Source: Streptomyces sp. CB00316 (lineage in GTDB: Bacteria > Actinomycetota > Actinomycetes > Streptomycetales > Streptomycetaceae). Taken from it: a stretch of 64,000 nt of DNA. Of the stretch, positions 1 through 64,000 are shown piece after piece. Each line of letters begins with the position of its first letter. The stretch's first letter is position 1. The stretch lies in NCBI RefSeq assembly GCF_001905595.1, contig NZ_LIXI01000002.1, positions 434,001-498,000 on the forward strand, written 5' to 3'. Under the pieces are notes generated by a model that saw only the letters and a list, made by a program, of their open reading frames with translations, ran no database searches and was not told the origin of the DNA. The translations under genes were made by a program, and so were the position numbers.

Positions 1-2
1 GG

Positions 3-296
3 GGTCTGGGCTGGGGTGGCGTGCCCACGCTGCTGCAGACAGCCGTCGGTGACGCGGGCGGCGAGTCCGCCGACGCGGCGCAGGCGATGCTCGTCACGCT
101 CTGGAACGTCGCGATGGCGGGCGGCGGCATCGTCGGCGGTATCCTGCTCGACACCCTCGGCAGCGAGTCCTTCCCCTGGACGGTGCTGCTGCTCCTGCTG
201 CCGGTGCTCGCGGTGGTGCTCTACGCCCGTAAGGCCGGCTTCCCCGCCCGCCGGCCGGTCGCGGAGACCCAGGAGGCTTCGGCCCCGGCGGCCTGA
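3..296 (+). CDS. MFS transporter, C-terminal part (5' end outside window)
   Basis: The reading frame is open from the window edge to the TGA at 294-296, so only the last ~97 residues are present. They show two hydrophobic segments, one with a glycine-rich GGGIVGGILLD stretch and one with a leucine-rich LLLLLPVLAVVLYARKAG stretch, then a polar tail. This is the usual end of a major facilitator superfamily drug or metabolite exporter (helices 11-12). Substrate cannot be told. It lies just upstream of the AmCP cluster regulators on the same strand and could be its exporter, but a terminator-like hairpin separates them. Confidence 0.75.
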   Translation, partial: GLGWGGVPTLLQTAVGDAGGESADAAQAMLVTLWNVAMAGGGIVGGILLDTLGSESFPWTVLLLLLPVLAVVLYARKAGFPARRPVAETQEASAPAA

Positions 297-317
297 CGCA
301 CCGGGGCCCTGATGACC

Positions 318-356
318 GACCGCCGGAGGGTACTGCTCCCCCCTCCTCCGGCGGTC
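318..356 (+). terminator. Hairpin terminator after the MFS gene
   Basis: A 12-bp perfect stem (GACCGCCGGAGG at 318-329 with CCTCCGGCGGTC at 345-356) encloses a 15-nt C-rich loop 22 bp after the MFS stop codon. No U-tract follows, as is common in Streptomyces. Confidence 0.6.
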
Positions 357-681
357 ACCCCCCGTCCCCGCTCCCACGTCGGGACACGGTCCCCGTACGC
401 CCTGCCCCGCTCCGCGCGGGCGCGTGTTCCTGATTTGTTGACACTTCACGCGTCAGGACCAACGTGGTGCTTCACCACTGGTGGAGCTCGTTTCCCGCCC
501 CGTGCGCCTCCTCCACGAGCCTCTCTCCCCGGACTGTTTCCGCAGGTAGGCGCGGGACCTGACGAAGTAGTCGGCCCACCCGGGAAACTTCCGTCCCGGA
601 CGGTATTTTCACCTCGTACTTCTGTTCCATGTATCCACTCGGGTGCAAGCGATATCAAGTATCGAGGGGAAGTAGCGTTAC
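357..681 (+). promoter_or_regulatory. Intergenic leader of the transposase-like gene
   Basis: No credible gene is seen. It has a consensus-like -35 TTGACA at 438-443 but no convincing -10 at 17-18 bp. Two small inverted repeats are present: CACCACTGGTG around 473-483, and CGATA/TATCG around 649-663 close to the ribosome binding site AGGGGAA. These may be binding sites for the two regulators encoded just downstream; that is inference. Confidence 0.35.
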
Positions 682-1902
682 ATGTCGTCAAGTGAGTTAC
701 GCGCGGTGGCGCCGGACAATGGCGCGTACATGCAGACGTTCATGGAAGATGTATTCCGGGCCTTCCAACGCCCCGAGCAGCGCCGTTGGGCCCAGGCCTA
801 TCTGTGGGCCCTGATCAACGTGTCGGGCAGGAAGACACCGCGCCGTATGGCACAGGCGAAGCCCCTGCCGTCGGCCGCCGCGCACGGCCTGCACCAGTTC
901 ATCAACGGCAGCCCCTGGGACTGGGTCCCGGTACGCCGCCGGCTCACCCAGTACGTGGCGGAGAACACCACCCCGAACGCATGGACCGTCGCCGAACTCA
1001 TCATCCCCAAGCGCGGCGAACACTCGGTGGGCGTGCACCAGCGCACCGATCCGATGACCGGACGCCGCCTCAACTGCCAGCGGGCTCTGATCTTCTTCCT
1101 CGTGTCGGGCACCCAGTGCTATCCGGTGGAGTGGAGCCTCATGCTCGGCGGGCCGTGGGTCTCGGACCGGGAGCGTAAACGCCGAGCCCGTATCCCCGGG
1201 TCGGAAGCGGGGCGCACCCCTGGCGACCATGTCGTCAGGTACGCCGCCGAGGCGGCTGTGCAGCCCCATCTCCCGCGTCTGCCCTGGGTGCTGGACCTCA
1301 CGCACTGCGACGACGCGGCCGGCGTCCTCGCGGGGCTCGCCCGGCTCAGGGCCGACGTGGTGTGCGAGGTCCACCCGAGTCAACTGGTACTCACCGGGCA
1401 GCAGTCACCCGCCCTGACCACGGTGGGCGCGCTGATGGAGGCGCGGCACGCGCGTCAGACGCATGTGCTGCTCCGGCAGCACCCCGGCGGCCGCGTCCAC
1501 CCCGTACCTGTCCACGCCTCCGTGGGCACGGTGGGGCCGCCGCGGCCAGGCAACGGCGACGACGGCTCGCGCCCGTACCGCATTCTGGAGAGACCCGACC
1601 CGGACGGCAGGCAGCCGCCCCGGTACTGGCTCACCACCGACCATCGGGTGGAGGAGGCCCTGCGCCTCGCGCGCAGTCACACCGCGGCCCTCTCCACCGT
1701 GGCCACGCTGCGGCAGCATTTCGGCGTACTCGACTTCGAGGGCCGCTCCTTCCCTGGCTGGCACCACCACATGACCATGGCCTCGGCCGCCTACATAAGC
1801 CAGCGCCTCGTCGGCCCGCCCTCCAGCTCCCCAGCATCGCCGGGGGCACCGTTCCGCGCATGGGCGCCACCTCCCGTCGCGCTCATCGGCGCCACGAACT
1901 GA
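682..1902 (+). CDS. IS701-type transposase-derived protein, catalytic residues lost
   Basis: 406 residues, full length for an IS701/DDE_5 transposase. The N-terminus matches the family (PEQRRWAQAYLWAL around 31-44, HGLHQFINGSPWDW around 68-81), as do GEHSVGV (112-118) and the C-terminal GVLDFEGRSFPGWHHH (348-363). However, the site where the family has the first catalytic DD reads VAELIIPK (A104-E105). The second Asp region reads VLDLTHCD (203-210). The region that normally holds the catalytic Glu (family DYEELK) reads TVATLRQ (339-345). No terminal inverted repeats or target duplications were seen. It starts at ATG with RBS AGGGGAA, and a response regulator begins 34 bp after it. It is most likely a domesticated DNA-binding protein rather than an active transposase. 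Confidence 0.7.
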   Translation: MSSSELRAVAPDNGAYMQTFMEDVFRAFQRPEQRRWAQAYLWALINVSGRKTPRRMAQAKPLPSAAAHGLHQFINGSPWDWVPVRRRLTQYVAENTTPNAWTVAELIIPKRGEHSVGVHQRTDPMTGRRLNCQRALIFFLVSGTQCYPVEWSLMLGGPWVSDRERKRRARIPGSEAGRTPGDHVVRYAAEAAVQPHLPRLPWVLDLTHCDDAAGVLAGLARLRADVVCEVHPSQLVLTGQQSPALTTVGALMEARHARQTHVLLRQHPGGRVHPVPVHASVGTVGPPRPGNGDDGSRPYRILERPDPDGRQPPRYWLTTDHRVEEALRLARSHTAALSTVATLRQHFGVLDFEGRSFPGWHHHMTMASAAYISQRLVGPPSSSPASPGAPFRAWAPPPVALIGATN

Positions 1903-1936
1903 TGTGGAACCCAGAAGAGAGAGCAAGGGGGAGCGC

Positions 1937-2626
1937 GTGAGACAGGTACTCGTGGTGGAGCAGGACTCCTCTGCCGCAGCGGCCATGGTGAGCGATCTGC
2001 GGCGGCAGGGGTTCACCGCCCGCAGTGTCTCCACAGGAGAGCGGGCGCTGCGGGTGTACCGCGAGATGGACTTGGTGCTGTTCTCCCTGGAACTGCCCGA
2101 TATCGACGGGTTGGAATTGTGTCGGGACCTGCGCAGCGGCGGGGACACGGCCCTGATAGCGATCACCGATTCCGACGCCGAACTGGAGCGCGTCCTCGTT
2201 CTCCACGCGGGCGCGGACGACTGTGTGGTGAAAAGCTGGGGATTCCGGGAAGTCGGAGCCCGTATCGAAGCGGTACTACGCCGGGCCCGACCCCGACAGG
2301 ACCTTCCGGGCGCCATTTCCCTGCGCCATCTCCATATAGATCCACGCCTGCGCGAAGTGCGACTGAGGGGCCGACCCGTCGGTGTCACGTCGAAGGAATT
2401 CGAGCTGCTCTACACCCTGGCCGCAACCCCGGAGACGGTCGTGACGCGCAAAGAGCTGATGGCCCGGGTCTGGGGCAGCGACTGGGGGCACACGAGCCGC
2501 ACGATCGACACGCATGTGAGCAGCCTGCGGGCGAAGCTCGGATCCAGCGGCTGGATCATCACCGTCCGGGGCGTCGGCTACCGCATGGGGTACGCCTGGC
2601 AGATGCCGGAGACGACCGCCGGCTGA
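1937..2626 (+). CDS. OmpR-type response regulator with Ser at the phospho-acceptor site
   Basis: 229 residues from GTG 1937, chosen because AAGGGGGA lies at the right spacing; an upstream GTG at 1904 has no ribosome binding site. The receiver domain spans about 3-118. A winged-helix Trans_reg_C domain spans about 130-220 and ends with RGVGYRM. Where family members read LLDLxLPDxDG, this one reads LFSLELPDIDG, so the phosphorylated Asp is Ser50. The Thr (AITD) and Lys (VVKSW) positions are kept. No histidine kinase is adjacent. It is therefore probably an orphan, phosphorylation-independent regulator, as is common in Streptomyces antibiotic clusters. It likely acts with the transposase-derived protein upstream on the neighbouring biosynthetic genes (inference). 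Confidence 0.8.
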   Translation: MRQVLVVEQDSSAAAAMVSDLRRQGFTARSVSTGERALRVYREMDLVLFSLELPDIDGLELCRDLRSGGDTALIAITDSDAELERVLVLHAGADDCVVKSWGFREVGARIEAVLRRARPRQDLPGAISLRHLHIDPRLREVRLRGRPVGVTSKEFELLYTLAATPETVVTRKELMARVWGSDWGHTSRTIDTHVSSLRAKLGSSGWIITVRGVGYRMGYAWQMPETTAG

Positions 2627-2639
2627 ACGGACGGACGAT

Positions 2640-2715
2640 ACGGGGCCCCGGGGCGTACGCCTTGGGTTCGATCCTCCCCCCGGGGCGTACGCCTTGGGTT
2701 CACCCTCCCGGGGCC
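2640..2715. repeat. 24-bp direct repeat in GC-palindromic intergenic DNA; probable bidirectional terminator
   Basis: Two identical 24-bp copies (2646-2669 and 2678-2701, 32 bp start to start) each begin CCCCGGGGCGTACG. They are flanked by CGGGGCCCCG-type palindromes (2641-2650 and near 2709-2718). The element lies between two convergent genes, so it probably terminates both. Confidence 0.55.
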
Positions 2716-2735
2716 CCGCCCGACCGCCTCGTCCG

Positions 2736-3491
2736 TCACACCGCCGCCGCCAGCCGCCGGAGCAGCGGGTGGTGCGCCTCCCCCTTCTCCCCCACCGCCC
2801 GCCGCGCCCACCAGGCCGACGCCAGGTTCGACGTGAGCAGCGTGCGGCGCGGCTCGCTGCGGGCCAGCTCGGTCACGGCCGCGAGCGTGCCCATCCCCGT
2901 CCCGGTGAAGAGGAGAGCCGTGTCGGCCGGCAGCTCCCGCTCCCGTATCCGCCGCAGGATGGCCCCGGTCGTCACCTCGTACGGGTCGAAGTGCGCTTCC
3001 TCGCCCGGGCGCACGGCCTCCTCCGCCGGGACGAGCACCACCCCGTCGACCGTGAGGCCGGCCCGCTCCCAGAAGGCGCGGGAGGTATCGGTGAGCCAGG
3101 GCTCGTACGGGGAGACGAGCGTCAGCCGCTGCACCCCGAGCGCCTCGCAAGCCGCGAGGATCGCCTGCGTGGAGGACTGCACGGGCGAACCGGCACGTTC
3201 GGACAGTTCGTCGCAGAAGGCCCGGTCGCCCTCCGGTTCCAGCAGGTAGTGCGACGCGCTGCACGCCACGACCGTGGCGTCCAGGCGCAGTGCGCCGAAA
3301 CTGCCGAGCAGCTCGGGGAGCACCTCGTTGTACGTCTCCAGCATCGCCCTCAGTCCGGCCCCGGGCGTCACCGGGAAACGGGAGGCGTACACATTCATTC
3401 CGAAGCCGAGCAGGTGGTTGAACTCGGGTTCCGCCGTCGGGTTTTCCGGCGGCACGACGACCCCCAGCCGGGGCAGTGAGAAGAGATCCAT
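2736..3491 (-). CDS. Maleate isomerase / Asp-Glu racemase superfamily protein
   Basis: 251 residues, the usual length for maleate cis-trans isomerase or arylmalonate-decarboxylase-type enzymes. It has the superfamily start LPRLGVVVPPENPTAEPEF and the first conserved cysteine in VVACSAS (C77). The second half normally has a Cys in an ISC motif; here it reads LLFTGTG (about 193-199), so the second catalytic Cys seems replaced by Thr196. The conserved SNxAxxW stretch follows at 221-228. There is no Shine-Dalgarno. A TACGGT box sits about 7 nt upstream of the ATG, so the transcript is probably leaderless. It is divergent from the AmCP operon and probably part of the same cluster. Its substrate, perhaps an unsaturated or malonate-like diacid, is unknown. 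Confidence 0.75.
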   Translation of the reverse strand: MDLFSLPRLGVVVPPENPTAEPEFNHLLGFGMNVYASRFPVTPGAGLRAMLETYNEVLPELLGSFGALRLDATVVACSASHYLLEPEGDRAFCDELSERAGSPVQSSTQAILAACEALGVQRLTLVSPYEPWLTDTSRAFWERAGLTVDGVVLVPAEEAVRPGEEAHFDPYEVTTGAILRRIRERELPADTALLFTGTGMGTLAAVTELARSEPRRTLLTSNLASAWWARRAVGEKGEAHHPLLRRLAAAV

Positions 3492-3717
3492 GGAAGTACC
3501 GTAGGGCGTACGTCACATCGACGGGCTTTCTGCGTCCCCTATTTGGCACGCTCGCACATCACCCTTGCACTTCCTTTCCTTCCTGACATTCCTTGACACT
3601 CCGCAACACAGCCCTGACTCGGCAGATATTGCTCTTCTCAGCCAGGCACCGAAGGATATGCATCAGCGAATGCGGCCCTGATCGCAGACCCCTTTCACGG
3701 AAAGAGGAGCAGAGGAA
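3492..3717. promoter_or_regulatory. Divergent promoter region of the AmCP cluster
   Basis: 226 bp between the maleate-isomerase-like gene and the AmCP operon. A TTGACA hexamer lies at 3593-3598 on the plus strand; a matching -10 is weak (TGACTC at 3615-3620, or AGATAT further down). A pyrimidine-rich TTCCTTTCCTTCC stretch precedes it. AGAGGA just before ATG 3718 is the ribosome binding site. Confidence 0.4.
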
Positions 3718-4872
3718 ATGGCAGCAGAAGGCCCCGAGAAACTGGAGAAGCCGCCCCATATATCGGACGCGACCCTGCGGGACTCCGCACATATGGCGGG
3801 GGTCGAATTCGGCCCCGAGGACGCCGCCGCCATCGCGGACTTGCTGGTGCGCACCGGCGTCGAGCTCGTCGAGGTGGGCATGGTCTCCGGGCCGGACTCC
3901 AAGGACGCCGACCTCGTCCTGGCCACCCACGAGGCGGTCACCCCCGAGCGCAGTATGACGCTGGTCGTCGTCCGCGACCGCCGCCAGGTCGCCCGCGCGC
4001 TGGACGAGGCCGAGCGCCTGGGCGTGCGGCACATCATGTACTCCATCCCGACCTCCGAGCAGCACGCGCAGCTGAAACTCGACTCGGCGAGCCCCAAGTT
4101 TCTCCAGGCGCTCGCACGGTCGGCGATCCAGCAGGCGAAGGAGCGCGGCTTCCACGTCACGTTCAGCGGTGAGGACGGCGCCCGCACACCCCGGGAGCGT
4201 CTCGTCCCCTATGTGGAGGCGGGGTTCGCGGCGGGGGCCGACCGGTTCCGGCTCGCGGAGACCGTGGCGTACCTCTCGCCCTGGCAGATGGAGGAGGTCA
4301 TCGCGGATATCACCGCGATCGACGGCTCCGAGATCGAGATCCACTCGCACAACATGCTGGGCATGGCCGTCGCCAACTCCCTGGCCGCCGTCCGGGCGGG
4401 GGCCCGGTGGATCTCCGCGACCGTCGGCGGGATCGGCGAGCGCGGCGGCAACGCGCCGCTGGCCGAACTGCTCACCTCGCTGCGGGTCATCCACGGCGAC
4501 ACCCGCTTCGACCTCACCCATCTCACCGAGCTCTCCCGGATCGCCCTGCGGGGCGCCGGTCTCGGGGAGGCCTTCCAGTCCGGGCCGACCACACCGCACG
4601 CTTTTGCGTACGAGCTGCCGGGCCAACTGAGCCACCCGCAGGCCTACGAGACACTTCCCGCCGAACTCGTCGGCAACAGACGCGAGTTGCGCGTGCGCAG
4701 CCGCCTCACCACGGCCCTGGTCAGCTGGGCCCTGGCCGACTCGGGACTGGAGGTGGACGTCGACGCCTTCACCCCGTGGCTGGCCGAGCGGCAGGAGCGG
4801 GACGGCCGCCCGCTGCTGGACCGGGACACGATCCGCAAGGCCGCAATCGACTTCCGCCCGGCGCCCGCGTAA
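3718..4872 (+). CDS. DRE-TIM metallolyase, homocitrate/isopropylmalate-synthase-like
   Basis: 384 residues, TIM-barrel acyl transferase/aldolase family. The N-terminal DATLRDSAHM motif (17-26) matches the DxTLRD signature. VTFSGEDGART (147-157) and GIGERGGNA (238-246) are family hallmarks. The metal site reads IHSHNMLGMAVAN (208-220): both His ligands (H209, H211) are present, but the usual HND is HNM, and RLAET replaces RLADT (178-182). Family members condense acetyl-CoA or similar with a 2-oxo acid, or cleave such products. As first gene of the operon it could build the carbon skeleton loaded on the carrier protein (inference). The LeuA regulatory domain is absent. Exact acceptor unknown. 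Confidence 0.75.
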   Translation: MAAEGPEKLEKPPHISDATLRDSAHMAGVEFGPEDAAAIADLLVRTGVELVEVGMVSGPDSKDADLVLATHEAVTPERSMTLVVVRDRRQVARALDEAERLGVRHIMYSIPTSEQHAQLKLDSASPKFLQALARSAIQQAKERGFHVTFSGEDGARTPRERLVPYVEAGFAAGADRFRLAETVAYLSPWQMEEVIADITAIDGSEIEIHSHNMLGMAVANSLAAVRAGARWISATVGGIGERGGNAPLAELLTSLRVIHGDTRFDLTHLTELSRIALRGAGLGEAFQSGPTTPHAFAYELPGQLSHPQAYETLPAELVGNRRELRVRSRLTTALVSWALADSGLEVDVDAFTPWLAERQERDGRPLLDRDTIRKAAIDFRPAPA

Positions 4873-4916
4873 CCCCTCGCACCGCGCAACCACCACACAC
4901 AGCAACGGAGTTCACG

Positions 4917-5102
4917 ATGTCCACCGCCACCCTGACCGGCGTATGCCCCGAGTGCGAGACCGACCTGACCGTCCCCCCGGTCACCCTGGGCGAGACGCTC
5001 TCCTGCCCCGAGTGCATCCTGACTCTCCGCGTCGAGGCCGTCGAGGACGGCCGGCTGACGCTCGAGATGGTCGAGGTGCAACTGCGCGACTGGGGCCAGT
5101 GA
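4917..5102 (+). CDS. lysW-like: LysW-type amino-group carrier protein with C-terminal Gln
   Basis: 61 residues, acidic. A zinc-ribbon of two knuckles, CPEC (10-13) and CPEC (30-33), matches LysW. The C-terminus reads RDWGQ where LysW and its relatives end EDWGE. In LysW the last Glu side chain is joined to the amino group of the substrate. Here codon CAG (5097-5099) places Gln last. It has a good RBS (CGGAG) and is followed one base later by the LysX-like ATG. LysW carriers serve lysine/arginine synthesis in Thermus and archaea. In Streptomyces, which makes lysine via diaminopimelate, such carriers mark specialised metabolism (e.g. vazabitide A and s56-p1 pathways). Gln may require deamidation before loading (inference). 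Confidence 0.9.
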   Translation: MSTATLTGVCPECETDLTVPPVTLGETLSCPECILTLRVEAVEDGRLTLEMVEVQLRDWGQ

Positions 5103-5103
5103 C

Positions 5104-5958
5104 ATGGACGCTCTCCGTCCCGTCGCCCTCGTCGCGGACCGTATCGCCTGGGAGGAACGCCTGCTCATCGAGACGGCCCCGACCTTCGGCCTCCGTATCG
5201 ACTGGGTCAACGACGAGTCCCTCTCCCTCGGCCACCCCGACGCCCCGGCGATCAAGGGGTACGACAGCCTCCTCGTCCGCAGCCGCAGCTACACCCGCGG
5301 CGGGCTGATCTCCAGCCTCGCCGAGGCGGCCGGCGTCCCCACGCTGAACACCGCCCGGGCCATCCACGCCTGCGAGAACAAGGCCGCCCTGCGCGCACTG
5401 CTCCAGACCGCGGGCGTACCCGTCCCGGACCACCGGCTCGTTCTCTCCCGCAAGGACTTCGACAAGGCTCTCGCGGACCTGCCCCTGCCCCTCGTCCTCA
5501 AGCCCGTCTTCGGCGGGATGGGCAAGCGGGTCACCCTGATCCGGCACGCCGACACCGCGCACTCCGTCTACGACTACATCGAGGACCTGGCCCACGCCTT
5601 CGAGCAGGCCAGCGTGGTGGAGCCCTACCTCGGCGGCAGCTCGGTGCGATGCCTGGTCGTCGGGCGGGAGCTGATCGGGGCCGCGGAGTTCGAGAGCGGC
5701 GGCAGCGACTGGCGCAACAACGCCGCCCTCGGCAACAGGAACCGCCCGGTAGCCCACGACCCCGACGTCCTGAAGATCGTCGGCGGTGTGGTGGATGTGC
5801 TCGGACCCGGCATCTACGGGGTCGACCTCTTCGCCACCCCCGACGGCTACGTCGTCAACGAGGTCAACCACGCCCCCGGCTTCCGAGCCGTGGCGTCCGC
5901 CACCGGAGCGGACATCCCCTCAGCCATATGCCGTTACGTGCAGGAGTTACTCGCATGA
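5104..5958 (+). CDS. lysX-like: LysX-like ATP-grasp ligase (amino acid to carrier protein)
   Basis: 284 residues, the length of LysX/ArgX. The ATP-grasp fold shows ENKAALR (91-97), LKPVFGGMGKRV (132-143), SDWRNNAALGNR (201-212, family DWRTN), and the Mg ligands D241, E253, N255 in GVDLF/VNEVN. LysX uses ATP to form an isopeptide between the carrier's terminal Glu side chain and the alpha-amino group of aminoadipate or glutamate. Here the substrate is unknown and the partner is the carrier one base upstream. The stop overlaps the next start (ATGA), indicating translational coupling. Confidence 0.88.
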   Translation: MDALRPVALVADRIAWEERLLIETAPTFGLRIDWVNDESLSLGHPDAPAIKGYDSLLVRSRSYTRGGLISSLAEAAGVPTLNTARAIHACENKAALRALLQTAGVPVPDHRLVLSRKDFDKALADLPLPLVLKPVFGGMGKRVTLIRHADTAHSVYDYIEDLAHAFEQASVVEPYLGGSSVRCLVVGRELIGAAEFESGGSDWRNNAALGNRNRPVAHDPDVLKIVGGVVDVLGPGIYGVDLFATPDGYVVNEVNHAPGFRAVASATGADIPSAICRYVQELLA

Positions 5959-7010
5959 TCCGTGCAGGAGTCGTCGGCGCCTCCGGGCTCGCCGGCGGCG
6001 AACTCATCCGCCTCATCACCCAGCACCCCGACCTGGAACTCACCTTCCTGGGCGGCTCCTCCAACATCGGCCGCCGCCCCTCCGAGCTCCACCCCGGCCT
6101 CCGCCTCGACCAGGGCCTGACCGTCCAGCCGGTCACCGACGACATCGTGGACAAGGTCGACGTCCTCTTCCTGGCCACCCCGGCGCCGGTATCGGCCGAG
6201 CTGTCCTCGCTGCTCGCCGACCGCATTCCGGCCATCGTCGACCTCAGCGGCGCGTTCCGCATCCGTACGCCGGAGCTGCACGACCGCTGGTACCCGAAGG
6301 TCAAGCGCCGCACCGACCTCGCGGACCGCTTCGTCTACGGCGTACCCGAGCTGATCGGTGACCAGCTGAAGGACGCCGCGCTCATCTCCCTGCCCGGCTG
6401 CTACGCCACCGCGATCACCCTGGGCCTGGCTCCGCTCGTCCTCGGCCTCGGGCTCGACCTGAAGACGGTGGTGGTGGACGGCAAGAGCGGGTCCAGCGGC
6501 GGCGGCATCCAGCTGCGCACCTCCGACCTGCACCCGTTCCGGGCCGGGGCCATCGCCCCGTACTCCCCGACCGGGCACCGGCACGCCGCCGAGGTCGGCG
6601 ACTTCCTGGAGCGGAGCAAGCCCGGGACTGTCGGGAACCTCTCCATGTCGGCGTACGGCGTCCCCAACGTACGCGGTTTGCTGACCAGTTCGTACGTGTT
6701 CACCGACGAGAAGGTGGACCAGCGAGAACTGAGCCGGGCCTTTCTGCGCTTCTACAAGGGGCGCCCGTTCGTCCGGGTGCGCCGACACAACGAGACGCTG
6801 ATCCCGGTGCCCGACCCCCAGGTCGTGCTCGGTTCCAACTACGCCGACGTGACGGTCCTGCTCGACGAGGAGGGCGGCCGGATCGTCGTACTCGCCGCGC
6901 TCGACAACCTGGTCAAGGGGGCCGCGGGCCAGGCCGTGCAGGTGACGAACCTGCGGTTCGGCCTGCCGGAGGAGACCGGGCTGACACAGCAGCCGGTGAT
7001 GCCGGCATGA
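5955..7010 (+). CDS. lysY-like: LysY/ArgC-like carrier-bound acyl-phosphate reductase
   Basis: 351 residues. NAD(P)-binding GVVGASGLAG (5-14), the catalytic-Cys motif LPGCYAT (C149) and a conserved His in SPTGHRH (204-210) match ArgC/LysY reductases. It would reduce the side-chain acyl phosphate of the carrier-bound amino acid to the semialdehyde. It starts inside the LysX stop and ends inside the LysZ start (both ATGA), so the three are coupled. ArgC of arginine biosynthesis is an alternative name, but the carrier context favours LysY. Confidence 0.88.
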   Translation: MIRAGVVGASGLAGGELIRLITQHPDLELTFLGGSSNIGRRPSELHPGLRLDQGLTVQPVTDDIVDKVDVLFLATPAPVSAELSSLLADRIPAIVDLSGAFRIRTPELHDRWYPKVKRRTDLADRFVYGVPELIGDQLKDAALISLPGCYATAITLGLAPLVLGLGLDLKTVVVDGKSGSSGGGIQLRTSDLHPFRAGAIAPYSPTGHRHAAEVGDFLERSKPGTVGNLSMSAYGVPNVRGLLTSSYVFTDEKVDQRELSRAFLRFYKGRPFVRVRRHNETLIPVPDPQVVLGSNYADVTVLLDEEGGRIVVLAALDNLVKGAAGQAVQVTNLRFGLPEETGLTQQPVMPA

Positions 7011-7846
7011 GCGCCGGGCGTTCCCTCTCCGGAGTTCCCACGGTGGTCAAGCTCGGCGGCAGCTGCCTCGACGACCTCGACGGCACCTGGTGGGACGACC
7101 TGGCCCGTCACGGCCAGGAGCGGCCTCTGGTCCTCGTCCACGGCTGGTCCAAGCCGCTCAAGAAGCTCGACGCCCGCCACAGCGAGCCGTCGGCGATCCT
7201 GCGCGACCGGTACGGCAACCAGAGCCGGTGGACCACACCCGAGGTCATCGACGACATCAGGACGGTCAGCGCCGTGCTGGCCGAAGACGTCCTCGCGCGG
7301 CTGGAGAGCCGTGGCATCACCGCGGAGCGGCTGCTCGGCAGCGACGGGCTGGTCAGTGCGGGCGAGAGTGAGCGCTGGTGGTGGCGGGAGAAGCAGCTCG
7401 TCGAGCTGGAGAACCTCGTCGGACCGATCACCGGGGTCGACCCGACCCCGCTGAAGAACCTCCGGCCGGGCCATGCCTACCTGGTCACCCCGCTCGCCCG
7501 GAACGAGGCGGGCCAGGAGGTCAACACCGACGCCGACCGGGCCGCCGCGGCGATCGCCGGGGCCACCGGCGCGACCGACCTGGTCCTGGTCACCGATGTC
7601 GGCCATCTGCTCATCGACGACGAGCCGGTACGCCGGATCAGCGCCGACGACGCGGCCGCCTTCCGTGACAAGGGGGCCCGGGGCGGCATGCGCAAGAAGC
7701 TGCGGGCCGCCGGCGAGGCCCTGGAGCACGGCGTCGATCGGGTCGTCATCGGCAGCGCCGCCGTCACCGAGCTGCTGGACGGCTCGACCGGCACGCTGAT
7801 CACGAAGGCTCCGGGCGGGGCCGATACGTCAGGAGCTGTCGCATGA
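7007..7846 (+). CDS. lysZ-like: LysZ/ArgB-like carrier-bound amino acid kinase
   Basis: 279 residues, amino acid kinase family. Phosphate-binding VVKLGGS (13-19), HGWSKPLK (46-53), and the nucleotide-site region VLVTDVGHL are visible, and the C-terminal part has the usual GGMRKKL stretch. It would phosphorylate the free side-chain carboxylate of the amino acid bound to the carrier, the step before LysY. It overlaps the preceding and following genes by 4 bp (ATGA). Confidence 0.87.
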   Translation: MSAGRSLSGVPTVVKLGGSCLDDLDGTWWDDLARHGQERPLVLVHGWSKPLKKLDARHSEPSAILRDRYGNQSRWTTPEVIDDIRTVSAVLAEDVLARLESRGITAERLLGSDGLVSAGESERWWWREKQLVELENLVGPITGVDPTPLKNLRPGHAYLVTPLARNEAGQEVNTDADRAAAAIAGATGATDLVLVTDVGHLLIDDEPVRRISADDAAAFRDKGARGGMRKKLRAAGEALEHGVDRVVIGSAAVTELLDGSTGTLITKAPGGADTSGAVA

Positions 7847-8406
7847 GTCGGTCCCGCGTCCTGGTCGTCAACAACGGCACGCTCTCACTCAAACAACTCC
7901 GCTCCCGCTTCGAGGTGTTGGGTTCGGATACGGAAGCGGTCGACGCTTCGTCCGTGCCCGCCCGGGTGGACGGCCGCTACCAGGCGATCGTGCTGAGCGG
8001 CACCAAGGTGCGCGCGTACGACAGCGAGTTCTACAAGCCCCTGATCGACCTGGTCACCACAGCGGACGTGCCGGTCTTCGGCATCTGCGGCGGGATGCAG
8101 ATCCTTGCTGTCGCGGCCGGCGGGCGCCTCGCGGAGGGGCCGCAGCGGGTCGGGGGCTACGAGGTGCAGGTGGACACGGGGGAGCCGCTCTTCACCTACG
8201 TGAAGCCGACGGTCACCGTCTTCCACCGGCACACCCTCTACCTCCAGGAGGCCCCGGCGGGCTACCACTCGATCGGCCGCTCCGAGCACGCGCCCGTGGA
8301 GTTCCTCCGCTCGGACGACGGCCGGATCCACGGCTCCCAGGCTCACCTGGAATTCCGGAAGGACGGCCTGGAGATCCTGCGGGGCTTCGCGCAGCTCTAC
8401 CAGTGA
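7843..8406 (+). CDS. Stand-alone class I glutamine-amidotransferase-like protein
   Basis: 187 residues with no synthetase partner domain. The nucleophile elbow GICGGMQ (C82) and the SQAHLEF motif (H168, E170) give an intact Cys-His-Glu triad. The fold hydrolyses gamma-glutamyl amides, normally glutamine to ammonia. Relatives such as PuuD hydrolyse gamma-glutamyl isopeptides. It is translationally coupled to LysZ. The carrier holds its cargo as a gamma-glutamyl amide, no M20-type LysK peptidase is in the cluster, and the carrier ends in Gln. This enzyme might therefore release the product, deamidate the carrier, or supply ammonia. All three are inference. Confidence 0.75.
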   Translation: MSRSRVLVVNNGTLSLKQLRSRFEVLGSDTEAVDASSVPARVDGRYQAIVLSGTKVRAYDSEFYKPLIDLVTTADVPVFGICGGMQILAVAAGGRLAEGPQRVGGYEVQVDTGEPLFTYVKPTVTVFHRHTLYLQEAPAGYHSIGRSEHAPVEFLRSDDGRIHGSQAHLEFRKDGLEILRGFAQLYQ

Positions 8407-8483
8407 CCCGAGCCCCTACGTACGCGAACCCACTCGACGTAGGCGCACCCCCTCACACCTTCGGACAGAACAAGGACTTCGCC

Positions 8484-9614
8484 ATGAGCACTCTGGAAGA
8501 ACCGCAGGACCCCGCCCTCACCGTCCACCTCAACGGCAGCGGCGGCGCCATCAAGGGATGGGTGGTCGTCGACACGCTCGTCGACGGCCTGGCGATGGGC
8601 GGCACCCGAATGACCACCGGGGTCACCGAGGAGGAAGTCGCGGGCCTGGCGCGGGACATGACCGAGAAGTTCACCCTGGCAGGGCTCCGCATCGGCGGCG
8701 CCAAGGCCGGGCTGGTCGCCGACGCCACGAACTCCGAAGGTCCTGACCGCGAGGAGACCTTCCGCACCTTCGGCCGCACGGTGAAGCCGCTCCTGCACGG
8801 CGGCATCCACCTCGGCATCGACATGGGCGTCACCCCCGCCGACCGGGCCGTCTTCTTCGAGGAGGCGAAGTACGACCCCCGCTACCGGCTCGGCGCCCCC
8901 GACATGCCGATCGACTGGCGTACGTACTACGAGCCCTTGATCGACGCCACCGGCCACGGGGTCGGGGTCGCCGCGATCACCGCCCTGGAGGCGAGCGGCC
9001 GCACCGAGCCCGCCCGGGTCGTCGTGCAGGGGTTCGGGGCGGTGGGCCGGGCGGTGGCACGGTTCCTGGAGGACCGGGGGCACATCGTCGTGGGCATCGC
9101 GGACATCCGGGGCACGATCAGCGCTGAGCGGCTGCCGGTGTCCGAACTGGTCGCCATGACCGACCAGTTCGGGGCCATCGACCGCACCCGGCTACCGCAG
9201 GGCGTCAAGCTCTCCGCCGAGCCGGACGCCTGGCTCGACGTGGACGCGGACATCCTGATCCTGGCGGCTCAGAAGTACGCGATCAACGCCGAGAACGCCC
9301 ACCGACTGCGGGCCGGCCTGGTCGTCGAGGGTGCCAACCTCGCCTCCAGTGCGGCGGCGAAGGAGAAGGTGGCCGCCTCGGGGGCCGGACTGGTCCCGGG
9401 CGTGATCGCCAACATCGGCGGCGCGGCCTCGGCGGCCCTGGCCGTCACCCGGGTCGTCCCGTTCGACCTGGAGGCGGAAGCCCGCAAGGCGTGGGTCTTC
9501 GACTGGGTCGGTGACCGGGTCCGGCAGAACACGCGCGACCTGCTGGAGATCGCGGCCTCGCGGGCGGGCGACCCGCTGCCCGAGCTGCTCGCGGCCCGCC
9601 GGAAGGAACGCTGA
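8484..9614 (+). CDS. Glu/Leu/Phe/Val dehydrogenase family protein
   Basis: 376 residues from ATG 8484 (RBS AAGGAC). The catalytic domain has MTEKF (K62), RIGGAKAGL (K74) and IDMG (D113). The Rossmann domain has QGFGAVGRA (182-190). The C-terminal VVEGAN and PGVIANIGGA stretches are typical of the family. Members interconvert 2-oxo acids and amino acids with NAD(P)H and ammonia. Located after the amidotransferase-like gene, it may aminate the oxo acid made by the first enzyme of the operon, perhaps with ammonia from its neighbour (inference). Confidence 0.82.
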   Translation: MSTLEEPQDPALTVHLNGSGGAIKGWVVVDTLVDGLAMGGTRMTTGVTEEEVAGLARDMTEKFTLAGLRIGGAKAGLVADATNSEGPDREETFRTFGRTVKPLLHGGIHLGIDMGVTPADRAVFFEEAKYDPRYRLGAPDMPIDWRTYYEPLIDATGHGVGVAAITALEASGRTEPARVVVQGFGAVGRAVARFLEDRGHIVVGIADIRGTISAERLPVSELVAMTDQFGAIDRTRLPQGVKLSAEPDAWLDVDADILILAAQKYAINAENAHRLRAGLVVEGANLASSAAAKEKVAASGAGLVPGVIANIGGAASAALAVTRVVPFDLEAEARKAWVFDWVGDRVRQNTRDLLEIAASRAGDPLPELLAARRKER

Positions 9615-11338
9615 TGCGTACGGCGGTCGGGAGCCCGCCGACCCCTGAAGCCTCGGCCGTCGTACCCGAAGGGCGCGCCGCCGAGTACCGCCGCCGGGGC
9701 TGGTGGCGGGAGCAGACCTTCCTCGACGACCTGCACCACCAGGCCCGGGAGCGCCCACGCCGGCTGGCCATCGCGGGCCGACGCGTGGCCGAGTCCCGTA
9801 CCGACACGCTCGACTACGCCGAACTGAACCGGCTGACCGACCGGTTCGCGCTGGCCCTGCTGGACCTGGGCGTCCGGCGAGGCGACTTCGTCGCCGTACA
9901 GCTGCCCAACCGGTGGGAGATGGTGCCGCTGATCTTCGCTTCCATCCGGATCGGCGCGGTCATCATCCCGATCTCGCCCATCTGCACGGAGGAGGAGCTG
10001 CGCCACCGCCTCGCCCTCACCGAAGCGCGGGTGTGCATCACGCTCCCCGAGTGGTCGGGCACCCCGCTGGCTGAGATCGCGTCCCGCTTGCTGGGTGAAC
10101 TGCGTTCTCTGAAACACGTGTTGGTGGTGGATGGCCCGCTGCCGGAGGGCACTCTCCCCTTTCACCAGCACTTCGTGGAGGCGAAACGGGAGGAGCAGGC
10201 GGGCGCCGCCGACCGGCTGGCCGGTCTGGCTCTCGGCGCGGACGACCCGTTCGTGGTGCTGTTCACCTCCGGCACCACCGGCCTGTCCAAGGGGGTCCTG
10301 CACAGCCAGAACACGGTGCACTCGGCCGTACGCGGGTACGTCGACGCGTTCGGAGCGGGCGAAGGCGGCGGCGGTGACGGCTGGGTGGTGGCGGTTTCCA
10401 CGCCGCTGGTGCACTACTCGGGCTTCGCGCAGGGTGTGCTGGCCGGCGTCATGCTGGGCGGCACGGTCGCCTTCCAGGACGTCCGCCGCAACGAGGCGTT
10501 GCTCGACCTGGTGGAGCGGTACGGCGCGACCCTGCTGTACGGGCCGCCCGCCACCCTCGCCGATGTGGTCGCCTCCCAACGGGCCGAGCGGCGGGACACC
10601 AGCACGCTGCGGCATGTGGTCATCGGCTCGGCGCCGGTCCTGAAGGAGCTGGCCGACGAGGTGCACGAGACGCTCGGCGCCCGCGCCCACTCCCTGTGGG
10701 GCATGTCGGAGAACGGCCCCGTGACCGTCACCCGGCCCGAGGACCCCACAGGATGGTCGGCACGGAGCAACGGCCGCGCGATCGATGCCATGGAGACTCG
10801 GATCGAGGCGTCGGAGGCGTACGGGACCCCGGGCGCCGAGGGCGCCGTGGGCCGGCTCAAGGTGCGCGGGGCGTCGCTCGCGTTGGGGTACCACCGGCGC
10901 CACGAGGCGTTCGCGGCCGAGCTGGACGAGGACGGCTGGTTCGACACCGGCGACCTCGCCCGGGACGACGGCCGGGGCGGCATCCGCATCATCGGCCGGG
11001 CCCGCGACGCGGTCCTGCGAGAGGGGCGGGTGGCGCCGATGACGGAGCTGGAGGCGGTGATCGGCAGCCACCCAAGGGCGGAGGAAGCCGCTCTGGTGGG
11101 TCTGGAAGCGACTGGCGGAGAGGGCCCCGGCAACGTGATCGTCGCCGTCGTGGTCCCACGCGACGGCCGGGGCCCCACGCTGGAGGAGGTCCGGGCCCGG
11201 GTCACGGAGGCGGGCCACGACGCCCGCTTCCTACCCGACCGGGTGGAGCTCGTCCCCGCCCTTCCGAAGACGCTGACCGGCAAGGTCCGCAAGGCCGAGC
11301 TGCGTGAGCGGTACGCCACGAGCACCACCCCCGCCTGA
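9614..11338 (+). CDS. AMP-forming acyl/aryl-CoA ligase (ANL superfamily)
   Basis: 574 residues. The P-loop LFTSGTTGLSKG (216-227), a YGPP region, WGMSENG, the hinge GRARDAVLREG and the terminal LPKTLTGKVRKAEL with the catalytic Lys are all present. It resembles cyclohexanecarboxylate-CoA-ligase-like enzymes more than NRPS adenylation domains, and no carrier domain follows. It would activate a carboxylate as adenylate and probably CoA thioester. It overlaps the previous stop by one base (TGATG). Confidence 0.82.
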   Translation: MRTAVGSPPTPEASAVVPEGRAAEYRRRGWWREQTFLDDLHHQARERPRRLAIAGRRVAESRTDTLDYAELNRLTDRFALALLDLGVRRGDFVAVQLPNRWEMVPLIFASIRIGAVIIPISPICTEEELRHRLALTEARVCITLPEWSGTPLAEIASRLLGELRSLKHVLVVDGPLPEGTLPFHQHFVEAKREEQAGAADRLAGLALGADDPFVVLFTSGTTGLSKGVLHSQNTVHSAVRGYVDAFGAGEGGGGDGWVVAVSTPLVHYSGFAQGVLAGVMLGGTVAFQDVRRNEALLDLVERYGATLLYGPPATLADVVASQRAERRDTSTLRHVVIGSAPVLKELADEVHETLGARAHSLWGMSENGPVTVTRPEDPTGWSARSNGRAIDAMETRIEASEAYGTPGAEGAVGRLKVRGASLALGYHRRHEAFAAELDEDGWFDTGDLARDDGRGGIRIIGRARDAVLREGRVAPMTELEAVIGSHPRAEEAALVGLEATGGEGPGNVIVAVVVPRDGRGPTLEEVRARVTEAGHDARFLPDRVELVPALPKTLTGKVRKAELRERYATSTTPA

Positions 11339-11379
11339 CCTCTGTCCACCCCCTCCACCCACCGAGCGCTGGAGCTGTG

Positions 11380-12687
11380 ATGCCCGAACCCACACCGGTC
11401 TCCATGTCGGCGACCCTGGCCGCCGACGAGGCCCTGGCCCGCCGGCGCCGGGCCGGGGAGCGGGTCATGTCGATGGCCAGCGGGGAGATCGGCCTGCCGG
11501 TCCTCCCCGCGCTCAGGGACCGGCTCGCGGCGGCGGCCGACGAGAACGCGTACGGCTCCGTCGCCGGGAGCCCCAGCCTGCGGACCGCCGTCGCCGGTTA
11601 CTGGGAGCGGCGCGGTCTGGACGTCGATCCGGGCCTCGTCGTGGCGGGTCCAGGCAGCAAGTCGCTGCTGTTCGCGCTGCTCCTGGCCATCGGCGGCGAC
11701 GTGATCGTGCCGGTGCCGAGCTGGGTGAGTTACGCCGCCCAGGCCCGGCTGGTCGGGGCGCGTCCCATCCCCGTACCGATCCTGCCGGGGCAGGGTGGGG
11801 TGCCCGATCCGGACCTGCTGCGCGAAGCGGTCGCCGACGCCCGGGCGGCCGGACAGCGCCCCCGGGCGGTGGTCGTGACCGTGCCGGACAACCCGACCGG
11901 CACGGTAGCCTCGGCCGCCACCGTACGACGGCTGGCGCAGGCGGCCCGCGAACTGGACCTCGTCATCGTCTCCGACGAGATCTACGGCGACCTGGTCTAC
12001 GACAGCTCCGAGCCTGCCGTCTCGCCGGCCCTGCACGCCCCCGAGCGGACCGTCGTCACCACCGGGCTCACCAAGAACCTGGCGCTCGGCGGCTGGCGCA
12101 CGGGCGTGACCCGGCTGCCCGACAGTGAGCTGGGACGCGCCCTGCACACCCGGCTCCTCGCGGTCGCCAGCCAGATCTGGTCGAGTCCGCCCGCGCCGGT
12201 GCAGACGGCGGCCGCGTACGCGTTCGGGGAGCCGCCGGAGGTCGTCGAGCGGGTCGCGGCGAGCCGACGGCTGCACGAGAAGGTGGTGCGCGCGGTCGCC
12301 GCCCGCTTCACCGCCGTGGGCGCCGGGCTCGCGCCCATCGCCGCGACCTGCTACCTCTACCCGGACTTCGAGCCCCTGCGCGAGCACCTGGCCGAAACCC
12401 ACGGCGTACACGGCGGCGACGGTCTGGCCGCGCTGCTCTCCGAGCGGTACGGGGTCGGCGTCCTGCCCGCCACCGCGTTCGGGGATGCCGCCCGCCCCCT
12501 GCGCATCCGTGCGGCGACCAGCCACTTCTACGGCGAGACCGCCGAGCAGCAGACCGCGGCACTGGAGGCGGCGGGGTCGGCGGATCCGCTCGCCCTGCCG
12601 TGGATACGGGAGTCGGTCGACCGGGTCGGTGAAGTCCTGGCCGACCTGACGTCGGCACCGGTCCCGGCTTCCGCCCCGCACGCCTGA
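11380..12687 (+). CDS. PLP-dependent class I/II aminotransferase
   Basis: 435 residues from ATG 11380 (RBS GGAG; a GTG lies immediately upstream). Fold-type-I motifs: DNPTGT (170-175), SDEIYGDLVYD (198-208), PLP-lysine in GLTKN (K232) followed by LGGWRTG (R240), and C-terminal LRIRA. In LysW pathways LysJ aminates the carrier-bound semialdehyde; this enzyme belongs to a different subgroup (AspC-like rather than LysJ/ArgD) but could do the equivalent step or aminate a free oxo acid. Confidence 0.8.
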   Translation: MPEPTPVSMSATLAADEALARRRRAGERVMSMASGEIGLPVLPALRDRLAAAADENAYGSVAGSPSLRTAVAGYWERRGLDVDPGLVVAGPGSKSLLFALLLAIGGDVIVPVPSWVSYAAQARLVGARPIPVPILPGQGGVPDPDLLREAVADARAAGQRPRAVVVTVPDNPTGTVASAATVRRLAQAARELDLVIVSDEIYGDLVYDSSEPAVSPALHAPERTVVTTGLTKNLALGGWRTGVTRLPDSELGRALHTRLLAVASQIWSSPPAPVQTAAAYAFGEPPEVVERVAASRRLHEKVVRAVAARFTAVGAGLAPIAATCYLYPDFEPLREHLAETHGVHGGDGLAALLSERYGVGVLPATAFGDAARPLRIRAATSHFYGETAEQQTAALEAAGSADPLALPWIRESVDRVGEVLADLTSAPVPASAPHA

Positions 12688-12734
12688 TGTCACCCCAACT
12701 CACCTACGCACCAACGACGTCATAGGAGTAATCG

Positions 12735-13673
12735 ATGCCCCACTCCCACCTCCCCGTCCTCTTCGAGGCGCTGTACCGGGGCGAACGCCACGTCGGCTTC
12801 GGCCACCCCGAGGAGGGCACGCCGCAGACCCTGTACCGGGTGGAGGACGGCCAGGTCGCCGCCGCCTTCATCGCCACCGACGGCTCGGAGGAGGCCCTGC
12901 GGGCCGCACTCACCGAGGGTGCGGCGACCGTCGTCGTCACGGCCGGTGACCCTGCACTCCGCCTGCTGCCGCCCCTCCTTCCGCAGGCCACGGGCAACGC
13001 CCTGCTGAGCGGCTTCATGGGCACGCACAAGAAGAAGTGGGGCGGCGAATCCGCTCCGGAGGACGGGGAGTTCACCCCGCCCAAGTGGTTCTTCAAGGGG
13101 TTCGGCGACTGGGTGAAGCTGCCTGGCGAGGACTTGGTCGTCCCGGCCCGACCGGTCGCCCTCATCGAGGAGCCCGAGATCGCCCTCGTCTACGTCAACG
13201 ACGCCGACGGCATCCCGCACTACGCCGGCTACACCTTCGGCAACGACCTGTGCGACATCGGCCTGCACCGCCAGGACCCGGGCTACAACCCGTACTGCAA
13301 GCTGTGCGACACCGCCCTCACCCCGTGGCTCTTCCTCGGCCCGCCGCCGCGTACGGTGACCGGCCGGGTCACCATCGTCCGGGACGCCGCGACGGCCTGG
13401 GAGGGCCCGTTCGACTGCGGCGACGACGCCCTCTACTACCGGATCCAGGACATGGCGGACCACCTGTTCACCTTCCCGGCGGTACGGCGGCCCGGGTTGG
13501 TCAACTACGTGCTCCTGGGCGCCGACGAGGCGAGCTTCCACGACGGGTTCCGGATCGCCGACGGCGATCGGATCGCCATCGACGTGAAGAGCCACGGGGT
13601 CACCTTCGAGAACCGCGTGCGCTACGTCTCCCCGGCCCCGTACACCACCCCGGCGCCCGTCGCCACGGCATGA
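12735..13673 (+). CDS. Fumarylacetoacetate hydrolase-fold protein
   Basis: 312 residues, RBS TAGGAG. The C-terminal two thirds match the FAH fold: metal ligands in IEEPEIALVY (E146, E148) and GYTFGNDLCD (D171). A cysteine-rich stretch (NPYCKLCDTA, 186-194) is unusual. FAH-fold enzymes hydrolyse C-C bonds, decarboxylate or hydrate oxo acids. It is the last gene of the apparent operon. The residues argue for a Mg-dependent enzyme, but substrate and reaction are unknown. Confidence 0.72.
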   Translation: MPHSHLPVLFEALYRGERHVGFGHPEEGTPQTLYRVEDGQVAAAFIATDGSEEALRAALTEGAATVVVTAGDPALRLLPPLLPQATGNALLSGFMGTHKKKWGGESAPEDGEFTPPKWFFKGFGDWVKLPGEDLVVPARPVALIEEPEIALVYVNDADGIPHYAGYTFGNDLCDIGLHRQDPGYNPYCKLCDTALTPWLFLGPPPRTVTGRVTIVRDAATAWEGPFDCGDDALYYRIQDMADHLFTFPAVRRPGLVNYVLLGADEASFHDGFRIADGDRIAIDVKSHGVTFENRVRYVSPAPYTTPAPVATA

Positions 13674-13802
13674 ACACCCCGTGAGGTGGAGCGGGTGACT
13701 GTGCTGACGCCATCCGGCACAGCCACGCTCTGAGATCCACCACCCCACCCGTCCCACCCCGCCGCCGCCGGACTACGCAGAAGGAGACCGCGAGACCGCA
13801 CC

Positions 13803-14600
13803 GTGCCCGCCACCACCAAGAAGCAGGTTCGTCTCGCAGCGCAGCTGCCCGGCATCCACCATGTGAGCGTCCGGTCGGACCCGCGCGCCGAGAGCCAGAC
13901 TGCCATCGACTCCTCCATCCGGCTCGCGCAGACCGTCGAACGCGGCAAGTTCGACTTCTTCTTCCTCGCCGAAGGGTTGCGGCTGCGCGAGCACAAGGGG
14001 CATGTCCACGACTTGGACGCCGCCTGAAGGCCGACACGGCGACGGGAGAGTTCGTCGCCGCCGGGGCCGGCCGCTTCGCCCACCGGGGACAGCACTTCGA
14101 CACCTCCGGCCGGTTCACCACCCCGCCAGGACCGCAGGGCCACCAAGCCCGGCGGCCTGGCGCGAGGAGGGCGCCCGGCCGGGTGAGCTCCTCGACGCCG
14201 CGTACACCGGCCGCGACACGGCGCGACGCCCACCGCGGACCTTCGCGGACCTCGTCGTCTTCCTGGACGACGAACCGGGCTCCGCCGCACGACGCGAGAC
14301 CCGCCTCGACGAGGCGGACGGAGCCGAACCGGCTTCGGACGCCGAGATCTTCGCCGGCACTCCCGCCGAACTGGCCGACCTTCTCCTCGACTGGCGCTCC
14401 ACCGGCCTGGACGGCTTCCGCCTCCGCCCGGGCACCCTGCCGCACGACCTCATGGGGATCGCCCGGGGCGCGGTCCCCAAGTTGCAGCGGCGCGGAGTGT
14501 TCCGTACGGAGTACGCGTCCACGACGCTGCGCGGCCACCTGGGGTTGGCACGGCCCGCGAGCCGCTACGCGAAGGCGGTTGACGCGCGGCGGAAGCGAGG
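13803..14600 (+). pseudogene. Decayed luciferase-like (NtaA/SnaA-type) monooxygenase
   Basis: Residues from 13803 match the start of FMN-dependent NtaA-type monooxygenases (KKQVRLAAQLPG, ERGKFDFFFLAEGLRLRE, then DLDA) and hit a stop at 14027. The same frame then continues with FVAAG and FAHRGQHFDTSGRF up to PQGH near 14150. The C-terminal part resumes in another frame (EIFAGTPAELADLL, RGVFRTEYASTTLRGHLGL). Internal deletions, a stop and a frameshift remove the active-site core. It sits between the AmCP operon and the convergent reductase. Confidence 0.75.
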
Positions 14601-15545
14601 TCAGCCGGTCGCCGCCGCGCTCCGGTGCAAGGTCTCCAGCAGCTCCAGCTCGTCCTCGGACAGCCGCAGGGCTCCGGCGGCCACGTTGGCGGCGAGGTGG
14701 CCGAGGTCACCGGTGCCGGGGATGGCCAGGACGTGCGGCCCCCGGTGCAGGGTCCACGCCAGCCGGACCTCCGCCGGGCTCACCCCGTGCGCCTGCGCGA
14801 CGGTGAGGATCTCGGCGGGCTCGGCCCCGGTCGCGCCGCCCTCGCCGCCGGCCGCGGCTATCGCGTAGAACGGCACGAACGCGATCCCCTGCTCGCCGCA
14901 GTCCCGCACGAACGCGTCGTCCTCGGACGACCGCATGCCGATCCCGTACCGGTTCTGTACGCAGACCACCGGGGCGATGGCCTGGGCCTCGGCGAGGTGG
15001 GCGGGGGTGACGTTGGACAGGCCGAGGTGGCGGATGAGCCCGGCCTGGCGCAACTCGGCCAGAGCACCGAAGCGCTCGGCGATCGAGTCCGTCCCGACGA
15101 TCCTCAGGTTCACCACGTCGAGGTGGTCGCGGCCGAGTTGGCGGAGGTTCTCCTCGACCTGGCCGCGCAGCGCCTCGGGGGTGCGGGCGTGGGCCGCCCA
15201 CTCGCCCGTGAGGTCCCGGGCCGGGCCGACCTTGGTGGTGATCACGAGGTCGTCCGCGTACGGGGCGAGGGCACTGTTGATCAGCTCGTTGGCCGAGCGC
15301 AGCGGGGAGAAGTAGAAGGCGGCGGTGTCGATGTGGTTCACGCCGAGATCGACGGCCCGGCGCAGGACGGCCAGGGCGGCTTGGCGGTCGCGGGGGACGG
15401 CGTCGGGCACGAGCGCCCCGCCGGTCTGCGGCAACCGCATCGTGCCGAAGCCGACGCGGTTGACCGGCAGATCGCCGAGGGTCCAACGGCCGGACGCGGC
15501 CGCGGTGATCGGGGCTGTGGTGCTCGCGGAGCTCGTGGAAGTCAT
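14601..15545 (-). CDS. Aldo/keto reductase
   Basis: 314 residues from ATG 15545. AKR (beta/alpha)8 features: VGFGTMRLP, HIDTAAFYFSP (catalytic Asp and Tyr), VITTKVG (Lys), GLSNVTPAHL, and a C-terminal AIPGTGDLGHL NADPH-binding stretch. The fourth tetrad residue, usually His, appears to be Asn (VVNLRIVG). It is a soluble NADPH-dependent carbonyl reductase of the Tas/YajO-like type; substrate unknown. It converges with the decayed monooxygenase. Confidence 0.85.
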   Translation of the reverse strand: MTSTSSASTTAPITAAASGRWTLGDLPVNRVGFGTMRLPQTGGALVPDAVPRDRQAALAVLRRAVDLGVNHIDTAAFYFSPLRSANELINSALAPYADDLVITTKVGPARDLTGEWAAHARTPEALRGQVEENLRQLGRDHLDVVNLRIVGTDSIAERFGALAELRQAGLIRHLGLSNVTPAHLAEAQAIAPVVCVQNRYGIGMRSSEDDAFVRDCGEQGIAFVPFYAIAAAGGEGGATGAEPAEILTVAQAHGVSPAEVRLAWTLHRGPHVLAIPGTGDLGHLAANVAAGALRLSEDELELLETLHRSAAATG

Positions 15546-15724
15546 GTCTGAATGATCTCCGCTCGGCGTGCCTCCGGGCCATGGGATCATCCCGCCGATC
15601 CGCCCTGAGGCCCGCCGAGCCCCGAAGCTGAGGAGGCCCCCAGGGCCGTCGGTCTCCCGGGCCTGTCAGTCCGCCGGCCCCCGAGCCCGTCAGTCCGCCA
15701 GTCCCCAGGGCCCGTCAGAACACC

Positions 15725-16669
15725 TCAGTCCGTCACCGTGAGCGGACCGTACGCGTCCGGGCGGCGGGTGGTCAGGAACGGGAACAGCTCCAGCCAGTCG
15801 CGGCGGGCGTCGAGATCGAGGTCCGCGACCAGGACGGCCGGCTCGTCGCGCGGGGCCTGGGCCAGGACGCGGCCGTACGGGTCGACGATGAAGGAGCTGC
15901 CGTAGAAGGTGAGCCCGTTCTCGGCGCCGATCCGGTTGGGAACGATCATGAAGGTGGCGTTGGCGATGGCGTTGCCGGTGATCACCTTCTGCCACAGCGG
16001 CTGGGAGTCGAAGCCGGGGAAGCCGGGCTCGGAGCCGATGGCGGTCGGGTAGACGAGGACGTCGGCACCGGCCAGCGAGTAGGCGCGCGCCAGCTCCGGG
16101 AACCACTGGTCCCAGCAGGTCGGCAGGCCGAAGCGGGCCTCGTCGACCGTGACCAGCGGGAAGGCGTCGTCGCCCGCCGGGCCGGCGCGGAACCAGTCGT
16201 CCTCGTAATACCCCTCGGTGACCGGGATGTGGGTCTTGCGGGTGCGCTGGGCGAGGGTGCCGTCGGGGGCGACGAGGATCGCGGTGTTGTAGCCGAGGCC
16301 GTCGTCCTGGCCGTCGGGCGCCGGGGCCTTCTCGTACAGGGAGGCGTGGACGTGGAGGCCGTGCTCGCGGGCGGCCTCGGCGGCGAAGGTGAAGGTGGGA
16401 CCGGTGAGCAGCTCCTCCGGCTCGGCCGGCGCGGGGTGGTCGGCGCGGCGGACGACCGCGAAGTACGGCGAGAGCGTCAGCTCCTGGAGGCAGACCACCC
16501 GCGCCCCCTCGGCCGCGGCGAGGCGGATGCCCTCCCGCAGGGCGGCGCGGTGCTCGGCGGGGTCGCGGTGCCACCGCTGCTGGACGGCCGCGACGCGCAG
16601 GGGGGCGCGCTCGGCGGGGCGGGTCCGGGTCGGGGAGGCGGGCGGGTTGTACGCGGTGATCAGGCGCAT
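15725..16669 (-). CDS. Nitrilase-superfamily amidase (N-carbamoylputrescine amidase-like)
   Basis: 314 residues from ATG 16669, the start that matches the family and has RBS GGAACTGG; upstream codons would run through the operators. Triad residues: E63 (CLQELTLSPYF), K145 (RKTHIPVTEG), C185 (LPTCWDQWFPE). EGYYEDDWF and the WDQWFPE form resemble AguB/beta-ureidopropionase-type C-N hydrolases. A likely role is cleaving a carbamoyl-amine or amide in polyamine or pyrimidine-type catabolism. It is divergent from a LacI regulator with palindromic operators between them, so it is probably induced by its own substrate. A run of nine G (16681-16689, C on the coding strand) lies just upstream of the RBS. 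Confidence 0.82.
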   Translation of the reverse strand: MRLITAYNPPASPTRTRPAERAPLRVAAVQQRWHRDPAEHRAALREGIRLAAAEGARVVCLQELTLSPYFAVVRRADHPAPAEPEELLTGPTFTFAAEAAREHGLHVHASLYEKAPAPDGQDDGLGYNTAILVAPDGTLAQRTRKTHIPVTEGYYEDDWFRAGPAGDDAFPLVTVDEARFGLPTCWDQWFPELARAYSLAGADVLVYPTAIGSEPGFPGFDSQPLWQKVITGNAIANATFMIVPNRIGAENGLTFYGSSFIVDPYGRVLAQAPRDEPAVLVADLDLDARRDWLELFPFLTTRRPDAYGPLTVTD

Positions 16670-16720
16670 GACCAGTTCCAGGGGGGGGGAGGGGCCGGGG
16701 GCAGGCACGGGGCGGAGGAT

Positions 16721-16738
16721 TGCCGGAACGTTCCGGCA
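16721..16738. promoter_or_regulatory. LacI-type operator, copy 1
   Basis: Perfect 18-bp palindrome TGCCGGAACGTTCCGGCA with a central CG, typical of LacI-family sites. It is 51 bp upstream of the amidase start. Confidence 0.85.
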
Positions 16739-16755
16739 GGGACCGAATCTAACCG

Positions 16756-16773
16756 TGCCGGAACGTTCCGGCA
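16756..16773. promoter_or_regulatory. LacI-type operator, copy 2
   Basis: A second identical copy of TGCCGGAACGTTCCGGCA, 35 bp centre to centre from copy 1 and 43 bp upstream of the LacI GTG. The pair lies between the divergent starts and should control both genes. Confidence 0.85.
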
Positions 16774-16816
16774 ACCCATCACCTCGCACGATCACCACCG
16801 TCTAGACTTCACCCCC

Positions 16817-17965
16817 GTGACCTCCCGGACCGTGACCCTGCTCGACGTAGCCCGCGCCGCCGGGGTCTCCAAGAGCACCGCCTCCGACGCCCTCCAGGGC
16901 TCGGGCCGCGTCGCGCGCGCGACCAGGGACCGGGTCCGCGCGGTGGCGGAGGAGCTCGGCTACCGGCCCAACAGCGCGGCGCGGCGGCTCCGCCGCTCCA
17001 GCACCGGGGCCATCGGACTGCACCTGCCCCAGACCGCGACCCGGCTGGATTACTACATGAACCTCGCCTTCGGGGCCGTCGCACGCGCCCAGGAGGAAGG
17101 CCTCGACGTGGTCCTCCTCGCCCCGGCGAGCACCGCGGGCGCCGTGGCGGGCCCGGGTGGCACGAGCGGACCGGTCGCCTCGCGGGTCGACGGGCTGCTG
17201 GTGATCGACCCCGAGGTGGACGACAGCGCCGTGCCGGGGCTGCTGGACGCGGGGGTTCCGGTGGTGACCGGGGAGCGCTACCTCGGCCCCACCGCCACCC
17301 CCACCGGCGCCGTGATCTGCGACAACGCCGCCTCCCTCACCGCGCTCCTGGACCACGTCACCGAACGCGGCGCCCGCCGCCCCGCCGTCCTGGCACCCGC
17401 GGGCACCTCCGCCTGGGCCACCGCCCTGCGGGCCACCGCCGCCTCCTGGGGTCAGGAGCGCCGGGTGGACGTGGCGCTGCGGACCGTGCCGTTCGCCGCC
17501 ACGCCGGGCGAGGCCGAGCAGACGACGCTCGCCCTGCTGCGGGCGGACCCGGCGGTGGACGCGGTGATCTGCGCCCCGGACGGCGCGGCCCCGGGCGTCC
17601 TTCGGGCGGCGGCGACTCTGGGCCGTACGGTCGGCAGCGCCTCGGGCCGTACGGTCGGCACCCCCTCCGGCCGTACGGTCGGCGAGACCAGCACCCCCCG
17701 GACCGGCACCCCTCGCCGTACGGTCGGCGAGACCGGCGCCCACCCCCGTACCCGTACCCCCCTCCTCGTCGCCTCCTGCGTGGACGGCACCGCCACCCGC
17801 TCCGCCGAGCCGCCCGTCACCGCGGTCGACCTGCGCCCCGCCGCGTACGGGCGCGCCTGCGCCGAGCTGCTCTGCGACATCCTCGCGGGCCGCACGCCCC
17901 CCGACACCGTGCGCCGCCACGCCTGGGCACTGGAGACGCGGGCCTCCACCGTCGGGCCCGCCTGA
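16817..17965 (+). CDS. LacI-family transcriptional regulator
   Basis: 382 residues from GTG 16817. The N-terminal HTH LLDVARAAGVSKSTASDALQG and hinge region RPNSAARRLRR are classical; the periplasmic-binding-like domain follows (GAIGLHLP, DGLLVIDP). No clear RBS precedes the GTG, so the message may be leaderless. Between about residues 268 and 316 the effector domain is interrupted by a low-complexity segment with repeated GRTVG units. It probably represses the divergent amidase and itself through the two palindromes. Confidence 0.88.
   Translation: MTSRTVTLLDVARAAGVSKSTASDALQGSGRVARATRDRVRAVAEELGYRPNSAARRLRRSSTGAIGLHLPQTATRLDYYMNLAFGAVARAQEEGLDVVLLAPASTAGAVAGPGGTSGPVASRVDGLLVIDPEVDDSAVPGLLDAGVPVVTGERYLGPTATPTGAVICDNAASLTALLDHVTERGARRPAVLAPAGTSAWATALRATAASWGQERRVDVALRTVPFAATPGEAEQTTLALLRADPAVDAVICAPDGAAPGVLRAAATLGRTVGSASGRTVGTPSGRTVGETSTPRTGTPRRTVGETGAHPRTRTPLLVASCVDGTATRSAEPPVTAVDLRPAAYGRACAELLCDILAGRTPPDTVRRHAWALETRASTVGPA
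17621..17728 (+). repeat. GCCGTACGGTCGGC repeats inside the LacI gene
   Basis: Four near-identical copies of GCCGTACGGTCGGC (at about 17622, 17646, 17670 and 17715; first intervals 24 bp) encode repeated GRTVG peptides. The 24-bp spacing keeps the frame. This is a recent in-frame tandem expansion within a coding region. Confidence 0.8.
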
Positions 17966-18103
17966 GCAGGACAGCGACGCGGCGCGAGGAGCACCGCGCC
18001 CGGGCCCCAGCGCAACCGATCAACTCAGCACCGCAGTCAGCCCGTTGTGGCAGGGTGGAGTCGTGGCGCGCACGCGCGCAAGCGTCTTCTTGAGGGAGTG
18101 TGT

Positions 18104-19330
18104 ATGCCCACCGCACACCAGGTGCCAGACATCCTGTCACCCGATTTCGAGGCGAATCCCTATCAGGCGTACCGCCTGATGCGCGACGCGTTCCCCCTCT
18201 TCCGACACGAGGCCACGGGGAGTTATGTGATCTCGCGCTACGAAGATGTGGCGTACGTCTTCAAGGACAAGAAGGGCGAGTTCACCACCGAGAACTACGA
18301 CTGGCAGATCGAACCCGTACACGGACGGACGATCCTCCAGCTCAGCGGAGGCGAGCACGCCGTGCGCCGGGCCCTGGTGGCTCCCGCCTTCCGGGGCAGC
18401 GACCTGCGGGAAAAGTTCTTACCCGTCATCGAACGGAATTCACGCGAGCTGATCGATGATTTCCGCGCCTCCGGTTCGGTCGACCTGGTCGCCGACTATG
18501 CGAGCCGTTACCCGGTCAATGTGATCGCGGACATGCTGGGTCTCGACACGGCCGACCACGCGCGATTCCACCGCTGGTACACGGCCGTCATCGCCTTTCT
18601 CGGCAACCTGTCGGGCGATCCGGAGGTCGCCGAGGCGGGTGAGCGGACGCGTGTCGAGTTCGCCGAGTACATGCTGCCGATCATCCGGGAACGGCGGAGG
18701 AATCCGGGCGACGACCTGCTGTCCACGCTGTGCACCGCCGAGGTCGACGGCGTCCGGATGAGCGACGAGGACATCAAGGCCTTCTGCAGCCTGCTGCTCG
18801 CCGCCGGCGGTGAGACCACCGACAAGGCGATCGCCGGCATCTTCGCCAACCTCCTCCTCCACCCTGAGCAGTTGGAGGCGGTCCGCGCCGATCACTCCCT
18901 GATCCCCCAGGCGTTCGCCGAGACGCTGCGCTACACCCCGCCGGTCCACATGATCATGCGACAGGCGGCGACGGACGTGGAGCTCAGCGGCGGCACCGTA
19001 CCCGCGGGAGCCACCGTCACCTGCCTGATCGGCGCCGCCAACCGCGACGAGAGCCGCTACCGCGCCCCCGACACCTTCGACATCTTCCGCACCGACCTGA
19101 CCACCACGACCGCCTTCTCGGCGGCGGCCGACCACCTCGCCTTCGCCCTCGGCCGCCACTTCTGCGTCGGCGCCCTGCTGGCCAGGGCGGAAGTCGAAAT
19201 CGGCGTCGGCCACCTGCTGAACGCCATGCCCGACCTGCGGGTCGCCGACGGCTTCGACCCGGTGGAGCACGGCGTCTTCACCCGCGGACCGAAGACGCTG
19301 CCGCTCCGCTTCACCCCCGTGTCCGGCTGA
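18104..19330 (+). CDS. Cytochrome P450
   Basis: 408 residues from ATG 18104 (RBS GAGGGAG). I-helix AAGGETTD (233-240), ExxR as ETLR (273-276), and heme loop FALGRHFCVG with Cys354 are intact, so it should be an active soluble class I P450. No ferredoxin or reductase is adjacent and no biosynthetic neighbour identifies the substrate. It is downstream of the LacI gene on the same strand but with a 138-bp gap. Confidence 0.9.
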   Translation: MPTAHQVPDILSPDFEANPYQAYRLMRDAFPLFRHEATGSYVISRYEDVAYVFKDKKGEFTTENYDWQIEPVHGRTILQLSGGEHAVRRALVAPAFRGSDLREKFLPVIERNSRELIDDFRASGSVDLVADYASRYPVNVIADMLGLDTADHARFHRWYTAVIAFLGNLSGDPEVAEAGERTRVEFAEYMLPIIRERRRNPGDDLLSTLCTAEVDGVRMSDEDIKAFCSLLLAAGGETTDKAIAGIFANLLLHPEQLEAVRADHSLIPQAFAETLRYTPPVHMIMRQAATDVELSGGTVPAGATVTCLIGAANRDESRYRAPDTFDIFRTDLTTTTAFSAAADHLAFALGRHFCVGALLARAEVEIGVGHLLNAMPDLRVADGFDPVEHGVFTRGPKTLPLRFTPVSG

Positions 19331-19349
19331 GCGCGGAGAGACCTCCCGG

Positions 19350-19886
19350 TCAGGTGGTGCAGGCCATCGCCCTCTTCACCCTGGGGACGAAGTCGACCAT
19401 GAACGCCTCCATGTCGCTCCGGTGATCGGTCACGTCTTCCCCGCTCTTGTCGCGCGCGATGAGAAGCACGACCAGGTGATCGGCCTGCGGCAGGCCACAC
19501 GAGGTGCTGATCATGATGTTGTTGTCGCCCATCGCACCGGAACCGTCGAACGGCAAGGGCGCCATCTTCTTCCGGTTCGTGAACCGGAAGCTTTCGTGCT
19601 TGCTCATCGGATCGTAGAACTTGTCGACCTGTTCCACGGTGAGAGAGACCGCCGGAAAGTCGTCCACGCTCACGTCGCAGTTGCTTCCGCTCTTCGTGAC
19701 GATGGACGTATCGGTCACCTCGAGCTTGTCACCGTCGGGAAGAAGAGCGGACAGCTCCTTCTCCCCCACCGGGACGCCGCATACATCCTTCGGTATCGCG
19801 TACTCACGTGACGACCCGCAACCCGAGGTGAGCAGAGACAACCCGAGGAGAGCCACTGCGGCGCCTGCTCGGAAGCCTTTCTTCAT
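19350..19886 (-). CDS. Secreted lipoprotein, DUF3558-like size, function unknown
   Basis: 178 residues from ATG 19886 (a GTG at 19889 is an alternative). The signal peptide ends in the lipobox LLTSGC, so the mature protein begins at Cys and is membrane-anchored. Four further Cys (about CGVPVG, SNCDV, STSCGL, MACTT) could form disulfides outside the cell. It is translationally coupled (TGATG) to the large coiled-coil protein upstream, suggesting one extracellular complex. Confidence 0.75.
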   Translation of the reverse strand: MKKGFRAGAAVALLGLSLLTSGCGSSREYAIPKDVCGVPVGEKELSALLPDGDKLEVTDTSIVTKSGSNCDVSVDDFPAVSLTVEQVDKFYDPMSKHESFRFTNRKKMAPLPFDGSGAMGDNNIMISTSCGLPQADHLVVLLIARDKSGEDVTDHRSDMEAFMVDFVPRVKRAMACTT

Positions 19887-21985
19887 CACTGGTCTCCCAC
19901 AACCCCTTCGGCCTTCCTATTTCCGTCGTTGGCGGACGCCCCGATGGAGTCGTAGACACCGTGATTCTTCGAGTACCCCTCGTGCGTCGGGTCCTCGGCC
20001 CAGTCGGAGTTCACCTTGTACCACTCATCGGCAATGGCCCGAAGCTGGCCGTTCCGACTTGCGTAGGTCTCCTTATGTTCCGCCTTCGCGGTTGCGTTGA
20101 TCTCATTGGACTTGTCCTGGAGCCAAGCCGTCGTAATGGCGTCGACGCCTCGCTGCAGGGGGTCGCCGATGACGCCCCCGCCGAGCGGCGTGAGGGCACC
20201 GCCCACAAGGTGGTAGGTCCACGTCTTCTTCCACGTGGCGTCGGTGAGGTCGCCGTCCTTCTTGTCGTTGGTCGCCTGGTACCTGGCTTCCTCGAGGAAC
20301 CCGATGGTCCGGCCGGCCTTGCTGAGGCTGTCCTCGGGATGCGCCTTCTCCGTGTGGATGTCCGCCAGGATGGCGAAGTTCATCTGCTCGTTGAGCAGAC
20401 CGTAGCTGTCCTTGTTACGGGAGATCTGCTTGCTCACTTCCATGAGCTGACCGGAATCAAGGCCATTGGACCCGAGCGGGTCACTCATGGATTTATGGAC
20501 GGCCTCACCGTGGTTGCCCATGGCCCTGGCCATGTCGTCGCGCATTTCCGCCGGGAAATCGTTCTCGGTCTGCGCGAGGAACGCGAGTGAGCGCTTCATG
20601 GCATCGGTCTGTTCCGGAGTGTGCTCCTGAAACTCCACACCCTCGGCGCCCGGGTCACTGACGCCCGAGACCGCCGCGAACATAGCCTTGCCCGTCGCCT
20701 CCAGCGCCGGATTGGGCCCATCGTCCAGCGGCGTGTCGTCGAAGGACGTGCGCTTCTTGAGCACCCACTCCGCGTTGTCCTGCGGCTCCTTGGCGTTGAA
20801 GAACTCCGTCGACGCGTCCGGGCTGTTCGCGAGCGCCGTCATGAAGCCGGTCATCGGATCGCGGCCGAAGTCCTCGTCGCTCATGAAGTTCATCTTCGGC
20901 GTGTTCGGGCCGCCGACACCGCCGGACCAGAAGTTCCCGGGAAGCTTCATCTTCTTCTCGGTCTCGACCAGCGCATTGCCGTACTTGTTGAGGAACTTGT
21001 CGTCGTAGTCCCCGACCCGCATGAGGTTGCTCATCAGCTGGTAGCCCCATACCTGCGAGCCCCGGGTCTGGTACCGCTCGCCCGCGAGCTTCACCATGTC
21101 GTTCTCCCACGCGCGCATGGCAGGGCTGTCCGACTGGGTGGCGCCGGCGATGGTGAGGCCGAGGTTCTTCTGGAAGTCGCCGAGCTGGTTCAGCTGCGTG
21201 CGGGCCAGGTCGTTCGGGGAGGAGACCTCGGTGAGGTCCGCCCAGAACTCCAGCACGCCCTTCGGACCGAGCGTGGTGGCGAACTTCTCCTGGAACAAGG
21301 GGTCGTTCTTGTACGCACCGAGCGTGGAGTTGAGCTTCTGAAACTCGGCGGGCGTCATCTCGTCACCCTTCTCCTTGATGAGCTTCGCCGCCTCCTCCGC
21401 CTTCTTCAGTGCGTCGGCCGCGGAGTCGCGATCCTTGTACTGGGCACCGGAGAAGCCCACCTCGGCCTGGTCGGCGATGGCCTTCAGGACCTTCGCCGCG
21501 CTCGTGTCGCTCTCGGTGGCCCGGTTCAGGATCCGCTGTACGTCGTCCCGTAGATGGTCCACGTCCTGCTGCGAGTGGTCCGCGACCTGGGTGCCCTTGG
21601 CCGCCCGGTCGGGGTGAATGACCATCGTGACGGTGAAACCGCCGTTGCCGGTGGACGCCACCGTGATGTTCTTCTTCCGGCCCCGCTCCAGCGCCTGGTC
21701 CAGCTCGGTCTTGTACTCCACGAGTTCGTCGCGAGTGTCCTTGAGAACGTTGTGGATCGTCGTCGCCTGCGTATGAGCGTCGCTGAACTCCCCCGCCGTC
21801 TTGGTGATGAACTCCCGGGAGACCGAGGCGTTCAGCCCGGCCCAGTTCGCCTTGTCCGCCTTGGCCTTGAGGTCGTCGCGGGCGTCGGTCTCCAGCGCCT
21901 TGAGTTTGTCGACCACGCCTTTCCAGGCGGTGATGGCCTCGTTGAGCTCGGCGAAGTTGCCGTGACGCAGGGTTTCGAGGTCCAT
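19886..21985 (-). CDS. Large WXG100-like protein (DUF6571-type)
   Basis: 699 residues from ATG 21985, which overlaps the previous stop. The N-terminal ~110 residues are helical with a WAGLNA turn (LETLRHGNFAELNEAITAWK onward), like WXG100/LXG proteins handled by ESX/type VII systems. The rest is largely helical with a glycine-rich hydrophobic stretch near the C-terminus (LVGGALTPLGGGVIGDP). No signal peptide, no enzymatic motif and no toxin domain could be recognised. Its partners are the small helical protein before it and the lipoprotein after it. Confidence 0.7.
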   Translation of the reverse strand: MDLETLRHGNFAELNEAITAWKGVVDKLKALETDARDDLKAKADKANWAGLNASVSREFITKTAGEFSDAHTQATTIHNVLKDTRDELVEYKTELDQALERGRKKNITVASTGNGGFTVTMVIHPDRAAKGTQVADHSQQDVDHLRDDVQRILNRATESDTSAAKVLKAIADQAEVGFSGAQYKDRDSAADALKKAEEAAKLIKEKGDEMTPAEFQKLNSTLGAYKNDPLFQEKFATTLGPKGVLEFWADLTEVSSPNDLARTQLNQLGDFQKNLGLTIAGATQSDSPAMRAWENDMVKLAGERYQTRGSQVWGYQLMSNLMRVGDYDDKFLNKYGNALVETEKKMKLPGNFWSGGVGGPNTPKMNFMSDEDFGRDPMTGFMTALANSPDASTEFFNAKEPQDNAEWVLKKRTSFDDTPLDDGPNPALEATGKAMFAAVSGVSDPGAEGVEFQEHTPEQTDAMKRSLAFLAQTENDFPAEMRDDMARAMGNHGEAVHKSMSDPLGSNGLDSGQLMEVSKQISRNKDSYGLLNEQMNFAILADIHTEKAHPEDSLSKAGRTIGFLEEARYQATNDKKDGDLTDATWKKTWTYHLVGGALTPLGGGVIGDPLQRGVDAITTAWLQDKSNEINATAKAEHKETYASRNGQLRAIADEWYKVNSDWAEDPTHEGYSKNHGVYDSIGASANDGNRKAEGVVGDQ

Positions 21986-22413
21986 CAACGCTGGGTCCTC
22001 TCGGTGAATCCCTCGTCCAAGGTGGAGATGCTGCTCACGGTGGAGTAGATGTGGTACTCGTCCCCGGCATGGGCGTTCTTGGTGTAGTCCATGTGGTTGG
22101 AGATGTGTGCGCACGCGTCCAGCAGCGAGGTCAGCTGCTTCTCCCACCTCTTCTGTACGTGGTCGAGCCCGCCGCCGAGCGCGAAGCCCTGGGTCGTCAG
22201 GTCCTTGGCCGCGGTCTGACTAACGGACCAGGCGTCACGCCCGTCCTTGCCCAGCCTCTCGAAGAGCTTGAAGGCGCTGTCCCCCACGGCCGCCAGATCC
22301 TTCTGGCTGACCTTGAGGTCGCCGCCCGGCGCCACCCCGCCGCCTTCGTCGGGAACCTGGTTGAGCTGCATGGCCGCCTGGCTCTTCAGCTGCTCCCACT
22401 CGTCCCAAGCCAT
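21985..22413 (-). CDS. Small helical WXG100/ESX-like protein
   Basis: 142 residues. Central helices LAAVGDSAFKLFERLGKDG and SVSQTAAKDLTTQGFALGGGL resemble the excretion-type partner proteins encoded ahead of DUF6571-like proteins in Streptomyces. First gene of a three-gene operon with one-base overlaps. It probably pairs with the product of the next gene before secretion (inference); no secretion apparatus is in the window. Confidence 0.65.
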   Translation of the reverse strand: MAWDEWEQLKSQAAMQLNQVPDEGGGVAPGGDLKVSQKDLAAVGDSAFKLFERLGKDGRDAWSVSQTAAKDLTTQGFALGGGLDHVQKRWEKQLTSLLDACAHISNHMDYTKNAHAGDEYHIYSTVSSISTLDEGFTERTQR

Positions 22414-22868
22414 GAAGGCTTCCTCCCCCGTGAGCTACGCCTCGTACGTTCGATTCCTCAACGTACCAAGAGCGGTCCGGCGGCGATCGAGCCCTGGGGC
22501 GCCCCGGTCGCAAGCCCCGATCACCCCGGCCACCCGGCTCGCGGCGCCGTATGCGATGGAGCGCTGCACCGCTCACCCCCAACCCACCGCCTCATGAGGG
22601 GAATCCAGCCGGAACGCCCTCCTCCACGTCTCCGCAATGTGAACGTTCTGCGTCGAGTGGCAACTGGCCTGGCGAGCTTGACATTTCGTCGTGCGGCCGG
22701 TGATAAGATCATCTTACTTCCAGTGGGCTGATGGCGTATGGGGGCATTCCGGGAGGGATGAATTCCTCGGCCCCACCTTCGGAGGGGCACCTCCCGAAGC
22801 GGCGCACGGTCGTGGCGAACGAGCCCTGATCGCGTGCCGCATGACGGGGTGTCAAGCCGTTTCCAGCC
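22414..22868. promoter_or_regulatory. Divergent intergenic region between the ESX-like operon and the conservon
   Basis: 455 bp without a convincing gene. It has a 13-nt palindrome TAAGATCATCTTA at 22704-22716 in an AT-rich patch that stands out from the GC-rich surroundings. This is a likely promoter or operator for the conservon. GAAGTGAG before ATG 22890 is a plausible ribosome binding site. Confidence 0.45.
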
Positions 22869-22889
22869 ATGGCACTTGAAGTGAGTCTC

Positions 22890-24149
22890 ATGACATTTCC
22901 ACAGGGCCCCGTCATCTGGGCGCTGGTTGTCGTAGCACTGGTCGCCGTGGGTGCCGTCCTGCGGGCTCGCGCGACCAACATCAAACTGCGCAGACGCAAC
23001 GCCGAGCTGAGCGCGGAGAGCGGCACGCTCCTGCGCCAGCGGGACGAGCTCCACGTCGTCCACAACGGGCTCCTCCAGCGGCAGGCCTCCGAGCTCGCCG
23101 AGGTCCGCAAGGACGCCGAGGAGGAGACCAAGGCGGTCCTCAAGGCGGCCGTCCGCACCCTCCAGGGCCTCGCCGACGAGCAGCAGGTCGTGATCGAGAA
23201 GGCCCAGCGCAAGTACGGCGACGACCCCGGGATCCTCGCCGACCTGATGGCCATGGACCACGCCAACAGCCAGTTCGGCCGGCGTGCCCAGGGCATCGCG
23301 GTGCTCTGCGGCGGCTGGCTCGGCCGGCGCGAGACCGTGGCCTCCGTCTTCGACGTGGCCCGCAGCGCCCAGGGCCGTATCCGCCATTTCGACCGGGTCC
23401 GGGTCAACGGCCAGGTGAACTTCTCGGTCGTCAGCCGGGCCGTCGAGCCGGTCGCGGTGGTCCTCGCCGAGCTGCTCGCCAACGCCACCAACTACTCCGC
23501 CCCCGGCACCCCGGTGGAGATCAACATCCAGGCCGTGCCGACGGGCGTCTGCCTCATCGTCGACGACGCCGGTCTCGGCATGGGCCAGGAGGAGAAGGAC
23601 CGCGCGGCGGCCCTCCTGACCCCCCAGGCGGCGATCAGTGTCTCCAGCCTGGGCATCCCGCCGCAGTTCGGGTTCGCCGTCTCCGGGATGCTCGCCGCCC
23701 GCTACGGGTTCCGGGTCTCGGTGGACTCCGTTTCCCCCTATGGAGGCGTACGCGCGGTGGTACTGATCCCCGACGAACTGCTCACCACGGAGGTGCCGCA
23801 GTCCGCCGCACCCGCTGAGACATCCGAGGCGCCCCAGGCGTACGGAAGCCAGCAGCCGCAGGCCGCCCCGCAGCCGGACCAGTGGCAGCAGGCCCCCGCG
23901 CCCACCCCGCTCTTCCCGCCGGCGGCCCAGCGCCAGGACACCGCGACGCAGCAGCTCGCCCAGATCACCACCACCTCCGGCGGGCTGCCCAAGCGTCGTC
24001 GCAAGAGCCCGGTCTCCGCGGTGCCCCCGGCCACCCCGCAGCCGGTCCGCAGCAACGAGGAGACCGCCTCCCGCCTGGGCGCGTTCCAGCGCGGCACCCG
24101 CTCCGGGCGGGACACGACGACGACCACGGAAGGATCCGAGATCCAGTGA
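22890..24149 (+). CDS. cvnA: Conservon sensor kinase-like protein CvnA
   Basis: 419 residues from ATG 22890 (an ATG at 22869 has no RBS). One N-terminal membrane helix (VIWALVVVALVAVGAVL), then a coiled coil, then a HATPase_c domain with ELLANATNYSAPGTPVEI (N box) and DDAGLGMG (G1). The C-terminal ~110 residues are Gln/Pro-rich and probably disordered. Conservons use such proteins as membrane receptor scaffolds for a small GTPase, resembling eukaryotic G-protein systems. No conserved phospho-accepting His box was recognised. It overlaps cvnB (GTGA). Confidence 0.9.
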   Translation: MTFPQGPVIWALVVVALVAVGAVLRARATNIKLRRRNAELSAESGTLLRQRDELHVVHNGLLQRQASELAEVRKDAEEETKAVLKAAVRTLQGLADEQQVVIEKAQRKYGDDPGILADLMAMDHANSQFGRRAQGIAVLCGGWLGRRETVASVFDVARSAQGRIRHFDRVRVNGQVNFSVVSRAVEPVAVVLAELLANATNYSAPGTPVEINIQAVPTGVCLIVDDAGLGMGQEEKDRAAALLTPQAAISVSSLGIPPQFGFAVSGMLAARYGFRVSVDSVSPYGGVRAVVLIPDELLTTEVPQSAAPAETSEAPQAYGSQQPQAAPQPDQWQQAPAPTPLFPPAAQRQDTATQQLAQITTTSGGLPKRRRKSPVSAVPPATPQPVRSNEETASRLGAFQRGTRSGRDTTTTTEGSEIQ

Positions 24150-24550
24150 ACCCCGATCTGTCCTGGGTACTCAACGATGTGCTCCAGGTACCCGGAGCCC
24201 GGCACGCGATCCTCGTATCCGCCGACGGCTTGCTGCTCGCCAACTCCAGCGAGATCGGCCGGGACGACGCCGAGACCGTCGCCGCGGCCATGAGCTCCAT
24301 GCAGTCCCTCAGCCGGGCCGTCGCCCCCTTCATCGGCACCCGCAGCCCTGGCCGCTGGCGGCAGACACTCCTGGAGTACGAGGACGGCTGGATCTTCCTC
24401 ATCGCCGCCGGCACCGGCGCCTATCTCGCCGCCACCGCCGCCGCCGACGTGGACATGGAGGCGATGTCCTTCCGTATGCAGCAGCAGGTCACCGCGCTGG
24501 GGAAGGCGATGACCACGCCGCCCCGCGAGAACGCGGGCAGCGAGATATGA
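24146..24550 (+). CDS. cvnB: Conservon roadblock/LC7 protein CvnB
   Basis: 134 residues starting at GTG 24146. The roadblock/LC7 fold is visible (LNDVLQVPGARHAILVSADGLLLA, then the glycine-rich IAAGTGAYLA). In conservons it works as a GTPase-activating or scaffolding partner of CvnD. The start lies within the cvnA stop. Confidence 0.92.
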   Translation: MNPDLSWVLNDVLQVPGARHAILVSADGLLLANSSEIGRDDAETVAAAMSSMQSLSRAVAPFIGTRSPGRWRQTLLEYEDGWIFLIAAGTGAYLAATAAADVDMEAMSFRMQQQVTALGKAMTTPPRENAGSEI

Positions 24551-24921
24551 GCGCACCGGGCGAGGAGTCCAGCGTCAGCAGCGGGTTCGTCCGGTCCTAC
24601 GTCATCACCGGGGGACGGGGGCTGCCCGACGCGGAGGACCTCTCCCTCGTCACGCTGGTCACCCTCGCCCCCGACCGGCAGCCGCCGCCCAACCCGAGCC
24701 CCGAGGTCAAGTCGATCTGGGAGCTGTGTTCCGGCGGCTACCTCTCGGTGGCCGAGGTCGCCGGGCATCTCGGCCTGCCCGTCGGCGTGGCCCGGCTGCT
24801 GCTCCAGGACTTAAACCAGCAGGGACACCTGCTGCGCCGCAAGGCGCCGCCACCGGCCCAGCTCGTCGACAGAAAGATCCTCGAAGAGGTGTTGCATGGA
24901 CTCCAAGTCCGGTTCGGCTGA
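24547..24921 (+). CDS. cvnC: Conservon DUF742 protein CvnC
   Basis: 124 residues. FVRSYVITGGRG at the start and a winged-helix-like C-terminus (IWELCSGGYLSVAEVAGHLGLPVGVARLLLQDL) define DUF742. It overlaps cvnB by 4 bp and cvnD by 26 bp. Confidence 0.92.
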   Translation: MSAPGEESSVSSGFVRSYVITGGRGLPDAEDLSLVTLVTLAPDRQPPPNPSPEVKSIWELCSGGYLSVAEVAGHLGLPVGVARLLLQDLNQQGHLLRRKAPPPAQLVDRKILEEVLHGLQVRFG

Positions 24922-25486
24922 GAGCATCTATGTGCCGGACGCGGTCCAGCGCGCGGCGAAGATCCTCGTCGTCGGGCACTTCGCCGTGGGCAAGACGACC
25001 CTGATCGGCACGCTCTCCGAGATCACCCCGCTGCGCACCGAGGAGCGGATGACCCAGGCCGCGGCCCAGGTCGACGACCTGCGCGGGGCGCCCGACAAGA
25101 AGACGACCACGGTCGCCCTGGACTTCGGGCGCCTGACCCTCAGCGACGAGCTGGTGCTCTACCTGTTCGGTACGCCGGGGCAGCAGCGGTTCGTGGAGCT
25201 GTGGGAGGACATGGCGCGCGGTTCGCTCGGCGCGCTCCTCCTGGTCGACCCGGCGCGGCTGGCCGACACCTTCCCGGTGATCGACCTGGTCGAGACGTAC
25301 GGGCTGGACTACGCCGTCGCCGTCAACAGTTTCGACCCGTACTCGCAGCACGCCGAGGACGAACTGCGCGAGGCGCTCGACCTGCTGCCGTCCACGCCGG
25401 TGGTCTACTGCGACGCCCGGGACCAGAAGTCCTCCGCGCAGGCCTTGATCACGCTCGTACGTCACCTCCTCGCGCACGCCGCCTGA
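24896..25486 (+). CDS. cvnD: Conservon small GTPase CvnD
   Basis: 196 residues. Walker A GHFAVGKTT (27-35), switch-II GTPGQQRF and the degenerate G4 AVNSFD (in place of NKxD) are the conservon pattern. It would cycle between GTP and GDP states at the CvnA complex. 72 bp separate it from the P450 gene. Confidence 0.92.
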   Translation: MDSKSGSAESIYVPDAVQRAAKILVVGHFAVGKTTLIGTLSEITPLRTEERMTQAAAQVDDLRGAPDKKTTTVALDFGRLTLSDELVLYLFGTPGQQRFVELWEDMARGSLGALLLVDPARLADTFPVIDLVETYGLDYAVAVNSFDPYSQHAEDELREALDLLPSTPVVYCDARDQKSSAQALITLVRHLLAHAA

Positions 25487-25558
25487 CGCCCCGCCTCCCC
25501 TCCCGTATCCCGAAGCCGGGGCCGACCGGGCCCCGCGATCACACCGAGGAAGCCGAAC

Positions 25559-26968
25559 ATGGACCCGTCGCCGGGAGCCACCCCGTACAGCGCCCCCGCC
25601 GGGTGCCCCATGAGCCAGCAGCAGACCTCGCTGTACGGGCCGGAGTTCGCCGCAGACCCGCACCGCGCGTACGACGCGATCCGGGCGCACGGCCCCGCAG
25701 CCCCGATCGAGCTGGCGCCCGGGGTGGACGCCACGCTGATCGTGCAGCACGAGGCGGCGCTGCGGGTGCTCCAGAACCCGGCGCTGTTCGCACGGGACTC
25801 ACGGCGCTGGGCGGCGCTGCGCGAGGGCGCCGTACCGATGGACAGCCCGGTGCTGCCGATGATGATGTACCGGCCCAACTGCCTGTTCACCGACGGCGCC
25901 GAGCACCTGCGGCTGCGCAAGGCGGTCACCGAGTCGCTGGCGCGGCTCAACAGCAGCAGGCTGAGCCGGGACGTCGAACGGATCGCCGACTATCTGATCG
26001 ACCAGTTCATCGAGCGCGGCACCGCCGACCTGCTCAACGAGTACGCCAAGCTCCTGCCGCTGCTGCTGTTCAACCAGCTCTTCGGCTGCCCCGGCGACAT
26101 CGGTGACCGGCTGACCCGGTCGATGTCCGCCATCTTCGACGGCGAGGACGTGCTGCGCGCCAACGCGGAGCTGACGGAGTGCCTGATGGAGCTGGTCGCG
26201 CTCAAGCGGCGTCAGCCCGGTGAGGACATCACCTCCTGGCTGATCCAGCACCCGGCGGGGCTGCGGGACGAGGAGCTGAAGGACCAGCTGGTGATGCTGA
26301 TGGGAGCCGGTGTGGAGCCGGAGCGCAATCTCATCGCCAACGCGCTGCTGCTGATGCTCGCCGGTGACCAGCCGGGCGGGCCCGAGCGGCGCGGTTCGGG
26401 GATGCTCGTCGAGGACGCGCTGGACGACGTCCTGTGGAACAACCCGCCGATCGCCAACTACGCGACGCACTACCCGGTGCGGGACATCGAGCTGGACGGG
26501 GTGGTGCTGAAGGCGGAGACCCCGGTGCTGATCAGCTTCGCCGCCGCGAACAGTGACCCGTCCCTCACCGACGCCCGCCAGACCCTGAGCAAGGGGGCCC
26601 ACCTGGCCTGGGGCGCGGGCCCGCACGTCTGCCCGGCCAAGTCGCCCGCCACGCTCATCGCGCTGACCGCGATCGAGAAGATCCTCAACACGGTGCCCGA
26701 CCTCTCGCTGGCCGTCCCGGCCTCGGGCGTCGGATGGCGCCCCGGCCCCTTCCACCGGGCCCTGATCGCCCTGCCCGTACGGTTCACCCCGACCGCCGCC
26801 CGCCGCACCGCGGGCGGCACCCAGCCCCCGGCGCAGACCTCGGCGCAGCTGCCCGACCCGTACCGGAGCGCGGCGCCCCAACCGGGTACCGCCGGTCGTC
26901 ACGCTGCGGAGCCGGCCAAGAAGTCCAAGGGCTGGTGGAGTTCGTTCCTGGACGTCTTCCGCGTCTGA
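25559..26968 (+). CDS. cvnE: Conservon-associated P450 CvnE, CYP157-like, lacking ExxR
   Basis: 469 residues. The heme loop AHLAWGAGPHVCPAK carries Cys358, and the I-helix region reads LMGAGVEPERN. At the K-helix, where P450s have ExxR, it reads DVLW (290-293) before NNPP; loss of the ExxR arginine is characteristic of the CYP157 family found in conservons. The C-terminal ~75 residues are a Pro/Gln-rich tail ending in a basic/aromatic KKSKGWWSSFLDVF that may bind membrane. Catalytic activity is uncertain. Confidence 0.88.
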   Translation: MDPSPGATPYSAPAGCPMSQQQTSLYGPEFAADPHRAYDAIRAHGPAAPIELAPGVDATLIVQHEAALRVLQNPALFARDSRRWAALREGAVPMDSPVLPMMMYRPNCLFTDGAEHLRLRKAVTESLARLNSSRLSRDVERIADYLIDQFIERGTADLLNEYAKLLPLLLFNQLFGCPGDIGDRLTRSMSAIFDGEDVLRANAELTECLMELVALKRRQPGEDITSWLIQHPAGLRDEELKDQLVMLMGAGVEPERNLIANALLLMLAGDQPGGPERRGSGMLVEDALDDVLWNNPPIANYATHYPVRDIELDGVVLKAETPVLISFAAANSDPSLTDARQTLSKGAHLAWGAGPHVCPAKSPATLIALTAIEKILNTVPDLSLAVPASGVGWRPGPFHRALIALPVRFTPTAARRTAGGTQPPAQTSAQLPDPYRSAAPQPGTAGRHAAEPAKKSKGWWSSFLDVFRV

Positions 26969-27076
26969 CGCGCCGTCGTCCGCGTGACTCACGGGCCGAC
27001 AATGCGGTCTGCTCCGGCGGCTCGGTGCACCTGAAGGACAGGCCGATCCATACGGAACACTCGCGGAGCGCGGACG

Positions 27077-27640
27077 ATGGGTGACGTCGTCCGCGTCGAG
27101 TTCTCCGACCGACTGGAGGAGGACCCGACCGGCCGTGGCATCCGGGTCGCCGGGAAGAGGGCCCGCCGGGTCTGCGAGGCGGTCTCCGGGAATCGGGCCG
27201 TCACCATCGCCCGGCTCCAGGACAAGGCCATCGGTGCGGGCCTCGCGTTCGCCCACGCCTGCGATCTGCGGGTCGGCGCGGACACCGCCGGCTGCCGGAG
27301 CCGGCGCTCGGGCCGCCCATCGCCCGGACGGGCTGCCGGCCCGGCTGATCCATGAGGTCGGCGCGGCCCGGGTCCGGGAACTGATCCTGACCGGACGGGC
27401 GTTCGACGCCGCCGAGGCGCACGCGCTCTCCGTCCTCCAGCGGGTCGTTCCGGAAGACGAATTGGATCAGGCCGTCCAGGCCTGGGCGAAGCCGTCGTGG
27501 GCCGCCCCGAGGCGGCCCTGCGGGTGACGAAAGCCCTGCTCAACTCCTATGCGGCCGCCACTCGGATGGCCGATCCCTCGTTCCTCGACGCGGTGCTGAT
27601 GGCCTCGGCGCGGCAGCCGGTCGGCGCACACCCCCTCGCA
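27077..27640 (+). pseudogene. Decayed enoyl-CoA hydratase/isomerase (crotonase)
   Basis: Crotonase pieces are spread over two frames: RAVTIARLQDKAIGAGLAFAHACDLRVGADTA from 27077, then (after a deletion near 27300) LIHEVGAARVRELILTGRAFDAAEAHAL up to about 27480, then back to the first frame with RPEAALRVTKALLNSYAAATR. At least one deletion and two frameshifts; the N-terminal third and part of the active site are missing. Confidence 0.8.
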
Positions 27641-27693
27641 CTCCTGGGTCAAACACGTCACACTCGTAACAATCGACAGGGGAGGTCTCGGGC

Positions 27694-28707
27694 GTGGATG
27701 TACCGGTGTGGCTCTGGGTGGCGTTCGCCGTAACGGTGGTCGTCTCCCTCGCAGTCGACTTGCTTGCCCACCGCAAGGCGCATGTCATCGGCTTCAAGGA
27801 AGCGGCCTGGTGGAGTGTGCTGTGGGTGAGCCTCGCGCTCATCTTCGGCGGTGTGGTCTTCTTCGTCCTCGGGACGACCGCGGGGACGGAATACACGACA
27901 GCCTGGCTTCTGGAGAAGAGCCTTTCGGTCGACAACCTCTTCGTCTTCGCGCTGATCTTCGCCTATTTCAAGGTTCCCCGGGAATACCAGCACCGGGTGC
28001 TGTTCTTCGGCGTCATCGGCGCTCTGGTGTTCCGCGCGATCTTCCTGACGGCCGGCGTCGCGGTGGTGAACCGCTTCACCTTCGTGCTGTTTCTCTTCGC
28101 GGCGATCCTTTTCTACAGCGCCTACAAAATCCTCAAGGGCGAGGAGGAGAGCTTCGATCCGGGCAAGAGTTTCGCGGTGCGGATTCTGCGAAAGATCATG
28201 CCCGTCCGGGACGAGTACGCGGGAACGCACTTCGTCATCAAGGAGGAGGGGAAGCGGGTCGCCACACCGCTGCTCGCGGTGGTCGCCGCGATCGAGGCGG
28301 CCGACCTGCTCTTCGCCGTCGACAGCGTGCCCGCTGTACTGGCGGTCAGCGACGACGCGTTCATCGTCTACACCAGCAACGCGTTCGCCATCCTCGGACT
28401 GCGAGCGCTCTACTTCTTGCTGGCGGGACTTCTGGACCGCTTCCACTACCTGAGCAACGGCCTGGCGATCATTCTGGCGTTCATCGCCGTCAAGCTCATT
28501 CTCCAGGCCTCGCACAAGATGATCAGCACCTCCATTCCGGAGATTCCCTCGCCGATCAGCCTGGCGGTGATCGTCGTCATTCTGACGGTATCGATCGTGC
28601 TCAGTATCCGGCGCCCACCGCCGCACGCGGCCACCGGTGAGAGTGCGGACGGTACGGCGAGTTCGGAGAGTGCGGAGAAGCCCTCCGACGGTAAGCCCAC
28701 CGACTAA
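27694..28707 (+). CDS. TerC/Alx-family integral membrane protein
   Basis: 337 residues from GTG 27694 (RBS GGGAGG). Eight or more hydrophobic segments; the family signatures EKSLSVDNLFVFALIF and AIEAADLLFAVDSVPAVLA with the acidic residues expected to bind metal are intact. TerC/Alx proteins export Mn2+ or help load exported metalloproteins; tellurite resistance is the historical name. No tellurite gene cluster is nearby and no yybP-ykoY-like leader was seen. The tail is Ser/Pro-rich. Confidence 0.9.
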   Translation: MDVPVWLWVAFAVTVVVSLAVDLLAHRKAHVIGFKEAAWWSVLWVSLALIFGGVVFFVLGTTAGTEYTTAWLLEKSLSVDNLFVFALIFAYFKVPREYQHRVLFFGVIGALVFRAIFLTAGVAVVNRFTFVLFLFAAILFYSAYKILKGEEESFDPGKSFAVRILRKIMPVRDEYAGTHFVIKEEGKRVATPLLAVVAAIEAADLLFAVDSVPAVLAVSDDAFIVYTSNAFAILGLRALYFLLAGLLDRFHYLSNGLAIILAFIAVKLILQASHKMISTSIPEIPSPISLAVIVVILTVSIVLSIRRPPPHAATGESADGTASSESAEKPSDGKPTD

Positions 28708-28780
28708 GCAGGCGGGCAATGGCCGGGCAAAGCGCGCGGAAAGTCTTTACCAAGCGCGATGCCCGGCCTATCGTAAGTAA

Positions 28781-28981
28781 ATGGCCGGCAAAGAGCGTGA
28801 GACACAGCCGCGGGCCGCCTTCATGTGCCCGACCTGCAAGCACCCCGTCGCCTCCGAGATCCAGCGCCGCAAGACCCTCGGGATCTTCGTCCCCGTCTGG
28901 CGCCCGGGCCCCTGCGGGAACCCCGACTGCGGGGACTACGCCGCCGAGGAACGGCCGTACCGGCACCCGGCCCGCCCGTAG
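28781..28981 (+). CDS. Small zinc-ribbon-like protein, unknown function
   Basis: 66 residues with two cysteine pairs, CPTC (16-19) and CGNPDC (45-50), spaced like a zinc ribbon. No RBS; a TATCGT box lies about 6 nt upstream of the ATG, so it may be leaderless. Short and basic, without a recognisable enzymatic motif. Confidence 0.55.
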   Translation: MAGKERETQPRAAFMCPTCKHPVASEIQRRKTLGIFVPVWRPGPCGNPDCGDYAAEERPYRHPARP

Positions 28982-29011
28982 CCCCTCCCCCGACGTTCCG
29001 CCCGGCCCGGC

Positions 29012-29614
29012 TCAGCCCGCGGCGAGGCGGGCGGTGAGCCGGGCCTTCGCGGCCGGCCACTCGTCGGCGAGCAGCGAGAAGTAGACGCTGTCCCGCCAGC
29101 TCCCGTCGGGCCGCAGCCGGTGCCGCCGGAGCACCCCCTCCCGGCTGGCGCCGAGGCGCGCGATGGCCGCCTGGGAGCGCTCGTTGCGGTGGTCGGTCTT
29201 CAGCTGCACGCGCCCCATACCCAGTTCCTCGAAGGCGTGGCCGAGCAACAGCAGCTTCGTCTCGGTGTTGACCGCCGAGCGCCAGTACGCCCGGCCGTAC
29301 CAGGTCCAGCCGATCTCCAGCCGCTCGTCGCGCACCGAGACGTCCATGTACGTGGTCCAGCCGACGGCACGCCCGCTCGCCCGGTGGATCACCGCGAACG
29401 GGACGTACTCACCGCGCTCGGCGTCGGCGAGCACGCCGTCCAGCCGGGTCAGCAGCTCCTCCCGGGTCCGCGGAGCCGGGCCGCCCTGCCAGCGCCACAC
29501 CTCCTCGTCGTTGCCGCCCGCCTCGAAGAGGTCGTCGAGGTGGTCGGCCGTCAGCGGGACGAGGGTCACGTACTGCCCGGTCAGGGTCACGGGGCGAGGG
29601 GGAAGCGCAGACAT
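29012..29614 (-). CDS. GNAT acetyltransferase (RimJ/RimL type)
   Basis: 200 residues. RimL-like features: LVPLTADHLDDLFEAG, EIGWTWYGRAYWRSAVNTETKLLLLGHAFEELGMGRVQLKTD, and NERSQAAIARLGASREGVLRRH. It would acetylate an N-terminus or small amine with acetyl-CoA. TAGGGT sits about 8 nt upstream of ATG, indicating a leaderless transcript whose promoter overlaps a tandem palindromic operator. Confidence 0.85.
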   Translation of the reverse strand: MSALPPRPVTLTGQYVTLVPLTADHLDDLFEAGGNDEEVWRWQGGPAPRTREELLTRLDGVLADAERGEYVPFAVIHRASGRAVGWTTYMDVSVRDERLEIGWTWYGRAYWRSAVNTETKLLLLGHAFEELGMGRVQLKTDHRNERSQAAIARLGASREGVLRRHRLRPDGSWRDSVYFSLLADEWPAAKARLTARLAAG

Positions 29615-29635
29615 GACGGGACCCTAACCTTTTAC

Positions 29636-29669
29636 GCACTAGCGCACAAGAAATATGCACTAGTGCATA
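29636..29669. promoter_or_regulatory. Tandem CTAG-centred operator upstream of the GNAT gene
   Basis: Two copies of GCACTAGNGCA (29636-29646 and 29657-29667) start exactly 21 bp apart, i.e. on the same helix face. The second is embedded in a perfect 16-bp palindrome TATGCACTAGTGCATA (29654-29669). It looks like a MarR- or GntR-type binding site. No such regulator gene is adjacent. Confidence 0.7.
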
Positions 29670-29772
29670 GCATGGGCCGTTCTCCTGGCGCGCGCAGCCG
29701 CGGGCAGCTGGCCGGCGCGGCTGGCAGAGGACTCCAGGGCGGAGTACCAGGACCGGGAAGAGGGTCACCGCC

Positions 29773-30085
29773 ATGGCTGTAGAACCCGAAGGCACCCCGT
29801 GTTGGGCGGACGCCGTGTACGCCGTGTTCGCCGACCTGGAGGGTGCGAAGAGCTTCTACGGTGATGAGCACCTCGCCGCTGGTGTACTTCACCGTCCCGG
29901 ACTGCGACGCGGCGGTGGCGAAGGCGACCGAGCCGGGCGCGCTGCTGCAGTTCGGCCCGATGGACAGCCCCCTCGGCCGCGCGGCCGCCACCGACCCGCA
30001 GGGCGCCACGTTCTCCGTGATCGACGTGACGAGGACCGAGGGCGAGATGCCGACCACGCGGCTGACGGCCGGAGGACCCGGCCCC
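29773..30085 (+). pseudogene. Decayed VOC (glyoxalase-like) family protein
   Basis: From ATG 29773 the frame encodes GTPCWADAVYAVFADLEGA and KSFYGD, the start of a two-domain VOC protein. After about 29860 another frame continues with SPLVYFTVPDCDAAVAKATE and FGPMDSPLGRAAATDPQGATFSVIDV, its C-terminal end. The middle ~150 residues are deleted with a frameshift. Confidence 0.78.
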
Positions 30086-30120
30086 CCGGACCCTCCGACC
30101 CCCGGACCTCAGGACTCCGT

Positions 30121-30198
30121 ACGATTCTCCGAGAAGCACGCATCTGCGGTGGGCAATCGTCCGGAGAATGGTAGATGCGAGCCTGATTGGCCTAGCGT
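30121..30198 (+). promoter_or_regulatory. Promoter region of the HTH-Mop gene with interleaved inverted repeats
   Basis: TAGCGT at about 30193-30198 lies 7 nt before ATG 30206, suggesting a leaderless start. Upstream, complementary segments are interleaved: ATTCTCCG (about 30124) with CGGAGAAT (30162-30169), ACGATT (30121) with AATCGT (30155), and CGCATCT (30139-30145) with AGATGCG (30173-30179). A regulator binding site is the simplest reading. Confidence 0.4.
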
Positions 30199-30205
30199 GT
30201 CGCGC

Positions 30206-30601
30206 ATGCAGTCCTACACAATCGGTCAGGCAGCACGCCTCCTCGGGGTCAGCCCCGACACCGCCCGCCGCTGGGCGGATGCCGGCCGGGTCGCGACCCA
30301 TCGCGACGAGACCGGCCGCCGACTGATCGACGGCCGTGCGCTGGCCGCCTTCTCGATCGAGGTCGGCCAAGGCGCCGCGGGCGAGGAGGAGACGCCGTAC
30401 ACCTCGGCGCGCAACGCCTTCCCGGGCATCGTCACCGCGGTGAAGCTCGGCGACGTCGCGGCCCAGGTCGAGATCCAGGCGGGCCCGCACCGGCTCGTCT
30501 CGCTCCTGACCCGGGAGGCGGTCGAGGAGCTGGGTCTTGAGGTCGGTATGCAGGCGACCGCCCGTGTGAAGTCGACCAGCGTGCACATCGACCGCGCCTG
30601 A
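30206..30601 (+). CDS. HTH-Mop molybdate-responsive protein
   Basis: 131 residues. The N-terminal MerR/excisionase-type helix-turn-helix (YTIGQAARLLGVSPDTARRWADAGRV) is joined to a C-terminal Mop/TOBE domain (ARNAFPGIVTAVKLGDVAAQVEIQAGPHRLVSLLTREAVEELGLEVG) that binds molybdate. It precedes modA by 134 bp and probably controls the molybdate uptake genes in response to molybdate. Confidence 0.88.
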   Translation: MQSYTIGQAARLLGVSPDTARRWADAGRVATHRDETGRRLIDGRALAAFSIEVGQGAAGEEETPYTSARNAFPGIVTAVKLGDVAAQVEIQAGPHRLVSLLTREAVEELGLEVGMQATARVKSTSVHIDRA

Positions 30602-30735
30602 ACCCGGCCGGAGCAACCGACGGCCGGGCGCGCCGAGTGCTGCCCGCTCCACCCTCCTCCGCGCCCCGCGCGAGCTCGTCCCCGCCCCGGACGGCACCCC
30701 GCCGGCCGGGCTCGCAGCCAAGGAGTCCCGCCCTC

Positions 30736-31548
30736 ATGCCCCTCCTGCTCACCCGCCGCGCCGCCGCCGTCCTGACGACCGCCCTCCTCGTCCCGATCGC
30801 CGCCTGCGGCAACGACGACTCCGGCACGGGCAAGGACAGCGGCAGCAGCGCCAAGCCCTCCGGCTCCGCGGCGGGCGCCCCGAAGGCGGACCTGACCGTG
30901 CTGGCCGCCTCCTCGCTGACCGATGTCTTCACGATGGCGGGAGCGGTGTACGAGACGGAGAACCCGGGCACGAAGGTCACGTTCTCCTTCGCGGGCTCCC
31001 AGGAACTGGCCGCCCAGGTCAAGCAGGGCGCCCCCGCCGACGCCCTGGTCACCGCCGACACCAAGACGATGGACGGCCTCTCCGGCGAGACCGGCACCCC
31101 GACGGTCATCGCCACGAACCGTCTCGTCATCGCCGTCGGTGAGGGCAATCCGGAGAAGGTCGGCAACCTCAAGGACCTCGCCGACACCGGGCTCAAGGTC
31201 GTCCTCGCCGCCCCCGAGGTGCCGGTGGGCCGCTACAGCAGGCAGATCCTCGACGCGCAGAAGATCGCGGTGAAGCCGGTCTCCCAGGAGCCCAACGTCC
31301 GCGCGGTCCTCAGCAAGGTCGAGCTGGGCGAGGCGGACGCCGGGCTCGTCTACAGGACGGAGGCCGAGACCGCGCCCGACAAGGTCGACGGGATCGACAT
31401 ACCGGACGCGGAGAACGCCGTCGCCTCCTACCCGGCCGCCACACTGAAAGGGTCGAAGCACAGCGAGGCCGCCGCCGCGTTCGTCGCCTGGCTCTCGACG
31501 CCCGCCGCGCAGAGGATCCTCCGGGGCGCGGGCTTCCAGCAGCCGTGA
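30736..31548 (+). CDS. modA: Molybdate ABC transporter substrate-binding lipoprotein
   Basis: 270 residues from ATG 30736 (RBS AAGGAG). Signal peptide with lipobox IAAC, a Ser/Gly-rich linker, then the ModA fold: LTVLAASSLTDVF, FSFAGSQELAAQVKQGAPADALVTAD, ATNRLVIAV and GEADAGLVYRTEA. It is anchored outside the membrane and hands molybdate (or tungstate) to the ModBC fusion encoded 79 bp downstream. Confidence 0.93.
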   Translation: MPLLLTRRAAAVLTTALLVPIAACGNDDSGTGKDSGSSAKPSGSAAGAPKADLTVLAASSLTDVFTMAGAVYETENPGTKVTFSFAGSQELAAQVKQGAPADALVTADTKTMDGLSGETGTPTVIATNRLVIAVGEGNPEKVGNLKDLADTGLKVVLAAPEVPVGRYSRQILDAQKIAVKPVSQEPNVRAVLSKVELGEADAGLVYRTEAETAPDKVDGIDIPDAENAVASYPAATLKGSKHSEAAAAFVAWLSTPAAQRILRGAGFQQP

Positions 31549-31627
31549 CCGCACCGCTCCCGGCAGGCCCGTGCCCGTCCGACGGGCCTGCCGGCACCGC
31601 ACTTCGAGCCGCCCGACGAGGACACCC

Positions 31628-33571
31628 ATGAAACGACCGGCACTCCGCCGCACGCCCGGGGCGCGCGCCCCGCTCCTGCTGACGGTGCCCGCGCTGCTGG
31701 CCGTGGCATTCCTGATGCTGCCGCTGGTCGGCGTCCTGGCCCGCACCTCCTGGGGCGGACTCGGCACCCACCTCACCGCCGAGCCCACCATCCAGGCGCT
31801 CCGGCTCTCCCTGCTGGTCTCGCTCTGGTCGCTCGTGCTCTCCCTGCTGTTCGGGGTGCCGCTGGCCTGGCTGCTGGCCCGTGTGCCGTTCCCCGGCAAG
31901 GCGTTCGTGCGCTCGCTGGTGCTGCTGCCGATGGTGCTGCCGCCCACGGTCGGCGGGGTCGCGCTGCTGCTGGCCTTCGGGCGGCGCGGGCTGCTGGGAC
32001 CGTGGCTGGAGGACACCTTCGGCATCACGCTCCCCTTCCACACCTCGGGGGCGGTGCTGGCGGCGACGTTCGTCTCGATGCCGTTCCTGGTCGTCTCGCT
32101 GGAGGGCGCGCTCGGCGGTCTGCGCCCCCGGTACGAGGAGACCGCCGCTTCGCTCGGAGCCTCGCCGGTACGGGTGTTCCTCACCGTGACCCTGCCGATG
32201 GTCGCCCCCGGGCTGATCGCCGGAGCGGCCCTCACCTGGGCGCGGGCGCTCGGTGAGTTCGGCGCCACCATCACCTTCGCCGGGAACCTCCCCGGCACCA
32301 CGCAGACCCTGCCGCTCCAGGTCTATCTGCTGCTCCAGGAGTCCCCGGAGGCCGCCACCTCGGTCTCCCTGCTGCTCCTGGCCATCGCCATGATCGTGCT
32401 CATCTCGCTGCGCGGCCGGTGGACCGGCACCCCGGGCGGCCGCCGCGAGCGGTCCGCCCCGCGCCCCGAGGAGCCGACGGGTCCGGACGTCCTGCCCGAA
32501 CCCCCTTCGTACGTACGTGAGTCGGTCCCGCGGGAGCGCTGGCCCCTGCATGCCGACGTCACCGGCTTCACCCGCCTCACCCTGGACGCGGCCCCCGGCA
32601 CCACCATCGCGGTCGTCGGCCCCAACGGCGCGGGCAAGACCACCCTCCTGCGCGCCCTCCTCGGCCTCACCCCCCGTGCCCACGCCCAACTGCGCCTGGG
32701 CGAAAGCGATGTGACGCAGCTGCCCCCGCACCGCCGGGGCGTCGCCTGGGTGCCCCAGGACGGCGCGCTCTTCCCGCACCTGAGCGCCCTCACCAACACG
32801 GCGTACGGGCTCCGCACCCGTGGCGTCCCCCGCGCGGAGGCCCGGCGCGAGGCGCAGTCCTGGCTGGACCGGCTCGGCGTCGGCCACCTGGCCCACCGCA
32901 AGCCCGGCCAGCTCTCCGGCGGCCAGGCCCAACGCGTCGCCCTGGCCCGTGCGTTGGCCGCCCGCCCGCGCCTCCTGCTGCTGGACGAACCGCTCGCCGC
33001 CCTCGACCAGACGACCCGGGCCCACGTGCGGCACACCCTGCGCCGGCACCTCGCGGAGTTCGGCGGGGTCTGCCTGATCGTCACGCACGACCCGGTCGAG
33101 GCGGTCTCCCTGGCCGACCGGGTCCTCGTCCTGGACGACGGCCGGGTCCGCCAGGACGAGCCGCCCGCCGAGGTGACCCGCCACCCCCGCTCCCCCTGGG
33201 TGGCCCGGATGCTCGGCCGCAACGCCTGGCCCGGCACCGCCACCAGCGACGGCCTGGACCTGGCGGGCGGCGGCCACCTGGTGGTCGCCGAACCCCTCGC
33301 CCCGGGCACGGAGGCCCTCGCGGTCATCGCCTCCGAAGCCGTCTCCGTACACCGCGAGAAGCCCACCGGCTCCCCCCGCAACGTCTGGCCCGGCACGGTC
33401 CGCGAGATCACCTCGGGCGGCAGCCGGCTGCGGCTGCTGATCACCTCCGACCGGGCGCCGGACCTGGTCGCGGAGATCACCCCGCAGGCGGCGGCCGAGC
33501 TGCGCATCGCGGACGGCACGGAGGTCTGGACGGGCGTGAAGGCGACCGAGGTGACGGTGGTCCCGCTCTGA
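31628..33571 (+). CDS. modBC: ModB-ModC fusion: molybdate ABC permease plus ATPase
   Basis: 647 residues. Residues ~15-262 are the permease with about six helices and the EAA-loop EETAASLGASP (170-180). A ~45-residue proline-rich linker follows. The ATPase then has Walker A GPNGAGKTT (331-339), signature LSGGQAQRVALARALA, Walker B LLLLDEP, a switch His in VTHD, and a C-terminal Mop/TOBE-like domain (~585-647). Permease and ATPase are separate genes in most bacteria; the fused form occurs in actinobacteria. RBS GAGGAC. Confidence 0.92.
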   Translation: MKRPALRRTPGARAPLLLTVPALLAVAFLMLPLVGVLARTSWGGLGTHLTAEPTIQALRLSLLVSLWSLVLSLLFGVPLAWLLARVPFPGKAFVRSLVLLPMVLPPTVGGVALLLAFGRRGLLGPWLEDTFGITLPFHTSGAVLAATFVSMPFLVVSLEGALGGLRPRYEETAASLGASPVRVFLTVTLPMVAPGLIAGAALTWARALGEFGATITFAGNLPGTTQTLPLQVYLLLQESPEAATSVSLLLLAIAMIVLISLRGRWTGTPGGRRERSAPRPEEPTGPDVLPEPPSYVRESVPRERWPLHADVTGFTRLTLDAAPGTTIAVVGPNGAGKTTLLRALLGLTPRAHAQLRLGESDVTQLPPHRRGVAWVPQDGALFPHLSALTNTAYGLRTRGVPRAEARREAQSWLDRLGVGHLAHRKPGQLSGGQAQRVALARALAARPRLLLLDEPLAALDQTTRAHVRHTLRRHLAEFGGVCLIVTHDPVEAVSLADRVLVLDDGRVRQDEPPAEVTRHPRSPWVARMLGRNAWPGTATSDGLDLAGGGHLVVAEPLAPGTEALAVIASEAVSVHREKPTGSPRNVWPGTVREITSGGSRLRLLITSDRAPDLVAEITPQAAAELRIADGTEVWTGVKATEVTVVPL

Positions 33572-33657
33572 TCCCACGTATGGCGCGGGCCCCGGCGGGA
33601 ACCAGACAACTGCCGTACGCGTACTCATGTACGACAGATCCGAGAGACGGGGCATCC

Positions 33658-34023
33658 ATGGCACTGTTCGGCAACGCGCACACCATCAACCCGGCCACCG
33701 CCCAGCAGGACTACGAGCGCCTCCTCGGGCAGGGCGAGCAGGTGCACGCCGCGTTCCTGCTGATCCGCGACACGATCCTGTTCACGGACCGCCGCCTGAT
33801 CCTCGTCGACAAGCAGGGCATCACCGGCAAGAAGACCGAGTACCACTCCGTGCCGTACCGCAGCATCACGCACTTCGCGGTGGAGACGGCCGGGACGTTC
33901 GACCTGGACGCGGAGCTGAAGATCTGGATCTCGGGCAGCTCCACCCCGCTCCAGAAGACGTTCACGAAGGGCGTCGACATCTACGAGGTGCAGGCGATAC
34001 TGACGCAGTTCGTCGCGCGGTAG
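33658..34023 (+). CDS. Bacterial PH-domain protein
   Basis: 121 residues. The bPH fold of the YvbH/DUF1696 type is visible: LLGQGEQVHAAFLLIRDTILFTDRRLILVDKQGITGKKTEYHSVPYRSI in order (positions ~23-71), then the C-terminal helix. Soluble, function unknown; such proteins assemble into oligomers. It converges with the amidase gene. Confidence 0.85.
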   Translation: MALFGNAHTINPATAQQDYERLLGQGEQVHAAFLLIRDTILFTDRRLILVDKQGITGKKTEYHSVPYRSITHFAVETAGTFDLDAELKIWISGSSTPLQKTFTKGVDIYEVQAILTQFVAR

Positions 34024-34043
34024 CCGCCACCCCGACAGCGGTT

Positions 34044-34814
34044 TCAGAAGTACGGGCGCAGCCGCGAGTTCGCCGCGTGCCCCGGGGCGGAGTCCCGCAG
34101 CCGGGCCACGCGCTCGCGCATCCGAGGCAGCAGCCCGTACAGCACATCGCCCGGGCAGCGGGTCTCGTAGCTGTCGCGGTGGCCGGAGATGACGTTCAGC
34201 CGGGCCACCTGGCCCTCGTCGAAACGGCTCTCGGCGTTCGTCGAGACCAGCTCGACCGTGGCGAGCGGGTCGCCGCCGGGCGCCAGCTTCCAGGCCGCGA
34301 GCTCCACCAGCGCCTCCATCATCGGCTCCGGGACCTCGGTGCCCTCGCCGAAGGTGCCGATCGCCGCGATGCCGACCGTGTCGGCGTTGAACCCCTTGGT
34401 GTGGGCGCCGAGCACCGACCGCCCGACGCCGCCCGCCCGGCCCTCGTAGATGGTGCCGCAGCGGTCGACGAGGAAGTTGTAGCCGATGTCGTCCCAGCCG
34501 TCCTTCTCCACGTGATCACTCTGGACGGCCCGGATCAGCTCGGGAGCGTCCGCGCAGTCGTAGTCGTTGGGGTTGCCGGTGTGGTGGACGAAGACCGCCT
34601 TCGCCGCGCCCGTGTAGTGCGGGCCCTCCCGGACCAGGCTCTCGTCCGCGTGCCACTCCTGCCGGCTGACGACGGCGGGCTGCGGAAGGCCGCGCGGCGG
34701 CCTCGGCCCGCTGGCCGTCTCCCGCCGCTGCTCGCGGGGCGCCGGGCCGTCCTGGAACACCAGGAGGACCAGGAGCAGCAGCAGGGTGCCCAGAACGATT
34801 CGACGGGACCACAT
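34044..34814 (-). CDS. Peptidoglycan recognition protein / N-acetylmuramoyl-L-alanine amidase
   Basis: About 256 residues from ATG 34814 (RBS GGTGGAG; GTG 34823 is an alternative). An N-terminal membrane anchor or signal (LGTLLLLLVLLVF) is followed by an amidase_2/PGRP domain: SRQEWHADESL, VFVHHTGNPNDYDC with the first zinc His, GYNFLVDRCGTIYEGRAGG, and ISGHRDSYETRCPGD with the second His and Cys ligands. It would cleave the muramoyl-alanine bond of peptidoglycan outside the cell. Confidence 0.9.
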   Translation of the reverse strand: MWSRRIVLGTLLLLLVLLVFQDGPAPREQRRETASGPRPPRGLPQPAVVSRQEWHADESLVREGPHYTGAAKAVFVHHTGNPNDYDCADAPELIRAVQSDHVEKDGWDDIGYNFLVDRCGTIYEGRAGGVGRSVLGAHTKGFNADTVGIAAIGTFGEGTEVPEPMMEALVELAAWKLAPGGDPLATVELVSTNAESRFDEGQVARLNVISGHRDSYETRCPGDVLYGLLPRMRERVARLRDSAPGHAANSRLRPYF

Positions 34815-34985
34815 GGACTCCACCCTGCGCCCTGACCTCCGCCTTCGCAGGGGAGCGGGCCAACCGGGTGACCACCGCCCGGCGTGGGCTTTTCGTCCGT
34901 AATGCGCACGGGAGAGTGTGTTCTTACGATGAGATCCGGATCATTCGCCGCGCCCCGCGGCCAGCCCGGCCGGATCGAGGAACCC

Positions 34986-36527
34986 ATGGCCCACGACGCT
35001 CTGCAGGACGGGCGGGACGGCTCGGCGGTCAGCCTGAAGCCGAACGCCATCGGGTTCGTCGACGCCCTCGTCATCGGCCTCAACGCGACCTCCCCCGCCT
35101 ACTCGCTGGCCGCCGTGATCGGCCCGATCGTGGCCCTGGTGGGGATCTACGCCCCGGGCGTCATGTTCGCCTCCTTCGTCCCGATGCTGCTGATCGCCTC
35201 GGCGTTCTACTACCTCAACAAGGTCGACCAGGACTGCGGTACGACGTTCTCCTGGGTGACCCGGGCGATGGGCCCGTGGGCCGGGTGGCTCGGCGGCTGG
35301 GCGATCACCATGACGGGGGTGCTGGTCGTCGGTTCGCTCGCCGATGTGGCGGTGAGCTTCACCCTGCTGGCGGTGGGCCTCGACGGCTGGGTCGCCAACG
35401 ACTTCGTCCGGCAACTGCTCACCGTGCTGCTGATCATCGTGATGACCGGGCTCTGTGTGATCGGCACCGAGCTGTCGGCCAAGGTCCAGAACGCGCTGAT
35501 CCTGCTCCAGATCGCGTTCCTGCTGGTCTTCGTCGTGGTGGCCCTCTACCGGGTGTACGCGGGCACCACCGGCTTCGACTCCGTCGAACCGTCCCTGGGC
35601 TGGCTGAACCCGTTCGGCGCCGGTGGCGCCGCGCTGACGGGCGGGCTGCTGCTCGGGGTGTTCATCTACTGGGGCTGGGAGTCCGCGGTCAACCTCACCG
35701 AGGAGACGGAGAACTCGGCGAGCGCCCCGGGCAAGGCGGGCCTGTGGTCCACGGTGGTGCTCCTGGTGACCTACCTGTCGGTCGCCGTCGCGGTCGTCGC
35801 CTTCGCGGGGACGGCGTTCCTGGCGGAGAACGCGGCCGAGGAGGAGTTCATCTTCGCCCAGCTCGCCGGGGACGTGCTGGGCGGCTGGGACTGGATCCTG
35901 CTGCTCGCCGTCGCCACCTCCGCGATCGCCTCCACCCAGACCACGATCATCCCGGCGTCCCGGACCGCCCTGTCGATGGCCCGCCGTCAGGCGCTGCCGC
36001 AGCACTTCGGGCACATCAGCCCCCGGTTCCGCACCCCGGACGTCAGTACGTGGTGGGTCGCCGTGATCGCCATCGCCTGGTACCTGGTGGTCAACCAGAT
36101 CTCCACCGACGCCCTCTTCGACTCGCTCACCGCCCTCTCCCTCCTGATCGCCTTCTACTACGCGCTCACCGGGGTGGCCTGCGCCGTCTACTACCGGCGC
36201 CATCTCACCGAGAGCGTGCGCGACTTCGTCCTCATCGGCCTGGGGCCGGTGGTCGGCGCCGGGCTGCTGACCTGGCTGCTGGTCCGGTCGGTGGTCGACA
36301 TGTCCGACCCGGCCAACTCCTACAGCGGCACCTCCTGGTTCGGCCTCGGCCCACCGCTCGTCATCGGCATCGCGATCTCCCTCGTCGGCGTCATCCTCAT
36401 GGTGGTGTGGCGGCTGCGCGACGCGGTGTTCTGGGAGGAACGGCCCGGGGTCGCCGATCCGGAGCTGGTGCGCGCCACGGCCGCGAAGTCCGCCGACGGG
36501 ACGTCCACCGACGGGAAGGAACGCTGA
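34986..36527 (+). CDS. APC-family amino acid/polyamine permease
   Basis: 513 residues from ATG 34986 (RBS GAGG). About twelve hydrophobic segments; the start NAIGFVDALVIGLNATSPAYSLA with a helix-breaking stretch, and WGWESAVNLTEETENS, are typical of the APC superfamily. Substrate unknown, most likely an amino acid. A universal stress protein follows one base after its stop, a common pairing in which the UspA-like protein may regulate the permease. Confidence 0.87.
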   Translation: MAHDALQDGRDGSAVSLKPNAIGFVDALVIGLNATSPAYSLAAVIGPIVALVGIYAPGVMFASFVPMLLIASAFYYLNKVDQDCGTTFSWVTRAMGPWAGWLGGWAITMTGVLVVGSLADVAVSFTLLAVGLDGWVANDFVRQLLTVLLIIVMTGLCVIGTELSAKVQNALILLQIAFLLVFVVVALYRVYAGTTGFDSVEPSLGWLNPFGAGGAALTGGLLLGVFIYWGWESAVNLTEETENSASAPGKAGLWSTVVLLVTYLSVAVAVVAFAGTAFLAENAAEEEFIFAQLAGDVLGGWDWILLLAVATSAIASTQTTIIPASRTALSMARRQALPQHFGHISPRFRTPDVSTWWVAVIAIAWYLVVNQISTDALFDSLTALSLLIAFYYALTGVACAVYYRRHLTESVRDFVLIGLGPVVGAGLLTWLLVRSVVDMSDPANSYSGTSWFGLGPPLVIGIAISLVGVILMVVWRLRDAVFWEERPGVADPELVRATAAKSADGTSTDGKER

Positions 36528-36528
36528 G

Positions 36529-36960
36529 ATGTCGGTCGTCCTCGGTTACGACGAGTCCCCCGGCGCCGCCCGCGCCCTGCGCATCGCGATCGAGGTGGCG
36601 GCGGCGTACGGCGAGGAGCTGGTCCTCGTCTACGGCGCCGCCGCCCCGGGCCTGCGCGACGGGGCCGAGTACCGCAGCCACTACGCCGCCATCCGGCAGG
36701 CCGGCCGCACCGGTCTGGAGCACGCGCTGACGGCCGCCGAGGAGGCCGGCGTACCGGCGAGTGTGGAGGTGCTGGACGAGCCCCCCGCGCAGGCACTCCT
36801 GGACGCCGCCGAACGGCACGGCGCCCGGGTCGTCGTGGTCGGCACCTGGGGTGAGAGCCCGATGCGCGGGGCCCTGCTCGGCTCGACCCCGCACAAGCTG
36901 CTCCACATGTCCAAGATCCCCGTGCTGTGCGTCCCGACGGAGGACGGGCAGGAGAGCTGA
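36529..36960 (+). CDS. Universal stress protein (UspA family)
   Basis: 143 residues. VVLGYDESPGAARALRIAIEVA at the start and the ATP-binding VVVGTWGESPMRGALLGSTPHKLLHMSKIPVLCVP pattern (G-2x-G-9x-G-S/T) are complete. It is coupled to the upstream APC permease. Confidence 0.9.
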   Translation: MSVVLGYDESPGAARALRIAIEVAAAYGEELVLVYGAAAPGLRDGAEYRSHYAAIRQAGRTGLEHALTAAEEAGVPASVEVLDEPPAQALLDAAERHGARVVVVGTWGESPMRGALLGSTPHKLLHMSKIPVLCVPTEDGQES

Positions 36961-37130
36961 ACCCCCCGCTCCCACCACGCCGCCGTCCCTCACCACGCCT
37001 CCCCGCTCTCCGCCGCCCGGCTCGGCGCGTCAGCAGCGGGAACGTCAGCACCGACACCATCGACCCAGGCCCCGCCGGCCTTGCTGACTCCGGGGCGTCC
37101 CTTGCTGTATACGACGGTGGAGTACCCCCG

Positions 37131-37573
37131 TCACCGGCACTTGGTCCGTTCGGGCCGTGGGTGCCCCGGCCCGGCCAGCTCGGCGGAAGCACCGGACGGC
37201 CCTGCGGGTCCTGAGCTGCCTCCACCAGCCGGGCCAGCGGGGCGAAACCCGCATCGCTGTACAGCGCGCCCTGGAGCGCCTGCCGCGAAGTCGGGGAAGC
37301 GCTCGGCGGCGCCCGGGGCCATGTTCGCCAGCCAGCCGTACGCGACCCGGTCCGGACGGAGCTGCGCGTACACAGCGCCGACGTGACTCCCGTACGAGGA
37401 GCCCCAGATCGACACCTTCCGCTCGCCCAGCGCCTCACGCAGCCGGTCGAGGTCGCGGACCTCGTTGCCCGTGGTGAACGACCGCAGCAACGGACCGCCG
37501 CCGCGGGCGCAGAGCTCGGCGGTGCGGCGGCGGAGAGGGTGAGCAGCAAGGCCTTACGGGTCCAGTTCTTCAC
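37131..37573 (-). pseudogene. Decayed secreted alpha/beta hydrolase (tripeptidyl-peptidase-like)
   Basis: From GTG 37573 a signal-like VKNWTRKALLLTLSAA is read; after a deletion/frameshift near 37490 another frame gives GNEVRDLDRLREALGERKVS then IWGSSYGSHVGAVYAQLRPDRV, the nucleophile-elbow region (GSSYG) of SlpD/Tap-like peptidases. The remaining catalytic residues and most of the domain are missing. The rest of the 36961-37782 gap shows nothing else gene-like. Confidence 0.7.
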
Positions 37574-37782
37574 GCCCCAGGCCTGGTCGACCCGGAGTCC
37601 GCCGCCCATCCGGAAGGCCGGTGAACTCCCGGTGGGGCCACCCCCCGGGCCGACCCTGCGGCACTTGCCCGTCACCCGTTCCCCCGCGCCGGGGTGCCGG
37701 GCGCCGAGGGGAGCCGTTGAATGCGAAAGCAGGGCAGCACAGAGCCCACCCAGAAACAGGCCGGCGCAGGACAGGGAGCCGC

Positions 37783-40110
37783 ATGCCGTCGTCACAGGCC
37801 TCACCGACCTCACAGGCCCGCGCCGACCGGGAGGCCGCCCCGCACCGCCGGGGCGCGCTGCGCCGCACCGGCGAGTGGTGCGCCCGGCACTTCGTCACCG
37901 TCCTCGTGCTGTGGGTGGCCGCGCTCGCCGGGCTCCAGGTCCTCCAGCACGCCTACGGCGGCGACTACTCCGACGACTTCTCGCTCCCCGGCGCCCAGTC
38001 GCAGGAGGGCCTCGACGTCCTGAAGGCGCACGCGCCGCAGGCGGGCGGCTACAGCGCCCAAGTGGTGCTGCACGACGCCGACAAGCCGCTCACCTCGGTC
38101 TCCGACCAGGTCGCCACGGCCGTCGCCGACCTCCAGAAGCTGCCCGACGTGCTCTCCGCGCAGAACCCGCTGCCGCCGTCCGGTTCCACCCCGCCCCCGC
38201 CGCCCGACCCGAACACCGGACCGCTCTCCACCGACCGGAAGACCGCCTACATCACCGTCCGGTTCAGCGTGCAGCCCTCCACCCTGGACCCGTCCTATCT
38301 CGACGGGGTCGACAAGGCGGTGCAGCCGCTGCGATCGGCCGGGGTGGAGGTGGAGTACGGCGGACCGCTCGGCGAACTGGCCCGGCCCGAGCCCAGCGAC
38401 CGCACCAGCGAGGCCATCGGCTTCGGGGTGGCGGTCATCGTCCTGCTGATCGGCTTCGGCAGTCTGGTGGCCGCCGTGCTGCCGCTGGTCACCGCCCTGG
38501 TCTGCGCCCTGTGCGGGCTCGCGCTGCTCGGCCTGCTGGCCGCCGCCGCGACCTTCGCCACCGTCTCCCCGACGCTCGCCACGATGGTCGGCATCGGCGT
38601 CGGCATCGACTACGCGCTCTTCCTGGTCACCCGGCACCGGCAGAACCTGATCGACGGTCAGGACCCGGTGACCGCCGCCGGGAACGCCGCCGTCACCAGC
38701 GGGCACGCGGTGCTGCTCTCCGGCTGCACGGTGATCATCGCACTGTCGGGGCTGTGGGTCTCCGGGATCGGGTTCATCGGCAAGCTGGGCCTGGCCGCCG
38801 CGGTCACCGTGGTCACGGCGGTGCTCGGCGCTCTCACCCTCGTACCGGCGATCCTCGGTCTCATCGGCCGCCGCATCGACCGGGTGCGCGTACGGAAACC
38901 GGTGGCCGAGACCGTACCGGCTCCGGAAGGCGCGGAGCCCGGCGGCTGGCACCGGTACGCGCAGCGGGTGGAGCGGCGGCCGTGGTGGTTCCTGGCCGGC
39001 GGAGTGGTGCTGCTGGCCGTGCTGTCCTTCCCCGTCTTCTTCATCCAGCTCGGCCACATCGGCGACGGCGCCGACCCGGAGTCGTTCACCGACCGGCGCG
39101 CCTTCGACCTGATGTCGAGCGCCTTCGGCCCCGGCTCCAACGGCCCGCTGACCCTCGTCATCGACCAGAGCAAGGTGCCCTCCTCCGACCGTTCCGCCCT
39201 CGCCGACCAGGCGCAGAAGGCCCTCACCAACGTCCCGGACGCGGCCGTGATCACCCCGCTCACCGCCACATCGGACGGCGACGTGCTGACCGCCACCGCC
39301 TACTCGGTGGCCGCCCCGCAGGACGAGCGGACCACCTCCCTGGTGAACCGGCTCGCCGACGACGTCCTGCCGCAGGCCGTCTCCGGCACCGACGCGAGCA
39401 CGTACGTCACCGGCACGACCGCCGCCCAGGTCGACTTCCTGGACATCGTCTCCAGCCGGCTGCCGCTGATCATCGTGGTCGTCGTGGCCCTGGCCTTCCT
39501 GGTGATCCTGGCCGTCTTCCGGGGCCTGCTCGTCGCGGTGAAGGCGGCCGTGCTCAACGTCCTGTCGATCGCCGCCTCGTACGGGGTCGTGGTGGCCGTC
39601 TTCCAGTGGGGCTGGGGCGGCCCGGCGCTGGGGGTGTCGGGGAAGGTGCCGATCGAGAGCTACGTGCCGATGATGATGTTCGCCATCGTCTTCGGGCTGA
39701 GCATGGACTACGAGATCTTCCTGCTCTCCCGCATCCACGAGGCCTGGCGGCGCACCGGTGACGCGCGGGCGAGCGTGGCGCACGCGCTGGAGATCACCGC
39801 CCGGGTCATCACCTGCGCGGCACTGATCATGGTGAGCGTCTTCGCCGCGTTCGTGATCAGCGACAACATCGTGGTGAAGATGCTGGGCCTGGGGCTCGCC
39901 GCCAGCGTGCTCATCGACGCCACCGTCGTACGGCTGCTGCTGGTCCCGGCGGTGATGACCCTGCTGGGCCGGTCCGCCTGGTGGATCCCGGGCCCGCTGG
40001 ACCGGGTCCTGCCCCACCTGGACGCCGAGGGAAGCGCTCAGGAGTCCGAGCGGTCCCCGGTGGGAGTGACCAAGGACATGGCAGGTGGAGGGAACCACTC
40101 CGCCCCCTAG
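37783..40110 (+). CDS. MMPL-family RND transporter
   Basis: 775 residues from ATG 37783 (RBS AGGGAG). Two RND-like halves: each has an N-terminal helix, a ~130-residue extracellular domain and a block of five or six helices. Signatures are GIGVGIDYALFLVTRHRQ in the first half and MMMFAIVFGLSMDYEIFLLSRIHE in the second, with the Asp-Tyr pairs used for proton relay. MmpL proteins export lipids or siderophores in mycobacteria; in Streptomyces they often export metabolites. Substrate unknown. An acyltransferase gene follows 9 bp later. Confidence 0.9.
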   Translation: MPSSQASPTSQARADREAAPHRRGALRRTGEWCARHFVTVLVLWVAALAGLQVLQHAYGGDYSDDFSLPGAQSQEGLDVLKAHAPQAGGYSAQVVLHDADKPLTSVSDQVATAVADLQKLPDVLSAQNPLPPSGSTPPPPPDPNTGPLSTDRKTAYITVRFSVQPSTLDPSYLDGVDKAVQPLRSAGVEVEYGGPLGELARPEPSDRTSEAIGFGVAVIVLLIGFGSLVAAVLPLVTALVCALCGLALLGLLAAAATFATVSPTLATMVGIGVGIDYALFLVTRHRQNLIDGQDPVTAAGNAAVTSGHAVLLSGCTVIIALSGLWVSGIGFIGKLGLAAAVTVVTAVLGALTLVPAILGLIGRRIDRVRVRKPVAETVPAPEGAEPGGWHRYAQRVERRPWWFLAGGVVLLAVLSFPVFFIQLGHIGDGADPESFTDRRAFDLMSSAFGPGSNGPLTLVIDQSKVPSSDRSALADQAQKALTNVPDAAVITPLTATSDGDVLTATAYSVAAPQDERTTSLVNRLADDVLPQAVSGTDASTYVTGTTAAQVDFLDIVSSRLPLIIVVVVALAFLVILAVFRGLLVAVKAAVLNVLSIAASYGVVVAVFQWGWGGPALGVSGKVPIESYVPMMMFAIVFGLSMDYEIFLLSRIHEAWRRTGDARASVAHALEITARVITCAALIMVSVFAAFVISDNIVVKMLGLGLAASVLIDATVVRLLLVPAVMTLLGRSAWWIPGPLDRVLPHLDAEGSAQESERSPVGVTKDMAGGGNHSAP

Positions 40111-40119
40111 GGTGTCAGG

Positions 40120-41244
40120 ATGCCTTCCCCCCTCACCTCCGAGCAGCCGCGCCCCACCGCCGCCGCCGGAACCCCGGAGACCGGCGGACCGCCCGCCGAC
40201 GGCCGGGACCACTTCTTCGACAACGCGAAGTACCTGGCGATCGTGCTGGTGGCGATCGGGCACGCGTGGGAGCCGCTGCCGAGCGGGCGGCTGGTGGAGG
40301 CCGCGTACACCCTGATCTACACCTTCCACATGCCGGTGTTCATCCTGATCGCGGGCTACTTCTCCCGTGGTTTCGAGCTGCGGCCGGACCGGGTGTGGAA
40401 GCTGGTCACCAGCCTGCTGGTGCCGTATCTGATCTTCGAGCTCCTCTACACGGCCTTCCACCGCCTCACCCGCGACCCGGAGCTCCCGCTCTCGCTGCTC
40501 GAGCCGTACTGGCTGCTGTGGTTCCTGCCCGCGCTGTTCTTCTGGCGGCTGTCCACCCCGGTGTGGCAGGCGGTCCGCGCCCCGGTGCTGGTCTCGCTCG
40601 CCGTCGCCGCGGTGGCGACCGTGTCACCCGCCGCCGACGGGACCCTGCCCCTCCAGCGCATCATGCAGTTCCTGCCGTTCTACGTGCTGGGCCTGCGGCT
40701 GGGCCCGCAGCACTTCGCGGCTCTGCGCCGTACGTGGGTACGCGCGCTCTCCGTACCGGTCCTCGCGCTCGGGCTGCTGGTCGCGTACTGGCTGGTGCCC
40801 CGGACCTCGACCTCGTGGTTCTTCCGGAAGAACAGCGCCCAGGAGATGGACACCGCCGAGTGGACCGGGCCGATGGCGGCGCTCCTGCTGTTCGTGGCGG
40901 CCGTCGTGCTGGGCGCCTGCTTCCTGGCCTGGGTGCCCAGGGGGCGCAGCTGGATGACGGCGCTCGGCACCTGCACGCTGTACGGGTACCTGCTGCACGG
41001 CTTCGTCATCCGGAGCCTGCGCTACGGGGGCTTCTACGAGGAGCCGTTCTTCGACACCACGCTGGGCACGGTCACCGTCACCGCCGGCGCGGCCGTCATG
41101 GTGACCGCGCTGTGCACCCCGTACGTACGGAGCCTGCTGCGGCCGCTGCTGGAGCCCCGCCTGGAGTGGGCCAGGCAGCGGCCGCCGGCTCCCGGCCGAC
41201 CGCCCCTGACACACGAAAGGCCCTCGGGGCGGACCCCACCGTGA
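40120..41244 (+). CDS. Acyltransferase-3 family membrane protein
   Basis: 374 residues with about ten helices. DHFFDNAKYLAIVLVAIGHAWEP and YTFHMPVFILIAGYFSRGF are the family start, with the conserved His (GHAWEP) that is thought catalytic. Such proteins move acyl groups onto extracytoplasmic sugars or lipids. It is adjacent to the MMPL transporter, so the two may modify and export the same envelope molecule (inference). Confidence 0.88.
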   Translation: MPSPLTSEQPRPTAAAGTPETGGPPADGRDHFFDNAKYLAIVLVAIGHAWEPLPSGRLVEAAYTLIYTFHMPVFILIAGYFSRGFELRPDRVWKLVTSLLVPYLIFELLYTAFHRLTRDPELPLSLLEPYWLLWFLPALFFWRLSTPVWQAVRAPVLVSLAVAAVATVSPAADGTLPLQRIMQFLPFYVLGLRLGPQHFAALRRTWVRALSVPVLALGLLVAYWLVPRTSTSWFFRKNSAQEMDTAEWTGPMAALLLFVAAVVLGACFLAWVPRGRSWMTALGTCTLYGYLLHGFVIRSLRYGGFYEEPFFDTTLGTVTVTAGAAVMVTALCTPYVRSLLRPLLEPRLEWARQRPPAPGRPPLTHERPSGRTPP

Positions 41245-41271
41245 GGTGGCCGGTCCGCCCCGAGGGCCTTT
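41216..41271. terminator. Strong bidirectional terminator
   Basis: A 20-bp perfect stem (AAAGGCCCTCGGGGCGGACC at 41216-41235, complementary arm at 41252-41271) is extended by an inner CCACC/GGTGG stem. The ends give A-run and T-run on either strand. It separates the acyltransferase gene from the convergent helicase-associated gene. Confidence 0.92.
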
Positions 41272-41287
41272 GGCGTGGAAGGAGCCG

Positions 41288-41650
41288 CTAGAGGGCGCCG
41301 AGCCCCTGCGCGGGGCCCGGGGCGGGGGCCGGAGCCGCGACCGCCGGGGTGCCCAGGAGCGCGGAGGCCGTCTCCAGGGGGGTGCGGGCGGCAGCGGCGG
41401 CCGGGGCGGGTGCCGTCTCGGCGGTACGGCAGGTGAAGCCGAGCTTGGAGAGCGCCCGGACGACCTCGGCGGAGGAGAAGTCACGCCGGTCCTGCCGGGT
41501 GATCACCTCGCCGACCTGCTTGACCGGGTAGACACGGCGGCTGATGACCACCCCGTCACCGGTGACGGGTTCGGGCTTGATGCCCTTCATCGAGTCCTCG
41601 ACCTCGTTCTTGAACAGATCGAAGGGGAAGCGGGCGATGACACAGCGCAT
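41288..41650 (-). CDS. Conserved hypothetical protein next to the DEAD helicase
   Basis: 120 residues. A conserved N-terminal part (CVIARFPFDLFKNEVEDSM, KGIKPEPVTGDGVVISRRVYPVKQVGEVIT, DFSSAEVVRALSKLGFTC) is followed by an Ala/Pro-rich tail. The same order (cold-shock protein, helicase, this small protein) is familiar in streptomycetes, which suggests an RNA-related role; no known domain recognised. Confidence 0.75.
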   Translation of the reverse strand: MRCVIARFPFDLFKNEVEDSMKGIKPEPVTGDGVVISRRVYPVKQVGEVITRQDRRDFSSAEVVRALSKLGFTCRTAETAPAPAAAAARTPLETASALLGTPAVAAPAPAPGPAQGLGAL

Positions 41651-41762
41651 GGGTCCTCAACAGGGTCGAGTGGCTCGGGAGGGCCGCACGGCGGAGCCGT
41701 ACGGGGAGGGCGGCGGCGGACCGCCGCCCCGCGCGGGCTGAGGGGGCGCCCGACGGCACCCC

Positions 41763-43331
41763 CTACGCGGCGCGGTTGGACCGGCGCATCGCGGCGGCCG
41801 CACGGGCCTCCGGCGTCGGCACACCCGGGCGGCGGCCACGGGCCGGGGCCCCGCCACCGCGCTTGGTGCCACGCCCCATGAACGCGCCGCCCCCGCTGCG
41901 GCCTGAGCGCTCCTTGGGCGGGGCGGTGATGACCACCGGGACACCCGAGGGCGCCTGCGCACCGGTGATCCGGCTCAGCTCGGCCTCGCCGGAGCGGACC
42001 TGGGCGATCTGCGGGGTGATCCCGGCGTCCACCATCAGGCGGGTCATCTCACGGCGCTGGCCCGGCAGCACCAGCGTGACCACGCTGCCGGACTCCCCGG
42101 CCCGGGCGGTACGGCCGCCGCGGTGCAGGTAGTCCTTGTGGTCGCTGGGCGGGTCGACGTTGACGACGAGGTCCAGGTTGTCCACGTGGATGCCGCGGGC
42201 CGCGACGTTCGTGGCGACGAGGACCGTGACGTGCCCGGTCTTGAACCGCTCCAGGGTGCGGGTGCGCTGGGGCTGGGACTTGCCGCCGTGCAGCCCGGCC
42301 GCCCGGACCCCGCTGTGCAGCAGGTGGTCGGTGAGCTTGTCCACCGCGTGCTTGGTGTCCAGGAACATGATCACGCGCCCGTCGCGGGCCGCGATCTCCG
42401 TGGTCGTGGCGTACTTGTCGGCGCCCTGGACGTAGAGCACGTGGTGCTCCATCGTCGTGACGGCACCGGCGGCCGGGTCGACGGAGTGGACGACCGGGTC
42501 GTTCAGGTAGCGCTTGACGAGCAGGTCGACGTTGCGGTCGAGCGTCGCCGAGAAGAGCATCCGCTGCCCCTCCGGGTTCACCTGGTCGAGCAGCTCGGTG
42601 ACCTGCGGCATGAAGCCCATGTCGGCCATCTGGTCGGCCTCGTCGAGGACGGTGATGGTGACCCGGTCCAGCCGGCAGTCGCCGCGCTCGATGAGGTCCT
42701 TGAGCCGGCCCGGGGTGGCGACGACGACTTCGGCGCCGCCGCGCAGCGCGCTGGCCTGGCGGCCGATGGACATACCGCCGACGACGGTGGCGATGCGGAG
42801 CTTGAGCGACCGGGCGTACGGGGTGAGCGCGTCGGTGACCTGCTGGGCCAGCTCCCTGGTGGGGACGAGGACCAGGGCGAGCGGACGCTTGGCGTCGGCG
42901 CGGCGGCCCTCGGTACGGGCCAGCAGCGCCAGGCCGAAGGCGAGGGTCTTGCCCGAGCCTGTGCGGCCCCGGCCGAGGACGTCACGGCCGGCCAGCGAGT
43001 TCGGCAGGGTGGCCGCCTGGATCGGGAACGGGACGGTCATGCCCTCGGCGACGAGCGCCGCCTTGAGCGTGGCGGGCATCTCCAGCTCGCCGAAGGTCTC
43101 GGCGGCGGGCAGCGCCGGGGTGATGGTCACCGGCAGGGCGAACTCGCCCTTCAGCGCGGAGCTGCGGCGGCTGGAGCCACCGGACCGCTTCGGGCCGCCA
43201 CCGAACCCGGCGGCGCGGCGCTCGCCACCGCCGGAGTAGCGGGGGGCGCCACCGCTGCGGGCGCCGGAGGGGCCGCCGGAGCGGGTGCGGGCGAATCGGT
43301 CGTTCGAGCGGGGGGTGCGTTCGCGGTTCAT
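41763..43331 (-). CDS. DEAD-box ATP-dependent RNA helicase
   Basis: 522 residues from ATG 43331. An Arg/Gly/Ser-rich disordered N-terminus (~65 residues) precedes the RecA core: Q-motif MTVPFPIQAATLP, motif I GRTGSGKT, Ia PTRELAQQ, GG, TPGRL, DEAD, SAT, and motif VI HRGGRTARAG. The C-terminus is again basic (GRGTKRGGGAPARGRRPG) for RNA binding. It lies directly downstream of a cold-shock gene, as expected for a cold-induced RNA-remodelling helicase. Confidence 0.95.
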   Translation of the reverse strand: MNRERTPRSNDRFARTRSGGPSGARSGGAPRYSGGGERRAAGFGGGPKRSGGSSRRSSALKGEFALPVTITPALPAAETFGELEMPATLKAALVAEGMTVPFPIQAATLPNSLAGRDVLGRGRTGSGKTLAFGLALLARTEGRRADAKRPLALVLVPTRELAQQVTDALTPYARSLKLRIATVVGGMSIGRQASALRGGAEVVVATPGRLKDLIERGDCRLDRVTITVLDEADQMADMGFMPQVTELLDQVNPEGQRMLFSATLDRNVDLLVKRYLNDPVVHSVDPAAGAVTTMEHHVLYVQGADKYATTTEIAARDGRVIMFLDTKHAVDKLTDHLLHSGVRAAGLHGGKSQPQRTRTLERFKTGHVTVLVATNVAARGIHVDNLDLVVNVDPPSDHKDYLHRGGRTARAGESGSVVTLVLPGQRREMTRLMVDAGITPQIAQVRSGEAELSRITGAQAPSGVPVVITAPPKERSGRSGGGAFMGRGTKRGGGAPARGRRPGVPTPEARAAAAMRRSNRAA

Positions 43332-43520
43332 GCAGAACCTTTCCTCGATGGGGCACGTATCGAGGGATTCTTTTTCGGGAAGCGGCCGTGAACGGCACCC
43401 AGAATCGCAAGAACGAGCCGATGAAATGACAAAGGGGAGCGAAGCCCGGCCGCCGGGAATCAGTGCACCGGACGCGGCTTCGTCAGGGGGCGCGCTCGGC
43501 AGGCCCCGGAAACAGCAACG

Positions 43521-43556
43521 AGCTGGGGCCCGCACCCCAAGGTGCGGGCCCCAGCT
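43521..43556 (-). terminator. Terminator after the cold-shock gene
   Basis: A 16-bp perfect stem (AGCTGGGGCCCGCACC / GGTGCGGGCCCCAGCT) with a 4-nt CCAA loop (TTGG on the transcript) lies 20 bp beyond the cold-shock stop codon. It should separate or attenuate transcription into the helicase. Confidence 0.88.
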
Positions 43557-43576
43557 GCGCAGAACTACCTGAGTGA

Positions 43577-43780
43577 TCAGGCGGGGGTGATGTTCTCGGC
43601 CTGCGGGCCCTTCTGGCCCTGCGTGACGTCGAAGTTCACCTTCTGGCCCTCCTGCAGCTCGCGGAAGCCGGAGGCGGCGATGTTGGAGTAGTGGGCGAAG
43701 ACGTCAGCGCCGCCGCCGTCCTGCTCGATGAAGCCGAAGCCCTTTTCCGCGTTGAACCACTTCACGGTGCCAGTAGCCAT
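43577..43780 (-). CDS. Cold-shock protein (CspA family)
   Basis: 67 residues, standard length. RNP1 KGFGFI and RNP2 VFAHYS are intact, along with VKWFNAEKG at the start. RBS AAGGAG. A single-stranded nucleic acid-binding chaperone, here paired with an RNA helicase. Confidence 0.97.
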
Positions 43781-44111
43781 GTCATATCTCCTTAGGGGAG
43801 GGGCAGTGCCCGCGGGCCCACACTGTGCGGACCCAACGTCGCCGCGATGATTACCCCGTCCGGAAGAACACCGGAAATACAAAAGCGCATCTACCGACAT
43901 CGAATCGGCTGATGCACTTGAAGTCTTTGGGAACCACAACTGCAACTGAGATCAACAGTAGCACGGCAGCGGCGGAAGAGGCTGAACGGAATATCACCCG
44001 GCATGGCGGAACAGAATCGCGGAGGAAAAGCCTCATCGCGCATTGCGTGAAATTCTGTGCTGGCGAATGCAGATATGTTCCGGGTGCCGTGCACGGGTCC
44101 CCCGGGCGTCC
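43781..44111 (-). promoter_or_regulatory. Upstream/leader region of the cold-shock gene
   Basis: 331 bp with no gene, clearly more AT-rich than the surroundings between about 43860 and 44080. It probably includes the cold-shock promoter and a long 5' untranslated leader, as in other csp genes; no individual element was assigned. Confidence 0.4.
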
Positions 44112-44438
44112 TCAGCGGTCCGTGCCGCCGCGCAGCTCCTCGTTGAGGCGGAGCGCCTCCCCCAGCTGGTCCTCCAGGATGACGATGCGGCAGGCGGCCT
44201 CGACGGGCGTGCCCGAGTCGACCAGCTCGCGGGCACGGGCCGCGATGCGCAACTGGTAGCGGGAGTAACGGCGGTGGCCCCCCTCGGAGCGCAGCGGCGT
44301 GATCAGCCGGGCCTCACCGATCGCCCGCAGGAAACCCGGGGTCGCCCCGATCATCTCGGCGGCGCGCCCCATCGTGTAGGCGGGGTAGTCGTCGTCGTCG
44401 AGCCGGCCGATGGCGTGCGAGGGGGTCTCCGGGGGCAT
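44112..44438 (-). CDS. MerR-like regulator, single HTH with coiled-coil tail
   Basis: About 108 residues from ATG 44438 (RBS AAGAGGTG; GTG 44456 would add 6). A MerR-type winged HTH (YTMGRAAEMIGATPGFLRAIGEARLITPLRSEGGHRRYSRYQL in order) is followed by a short helix (AACRIVILEDQLGEALRLNEELR). No effector domain. It resembles the small MerR-like regulators of Streptomyces. Function unknown. Confidence 0.8.
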   Translation of the reverse strand: MPPETPSHAIGRLDDDDYPAYTMGRAAEMIGATPGFLRAIGEARLITPLRSEGGHRRYSRYQLRIAARARELVDSGTPVEAACRIVILEDQLGEALRLNEELRGGTDR

Positions 44439-44627
44439 CTGCACCTCTTCTGTCACGCATGACCGAGGGCCCGGGGCGCCGTACGCCTGCGGGGTGCCCC
44501 TCTGCTGCGTACCGCTGTTTCACCTGACTGCACAAGAAACCCTAATCGCTTGGGAAGGGCATGTCTATCGCGGCCGGAACAGGTTTCGGCCACCGACGGC
44601 GAGGTGCCGACCGAGACGCCGGTGGAG

Positions 44628-44714
44628 CTGACCGACTGGTCAGTTGTCGTCGGGCGGACCCCGGGGCCATAATGCAGGCGTAGCCCTTCACGCATCCCCC
44701 GTCGTGAAGGGCTA
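44628..44714 (+). promoter_or_regulatory. Promoter with TetR-like palindrome followed by a 5' hairpin
   Basis: CTGACCGACTGGTCAG (44628-44643, 6-bp arms) directly precedes a -35 TTGTCG (44644-44649) and, 18 bp on, a -10 CATAAT (44668-44673). Eight bases later begins a 12-bp perfect stem TAGCCCTTCACG / CGTGAAGGGCTA (44681-44692, 44703-44714) with a 10-nt loop. It may drive the operon starting at 44852, or a short attenuated RNA. Confidence 0.5.
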
Positions 44715-44851
44715 CACCCCTGTCCGGAGACGGTTCCGGGGCGTCGGCAACACGGGCAAGGGACTCCCCTCGTGGCCCCCTGCCCATGTTTTTTCGAGTT
44801 AACAGTGACGTAGAGTGTTTGCGCAAGCTCAGTTCCGACTCCGAGGTGAGC

Positions 44852-45397
44852 ATGGAGGCCCGGATGACCACGGTCGACGGCGACGAACCCGGTACGGAAC
44901 GGAACGAACCGCCCGAGCCGGCCGGCCCGCCCCCGCTGAGCTCGCTGCGGGAAAAAGTCGAGTACATGGTCGAGAAGACCTTCCCCGGCCAGAAGATCTC
45001 GGGCAGGGTCTTCGCGGAGCTGGTGCGGAAGCACGGCGGCTCCCTCTCGCACAGCTACTTCTCCAACATCCTCGCCGGCAAGGTCACCCAGCCCTCGGAG
45101 GAGATCCTCAAGGCCCTCGGGCTGGGGTTCGGCGTCGACTGGCGCTTCTTCAAGGAGGAGTCCGAGGTCGTCGACGACGTCGTCGCGGGGCTCCAGTTCC
45201 TGGCCAAGCGGCGGACCGGCGAGATCAGCGGGGTGGCGGGCCGGGGGCTGGGCGACGAGGGGCTCCCGCCGGAGCTGCTCCGGTTCGCGCTCTCCCTGCT
45301 GGAGGACGCCGCGCGGGACAGCCCGCGGGACAACCCGCAAGGGCGAGCGGGGGAGAGCTCGGGGGAGAGGTCGCCGAACCGCCCGCACGGCACGTAG
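44852..45397 (+). CDS. HTH-type transcriptional regulator paired with a metallopeptidase
   Basis: 181 residues from ATG 44852 (RBS GAGGTGAG). After a Pro/Glu-rich start comes an XRE-like helical domain (SLREKVEYMVEKTFPGQKIS, FAELVRKHGGSLSHSYFSNILAGKVTQPSEEILKALGLGFGVDWRFF), then a helical C-terminus. Immediately upstream of an HExxH protein; such XRE plus ImmA/IrrE-type pairs form derepression switches in which the protease cleaves or removes the regulator. Confidence 0.75.
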   Translation: MEARMTTVDGDEPGTERNEPPEPAGPPPLSSLREKVEYMVEKTFPGQKISGRVFAELVRKHGGSLSHSYFSNILAGKVTQPSEEILKALGLGFGVDWRFFKEESEVVDDVVAGLQFLAKRRTGEISGVAGRGLGDEGLPPELLRFALSLLEDAARDSPRDNPQGRAGESSGERSPNRPHGT

Positions 45398-45407
45398 CGT
45401 CGGTGTC

Positions 45408-46013
45408 ATGTCCCTGCGGAAGCTGCGCAAAGAGTGCGAGGCACAGCTCGCCGACCTGCCCATCCCGGCCCCGTTCTCGCTGACCGGTCTGGTCGCCAAC
45501 ATGGAGGCGGCGCGCGGCCGCACCATCCGGCTGCACGAGATGCCGGACCGGCTCGCCCGCGTCAACGCCGCATGCGGGCTGCGCCTGAAGGCCGGGGACA
45601 CCAGCCTCGTCCTCTACCGCCGCAGGCCGACCGCGTACCAGACCGAGCACGTCATCCTGCACGAGCTGTGCCACGAGTGGTTCGACCACGGGACGACCCT
45701 CGACGCCGAGCAACTGCGCACGCTGATGCCGGTCTTCGACACCTCGCTGATCGCCCGGATGATCTCCCCCGAGGCCGCCGCGTCCTTCCTCTCCGGCGGC
45801 TCCACCGTGCAGGCCCGCGCGCAGTACGCCACCCACGACGAACGCATGGCCGAATTCGGGGCCTCCCTCATCCCCCGAATGGCGCGGGACCTGACCACCG
45901 ATGACATGGTGGGGCGGCTGACCGACTCCCTGTCCCGCCCGGTGGCCCACCGCCGGCGCGGGCTGCTTCCCCCCATCCCCCGGATCCCCCGGAGACGGGC
46001 CGGCGGTTCCTGA
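45408..46013 (+). CDS. ImmA/IrrE-type metallopeptidase-like protein
   Basis: 201 residues. The zinc-site HELCHEW (H85, E86, H89) is intact. The ImmA/IrrE fold is suggested by the size, by the active-site helix in ILHELCHEWFDH, and by the XRE partner 10 bp upstream. It probably acts on the upstream regulator (inference). The C-terminus is basic (HRRRGLLPPIPRIPRRR). Confidence 0.78.
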   Translation: MSLRKLRKECEAQLADLPIPAPFSLTGLVANMEAARGRTIRLHEMPDRLARVNAACGLRLKAGDTSLVLYRRRPTAYQTEHVILHELCHEWFDHGTTLDAEQLRTLMPVFDTSLIARMISPEAAASFLSGGSTVQARAQYATHDERMAEFGASLIPRMARDLTTDDMVGRLTDSLSRPVAHRRRGLLPPIPRIPRRRAGGS

Positions 46014-46054
46014 CACGTGCCACCAAGAACCCCACACCGAGGACGAAGACCGCT

Positions 46055-47338
46055 GTGACCCCCCTCGATCTCGCCGGCTACCTGATAGCCGGCCTGATGA
46101 CAGCCGTTGCCCTGTGGCGTATGCCCGCTGCCGTGTGGGGAGATGAGGAGGACCGCAGACGGCGGGCCCTGTGGGGCTGCTACGCCGGATTCGCGATCGC
46201 CCTGTGGACGAAGACCGAGGCGGTACGCACCGGACTGAACAACAGTGCCGTCACGGACCTCGCCGTCCTCATCAAGCACTACACCGCGACAGTGGCGATT
46301 CTGGCCATCCTCAGCTACATCGTCGCCATCTACGGCAGCTACCCCGAAGCGGGCGCCGTCCCCCGCCACGTACGGTTCGCCCGGCTGGTCCAGGAGGTCG
46401 CGGCGAAGGCCTCCGTGGCGACGCTGATCCTGCTGACCGTCCTCTTCTTCACCGTGGTCGACCGCTCCGTCCCCTCGGACCGCTTCGTCTCCGACCACGC
46501 CGGCGAGTGGGGCGCCACGCTCTACATGAGCGTCTTCTACCTCTACCTCGGCGCCGCCTCCGCCGTCTGCGCCTTCCAGTGGGCCCTGGCCACCGCCGAC
46601 GCGCATCGCCGCCATCTGCGCATCGGGCTCGGGATGATGACGTTCGCGATGTTCATCGGCGTCGGCTACACCGTCAGCCGGACCCTGTTCCTCTGGGTCA
46701 GCGTGGTGGACGAGCCCACCGAGGCGTTCGCCCTCCGCTTCGACCAGGTGACCGAGGCGGCGCAGCTGGTCCTCTTCGCGTTCTTCGCCCTCGGCGCGTC
46801 CGTCCCCGCCTTCAGCACCGGCGCGCGCCGGGTGCGGCTGTGGCGGGCCCAGGTCCGGCTGCACGCCCTCTGGTACGAGCTGATGGCGTCCTTCCCCGAC
46901 CAGCCCTTCGACCCGCCCGCCTCCCTGGCCCGGGAGCTCACCCGGTTCAACGCCCCGGCCGACCTGCGCATCGACCGCTGGGCCGCCGACATCGCGGACG
47001 CGGTGGAGAAGCTGCGCCATTACGTCCCCGACGGGCTGGTGGCCGCATCCGAGGGGGCCGCCGCCCGGGACACCGCCGATGCCCGCCGGGCGGCCGCGCT
47101 CGGCGACGCGTACTGGATCCGGGCCGCCCTGCTGGCCAAGGAGTCCGGCGCGCCCGCGGGCCCCGCCGCCGCGGTGGCCGCCCAGCAGGCCGCCGACCAG
47201 GACGGCGAGGTGGCCCGGCTGGAGCGGATCGCCGCCGCCTACAGGACGGTCACGGTGGAGCGCGCCCGCGAGGTCCTCCTGGCGGCGACGGCTCACCGTA
47301 CGACGGAGTCAGCAGCGCGGACGGAGCAGACCTCATGA
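46055..47338 (+). CDS. MAB_1171c-like membrane protein
   Basis: 427 residues from GTG 46055. About seven N-terminal helices (LAGYLIAGLMTAVALW to VLFAFFALGASVPAF) precede a ~175-residue soluble helical domain. It matches the layout of the actinobacterial MAB_1171c putative transporter family, which regularly follows XRE/ImmA-type genes. It may be the membrane sensor or peptide/ligand transporter of this switch; function not established. ATGA overlap with the next gene. Confidence 0.72.
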   Translation: MTPLDLAGYLIAGLMTAVALWRMPAAVWGDEEDRRRRALWGCYAGFAIALWTKTEAVRTGLNNSAVTDLAVLIKHYTATVAILAILSYIVAIYGSYPEAGAVPRHVRFARLVQEVAAKASVATLILLTVLFFTVVDRSVPSDRFVSDHAGEWGATLYMSVFYLYLGAASAVCAFQWALATADAHRRHLRIGLGMMTFAMFIGVGYTVSRTLFLWVSVVDEPTEAFALRFDQVTEAAQLVLFAFFALGASVPAFSTGARRVRLWRAQVRLHALWYELMASFPDQPFDPPASLARELTRFNAPADLRIDRWAADIADAVEKLRHYVPDGLVAASEGAAARDTADARRAAALGDAYWIRAALLAKESGAPAGPAAAVAAQQAADQDGEVARLERIAAAYRTVTVERAREVLLAATAHRTTESAARTEQTS

Positions 47339-47955
47339 GCAGCGACAGCACCACCACCACCGCCGGAGAGGCCGCCGAGAACAGCACCCGCACCTCCGTC
47401 GCGCGGACCGTCACCGACGTGCTCCAGCCCCGCAACGCCCTGCTGGCCGGGATGCTCGGCATCGGCATCGCCGCCGCCGGTGACTGGACCGGGCTGCTCT
47501 GGGGGTTCCTCGGGGCGCTCTGCGCCGGGCTGATCCCGGCGCGGTACATCGAGTGGGAGCGCGGGCGCGGCACCTGGGGCGACCGCCATGTCGTGGACCG
47601 TACGAAGCGGGCCCCGATCTTCTTCGTCATCCTCGGCTCCATCGGGGCCGGTTCGGTGGTGATGGTCCTCGGGAACGCTCCGGTCGGCATCCTGGTCGCG
47701 ATGCTCGCGCTGTGGGTGATGACGATCGGGCTGCTGGCCGTCAACACGGTGTGGAAGATCTCGGTCGACTCGGCGGTGGCCTCGGCGGTGGTGGCGCTGC
47801 TCGCGGTCGTGCACTCGCCGTGGTGGCTGGCCGCGTACGCGCTGACGGTCGCCGTCTGCTGGTCGCGGGTGGCCCTCGGCTATCACACGGTCGCGCAGAC
47901 CGTGTCGGGTGCGGCGCTGGGGGCGGCGACGACGGTGGCGTACGCGTTCGGCTGA
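47335..47955 (+). CDS. PAP2-like phosphatase-related membrane protein
   Basis: 206 residues with about five helices. The last part, SRVALGYHTVAQTVSGAALG, matches the third PAP2 motif (SRxxxxxHxxxDxxxG) with Asp replaced by Gln/Thr. The N-terminal motif K..R is not clear. It is the last gene of the HTH/metallopeptidase/MAB_1171c-like operon and could act on isoprenoid or lipid phosphates. Confidence 0.7.
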   Translation: MSSDSTTTTAGEAAENSTRTSVARTVTDVLQPRNALLAGMLGIGIAAAGDWTGLLWGFLGALCAGLIPARYIEWERGRGTWGDRHVVDRTKRAPIFFVILGSIGAGSVVMVLGNAPVGILVAMLALWVMTIGLLAVNTVWKISVDSAVASAVVALLAVVHSPWWLAAYALTVAVCWSRVALGYHTVAQTVSGAALGAATTVAYAFG

Positions 47956-47969
47956 ACGTCTCCCTCCCA

Positions 47970-47987
47970 TGCGCACGGCCGTGCGCA
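47970..47987 (+). terminator. Palindromic terminator after the PAP2-like gene
   Basis: Perfect 18-bp palindrome TGCGCACGGCCGTGCGCA, 15 bp after the stop codon; folds to a compact hairpin. Confidence 0.55.
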
Positions 47988-48088
47988 CGGCCCCCTCGTA
48001 CGCCCCGGCGCGCGGCAGCCCTTACGGTCCCGTGACACGGGTGCGCCGCACACCGCCCGGCGGCCGCCCCGCCCCTAGCGTGGCCGCC

Positions 48089-49201
48089 ATGCGCGTACTG
48101 GTCACCGGCGGAGCCGGGTTCATCGGGTCACATGTCGTCGCCGCACTCACCGCGGCCGGGCACGAGAGCGTGGTGCTGGACGCCCTGCTCCCCTCGGCCC
48201 ACCCCGGCGCCACGGCCCCCCAGGTCCCCGGGGCCCGGATGGTCGTCGGGGATGTCCGGGACCGGGAGGCGGTGGCGGGGGCGCTCGCCGGGGTCGACGC
48301 GGTCTGCCACCAGGCGGCGATGGTGGGCCTGGGCAAGGACTTCGCGGACGCGCCGCTGTACGTGGGGTGCAACAACCTGGGTACGGCGGTGCTGCTGGCC
48401 GAGATGGCCGCCGCCGGGGTGCGGGACCTGGTGCTGGCCGGGTCGATGGTGGTCTACGGCGAGGGCCGCTACGACTGCCCGCGCCACGGCCCGGTCCGGC
48501 CCGGCCCCCGCCCGGAAGCCGGGCTGCGGGCGGGGAGCTTCGAGCCCCATTGCCCCGCATGCGGTGAGGAGTTGGTGCCGGGCCTGGTCTCCGAGGACGC
48601 GCCCGCCGACCCGCGCAACGTGTACGCCGCCACCAAGCTCGCCCAGGAACACCTGGCCGCCGCGTGGGCCCGGGCGACGGGCGGCCGGGCGGTGTCGCTG
48701 CGCTACCACAACGTGTACGGCCCGGGGATGCCGCGCGACACCCCGTATGCCGGGGTCGCCTCGTTCTTCCGCTCGGCCCTGGCGCGCGGCGAGGCGCCGC
48801 GGGTCTACGAGGACGGGCGCCAGCGCCGCGACTTCGTCCACGTCCAGGATGTCGCGGCGGCGAACGCGGTGGCCTTGGAAGCGGTACGGGAACGCCGTCC
48901 AGCCTCCTTCGCCGCGTACAACACGGGCAGCGGGGAGCCGCACACCATCGGCGAGATGGCCACCGCGCTGGCCGCCGCGCACGGCGGGCCGGAGCCGGTG
49001 GTGACCGGGGAGTACCGCCTCGGCGACGTACGCCATGTCACGGCGGACTCGCGGCGGCTGCGCGAGGAGCTGGGGTGGCGGCCGCGGGTCGGCTTCGCGG
49101 ACGGGATGGCGGAGTTCGCGAGGGCCGGGCTGCGGGGGGCGGGGGCGGGGGCGGATCAGCCTGCGGGGGCGCCCCAGCCTGCGGGGGCTGAGGCGCCGTA
49201 G
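48089..49201 (+). CDS. NAD-dependent epimerase/dehydratase (extended SDR)
   Basis: 370 residues from ATG 48089. NAD-binding TGGAGFIGSH (6-15), catalytic VYAATKLAQE (Y-x3-K) and YHNVYGPGM are present. An inserted loop has CPRH, HCPACGEE (possible metal site) not usual in GalE-like enzymes. TAGCGT lies 7 nt before the start: leaderless. It would modify a nucleotide sugar; no sugar cluster nearby. The C-terminal tail is a low-complexity Gly/Ala/Pro repeat (AGADQPAGAPQPAGAEAP). Confidence 0.83.
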   Translation: MRVLVTGGAGFIGSHVVAALTAAGHESVVLDALLPSAHPGATAPQVPGARMVVGDVRDREAVAGALAGVDAVCHQAAMVGLGKDFADAPLYVGCNNLGTAVLLAEMAAAGVRDLVLAGSMVVYGEGRYDCPRHGPVRPGPRPEAGLRAGSFEPHCPACGEELVPGLVSEDAPADPRNVYAATKLAQEHLAAAWARATGGRAVSLRYHNVYGPGMPRDTPYAGVASFFRSALARGEAPRVYEDGRQRRDFVHVQDVAAANAVALEAVRERRPASFAAYNTGSGEPHTIGEMATALAAAHGGPEPVVTGEYRLGDVRHVTADSRRLREELGWRPRVGFADGMAEFARAGLRGAGAGADQPAGAPQPAGAEAP

Positions 49202-49235
49202 GAAGCGGGCCGCGTGAGCCTCGTTCAGCGCCGGC

Positions 49236-50753
49236 TCACACCCCGGCGCACTGCCCCGTGCGCGGGCCGTGGCCCTCGTTGGTCCGCCCCGTGGTGTCCG
49301 GCGCCGGAAGGTTGCCGGAGCACGCCACGGGGCCGGTGACCTTGTTGGCGGCGAGCAGGACGCCCCCGGTGTTGCCGGTCAGGACGACGGCCCCGGTCAG
49401 CGAGTTGGCGGTGCAGCCCGGGCCGCCCAGCCGGACGGGTCCGGTCGTACGGCTGATGGCCAGGGGTCCGGTGACGCTCGACCCGCACACGTGGATGGCG
49501 GCGGCGCGGTCGGACTGGAGCGGGCCCTCCAGCGTGGAGCCGGTCAGCACGAGGGCGGCGTCGGCGCGGACGGTGACCGGGCCGCGCAGGGCGGCGCGGT
49601 CGGCGCAGGTGACGCCGCTCGTGACGGTCAGCGGGCCGTTGCGCACGCCGGTGATCTTCGTGGTGCAGGCGGGGGCGGGCAGCACCCGGGACTTGTAGTC
49701 GAGTGCCTCGGCGAGCTTGCCCGGCTTGGCGTCCGTCAGGGGCTTGCTCAGCTTGGCGAACTCCCCGCCCGTCTCCTTCTTGCCGCCGTTCCACTCCGCG
49801 ATCCGGCCCAGCTGGGCGGCGGTCTTCCCGTCATCGACGACCGCGTCCGGGGCGAGCGCGGCCATGGACTTCGAGGCGCTCTTGACGAGGTCGAGGTACG
49901 GGCCGGGGGAGGTCAGGTCGTACGCGGCCGTGTCGTGCTGCCCGCGCAGCCAGGAGCCCCACGAGAACTCCAGGAACTCCGTTGCCCCGTCCGGGACTTC
50001 GTAACCGATACCCCGCGTGAAGTAGACGAGGCTGCGGTACGGGTCGTCGCGGAAGTGCGTGATCCCCAGCCGGTCCGGCAACTGGTCCACGGCCAGGGGC
50101 TTGTTGTTCTCGTCGCGCAGCCAGACCTTCTTCCCGACGGTCATCCGCTGCCAGAAGGCGGCGGTGGAGAGGGAGCTGAAGTTGTCGGTGACGCGGAGCC
50201 GGATCGGCAGCCGGGTGGAGCCGTCGGGACCTTCCAGGAAGGACGTCAGCGTGTGGTGCCCGTCGGTGAGGTACAGCTTCCCGCCCGGTCCGATCACGGC
50301 CGTCTTCATCGGGGCGATCGACTTCGGCGTCTCCTGGCCGAGCGGCACCGTACAGGAGAAGCTCGCCGGGTCGTCCAGCCGCGCGCCGGGGCGCACCGAG
50401 GCCGCCTCGCCCTGGCCGTTGGTCTCGCACCAGTCGTCGAAGCGCTTGTTGACGCCGCCCGCCACCTCGTCCCGGCCGCTTCCGTACCGGCCGAGCTTGT
50501 AGAAGACCTGGTCGAAGCCGAGTACGGCCTGGGTCGGGTGGAGTTCGCCGAGGGTGACCTCGATCAGATCACCCGGCTGGGCGCAGGTGCGCGGCAGCGG
50601 CCCGCTCCCGGCGCACGCCCCCGCACCGCCCGCGCTGCCGGGCCCCGCCGCGAGCGCCCCGGTGGAGGCGCCGACCACGACCGTGCCCGCCGCCAGCACT
50701 CCGGCCAGCAGCCGGGCCCCGCGCCGGGGCAGGCCGGTACTCGATCTGTTCAT
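49236..50753 (-). CDS. Secreted ParB-like-domain protein with repetitive C-terminus
   Basis: 505 residues from ATG 50753. Signal peptide (RLLAGVLAAGTVVVGASTGALAAG), then a ParB-like domain (PGDLIEVTLGELHPTQAVLGFDQVFYKL, and KLYLTDGHHTLTSF carrying the DGHH motif). The last ~100 residues repeat short beta units (GPLTVTSGVTC, GPVTVRADAALVLTG, GPLQSD, GPLAISRTTGPVRLGG) that look like a right-handed beta-helix. So a ParB-type fold is exported and joined to a surface-type repeat domain. Activity unknown. Confidence 0.78.
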   Translation of the reverse strand: MNRSSTGLPRRGARLLAGVLAAGTVVVGASTGALAAGPGSAGGAGACAGSGPLPRTCAQPGDLIEVTLGELHPTQAVLGFDQVFYKLGRYGSGRDEVAGGVNKRFDDWCETNGQGEAASVRPGARLDDPASFSCTVPLGQETPKSIAPMKTAVIGPGGKLYLTDGHHTLTSFLEGPDGSTRLPIRLRVTDNFSSLSTAAFWQRMTVGKKVWLRDENNKPLAVDQLPDRLGITHFRDDPYRSLVYFTRGIGYEVPDGATEFLEFSWGSWLRGQHDTAAYDLTSPGPYLDLVKSASKSMAALAPDAVVDDGKTAAQLGRIAEWNGGKKETGGEFAKLSKPLTDAKPGKLAEALDYKSRVLPAPACTTKITGVRNGPLTVTSGVTCADRAALRGPVTVRADAALVLTGSTLEGPLQSDRAAAIHVCGSSVTGPLAISRTTGPVRLGGPGCTANSLTGAVVLTGNTGGVLLAANKVTGPVACSGNLPAPDTTGRTNEGHGPRTGQCAGV

Positions 50754-50929
50754 GGACGCCCTCTCCGTACACGTGTCAGTCCCGCGCGTCCGTACACGCG
50801 CTCTTCCGCCTTCTTCCGTGGTGACGATCGCAAGGTGCGGCGACGCCCGTACGGACGCCGCGTTAACGGGCGATGACGCTGTCATGCCACGGCGGGACCG
50901 GGTGCCGGGCCGGACCGACCGCCCGGCCC

Positions 50930-52036
50930 TCACGCCGCCGGGAGCGTGACCGAGAAGCAGCAGCCGCCCTCGACGTTGCGGACCTCGGCGCGCCCGGCGT
51001 GCGCCTCCACGATGCCGCGCACGATGGCCAGGCCCAGGCCCGCGCCGGCCGGGGGCGTCCGGGCGTGGCTGCCGCGCCAGCCGGTGTCGAAGACCCGGGG
51101 CAGGTCCTCCTCCGGGATGCCGCCGCAGCCGTCGGTCACCGACAGCACGATCCCGCCGTCCGAGCGGTGCGCGGACAGGGCCACCGTGCCGTCGGCCGGG
51201 GTGCGGCGGATGGCGTTGATGAGGAGGTTGCCCAGGACCCGGCTCATCTCCTTGCCGTCCACCTCCACCGGAACCTCCTCGATCCGGTCGCCCACCAGCC
51301 GCACACCACGCTCGCGCGCGAGCGGTCCGGCCCCGGCCAGTGCGTCGTCGACCAGGTCGTAGAGGGAGATCCGGGCCGGGGCGAGGGTGAGGGAGCCGGC
51401 GTGGATGCGGGAGAGCTCGAAGAGGTCCCCGACCATCCCGTTCATGCGCTCCACCTCGGTCCGTATCTGCCGCAGATAGCGCCCGGAGTCCGGGGCCATG
51501 CCGTCCTCCAACGCCTCGGCCATCGCCCGCAGCCCCGCCAGCGGCGTGCGCAGATCGTGCGAGATCCAGGCGACGAGTTCGCGCCGCGAGGTCTCCAGGG
51601 CCCGCTCGCGCTCCCGTGAGCGGTCCAGCTTGGCGCTGGTGGCGGCCAGCTCACGGGTGAGCGCGGCCAGCTCGGCGGTGGGCTGCCCGGCGGGTGCCGC
51701 GAAGGTGCCGCCGTCACCGAACGACCGTGCGGCCAGAGTCAGTTCACGGCTGCGGGCGGCGACCCAGCGGCCGAGCAGTACGGCGGTGGCGAGGGAGACC
51801 ACGGCAGCCATGGCGACCACGGTCGTGACGACGTACAGGTCGTGCGACGACAGGAACATCGCCCAACAGACCGTCAGCGTCCCGGCGAGCATCGCGGTGA
51901 CGGCCACGCCGGCGACGACGGTCAGCGAGACGACGAGCGAGCGGTGCCGCAGCAGGCGCAGGACGAGCGCGCCGAGCAGTCCGGCGGCGGCCGCGCCGAG
52001 GAAGGCGAACAGCGCGATGAGGAGGAGGTCGCTCAC
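50930..52036 (-). CDS. Two-component sensor histidine kinase
   Basis: 368 residues from GTG 52036, 5 bp after the response regulator. Three N-terminal helices (LLLIALFAFLGAAAAG, LVVSLTVVAGVAVTAML, YVVTTVVAMAAVVSLA), a HAMP-like linker, then H-box WISHDLRTPLAGLR, N-box NLLINAIRRTP, G boxes DGCGGIPEEDL and GAGLGLAIV. Short extracytoplasmic loops suggest it senses something in or at the membrane. Confidence 0.92.
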   Translation of the reverse strand: MSDLLLIALFAFLGAAAAGLLGALVLRLLRHRSLVVSLTVVAGVAVTAMLAGTLTVCWAMFLSSHDLYVVTTVVAMAAVVSLATAVLLGRWVAARSRELTLAARSFGDGGTFAAPAGQPTAELAALTRELAATSAKLDRSRERERALETSRRELVAWISHDLRTPLAGLRAMAEALEDGMAPDSGRYLRQIRTEVERMNGMVGDLFELSRIHAGSLTLAPARISLYDLVDDALAGAGPLARERGVRLVGDRIEEVPVEVDGKEMSRVLGNLLINAIRRTPADGTVALSAHRSDGGIVLSVTDGCGGIPEEDLPRVFDTGWRGSHARTPPAGAGLGLAIVRGIVEAHAGRAEVRNVEGGCCFSVTLPAA

Positions 52037-52041
52037 GGCGG

Positions 52042-52893
52042 TCAGCCCCCGGCGGGCGGCAGGGGGGCGACGGCCGGTGCCGCTTCCGTACGGGCGGGGG
52101 CTTCCGGGACGTCCGTACGGTCCGCGCCTTCGGGGTCTTCCGGGGCCTCGTCCTCGCCCGGCAGGTCCAGGCGGTACCCCACCCCCCACACCGTACGGAT
52201 CAACCGGGGCCGCGCCGGGTCCTTCTCGACCTTGCCGCGCAACCTGCGGATGTGCACGGTCACCGTGGACAGGTCCCCGAAGTCCCAGCCCCACACCTCC
52301 CGCATCAGCTCATCCCGGCCGAACGCCCGCCCGGGATGCCGGAGAAGGAAGGCGAGCAGGTCGAACTCCCGCAGCGTCAGGGCGAGTCCCACACCTTCGC
52401 GGGACACGCTGCGGGCCACCGGGTCCAGGCGCAGCCCGGCGCCCGACAGCGGCCGCGCCCCCTCGGTGACGGGCGCCCCGGCCCCCGCGCGACGCAGCAC
52501 CGATTCGACCCGCAGCACCAGTTCGCGCGGGCTGAACGGTTTGGTGACGTAGTCGTCGGCCCCGGTCTCCAGACCGAGGATGCGGTCCTCCTCGTCACCG
52601 CGCGCGGTGAGCATGATGACCGGCACCGGCCCGTGCGCGCGCATCCGGCGGCAGACCTCGAACCCGTCCAGGGCGGGCAGCATCAGGTCCAGGACGACGA
52701 GGTCGGGCCGGGCCGCCGCGAACCGCTCCAGGGCGGCGGGGCCGTCCCCCGCCCGCTCGACGGCGTACCCGGCGCGGTGCAGATAGCCGACGACGACCTC
52801 CGCCACCGTCGGGTCGTCGTCCACGACGAGGACCCGGCCCCGCGCGGCGTCGGGGAAGGGGGCGTGCGGCGGGGTGAGCGGGGTGTTCTCCAT
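52042..52893 (-). CDS. OmpR-family response regulator
   Basis: 283 residues. Canonical receiver (VLVVDDDPT, phospho-Asp in VVLDLMLPALDG, LTARGD, YVTKPFSPREL) and Trans_reg_C winged helix (DFGDLSTVTVHIRRLRGKVEKDP, TVWGVGYRL). The C-terminal ~45 residues are Pro/Ala/Glu-rich. It is divergent from the glycosyltransferase operon (125 bp apart) and may control it. Confidence 0.93.
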   Translation of the reverse strand: MENTPLTPPHAPFPDAARGRVLVVDDDPTVAEVVVGYLHRAGYAVERAGDGPAALERFAAARPDLVVLDLMLPALDGFEVCRRMRAHGPVPVIMLTARGDEEDRILGLETGADDYVTKPFSPRELVLRVESVLRRAGAGAPVTEGARPLSGAGLRLDPVARSVSREGVGLALTLREFDLLAFLLRHPGRAFGRDELMREVWGWDFGDLSTVTVHIRRLRGKVEKDPARPRLIRTVWGVGYRLDLPGEDEAPEDPEGADRTDVPEAPARTEAAPAVAPLPPAGG

Positions 52894-53017
52894 GCCGTCC
52901 ACCTTCGCACCGCGCTCCGGCGGGCCGGGGAGCCGTGCGCCGCCATCCGGCCGACGTCCATGTTTCGTAAGAACCTGAAGACCGGAATGTCGGAGTTGTC
53001 TCCGTAGGGTGAGGCGG

Positions 53018-53779
53018 GTGACCGATTCCTCTGCCACCCTCCCGGATGCCACCGCCCCGCACACCGCTCTCCCCAAGGCCGACATCGTCCTGCCCTGCCT
53101 GGACGAGGCGGCCGCCCTGCCCTGGGTGCTCGACCGGATTCCCGTCGGCTGGCGCGCGATCGTCGTCGACAACGGGTCGACCGACGGTTCGGCAGAGCTC
53201 GCCCGCTCCCTCGGCGCGCACGTCGTCACGGAGGAGCGGCGCGGGTTCGGCGCGGCCTGCCATGCCGGACTGCTCGCCGCCGACGCCGAGTTCGTCTGCT
53301 TCTGCGACTGCGACGGCTCGCTGGACCCCGCGTTGCTGGCCGGGTTCGTCCGGCGGATCGCGGACGGCGAGTGCGATCTGCTGCTGGGCCGCCGCCGCCC
53401 CGAGGGCCGGGGCGCCTGGCCGCCGCACGCGCGCGCGGGAAACCTGGCGCTCGCCCGGATGCTCCGCCGCCGTACGGGCCTGCGCCTGCACGACCTCGGT
53501 CCGCTGCGGGCGGCCCGCCGCGCCGACCTGCTGGCCCTGGACCTCACCGACCGGCGCAGCGGCTACCCGCTCCAGATGGTGGTCCGGGCCTCGGACACCG
53601 GGCTGCGGGTCGCCGAGACCGATGTCCCGTACCGGCCGCGTACGGGGAAGTCGAAGGTGACCGGCACCTGGCGCGGCACCTGGCACGCCGTACGCGACAT
53701 GCGCGGCGTCCTGCGCGAGCCACCGGCGGACCGCGCACCGGACCGGGCCGCGCACACGGAGACGGAGGCCGTTCGATGA
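53018..53779 (+). CDS. Glycosyltransferase family 2
   Basis: 253 residues from GTG 53018; TAGGGT lies 7 nt upstream, so a leaderless start. GT-A fold: IVLPCLDEAAALPWVLDRIP, VVDNGSTDGS, then CFCDCDGSLDP carrying the DxD-like site. Resembles dolichol-phosphate-mannose-synthase-like enzymes. First of three coupled genes. Confidence 0.87.
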   Translation: MTDSSATLPDATAPHTALPKADIVLPCLDEAAALPWVLDRIPVGWRAIVVDNGSTDGSAELARSLGAHVVTEERRGFGAACHAGLLAADAEFVCFCDCDGSLDPALLAGFVRRIADGECDLLLGRRRPEGRGAWPPHARAGNLALARMLRRRTGLRLHDLGPLRAARRADLLALDLTDRRSGYPLQMVVRASDTGLRVAETDVPYRPRTGKSKVTGTWRGTWHAVRDMRGVLREPPADRAPDRAAHTETEAVR

Positions 53780-54462
53780 ACACCTACGGACCACCCGCGT
53801 ACGGACCACCCGCGCACGGCCCCACCGGCCCCACGGAGCTGCTGGTCATCGCGAAGGCACCGGTCCCCGGCCGGGTCAAGACCCGGCTCTGTCCGCCCTT
53901 CTCCCCCGCCGAGGCCGCCGAGCTCGCCGCCGCCGCCCTCGCGGACACCCTGGAGACCGTTCTCACACTCCCCGCCCGGCGGCGCGTCCTCGTTCTCGAC
54001 GGGCGGCCGGGCCCCTGGGTGCCGCCGGGCGTCGAGGTGGTCCCGCAGGACGCGGGTGGGCTGGACGAACGGCTCGCGGCGGCCTTCGGGAGGTGTACCG
54101 GGCCGGCCCTCCTGGTGGGCATGGACACCCCGCAGATCACCCCGGCCCTGCTCGCCCCCGCGCTCGCCCCGGACGCCTGGGAGGGCTGCGACGCCTGGTT
54201 CGGCCCCGCCGAGGACGGCGGCTTCTGGGCGCTGGGCCTCGCGCAACCCGATCCCGCCCTGCTGCGGGGGGTGCCCATGTCCGTGCCGGAGACCGGTGCG
54301 GTGCAGCGGCGCCGGCTGGTGGAGTCCGGCCTCGCGGTACGGGACCTGCCGGTCCTCCGCGACGTGGACACCGCGGCCGACGCCCACCGGGTGGCGGCCG
54401 ACGCGCCCGCGGGCCGGTTCGCCGCGGTGCTCGGCCGGCTGACCGGGGCGGGGGTGCGGTGA
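53776..54462 (+). CDS. DUF2064 glycosyltransferase-like protein
   Basis: 228 residues. LLVIAKAPVPGRVKTRLCPPFSP at the start, LLVGMDTPQITPALL and FGPAEDGGFWALGL are the DUF2064/TIGR04282 signatures, a nucleotidyl/glycosyltransferase-like family. It overlaps the genes before and after (ATGA, GTGA), forming a set with the GT2 and methyltransferase that recurs in actinobacteria. Product unknown. Confidence 0.87.
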   Translation: MNTYGPPAYGPPAHGPTGPTELLVIAKAPVPGRVKTRLCPPFSPAEAAELAAAALADTLETVLTLPARRRVLVLDGRPGPWVPPGVEVVPQDAGGLDERLAAAFGRCTGPALLVGMDTPQITPALLAPALAPDAWEGCDAWFGPAEDGGFWALGLAQPDPALLRGVPMSVPETGAVQRRRLVESGLAVRDLPVLRDVDTAADAHRVAADAPAGRFAAVLGRLTGAGVR

Positions 54463-55376
54463 GCACGATGCTGCCGCCGTCGTCATCCGGGACGTCGTCG
54501 ACCGGGACCGCCACACAGAAGACCCGGGAGACCGCCGACGCCCTTGAGGCCGACCGGCCCCCCGGGCCACCCGCGGTCACCGGACCCCCCACGGCCCCCG
54601 CACCCGCCGAAACCCGTACCGCCCCCTGGGGCACCGACCCCTACGCCAACGCCCTGCGCAACGGCCGCGGCCCGCTCTTCCTGCGCCGCGGCGACGGCTG
54701 GCTGCTGCCCCTGGAGGTCGAGCGCTGGTGCTCCGACGCGGGCGCCGCCGACCTCTCCGCCCTGCACCGGTGCGAGGGTCCGGTGCTGGACATCGGCTGC
54801 GGTCCTGGGCGGCTGGTCGCGGAGCTGACCGCGCTGGGCCACCGGGCGCTCGGCATCGACGTCAGCGAGGCGGCCGTCGCCCGCACCCGGCGCATCGGCG
54901 GCTCCGCCCTGCTCCGCAGCGTCTTCGATCCGCTGCCGGGCGAGGGCCGTTGGGGCACCGTGCTCCTCGTCGACGGCAACATCGGCATCGGCGGCGACCC
55001 GGCCGCCCTGCTGGACCGGGCGGCCGACCTCCTCTCCACCGGCGGGCTCCTGATCGCGGAGACCTCACCGCTCGACATCGACGAACGCGTCCAGGTCCGC
55101 CTCGACGACGGTCGGCGCGCACCGGCGGAGAGGGCCGCACCCGGTCCGGCGGACCGGCCGTTCCCCTGGGCGCGGGTCGGCACCCCGGCACTGCTGCGGT
55201 ACGCCGGCGCGTGCGGCTGGCGTCCGGCCGATCAGTGGAGCGCGGACGGCCGGGACTTCGTCTCGCTGCGCCGCCCGCGCCTCCACCCCGTACGGGAGCG
55301 GAGCGCGCGGACCAGCAGCCAGAGCGCGGAGAGCGCGAACAGCGCCCCGGTGATGAGCAGCCAGTTGGAGAGGTAG
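54459..55376 (+). CDS. Class I SAM-dependent methyltransferase
   Basis: About 305 residues from GTG 54459 (ATG 54468 also possible). A Thr/Pro-rich N-terminal ~60 residues precede the Rossmann core: VLDIGCGPGRLVAELTALG (motif I) and ALGIDVSE (motif II). The last ~40 residues lie antisense to the end of the next convergent gene. Completes the GT2/DUF2064/methyltransferase trio. Confidence 0.83.
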   Translation: MSTMLPPSSSGTSSTGTATQKTRETADALEADRPPGPPAVTGPPTAPAPAETRTAPWGTDPYANALRNGRGPLFLRRGDGWLLPLEVERWCSDAGAADLSALHRCEGPVLDIGCGPGRLVAELTALGHRALGIDVSEAAVARTRRIGGSALLRSVFDPLPGEGRWGTVLLVDGNIGIGGDPAALLDRAADLLSTGGLLIAETSPLDIDERVQVRLDDGRRAPAERAAPGPADRPFPWARVGTPALLRYAGACGWRPADQWSADGRDFVSLRRPRLHPVRERSARTSSQSAESANSAPVMSSQLER

Positions 55377-55765
55377 AGGTCCGGGGAGGTGCCGGAGGCG
55401 GCCACGTACCGCCGCTCGGTCCGCCGCGTGATCAGCGGGAACCAGATCAGCAGGAGCAGCCCGGAGAGGAACACCGGTACGCGGACGAAGTTGACCAGGC
55501 CCCGCCGCCGCCCCAGTGCCGCGCGCAGGGCCCGGTCGGCCCCCGCGTACAGCGGGAGCAGCACCAGGTCGTGCAGCAGCGCCGACCCGGCGAACCAGAG
55601 CAGGATGCCGACGGTGTCGCCGTCCATGAGGCGTACGCCCGCGTATCCGGCCAGGCAGAAGGTGGCCACCAGCAGGAGCAGGTGCAGCGGGCCCTCGCCG
55701 TACCACCGGCGTACGAGGAGGCCTGGGGAGAGGCGCGGGCGCCGGGGTGCGGTCGGCGTGGACAT
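55232..55765 (-). CDS. Membrane protein, unknown function
   Basis: 177 residues with four predicted helices (PLHLLLLVATFCLAGYAGV, TVGILLWFAGSALLHDLVLLPLY, VPVFLSGLLLLIWFPLIT, LLITGALFALSALWLLV). It is translationally coupled (TGATG) to the molybdoenzyme upstream, so it may be an accessory subunit or membrane anchor. The 3' 145 bp overlap the methyltransferase gene on the other strand. Confidence 0.75.
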   Translation of the reverse strand: MSTPTAPRRPRLSPGLLVRRWYGEGPLHLLLLVATFCLAGYAGVRLMDGDTVGILLWFAGSALLHDLVLLPLYAGADRALRAALGRRRGLVNFVRVPVFLSGLLLLIWFPLITRRTERRYVAASGTSPDLYLSNWLLITGALFALSALWLLVRALRSRTGWRRGRRSETKSRPSALH

Positions 55766-57051
55766 CACAGTTCTCCGAACGTCAGGGTCTCGACCCACTT
55801 GGTGTTCAGCACCCCGGGCGCGGCGGGCACGATGATCCGGGCCGGGTAGCCGTGGTCGGGCGACAGCGGGGCGCCGTTGACCTCCAACGCGAGCAGCGAG
55901 CGCCCGTCGCGGACCTGGTTGTCACGGAGGGCGGCCTTGCGGAACGAGCCGCTGCGCTGCAACGACTCCACGAACACCGCCGGGGGCCGGTCCGGGTACC
56001 CGGCGAGCGCCGCCAGGTCCGACAGCCGCACCCCGCGCCAGAGCTGGTCCGAGGTGGACCAGCCCTCCACGCAGGCGATCGGGAGCGCCGCGGTGTGCTG
56101 CTCCATCGCCAGCAGCCCGGCCCGGGAGAAGCGGAGTTCGCCGGCGGGCCCCCGTACCGTCAGCAGCCAGCGCTCGCCGGTGTCGGCGGGGGTGATCCCG
56201 ACGGCGGCGGCCGTCTTGTTGACCTGGAAGGCGTTCGCGCCCTGCCCCTGTTCCGTACCGCCGCGCGGGGTGAGGAGCGCGGTGCGGCGCAGCGGTCCGT
56301 CGAAGCTGCGCCCGGCCGAGGTGACCAGCAGGAGCAGGGACCCGGCCCCGACCATGACGAGGGCGCCGCGCCGGGAGAGGGTGGCGGGCAGCGGGTCCGG
56401 GGCGGCGAGGGTGTCCGGCCCGCCGCGCGGGATGCCGCCGCTCCGCAACACCCGTACGGCCCGCGGCAGCTTCAGCGCCACATGGGTGACGAACCCGGCG
56501 AGGAAGACCCAGGCCCCGTAGAAGTGCAGGGCGTAGAAGGAACCCGGGAAGAGGTAGTCCAGCTGGATGTTGAGCAGCCCGGTGAGGAACTCGAACAGCG
56601 CCCCGCCCACGAGCAGCAGCAACGAGAGCCGCTCCAGCGCGTGCCCCACCGACCGGGCGGGCGGCAGCGCGAAGAGCCGCGGGACCACCGACCAGAGCTT
56701 CGCCAGCAGCACGGGTACGAGCACGACGCCGACGGTGACGTGCAGCCCCTGGGTCAGCCGGTAGAGCCAGTGCGGGCCGGTCGGCCAGGCGAACAGGTAG
56801 AAGCCGAGCCACCCCTTGCCGGGCGTCTTGTCGTTGACCGGGTCCAGGTCCGGGTTGTACGCGGCGTACGAGAGCAGGCCGGTGACGAACAGCACGGTGA
56901 GCCCGGCCAGCAGCACGACGCCGAGCACGGCGGTGAAGCGCGCCCCGCGCACCGGGCTGCGCCAGCAGCCGGGATCGGCGGGCGTGCGGAGGGCGGGGAG
57001 ACGCGCGGTGAGGCGGGCGGGAAGGGTGGGGGTCCGGCGGCGTTCGGGCAT
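55765..57051 (-). CDS. Membrane molybdopterin oxidoreductase (sulfite-oxidase fold)
   Basis: 428 residues from ATG 57051. N-terminal half: about five or six helices with His pairs (HWLYRLTQGLHVTVGV, HFYGAWVFLAGFVTHVALKL) like a cytochrome b561-type heme domain. C-terminal half: sulfite-oxidase-type molybdopterin domain with the Mo-ligand Cys in ALPIACVEGWSTSDQLWRGVRL. Likely passes electrons through the membrane domain to or from the quinone pool; substrate unknown. The molybdate uptake genes of the window could support it. Confidence 0.87.
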   Translation of the reverse strand: MPERRRTPTLPARLTARLPALRTPADPGCWRSPVRGARFTAVLGVVLLAGLTVLFVTGLLSYAAYNPDLDPVNDKTPGKGWLGFYLFAWPTGPHWLYRLTQGLHVTVGVVLVPVLLAKLWSVVPRLFALPPARSVGHALERLSLLLLVGGALFEFLTGLLNIQLDYLFPGSFYALHFYGAWVFLAGFVTHVALKLPRAVRVLRSGGIPRGGPDTLAAPDPLPATLSRRGALVMVGAGSLLLLVTSAGRSFDGPLRRTALLTPRGGTEQGQGANAFQVNKTAAAVGITPADTGERWLLTVRGPAGELRFSRAGLLAMEQHTAALPIACVEGWSTSDQLWRGVRLSDLAALAGYPDRPPAVFVESLQRSGSFRKAALRDNQVRDGRSLLALEVNGAPLSPDHGYPARIIVPAAPGVLNTKWVETLTFGEL

Positions 57052-57278
57052 GGGACCGACGCTAGGCCGAGGACACCGTGCGAGGGCGGCTGCGACTCCT
57101 GACGAAATTCTGACGTCGGGCCCGTTGGGCCTGGACGGCGGGCGGCGGCCCGGACGCACCGGACCTGCGTGCCGGCCCGCGGCCCTTATCCGCACGGGGC
57201 GGGTGCCGGATCTGACGGTTCGGTGACGCGGCCCCGCCGAACCGCCAAAACGCGCCCCGGCGTGCATAGCGTGCCAGC

Positions 57279-58727
57279 GTGAAGACCGAACACACCCCCC
57301 GTACGGAAGCCGCCGAGGGTACGGGGCCGGGCTCCCCGGACGCCCCGGACCGGCGGACGGCCGACCTCGGGAACACCGACCGCCGCCCCGCCCACCGACG
57401 CGACCTGATCGCCGCCGCCGCAGGAGTCGTGCTCGTCACCGCCGCGATCCTCATCGGCCACGCCGTCCAGAACCGGACCGGCACCCTCCAGGTCCGGTGG
57501 CCACCCCTCCTGGCCTCCTGGGACCCCCACCTCGGCCCCGGCACCCCCGCCGCGCTGGCCATGGCCGTACTCGTGATCGCGTACGGCCCCCCGCTCGCCG
57601 CCCGGCTGTCCTGGCGCGCACTCCTCACGGCGGCCTGGGCCGGGTCGGCGGCCTGGGTCTTCTCGATGGCGCTGATCGACGGCTGGTACCGGGGCGTCGA
57701 GCGGCGCCTCACCACCAAGCACGAGTACCTGCGGGTCATCGACCGCTTCGAGGACATCCCCGCCACCCTGCGCGACTTCACCGACCACATCGTGATCGGC
57801 GAGCCCGGCAACTGGCCCGCCCACGTCGCCGGTCACCCGCCGGGCGCGACCCTGACCTTCGTCTGGCTGGACCGGATCGGGCTCGGCGGGGGCGCGTGGG
57901 CCGCCGTCTGGTGCGTCGTCGTGGGCAGTTCGGCGGTGCTGGCCGCCCTGATCACCGTGCGCGTCCTGGCCGACGAGCACCTGGCCCGGCGGGCGGCGCC
58001 CTTCCTGGTCCTCGCCCCGGCGGCCGTCTGGGCGGGCGTCTCGGCCGACGGGTACTTCACCGCCGTCGCCGCCTGGTCGGTGGCGCTGCTCGCGCTGGCG
58101 GCGACGCGCCGGGTCCGCTTCCCGGCCGTCGCGGCGGTGGGCGGGGGCCTGCTGTCCGGGTGGACCTGCTATCTCAGTTACGGGCTCGGGCTGATGGCGG
58201 CGGTCCTGCTCGCGGTCCTGGTGCTCGCCCGGACGGCCCGCCCGGTGGTCCCGTTCCTGCTCGGCGCGCTGGTGGTCCCGGCCGCCTTCACGCTGGCCGG
58301 CTTCAACTGGTGGACCGCGTACCACCTGCTGGTGGAGCGCTACTACCAGGGCGCGGGGGGCGTGCGCCCGTACGCGTACTGGGTCTGGGCCAACCTCGCC
58401 TGCGCCGTCCTCGCGGCGGGCCTGGCGGCGGTCGCCGGAGTGCGCCGGAGCGCGTCGTACGCCCCGGGGGCCGTACGGGCGCTTCGTACGGGCACAGCGG
58501 CTCCCGCCCAGCGGCTGGCGCTGCTCGTCCTGGCGGCGCTGGTGGCGCTGCTCGCCGCCGACCTCTCCGGAATGAGCAAGGCGGAGACCGAGCGCATCTG
58601 GCAGCCGTTCCTGCTGTGGCTGCTGCCCGCCGCCGCCCTGCTGCCCACCCGGACCGCCCGGTACTGGCTGGTCGCGTCGGTGGTCCCGGCGCTGTTGATC
58701 AACCACCTGCTGTGGACGGGGTGGTGA
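57279..58727 (+). CDS. Polytopic membrane protein, glycosyltransferase-C-like
   Basis: 482 residues from GTG 57279; TAGCGT 7 nt upstream indicates a leaderless start. About 11 helices. After helix 1-3 there is an extracellular loop with WYRGVERRLTTKHEYL and a later NWPAHVAGHPPGATL loop, the sort of polar loop seen in GT-C mannosyl/arabinosyltransferases. No clear DxD. Function tentative. Confidence 0.68.
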   Translation: MKTEHTPRTEAAEGTGPGSPDAPDRRTADLGNTDRRPAHRRDLIAAAAGVVLVTAAILIGHAVQNRTGTLQVRWPPLLASWDPHLGPGTPAALAMAVLVIAYGPPLAARLSWRALLTAAWAGSAAWVFSMALIDGWYRGVERRLTTKHEYLRVIDRFEDIPATLRDFTDHIVIGEPGNWPAHVAGHPPGATLTFVWLDRIGLGGGAWAAVWCVVVGSSAVLAALITVRVLADEHLARRAAPFLVLAPAAVWAGVSADGYFTAVAAWSVALLALAATRRVRFPAVAAVGGGLLSGWTCYLSYGLGLMAAVLLAVLVLARTARPVVPFLLGALVVPAAFTLAGFNWWTAYHLLVERYYQGAGGVRPYAYWVWANLACAVLAAGLAAVAGVRRSASYAPGAVRALRTGTAAPAQRLALLVLAALVALLAADLSGMSKAETERIWQPFLLWLLPAAALLPTRTARYWLVASVVPALLINHLLWTGW

Positions 58728-58817
58728 CGCTTCCGTTTGCGGGGCCATGGCAGACCCGGTTACGTGGAACGGGCGAGTCCGGAACACCCCTCACCGCACC
58801 CCGTGGAGGTACCTCCG

Positions 58818-59066
58818 ATGGCGAAGAAGAACCGCTCCGCGCCCGCCAAGGGCCTGCGCGGCAGCAAGGTGGGGCTCGCGCTGAGCCTGGGCAGCAGCGC
58901 GCTCGCCGTCATCCGGGCGTCCAAGCAGGTGCGCCGGGCCAAGGGCCCGCACGACAAGCTGAACACCGCCGACGCGGTGGCGGGGATGCTTCCGCTGATC
59001 ACCTCGGCCGCCCTGATCGTGCGGCAGCTGCGCGGTCGGCGCCGGGAGGACCCGGAGACGGCGTGA
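58818..59066 (+). CDS. Small basic protein, unknown function
   Basis: 82 residues, RBS GGAGGT. Lys/Arg-rich ends with a central moderately hydrophobic part (SKVGLALSLGSSALAVI and AGMLPLITSAALIV) that could form one or two membrane-associated helices. Not recognised. Confidence 0.65.
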   Translation: MAKKNRSAPAKGLRGSKVGLALSLGSSALAVIRASKQVRRAKGPHDKLNTADAVAGMLPLITSAALIVRQLRGRRREDPETA

Positions 59067-59204
59067 GCGGCGACGCTCACCCCGAAAGGCATCACCCCGA
59101 CGGACTTCCCCCGACAGGCATCACTCCAACGGCCTAACGACCGGTCGCTGAGCCGCCCCCCGCCCCGTACGCCGCCGAGGCGCCGCACCGACGGCGGGGT
59201 CGCT

Positions 59205-60902
59205 TCACGTCGGGTCGGGCCTCCGCAACACCGGCGGCCCCTCCCGGATCCGGGAGGCCAGCACCGCGATGTCGTCCTCCGCGTCCCCGCCGAACCCGTC
59301 CACCACCCGGTCCAGCAGGTCCTCCAGCGTCCCGGTGCGCGGCAGGGTGAGCGAGGCCAGCCGCCCCACGGACACGTCGATGTCCTCGCCCCGGCGCTCC
59401 ACCAGACCGTCGGTGTACATGAACAGCACCGTCCCCGGCCCGCACGGCACGGAGGTGGTCCGGTAGCCGCCGAACCCGGTGCCCAGCGGCGGCCCGGACT
59501 CCACGTGTTCGATGCGCGCCCCGGCCGCCCCGGGGTCGATGAACACCGGCGGCAGATGGCCCGCGCTGGCCACCTCGCACACCCCGCCGAACCGGTCCAC
59601 GACGGCGAGCAGGCAGGTCGCCGCCCGGTCCAGCCCCGACCGCTCGACCATCTCGTCGAGCTGCTCCAGGATCTGGTGCGGCGGCAGGTCGTCACCGGCC
59701 AGCAGCCGCAGCAGCGAGCGGTAGTGGCTCATCGCCACGGCAGCCTCCACGCCGTGGCCCATCACGTCGCCCATCGCCTTGAGGTGGCGGCCCCCCTTGA
59801 GCGGTACGACGTCGAACCAGTCGCCGCCCACCAGGACACCCCGGTCGGCCGGGAGGTAGCGCGTGGCGATCTCCACGTGCGGGTGGGGGCCGCGGGGTTC
59901 GGAGAGCAGCGAGGCCTGGAGCTCGCGGGCGATGCTGTGCTCGTGGTCGTAGCGGCGGGCGTGGTCGAGGTCGACGGCGGCCCGCCCGGCGAGTTCCCGG
60001 GCGACGACGACGTCCTGGTCGGTGAAGGCCGGTGAGCCCTCGGCCCGGACCAGGCTGAGCGCGCCGAGCTGGCGGCCCCGGGCGGTGAGCGGGACGGCGA
60101 GCGCCTCGCGCAGGCCGAGGGCCTGTGAGGCGATGATCCGCTCCGAGGTGAAGGCGGAGCGGCCGCGCCGGTGGTCGGCCCAGTCGTCGAGGACCGGCTC
60201 GTTCTCGGCCATGCAGCGGGTGACGGCGGAGTCCGCCGCGAAGTCGACGTACTCCCCCGGGTGTCCGAACCGCTGCACCTGCTCGTCCAGCGGCCCCTCG
60301 CCCCGCAGCGCGGCACGCCGCAGCCGCAGGACACCGTCCTCGGCACGGCGGACGGGGTGACCCACCTCGGCCGGGAAGACGTCGACGGCCGCCACGTCGG
60401 CGAAGGCGGGCACGACGAACTCGGCGAGCTCCCGGCAGGTGGTGCCCATGTCGAGAGTGGTGCCGATCCGGACGGCGGCCGTGGAGAGCAGCGCCACATG
60501 GCCGCGGGCCTCTTCGAGCTCCACCCGCTGGCGGGCGACGTCGCTGATCTCGACGACGATCACCATCAGCCCGCAGACGGACCCGCCCGTCTCCAGCCGG
60601 TGGTAGGTGGCGCGCCAGAACCGGGGGGCGTCAAAGGACGCGGCCCAGGTCCGGCCGCTGATCGTCTGCTCGCGGGGTTCGCCGTCGCGCAGGACACAGC
60701 GCAGGACGGCGGCCTGGCCGCGGAGTTCGGGGAGCACCTCGGAGAAGGTGTGGCCGATGTGGGACCCGGCGGGGAGGCCGTTGAGCCGTTCGAGCGCGGG
60801 GTTGACATAGGTGTAGCGGAGGTTCGCGTCGAGGACGGCCACTCCGGCGGGGTTCCCGTCCAACAGGGCGGCCACGGTCGGGGGGTCGAAGGACGACGGC
60901 AT
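59205..60902 (-). CDS. PAS-GAF-SpoIIE (PP2C) phosphatase
   Basis: 565 residues from ATG 60902. PAS domain (~8-115: AGVAVLDANLRYTYVNPALERLNG), GAF domain (~140-305), PP2C/SpoIIE phosphatase (~330-555: VGGDWFDVVPL, MGDVMGHGVEAAVAMS, FMYTDGLVERRGEDID, DDIAVLASR). Metal-binding Asp residues in GGDWFD and GDVMGHG are intact. It would dephosphorylate an anti-sigma antagonist in response to signal sensed by PAS/GAF, as is common in Streptomyces. Confidence 0.92.
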   Translation of the reverse strand: MPSSFDPPTVAALLDGNPAGVAVLDANLRYTYVNPALERLNGLPAGSHIGHTFSEVLPELRGQAAVLRCVLRDGEPREQTISGRTWAASFDAPRFWRATYHRLETGGSVCGLMVIVVEISDVARQRVELEEARGHVALLSTAAVRIGTTLDMGTTCRELAEFVVPAFADVAAVDVFPAEVGHPVRRAEDGVLRLRRAALRGEGPLDEQVQRFGHPGEYVDFAADSAVTRCMAENEPVLDDWADHRRGRSAFTSERIIASQALGLREALAVPLTARGRQLGALSLVRAEGSPAFTDQDVVVARELAGRAAVDLDHARRYDHEHSIARELQASLLSEPRGPHPHVEIATRYLPADRGVLVGGDWFDVVPLKGGRHLKAMGDVMGHGVEAAVAMSHYRSLLRLLAGDDLPPHQILEQLDEMVERSGLDRAATCLLAVVDRFGGVCEVASAGHLPPVFIDPGAAGARIEHVESGPPLGTGFGGYRTTSVPCGPGTVLFMYTDGLVERRGEDIDVSVGRLASLTLPRTGTLEDLLDRVVDGFGGDAEDDIAVLASRIREGPPVLRRPDPT

Positions 60903-61072
60903 GCCGTCGCCGCACGCTTCGGCCTGCAAGGGGTCCTCCTCCGCCGTAGATGGGCCTCCGGACCTCCATCGTGGGCGGCGGCCCCCGGCACCGCATCCGC
61001 AGCGCCACCGGGCACGTACGGCCGGAGGCACCCGGGGTACGTGTCGCCGTCACCCCCGGAGGTGCCCCGGGG

Positions 61073-61810
61073 TCAGGAACTCGGCAGAAGTCCGGCCGGC
61101 CCCCGCTCGGCGCGCAGCCGGTCGAGATCGAGGGTGCCTTCCGTGGGCTCGGCGGTCGGCGGCAGCCCGAGGGCGGTGGTGACGGGCCCCGGCAGACTGC
61201 CGGTTCCCAGCAACCCGGTGACCAGGTCGGTGGCGAGCCGGTGCCAGGCCGGGGCGCGGCGGATCATCGCGTGGTCGCCGCCCCGGACGGTGACCATGCA
61301 GGTACGGGCGCCGGCCCGGCGGGCCCGGGCGGTGAGGGACTGGGTCGCCTGGGGGCTGGTGATCCGGTCCCGGCTGCTGTGCACGAGGACGATGTCGCGC
61401 CCGGCGAGCTGCGTCACGGGGTCGCCCGGCGGGCACCAGGGGGCGAGGCCGACGACTCCGCGTACGAGGGGGTGCCCGGCGGCGCGGAGGGCGGCCCGGG
61501 CGCCCATGGAGTGGCCGAGGAGGATCACCGGCACGTCCCCGGCCTCCTCGCCGAGGGCGTCGAGCGCGGCCAAGGCGTCGCGGAGGGCGTCGGCGCGGGG
61601 TCCGTTCCACCCCCGGTGGGCGTAACGCACCTGCCGTACGAGGACCTCCTTGCCGTCCTGGGGGGCGCGGGTGGCCCGGCGCAGGGCGCGGACGAAGGGG
61701 CGCATGCGGACGCCGGGGAGGTTGAGGAGGCCGGGGGGCGGGGGTTCCGTACCGCTCTCGTGGCCCCCGTGCAGGACGAGAACCGCTGCTGACGACGGCC
61801 GTCGGTCCAC
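61073..61810 (-). CDS. Alpha/beta hydrolase
   Basis: 245 residues from GTG 61810. LVLHGGHESG (oxyanion), nucleophile GHSMGA, late acidic in SSRDRITSP and HAM (GGDHAMIRR) give a plausible Ser-Asp-His triad. Serine esterase/thioesterase class; substrate unknown. Confidence 0.83.
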   Translation of the reverse strand: MDRRPSSAAVLVLHGGHESGTEPPPPGLLNLPGVRMRPFVRALRRATRAPQDGKEVLVRQVRYAHRGWNGPRADALRDALAALDALGEEAGDVPVILLGHSMGARAALRAAGHPLVRGVVGLAPWCPPGDPVTQLAGRDIVLVHSSRDRITSPQATQSLTARARRAGARTCMVTVRGGDHAMIRRAPAWHRLATDLVTGLLGTGSLPGPVTTALGLPPTAEPTEGTLDLDRLRAERGPAGLLPSS

Positions 61811-61979
61811 GCGTACCTCCAGATCCGGGTGCGGGCGCCGATGCCCCCGCTCCCTCCGTATTCGGTGCGGACCCGGCTCCGGATTGGGCCGAACGTGTCA
61901 ACGGGCGGAAAGTGCCGTTCACTGTACGGGCACGCCCCCATCCATGTACGTACCACGAACGCATAAGAAGGAGCCCGTC

Positions 61980-62471
61980 ATGGCGGCAGGACCTCCCCTC
62001 GGCACCCCGGCACCGGACTTCACGCTCCCGGGCGGTGTCCTGTCCGTGCCCGGGGACACCTTCGAGCGCGGCGACTACGCACTCTCCGCCGCCCGCGGTC
62101 GGGCCCTGGTGCTGGCCTTCTACCCCGGGGACAACACCAGCGTCTGCACGAAGCAGCTCTGCTCGTACTCCTCGGGCATGGAGACCTTCGAGGGGCTCGA
62201 CGCGGAGGTCTGGGGAATCAGTCCACAGGGTGTGGACAGCCACGAGTCGTTCGCCCGCGCCTACGGGCTCCGCATGCCGCTGCTGGCGGACGAGGGCCGG
62301 GAGATCGCCAAGGCCTACGGGGTCGCCGCCCCGGGTATCGGCGTACGGCGGGCGGTCTTCCTCATCGGTCCGGACGGCGTCCTGCGCTGGAAGCACGTCG
62401 CGTTGCTGGGCGCCACCTTCCAGTCACTTTCCACCCTTGCCGATCAGTTGTCCGGCATCAAAACCGCGTAA
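61980..62471 (+). CDS. Peroxiredoxin, PrxQ/BCP type
   Basis: 163 residues, RBS AAGGAG. Peroxidatic Cys56 in NTSVCTKQLC with the resolving Cys61 five residues later, the PrxQ CxxxxC layout; GVRRAVFLIGPDGVLRWKHV is the usual C-terminal strand. Reduces hydroperoxides with a thioredoxin-like donor. Confidence 0.93.
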   Translation: MAAGPPLGTPAPDFTLPGGVLSVPGDTFERGDYALSAARGRALVLAFYPGDNTSVCTKQLCSYSSGMETFEGLDAEVWGISPQGVDSHESFARAYGLRMPLLADEGREIAKAYGVAAPGIGVRRAVFLIGPDGVLRWKHVALLGATFQSLSTLADQLSGIKTA

Positions 62472-62575
62472 AGATTGCCGGGATCCGGCAGTGCCCCGAA
62501 CCGCCCACCTATGGGATCATCCAGCCAGTTCGACGGAAATATCTCGGGGGATGTCGAAAACAGGGGAGTGATCAC

Positions 62576-63085
62576 GTGACCTTCTTTCTCGGTCTCGGCA
62601 TTGCGGGGATCGTCCTGCTGGCCCTTTCCCTCATCTTCGGCGGCGTCCTCGAAGGGATGCTCGACGGCGTACTCGACGGGCTCTTCGACGGGCTGCTCTC
62701 GCTCCCGGTGATCGCCGGCTTCGTCTCGATGCTCGGTTTCGGCGGGGCGATCGTGCTCGGCACCACGGGTGCCGGGCCGTTCGTGGCCACCGTCGTCGGC
62801 GTCGCGGCCGGTGTGGTCGCGGGCTGGCTGACCTGGAAGTTCAGCAAGGCCCTGATGCGCGACCAGACCTCCTCCACGCCGCGCGGCGGCGACCTCGTCG
62901 GCACGTCCGGGACGGTCGTGACGGCCATCCCGGCCGACGGCTACGGCGAGGTGATGCTGCGACTGGCGGGCCAGCCCGTCAAGTACGCGGCCAAGTCCCC
63001 GACGCCGGTCGTCCGGGGCACGGAGATCTGGGTGGAGGCGGAGCTGTCGACGACGTCGGTCGCCGTCCGCCCGGTGGAGCGCTGA
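62576..63085 (+). CDS. NfeD-like membrane protein (flotillin partner)
   Basis: 169 residues from GTG 62576 (RBS GGGGAG). Three or four N-terminal helices, then an OB-like soluble domain (DLVGTSGTVVTAIPADGYGEVMLRLAGQPVKYAAKS). This is the short NfeD type that is encoded with flotillins. The next gene is a flotillin, 157 bp away. Confidence 0.85.
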   Translation: MTFFLGLGIAGIVLLALSLIFGGVLEGMLDGVLDGLFDGLLSLPVIAGFVSMLGFGGAIVLGTTGAGPFVATVVGVAAGVVAGWLTWKFSKALMRDQTSSTPRGGDLVGTSGTVVTAIPADGYGEVMLRLAGQPVKYAAKSPTPVVRGTEIWVEAELSTTSVAVRPVER

Positions 63086-63117
63086 CCACGCGAACCGGCG
63101 CCGCTCTCCCCACCACC

Positions 63118-63185
63118 GTGCCCTGAGCCCAACACCACCTCACCACTCACTCACCCACCCACCCACCCACCAACACCCCACCAGC
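63118..63185 (+). repeat. C/A-rich low-complexity tract
   Basis: CAC/CCCA-rich sequence with several tandem CCCA units and no G for long stretches, between the NfeD-like and flotillin genes. A short stem from CTGCC/GGCAG follows before the flotillin start. Confidence 0.6.
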
Positions 63186-63242
63186 ACCTGGCACCACAAC
63201 AATCTGCCGTCCCCCACCCGGGAGGCAGGGGGGACACCTTTC

Positions 63243-64000
63243 ATGAGTCCAGTAGCTCTCGCCGTCATCGGCATCGTCGTACTTCTCGTCCTGCTCGGCC
63301 TGGTCGTCATCACGCGGTACAAGGTCGCCGGGCCCAGCGAGGCCTTCATCATCACCGGCCGCCGCGGCAAGAAGTCGACCGATCCGGTCACCGGCCTCGT
63401 CAGCGTCGACAACAGTGGTCAGAAGGTCGTCGTCGGTGGCGGCGTCTTCGTCGTGCCGTTCGTCCAGCAGAAGTTCACGCTGGACCTCTCCAGCCGCCAC
63501 ATCCCGATCGCCGTCCGGGGTGCGGTCACCCTGCGCGGCGTGAAGTCGAACCTCGAAGGTGTCGCGATCGTCAAGGTCGGGGGTGGCGAAGACGCGATCC
63601 GCGCCGCCGCCCAGCGCTTCCTCCAGCAGCAGGACGGCATCGTCGGCTTCACCCAGGAAGTGCTCTCCGGAGCGCTCCGCGCGATCGTCGGCCGCATGTC
63701 GGTCGAGGACATCATCCGCGACCGGGCCGCGTTCGCCGGGCAGGTCGCGGAGGAGGCGGAGACCAGTCTCTCGGGCCAGGGCCTGATCCTGGACGCCTTC
63801 CAGATCCAGGACATCACCACCGAGGGCTCCTACCTGGAGGACCTCGGCCGTCCGGAGGCCGCCCGCGCCAAGCAGGAGGCGGACATCGCCGAGGCGATCG
63901 CCAAGCGCGCCTCGGAGCAGGCCCGGCTGAAGGCGGCCGAGGAGATCGCCATCGCGGAGCGGACGTACTACCTGAAGCAGGCCGAGATCAAGGCCGAGAC
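63243..64000 (+). CDS. Flotillin-like SPFH/band-7 protein (3' end outside window)
   Basis: At least 252 residues; no stop before the window edge. N-terminal membrane helix (ALAVIGIVVLLVLLGLVVIT), then an SPFH domain (PSEAFIITGRRG, VVVGGGVFVVPFVQQKFTLDLS, SGALRAIVGRMSVEDIIRDR, EGSYLEDLGRPEAARAKQEAD) and the start of the Glu/Ala-rich coiled-coil region. Flotillins organise membrane microdomains; the NfeD-like neighbour is the usual partner. Confidence 0.92.
   Translation, partial: MSPVALAVIGIVVLLVLLGLVVITRYKVAGPSEAFIITGRRGKKSTDPVTGLVSVDNSGQKVVVGGGVFVVPFVQQKFTLDLSSRHIPIAVRGAVTLRGVKSNLEGVAIVKVGGGEDAIRAAAQRFLQQQDGIVGFTQEVLSGALRAIVGRMSVEDIIRDRAAFAGQVAEEAETSLSGQGLILDAFQIQDITTEGSYLEDLGRPEAARAKQEADIAEAIAKRASEQARLKAAEEIAIAERTYYLKQAEIKAE

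Follow-up and report, generated by a model that had tools for sequence, protein, structure and literature searches.

A probable iso-maleimycin-type amino-group carrier operon in Streptomyces with a glutamine-ended carrier and an amidotransferase-like protein

Genes at the locus

The window is a stretch of 64,000 nucleotides from Streptomyces sp. CB00316. Open reading frames and profile searches identify in it a tightly packed operon on the plus strand and a divergent gene of the Asp/Glu-racemase superfamily (Table 1). Every operon gene named in the original prediction was found. ATGA overlaps join LysX to LysY, LysY to LysZ, and LysZ to the amidotransferase-like protein (GAT), the GAT/dehydrogenase junction is GTGA and the dehydrogenase/ligase junction is TGATG. 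The cluster reaches upstream beyond the start of the window.

Table 1. Features of the cluster and its flanks; negative positions are relative to window base 1.
Feature	Position	Strand	Evidence
SARP-like regulator	-4924..-1781	-	
MFS transporter, 3' end in window	1..296	+	match spans -909..263
DDE_5 endonuclease-family protein	682..1902	+	PF13546 116.2 bits (cut-off 27)
Response regulator with Trans_reg_C domain	1904..2626	+	PF00072 and PF00486 above cut-off
Asp/Glu-racemase-superfamily protein (Amdase/EutA-like)	2736..3491	-	PF17645 39.6 bits (cut-off 25.9)
DRE-TIM (HMGL-like) enzyme, homocitrate/isopropylmalate-synthase-like	3718..4872	+	PF00682 above cut-off
LysW-like amino-group carrier, 61 aa	4917..5102	+	two CPEC knuckles, C-terminus LRDWGQ
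LysX-like ATP-grasp ligase	5104..5958	+	GGMGK replaces GSWGR motif
LysY/ArgC-like reductase	5955..7010	+	TIGR01850 323.8 bits (cut-off 233.6)
LysZ/ArgB-like kinase	7007..7846	+	NF010659 107.8 bits (cut-off 223); PF00696 above cut-off
GAT, single-domain class-I glutamine-amidotransferase-like	7843..8406	+	PF00117 66.5 bits (cut-off 22.8)
Glu/Leu/Phe/Val-dehydrogenase family protein	8403..9614	+	PF00208 and PF02812 above cut-off; GGAKAG motif
Acyl-AMP/CoA ligase	9614..11338	+	best NCBIfam TIGR03208 329.1 bits (cut-off 792.3)
Fold-type I PLP enzyme (aminotransferase class I/II)	11380..12687	+	best NCBIfam GntC cyclodehydratase, below cut-off
FAH-fold protein, GguC/AraD1 kind	12735..13673	+	NF040903 129.8 bits (cut-off 340)
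Remnant (collapsed) of two luciferase-like monooxygenase genes	13800..14568	+	tblastn pieces

The genes flanking the operon recur to varying extents among 51 full-length relatives, which are defined below. The MFS transporter is 80% identical by tblastn to a relative assigned to PF07690 and has a match in 48 of them, and the response regulator has a match in 49. The DDE_5 gene, which we take to encode an IS701-transposase-like protein, adjoins the cluster in 36. The divergent gene, present in 42, had been described as maleate-isomerase-like; it is assigned here to the arylmalonate decarboxylase/EutA-like members of the racemase superfamily. Both luciferase-like monooxygenase genes are intact beside the cluster in, for example, locus L038, and the relative of the remnant in L032 belongs to Bac_luciferase (PF00296). 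A monooxygenase match, intact or remnant, occurs in 29 relatives.

The first enzyme of the operon had been called homocitrate-synthase-like. The protein belongs to the HMGL-like family, but the homocitrate and isopropylmalate synthase models that match it do so with scores far short of their curated cut-offs (best NifV, 203.1 against 462.9 bits). The motif TLRDSAH is present and the C-terminal HxAG[VI]H is missing; at this place five sequences from related loci read AYELPGQ or AYELAGQ, and five relatives taken from lysine-type loci read HxAG[VI]H. The frame of the PLP enzyme is called from a GTG at 11377, with an ATG at 11380. The fold of the FAH-like protein is borne out by a model of pLDDT 89.8, for which the best Foldseek match is 2-keto-3-deoxy-D-arabinonate dehydratase (E 1.3e-14).

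The carrier has the two CxxC zinc knuckles of LysW/ArgW, a class of 50-60 aa proteins. It falls short of both curated cut-offs (NF041070, 39.7 against 75 bits; PF21344, 23.3 against 27 bits). The NF041070 cut-off is reached by no protein in 295 Streptomyces genomes, so this score is a strict test. The carrier ends in RDWGQ and not in the canonical tail EDWGE with its acceptor glutamate; its terminal glutamine went unmentioned in the original prediction.

Sequence and model together place GAT among the class-I glutamine amidotransferases, with the fold and the Cys-His-Glu triad of that class. Cys82, His168 and Glu170 are invariant in 28 sequences, and the AlphaFold model has a pLDDT of 93.9. 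GAT is nearest, by sequence and structure, to the amidotransferase subunits of GMP synthase (Z 26, VIA-align), and is also like Arabidopsis gamma-glutamyl peptidase 1 (Z 21.8) and SpuA (Z 20.5). The amidotransferase-fold proteins gamma-glutamyl peptidase 1, SpuA and EgtC, the last a class-II enzyme, cleave gamma-glutamyl amides.

Related loci and the end of the carrier

Related loci, here called Gln-type, number 62 (59 with distinct LysX DNA); the 51 of them that extend 2.5 kb or more upstream of LysX and 7.8 kb or more downstream are the full-length relatives. All 51 contain the homocitrate-synthase-like gene, LysW, LysX, LysY, LysZ and GAT, and 50 contain the dehydrogenase, AMP ligase, PLP enzyme and FAH-like gene, a grouping that is far from chance. 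GAT is present in 61 of the 62 loci, the exception (L060) being cut by a contig end. In two loci, L031 and L035, the set is down to six core genes: GAT is still beside the carrier genes, and the dehydrogenase, ligase, PLP and FAH genes are missing from the locus. A genome-wide search for the dehydrogenase found none in the L031 genome and a partial 42% match in that of L035.

The predicted absence of the release peptidase LysK and of LysJ is upheld. M20 (PF01546) was found in none of the 51 full-length Gln-type loci and the operon contains no LysJ. The other actinobacterial LysW-type carriers all end in glutamate (55 of 55). Within the stretch read, M20 is present in 46 of these 55 Glu-type loci, and GAT in none at E<1e-15; nine have neither, three of which (L107, L118 and L119) are cut by contig ends. 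The two halves of a transketolase-like enzyme, one confirmed by Pfam, occur in 24 and 22 of 42 Glu-type loci, and an NRPS-like family in 20 of the 42.

Terminal glutamine is present in 60 of the 61 readable Gln-type loci. The LysX motif reads GGMG[KR] in all 62, and GSWGR in all 42 LysX proteins found among 51 Glu-type loci. GSWGR has been reported to recognise the EDWGE tail of the carrier (PMC10433800). In a tree every Gln-type LysX falls in one clade on one long branch, so within actinobacteria the association of glutamine with GAT represents one evolutionary event. The exceptional locus, L051 from Actinopolyspora, has a carrier ending in glutamate and retains both GAT and the GGMG[KR] motif. 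The motif therefore tracks the clade rather than the terminal residue, and GAT cannot serve for priming alone.

Among the carriers read here, glutamine ends are otherwise confined to Microgenomates, in which 2 of 13 carriers (L062 and L219) end in glutamine and 11 in glutamate. These loci look like lysine-making ones, and a class-I lysyl-tRNA synthetase (PF01921) adjoins L062. Both glutamine-ended loci have the ordinary GSWGR motif in LysX, so a glutamine end needs no change of motif. M20 is present in none of the 13 loci, and nowhere in the genomes of the two glutamine-ended ones. A different protein, weakly EgtC-like (33.6 against 218.65 bits) and with no Pfam match, follows LysJ in all 11 loci that continue past LysJ; L219 stops short of its position.

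Cluster family and the role of the amidotransferase-like protein

The iso-maleimycin cluster (BGC23a) of Streptomyces sp. QL37 contains an isopropylmalate-synthase-like gene, LysW, rimK and an AMP ligase; iso-maleimycin is lost on deletion of lysW-rimK and is made on heterologous expression (PMC12022981, 2025). This cluster is described as similar to the putative maleimycin cluster of S. showdoensis, and similar clusters are named in Streptomyces sp. SM11, S. filamentosus and S. shenzhenensis (PMC12022981). The four named genes occur together in the window. By strain name, SM11, S. filamentosus and S. shenzhenensis correspond to our loci L047, L032 and L044, all of which have the gene set of the window, and the genomes of SM11 and S. 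shenzhenensis contain no LysW-family match other than the Gln-type carrier. The operon is therefore very probably a member of the iso-maleimycin/maleimycin type, the QL37 cluster being compared by its published description. The original terms "uncharacterised" and "new enzyme set" should accordingly give way, since the gene family is very probably that of a described cluster with a known product. We found no enzymatic route to iso-maleimycin in PMC12022981, and the terms glutamine, amidotransferase and aminotransferase are absent from its main text. The product of the window operon is most likely a small bicyclic maleimide or a close relative, and with a family whose product is published the search for it can begin from a standard compound.

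From the observed gene content, its conservation, the glutamine end, the LysX motif and the lack of M20 in the locus we infer the following route. The carrier would be translated with a C-terminal glutamine, whose gamma-amide GAT would hydrolyse to give glutamate. LysX would then couple an acidic amino acid, most likely glutamate, through its alpha-amino group to this residue, after which LysZ and LysY would form the carrier-bound semialdehyde. The DRE-TIM enzyme may extend the semialdehyde to a seven-carbon hydroxy-dicarboxylate (from glutamate and acetyl-CoA, or aspartate and pyruvate). GAT would then release the product by cutting the gamma-glutamyl bond, and so take the place of the absent LysK. 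Deamination, activation, ring closure and dehydration might fall to the dehydrogenase or PLP enzyme, the AMP ligase and the FAH-fold enzyme, with ammonia incorporated as the imide. The exact carbon route is doubtful. That GAT acts on the carrier, by converting glutamine to glutamate, by releasing the product or both, we regard as evenly balanced; we had thought it slightly more probable, and lowered our estimate because both glutamine-ended Microgenomates carriers have an unchanged LysX motif. The explanation as a whole, family membership together with priming and release by GAT, is the best that we can offer, and about as likely as not.

Action of GAT on the carrier is supported by the joint occurrence of the glutamine end, GAT, the altered LysX motif and lack of M20, by the Microgenomates parallel, by the gamma-glutamyl peptidases that share the fold, and by the presence of GAT beside the carrier genes of L031 and L035, where the downstream enzyme genes are missing. 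The parallel is weakened by the glutamate ends of most Microgenomates carriers, the faint likeness to EgtC, and the presence of some M20 gene elsewhere in 8 of the 13 genomes (of unstated completeness). Against action on the carrier, the closest kin of GAT supply ammonia and are not hydrolases, and an imide nitrogen, as in iso-maleimycin, would have to be supplied for the expected product. In the main rival reading GAT would be an ordinary amidotransferase: it would hydrolyse free glutamine, and the ammonia would go to the AMP ligase, or to some other partner, for the imide. The carrier glutamine would then be primed by an enzyme encoded elsewhere or deamidate spontaneously. The candidate synthetase partner of the single-domain GAT, the AMP ligase, accompanies it in 50 of the 51 full-length loci, but is missing from the L031 and L035 loci, where GAT remains. 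This role would also leave the release step and the conserved glutamine unexplained, and the lysine-looking Microgenomates loci without LysK carry an amidotransferase-like gene although lysine needs no amidation; we consider it possible but rather doubtful. It is improbable that no deamidation occurs, LysX linking its substrate to the alpha-carboxylate of the glutamine or using the glutamine form as it is. The altered tail-reading motif of all 62 LysX proteins would suit such a reaction, and RimK-type alpha-linkage at a C-terminus is known for other members of the family, but L051 combines the same type of LysX with a glutamate end, and no carboxypeptidase-like gene that could free an alpha-linked product was recognised in the core, where M20 was searched for.

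The cluster could share its architecture with the iso-maleimycin cluster and have another end product, such as maleimycin, a nitrosporeusine-like derivative or an unrelated amino acid, which would be compatible with any of the above roles of GAT. LysX of the window shares 69-78% identity with its counterparts in the three named strains, accessory genes such as the monooxygenase and Amdase-like genes vary, and L031 and L035 are reduced to their core; the core genes are, however, identical in kind to those of L032, L044 and L047, and we think a different product unlikely. Supply of primary lysine or arginine, to which the homology of LysX, LysY and LysZ might point, has a negligible probability. 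ArgJ and DapA score above curated cut-offs elsewhere in the host genome, so for its primary arginine and lysine the host need not rely on the operon, which lacks LysJ and LysK; GAT occurs in only 13 of 295 Streptomyces genomes, and the cluster is therefore as rare. The original view that the operon serves specialised metabolism through a carrier protein, without LysK or LysJ, is thus supported.

The pairing of a glutamine-ended carrier with GAT in place of a release peptidase is apparently undescribed so far. We tentatively propose, while leaning against it, that a Pup-like glutamine carrier is activated by deamidation, that a single GAT primes and unloads it in place of LysK, and that unrelated amidotransferase-like proteins took over independently in actinobacteria and Microgenomates. 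Such a role for GAT points to an apparently unstudied priming and unloading of amino-group carriers, and would explain carrier pathways without LysK and link two distant lineages. A glutamine-ended carrier with an amidotransferase-like gene would offer an easy bioinformatic rule for finding maleimide-type clusters, and the same comparison makes the Microgenomates EgtC-like protein a candidate lysine-release enzyme.

Comparison with known systems

The Pup of some actinobacteria likewise has glutamine as its encoded C-terminal residue; Dop deamidates this residue before Pup is ligated through its gamma-carboxylate, and also takes Pup off again (PMC8599861). The likeness of the Pup/Dop/PafA system to the proposed action of GAT is one of working only. 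Dop is glutamine-synthetase-like, and the class-I amidotransferase family and fold of GAT rule it out as a Dop homologue. Gamma-glutamyl peptidase 1, SpuA and EgtC have substrates different from that proposed for GAT, and EgtC resembles only the Microgenomates protein, weakly.

The LysW/ArgW systems of lysine and arginine biosynthesis in Thermus and archaea share with the window the zinc-ribbon carrier, LysX, LysY and LysZ. The window differs in having RDWGQ rather than EDWGE and GGMGK rather than GSWGR, and an amidotransferase-like enzyme instead of LysJ and LysK. The vazabitide A, s56-p1 and azinomycin-type clusters (DADH) also use a carrier-bound amino acid in Streptomyces specialised metabolism. 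The Glu-type loci are probably of this kind; they have a glutamate end, mostly M20, a transketolase-like enzyme in about half and often an NRPS-like family, none of which is found in the window operon. With the iso-maleimycin cluster the window has in common the genes named in its description, and a gene set that is shared by the strains SM11, S. filamentosus and S. shenzhenensis (PMC12022981).

Carrier terminus and gene content of the cluster

Characterised LysW and ArgW carriers are reported to end in EDWGE and to bear the substrate on the gamma-carboxyl group of the terminal Glu (PMC10433800). The carrier of the window (G000:C12:434001-498000; GC 71.8%) ends in RDWGQ. The operon carrier is readable in 61 of the 62 related, Gln-type loci (L058 begins 3' of it) and ends in Gln in 60; the only Gln-type cluster read with a Glu-ended carrier is L051 from Actinopolyspora alba, which has the codon GAG and retains the single-domain glutamine-amidotransferase-like protein (GAT). 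L051 is a natural variant for probing the role of GAT. Both carrier genes of genome G016 end in Gln: the operon copy (L246) and a second copy, which was the carrier read first in L137 (Table).

The LysW model, run on 295 Streptomyces genomes and 345 genomes at class level, led to 55 other actinobacterial carriers, and all 55 end in Glu. Their tails are DWGE in 51 and EEDFGE, rather than EEDWGE, in four (L138, L139, L180 and L181); the latter escaped the carrier pattern and were read separately, and their loci contain genes for the LysK-type release peptidase (M20) and transketolase-like proteins. M20 is present in 46/55 of these Glu-type loci (42/51 with DWGE, 4/4 with EEDFGE), and three of the nine loci without it (L107, L118 and L119) end at contig ends. 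No GAT was found in the 55 loci at E<1e-15; L101 has a weak match (27%). Two Glu-type loci, L122, in which the stretch read contains no M20, and L124, have nearby a gene judged by eye to encode a PuuD-like C26 hydrolase; these are too few to interpret. The LysW-model matches L140-L144 are neither carriers by pattern nor accompanied by a LysX match and were excluded from the counts; L140 and L141 were rejected as LysW carriers, their reading frames being unrelated zinc ribbons. A phylum-wide search with a LysW-tail pattern matched only the window (1/396 genomes), which, given the thin sample and narrow pattern, has no bearing on absence.

The operon frames were translated and scanned against Pfam and NCBIfam, and the originally predicted gene list was confirmed. 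The Amdase/EutA-like gene is followed by genes for a homocitrate/isopropylmalate-synthase-like protein (the DRE-TIM enzyme), the LysW-like carrier, LysX-, LysY- and LysZ-like proteins and GAT. 3' of GAT there are, in order, an ELFV-type amino-acid dehydrogenase, an acyl-AMP ligase, a fold-type I PLP enzyme and a GguC/AraD1-type FAH-fold protein. From LysX through the ligase, neighbouring genes share a few bases at each junction.

Features of the window and of comparison loci (an L-number is a locus read for comparison)
Feature	Location	Strand	Remark
Amdase/EutA-like protein	window, 2736-3491	minus	Pfam/NCBIfam scan
MFS transporter and SARP-like regulator	upstream of operon, mostly beyond window edge		
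DDE_5 endonuclease (transposase-like) gene	window, 682-1902		beside cluster in 36/51 full-length relatives
Response regulator	window, 1904-2626		
GAT	window, 7843-8406	plus	
Two luciferase-like monooxygenase genes, remnant pieces	window, 13800-14568		internally deleted; intact copies adjoin cluster in e.g. L038
Second Gln-ended carrier of G016	L137:9977-10159	opposite	adjoins PLP, MFS and FAH genes
DapB gene	L031:7845-8594		directly 5' of six-gene core; Streptomyces aurantiacus JA 4570
PuuD-like C26 hydrolase	L122, 4435 region; L124:16126-16851		
Weakly EgtC-like protein	after LysJ in L062, L214, L217, L218, L220-L225, L248		without LysK

A LysX scan of named genomes returned 50 loci, 48 of which carry the window-type cluster. 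The hosts are Streptomyces, Kitasatospora, Streptacidiphilus, Actinacidiphila, Lentzea, Kutzneria, Amycolatopsis, Saccharothrix, Actinopolyspora, Actinoplanes, Kribbella and Nocardia; GAT is present in 13/295 Streptomyces genomes. The Gln-type set (n=62) comprises these 48 (L014-L061), L137, L145-L154, L178, L179 and the window; L247 is the same genome as L025 and was left out of the counts. The LysX DNA is distinct in 59/62, and three pairs are identical, so that some genomes are represented by two labels. Full-length loci, defined by 2.5 kb or more before LysX and 7.8 kb or more after it, number 51. The DRE-TIM, LysW, LysX, LysY, LysZ and GAT genes are present in 51/51, and those for the dehydrogenase, ligase, PLP enzyme and FAH protein in 50/51. 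A response regulator is found in 49/51, an MFS match in 48/51, an Amdase-like gene in 42/51, and a SARP and a luciferase-like monooxygenase in 29/51 each. M20 was sought in the same loci and found in none (0/51). The labels M20, transketolase, MFS, response regulator, DapB and luciferase-like were each confirmed with Pfam on one protein. The upstream regulator is SARP-like, and the DDE_5 gene, which is IS701-transposase-like, is retained next to the cluster in a way unusual for such a gene.

LysX and the origin of the association

LysX and ArgX are reported to recognise EDWGE through a GSWGR motif (PMC10433800). This motif is present in the 42 LysX proteins found among the 51 Glu-type loci. 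The motif in the Gln-type loci (62/62) is GGMGK in 59 and GGMGR in three. The changed motif is present in L051, with its Glu end, and two Gln-ended carriers from Candidatus Microgenomates go with GSWGR; because these loci break the match, the motif tracks clade rather than strictly the terminal residue. A maximum-likelihood tree of LysX (116 rows) sets the 61 Gln-type rows apart from the others by a single long, well-supported branch (100/100). This one branch indicates that the association of Gln and GAT in actinobacteria is one event, kept since, and not dozens of independent cases.

A WR[NS]N stretch and an A-V, G-V or A-L pair, aligned to the substrate signature, place the Gln-type LysX nearer to glutamate-type than to aminoadipate-type ligases. 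The glutamate-like signature makes glutamate a first guess for the loaded amino acid, with aspartate as an alternative.

Product family and possible carbon routes

BGC23a of Streptomyces sp. QL37 is described as containing rimK together with genes for a 2-isopropylmalate synthase, an AMP ligase and an orthologue of LysW; iso-maleimycin is lost on deletion of lysW and rimK, and BGC23 added to S. coelicolor M1152 with the lug cluster gives iso-maleimycin and lugdunomycin (PMC12022981). A similar cluster is reported for 27 strains, and in sp. SM11, S. filamentosus, S. shenzhenensis, QL37 and MBT70 an angucycline cluster is present too (PMC12022981). The first three are, by name, L047, L032 and L044, and each has the full gene set of the window. 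The Gln-type carrier is the sole LysW-family match in the SM11 and S. shenzhenensis genomes; S. filamentosus has a Glu-type carrier besides (L242, outside the 55). No DRE-TIM gene of the window's family was found among 42 Glu-type loci examined for it. The cluster was originally called uncharacterised; matched to QL37 by gene description and these three strain names, a strong if indirect link, its family has very probably been tied to iso-maleimycin in print already (PMC12022981). The main text of that paper contains no terms for a Gln terminus or a role of GAT. A Gln-ended carrier with an amidotransferase-like enzyme that would replace LysK is apparently undescribed in the openly licensed literature searched.

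Supply of primary lysine or arginine by the operon was rejected, as ArgJ and DapA score over their curated cut-offs elsewhere in the host genome. A true homocitrate synthase leading to aminoadipate was also rejected, on model scores and a lost motif; family scans of the operon proteins also revealed nothing resembling aconitase or isocitrate dehydrogenase. Relatives from lysine-type loci have an HxAG[VI]H stretch, which the DRE-TIM enzyme lacks, and [TS]LR[DE]G.Q at the place where it has TLRDSAH; these changes speak for an altered, perhaps aldolase-like reaction. We presume a functional role for the HxAGxH histidines, and TLRDSAH may resemble the DmpG motif; a search of the host genome for a DmpG-type aldolase (TIGR03217) gave nothing over the cut-off. 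The closest relative of the FAH-fold protein is 2-keto-3-deoxy-D-arabinonate dehydratase, whose substrate is a 4-hydroxy-2-oxo acid; phmmer gave no meaningful match to solved structures.

We take maleimycin and iso-maleimycin to be built on a seven-carbon skeleton, in which a cyclopentene bears two carboxyl carbons that together form an imide, and to carry one hydroxyl. Glutamate semialdehyde on the carrier and a two-carbon unit would give a 2-amino-5-hydroxy-C7-dicarboxylate; the amine would then be oxidised to a ketone, the AMP ligase would activate the far carboxyl, and C2-C6 ring closure and loss of water would lead to the maleimycin pattern. Aspartate semialdehyde and pyruvate would instead give a 4-hydroxy-6-oxo C7 acid on the way to the iso-maleimycin pattern, with the carrier blocking closure of the amine to a DapA-type ring; this route needs one further reduction to reach the oxidation level of the product. 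The DapB gene next to the six-gene core in L031 fits the aspartate route, as a single case.

Proposed role of the amidotransferase-like protein

GAT is one domain of 187 amino acids, with Cys82, His168 and Glu170 invariant in 28 sequences. Its structure model (pLDDT 93.9) best matches GMP synthase amidotransferase subunits (Z 26) and is less close to gamma-glutamyl peptidase 1 (GGP1, Z 21.8) and SpuA (Z 20.5). GGP1, SpuA and EgtC are amidotransferase-fold enzymes that act on gamma-glutamyl amides. A glutamine amide and a gamma-glutamyl isopeptide contain the same type of bond and are hydrolysed by the same reaction, so one enzyme could prime and release. Other RimK-type family members are known to form a C-terminal alpha-linkage. 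Our best reading, at about even odds, is that GAT would prime the carrier (Gln to Glu) and/or release the product, the job of LysK. Retention of GAT in L051, with its Glu end, argues against priming as its only job.

GAT as the donor of ammonia for the imide nitrogen carried by the product is a live alternative. The L031 and L035 loci keep GAT beside the carrier genes and have no gene for the dehydrogenase, ligase, PLP enzyme or FAH protein; a genome-wide search, made for the dehydrogenase, gave no match in the L031 genome and a partial 42% match in that of L035. The main support for an amidotransferase-like protein in the job of LysK comes from Microgenomates loci, because an ammonia donor is not required for lysine. 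Among the further matches of the LysX scan is the Candidatus Microgenomates contig L062, in which LysW-X-Y-Z-J is followed by a 227-aa protein and a class-I lysyl-tRNA synthetase (PF01921); the carrier ends in EEDWGQ and there is no M20. The only family match of the 227-aa protein is EgtC (TIGR03442, E 2.4e-8, 33.6 of 218.65 bits); it has no match in Pfam or among solved structures.

LysW-model matches occur in 39/233 genomes of this class. Of 17 stretches taken, 12 have a carrier and Lys genes and form, with L062, a set of 13 (L062 and L214-L225); L226-L229, in which none of the targeted Lys genes occurs, and L230, a contig of 3.4 kb whose carrier ends in Glu and which likewise has none of these genes, were left out. 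The carrier ends in Glu in 11 of the 13 and in Gln in two. The EgtC-like gene is present in 11/13, every locus in which the sequence extends beyond LysJ, and M20 in 0/13 loci. Some M20 protein is found genome-wide in 8/13 genomes and none in the sequence, perhaps incomplete, of the two with Gln-ended carriers. The canonical Chloroflexi locus L063 has a Glu-ended carrier and M20. Placed after LysJ in clusters without LysK, the weakly EgtC-like protein is a candidate lysine-release enzyme of the Microgenomates clusters.

The action proposed for GAT on the carrier resembles that of Dop in the Pup system, where one enzyme performs both priming and release, although the fold differs (PMC8599861).
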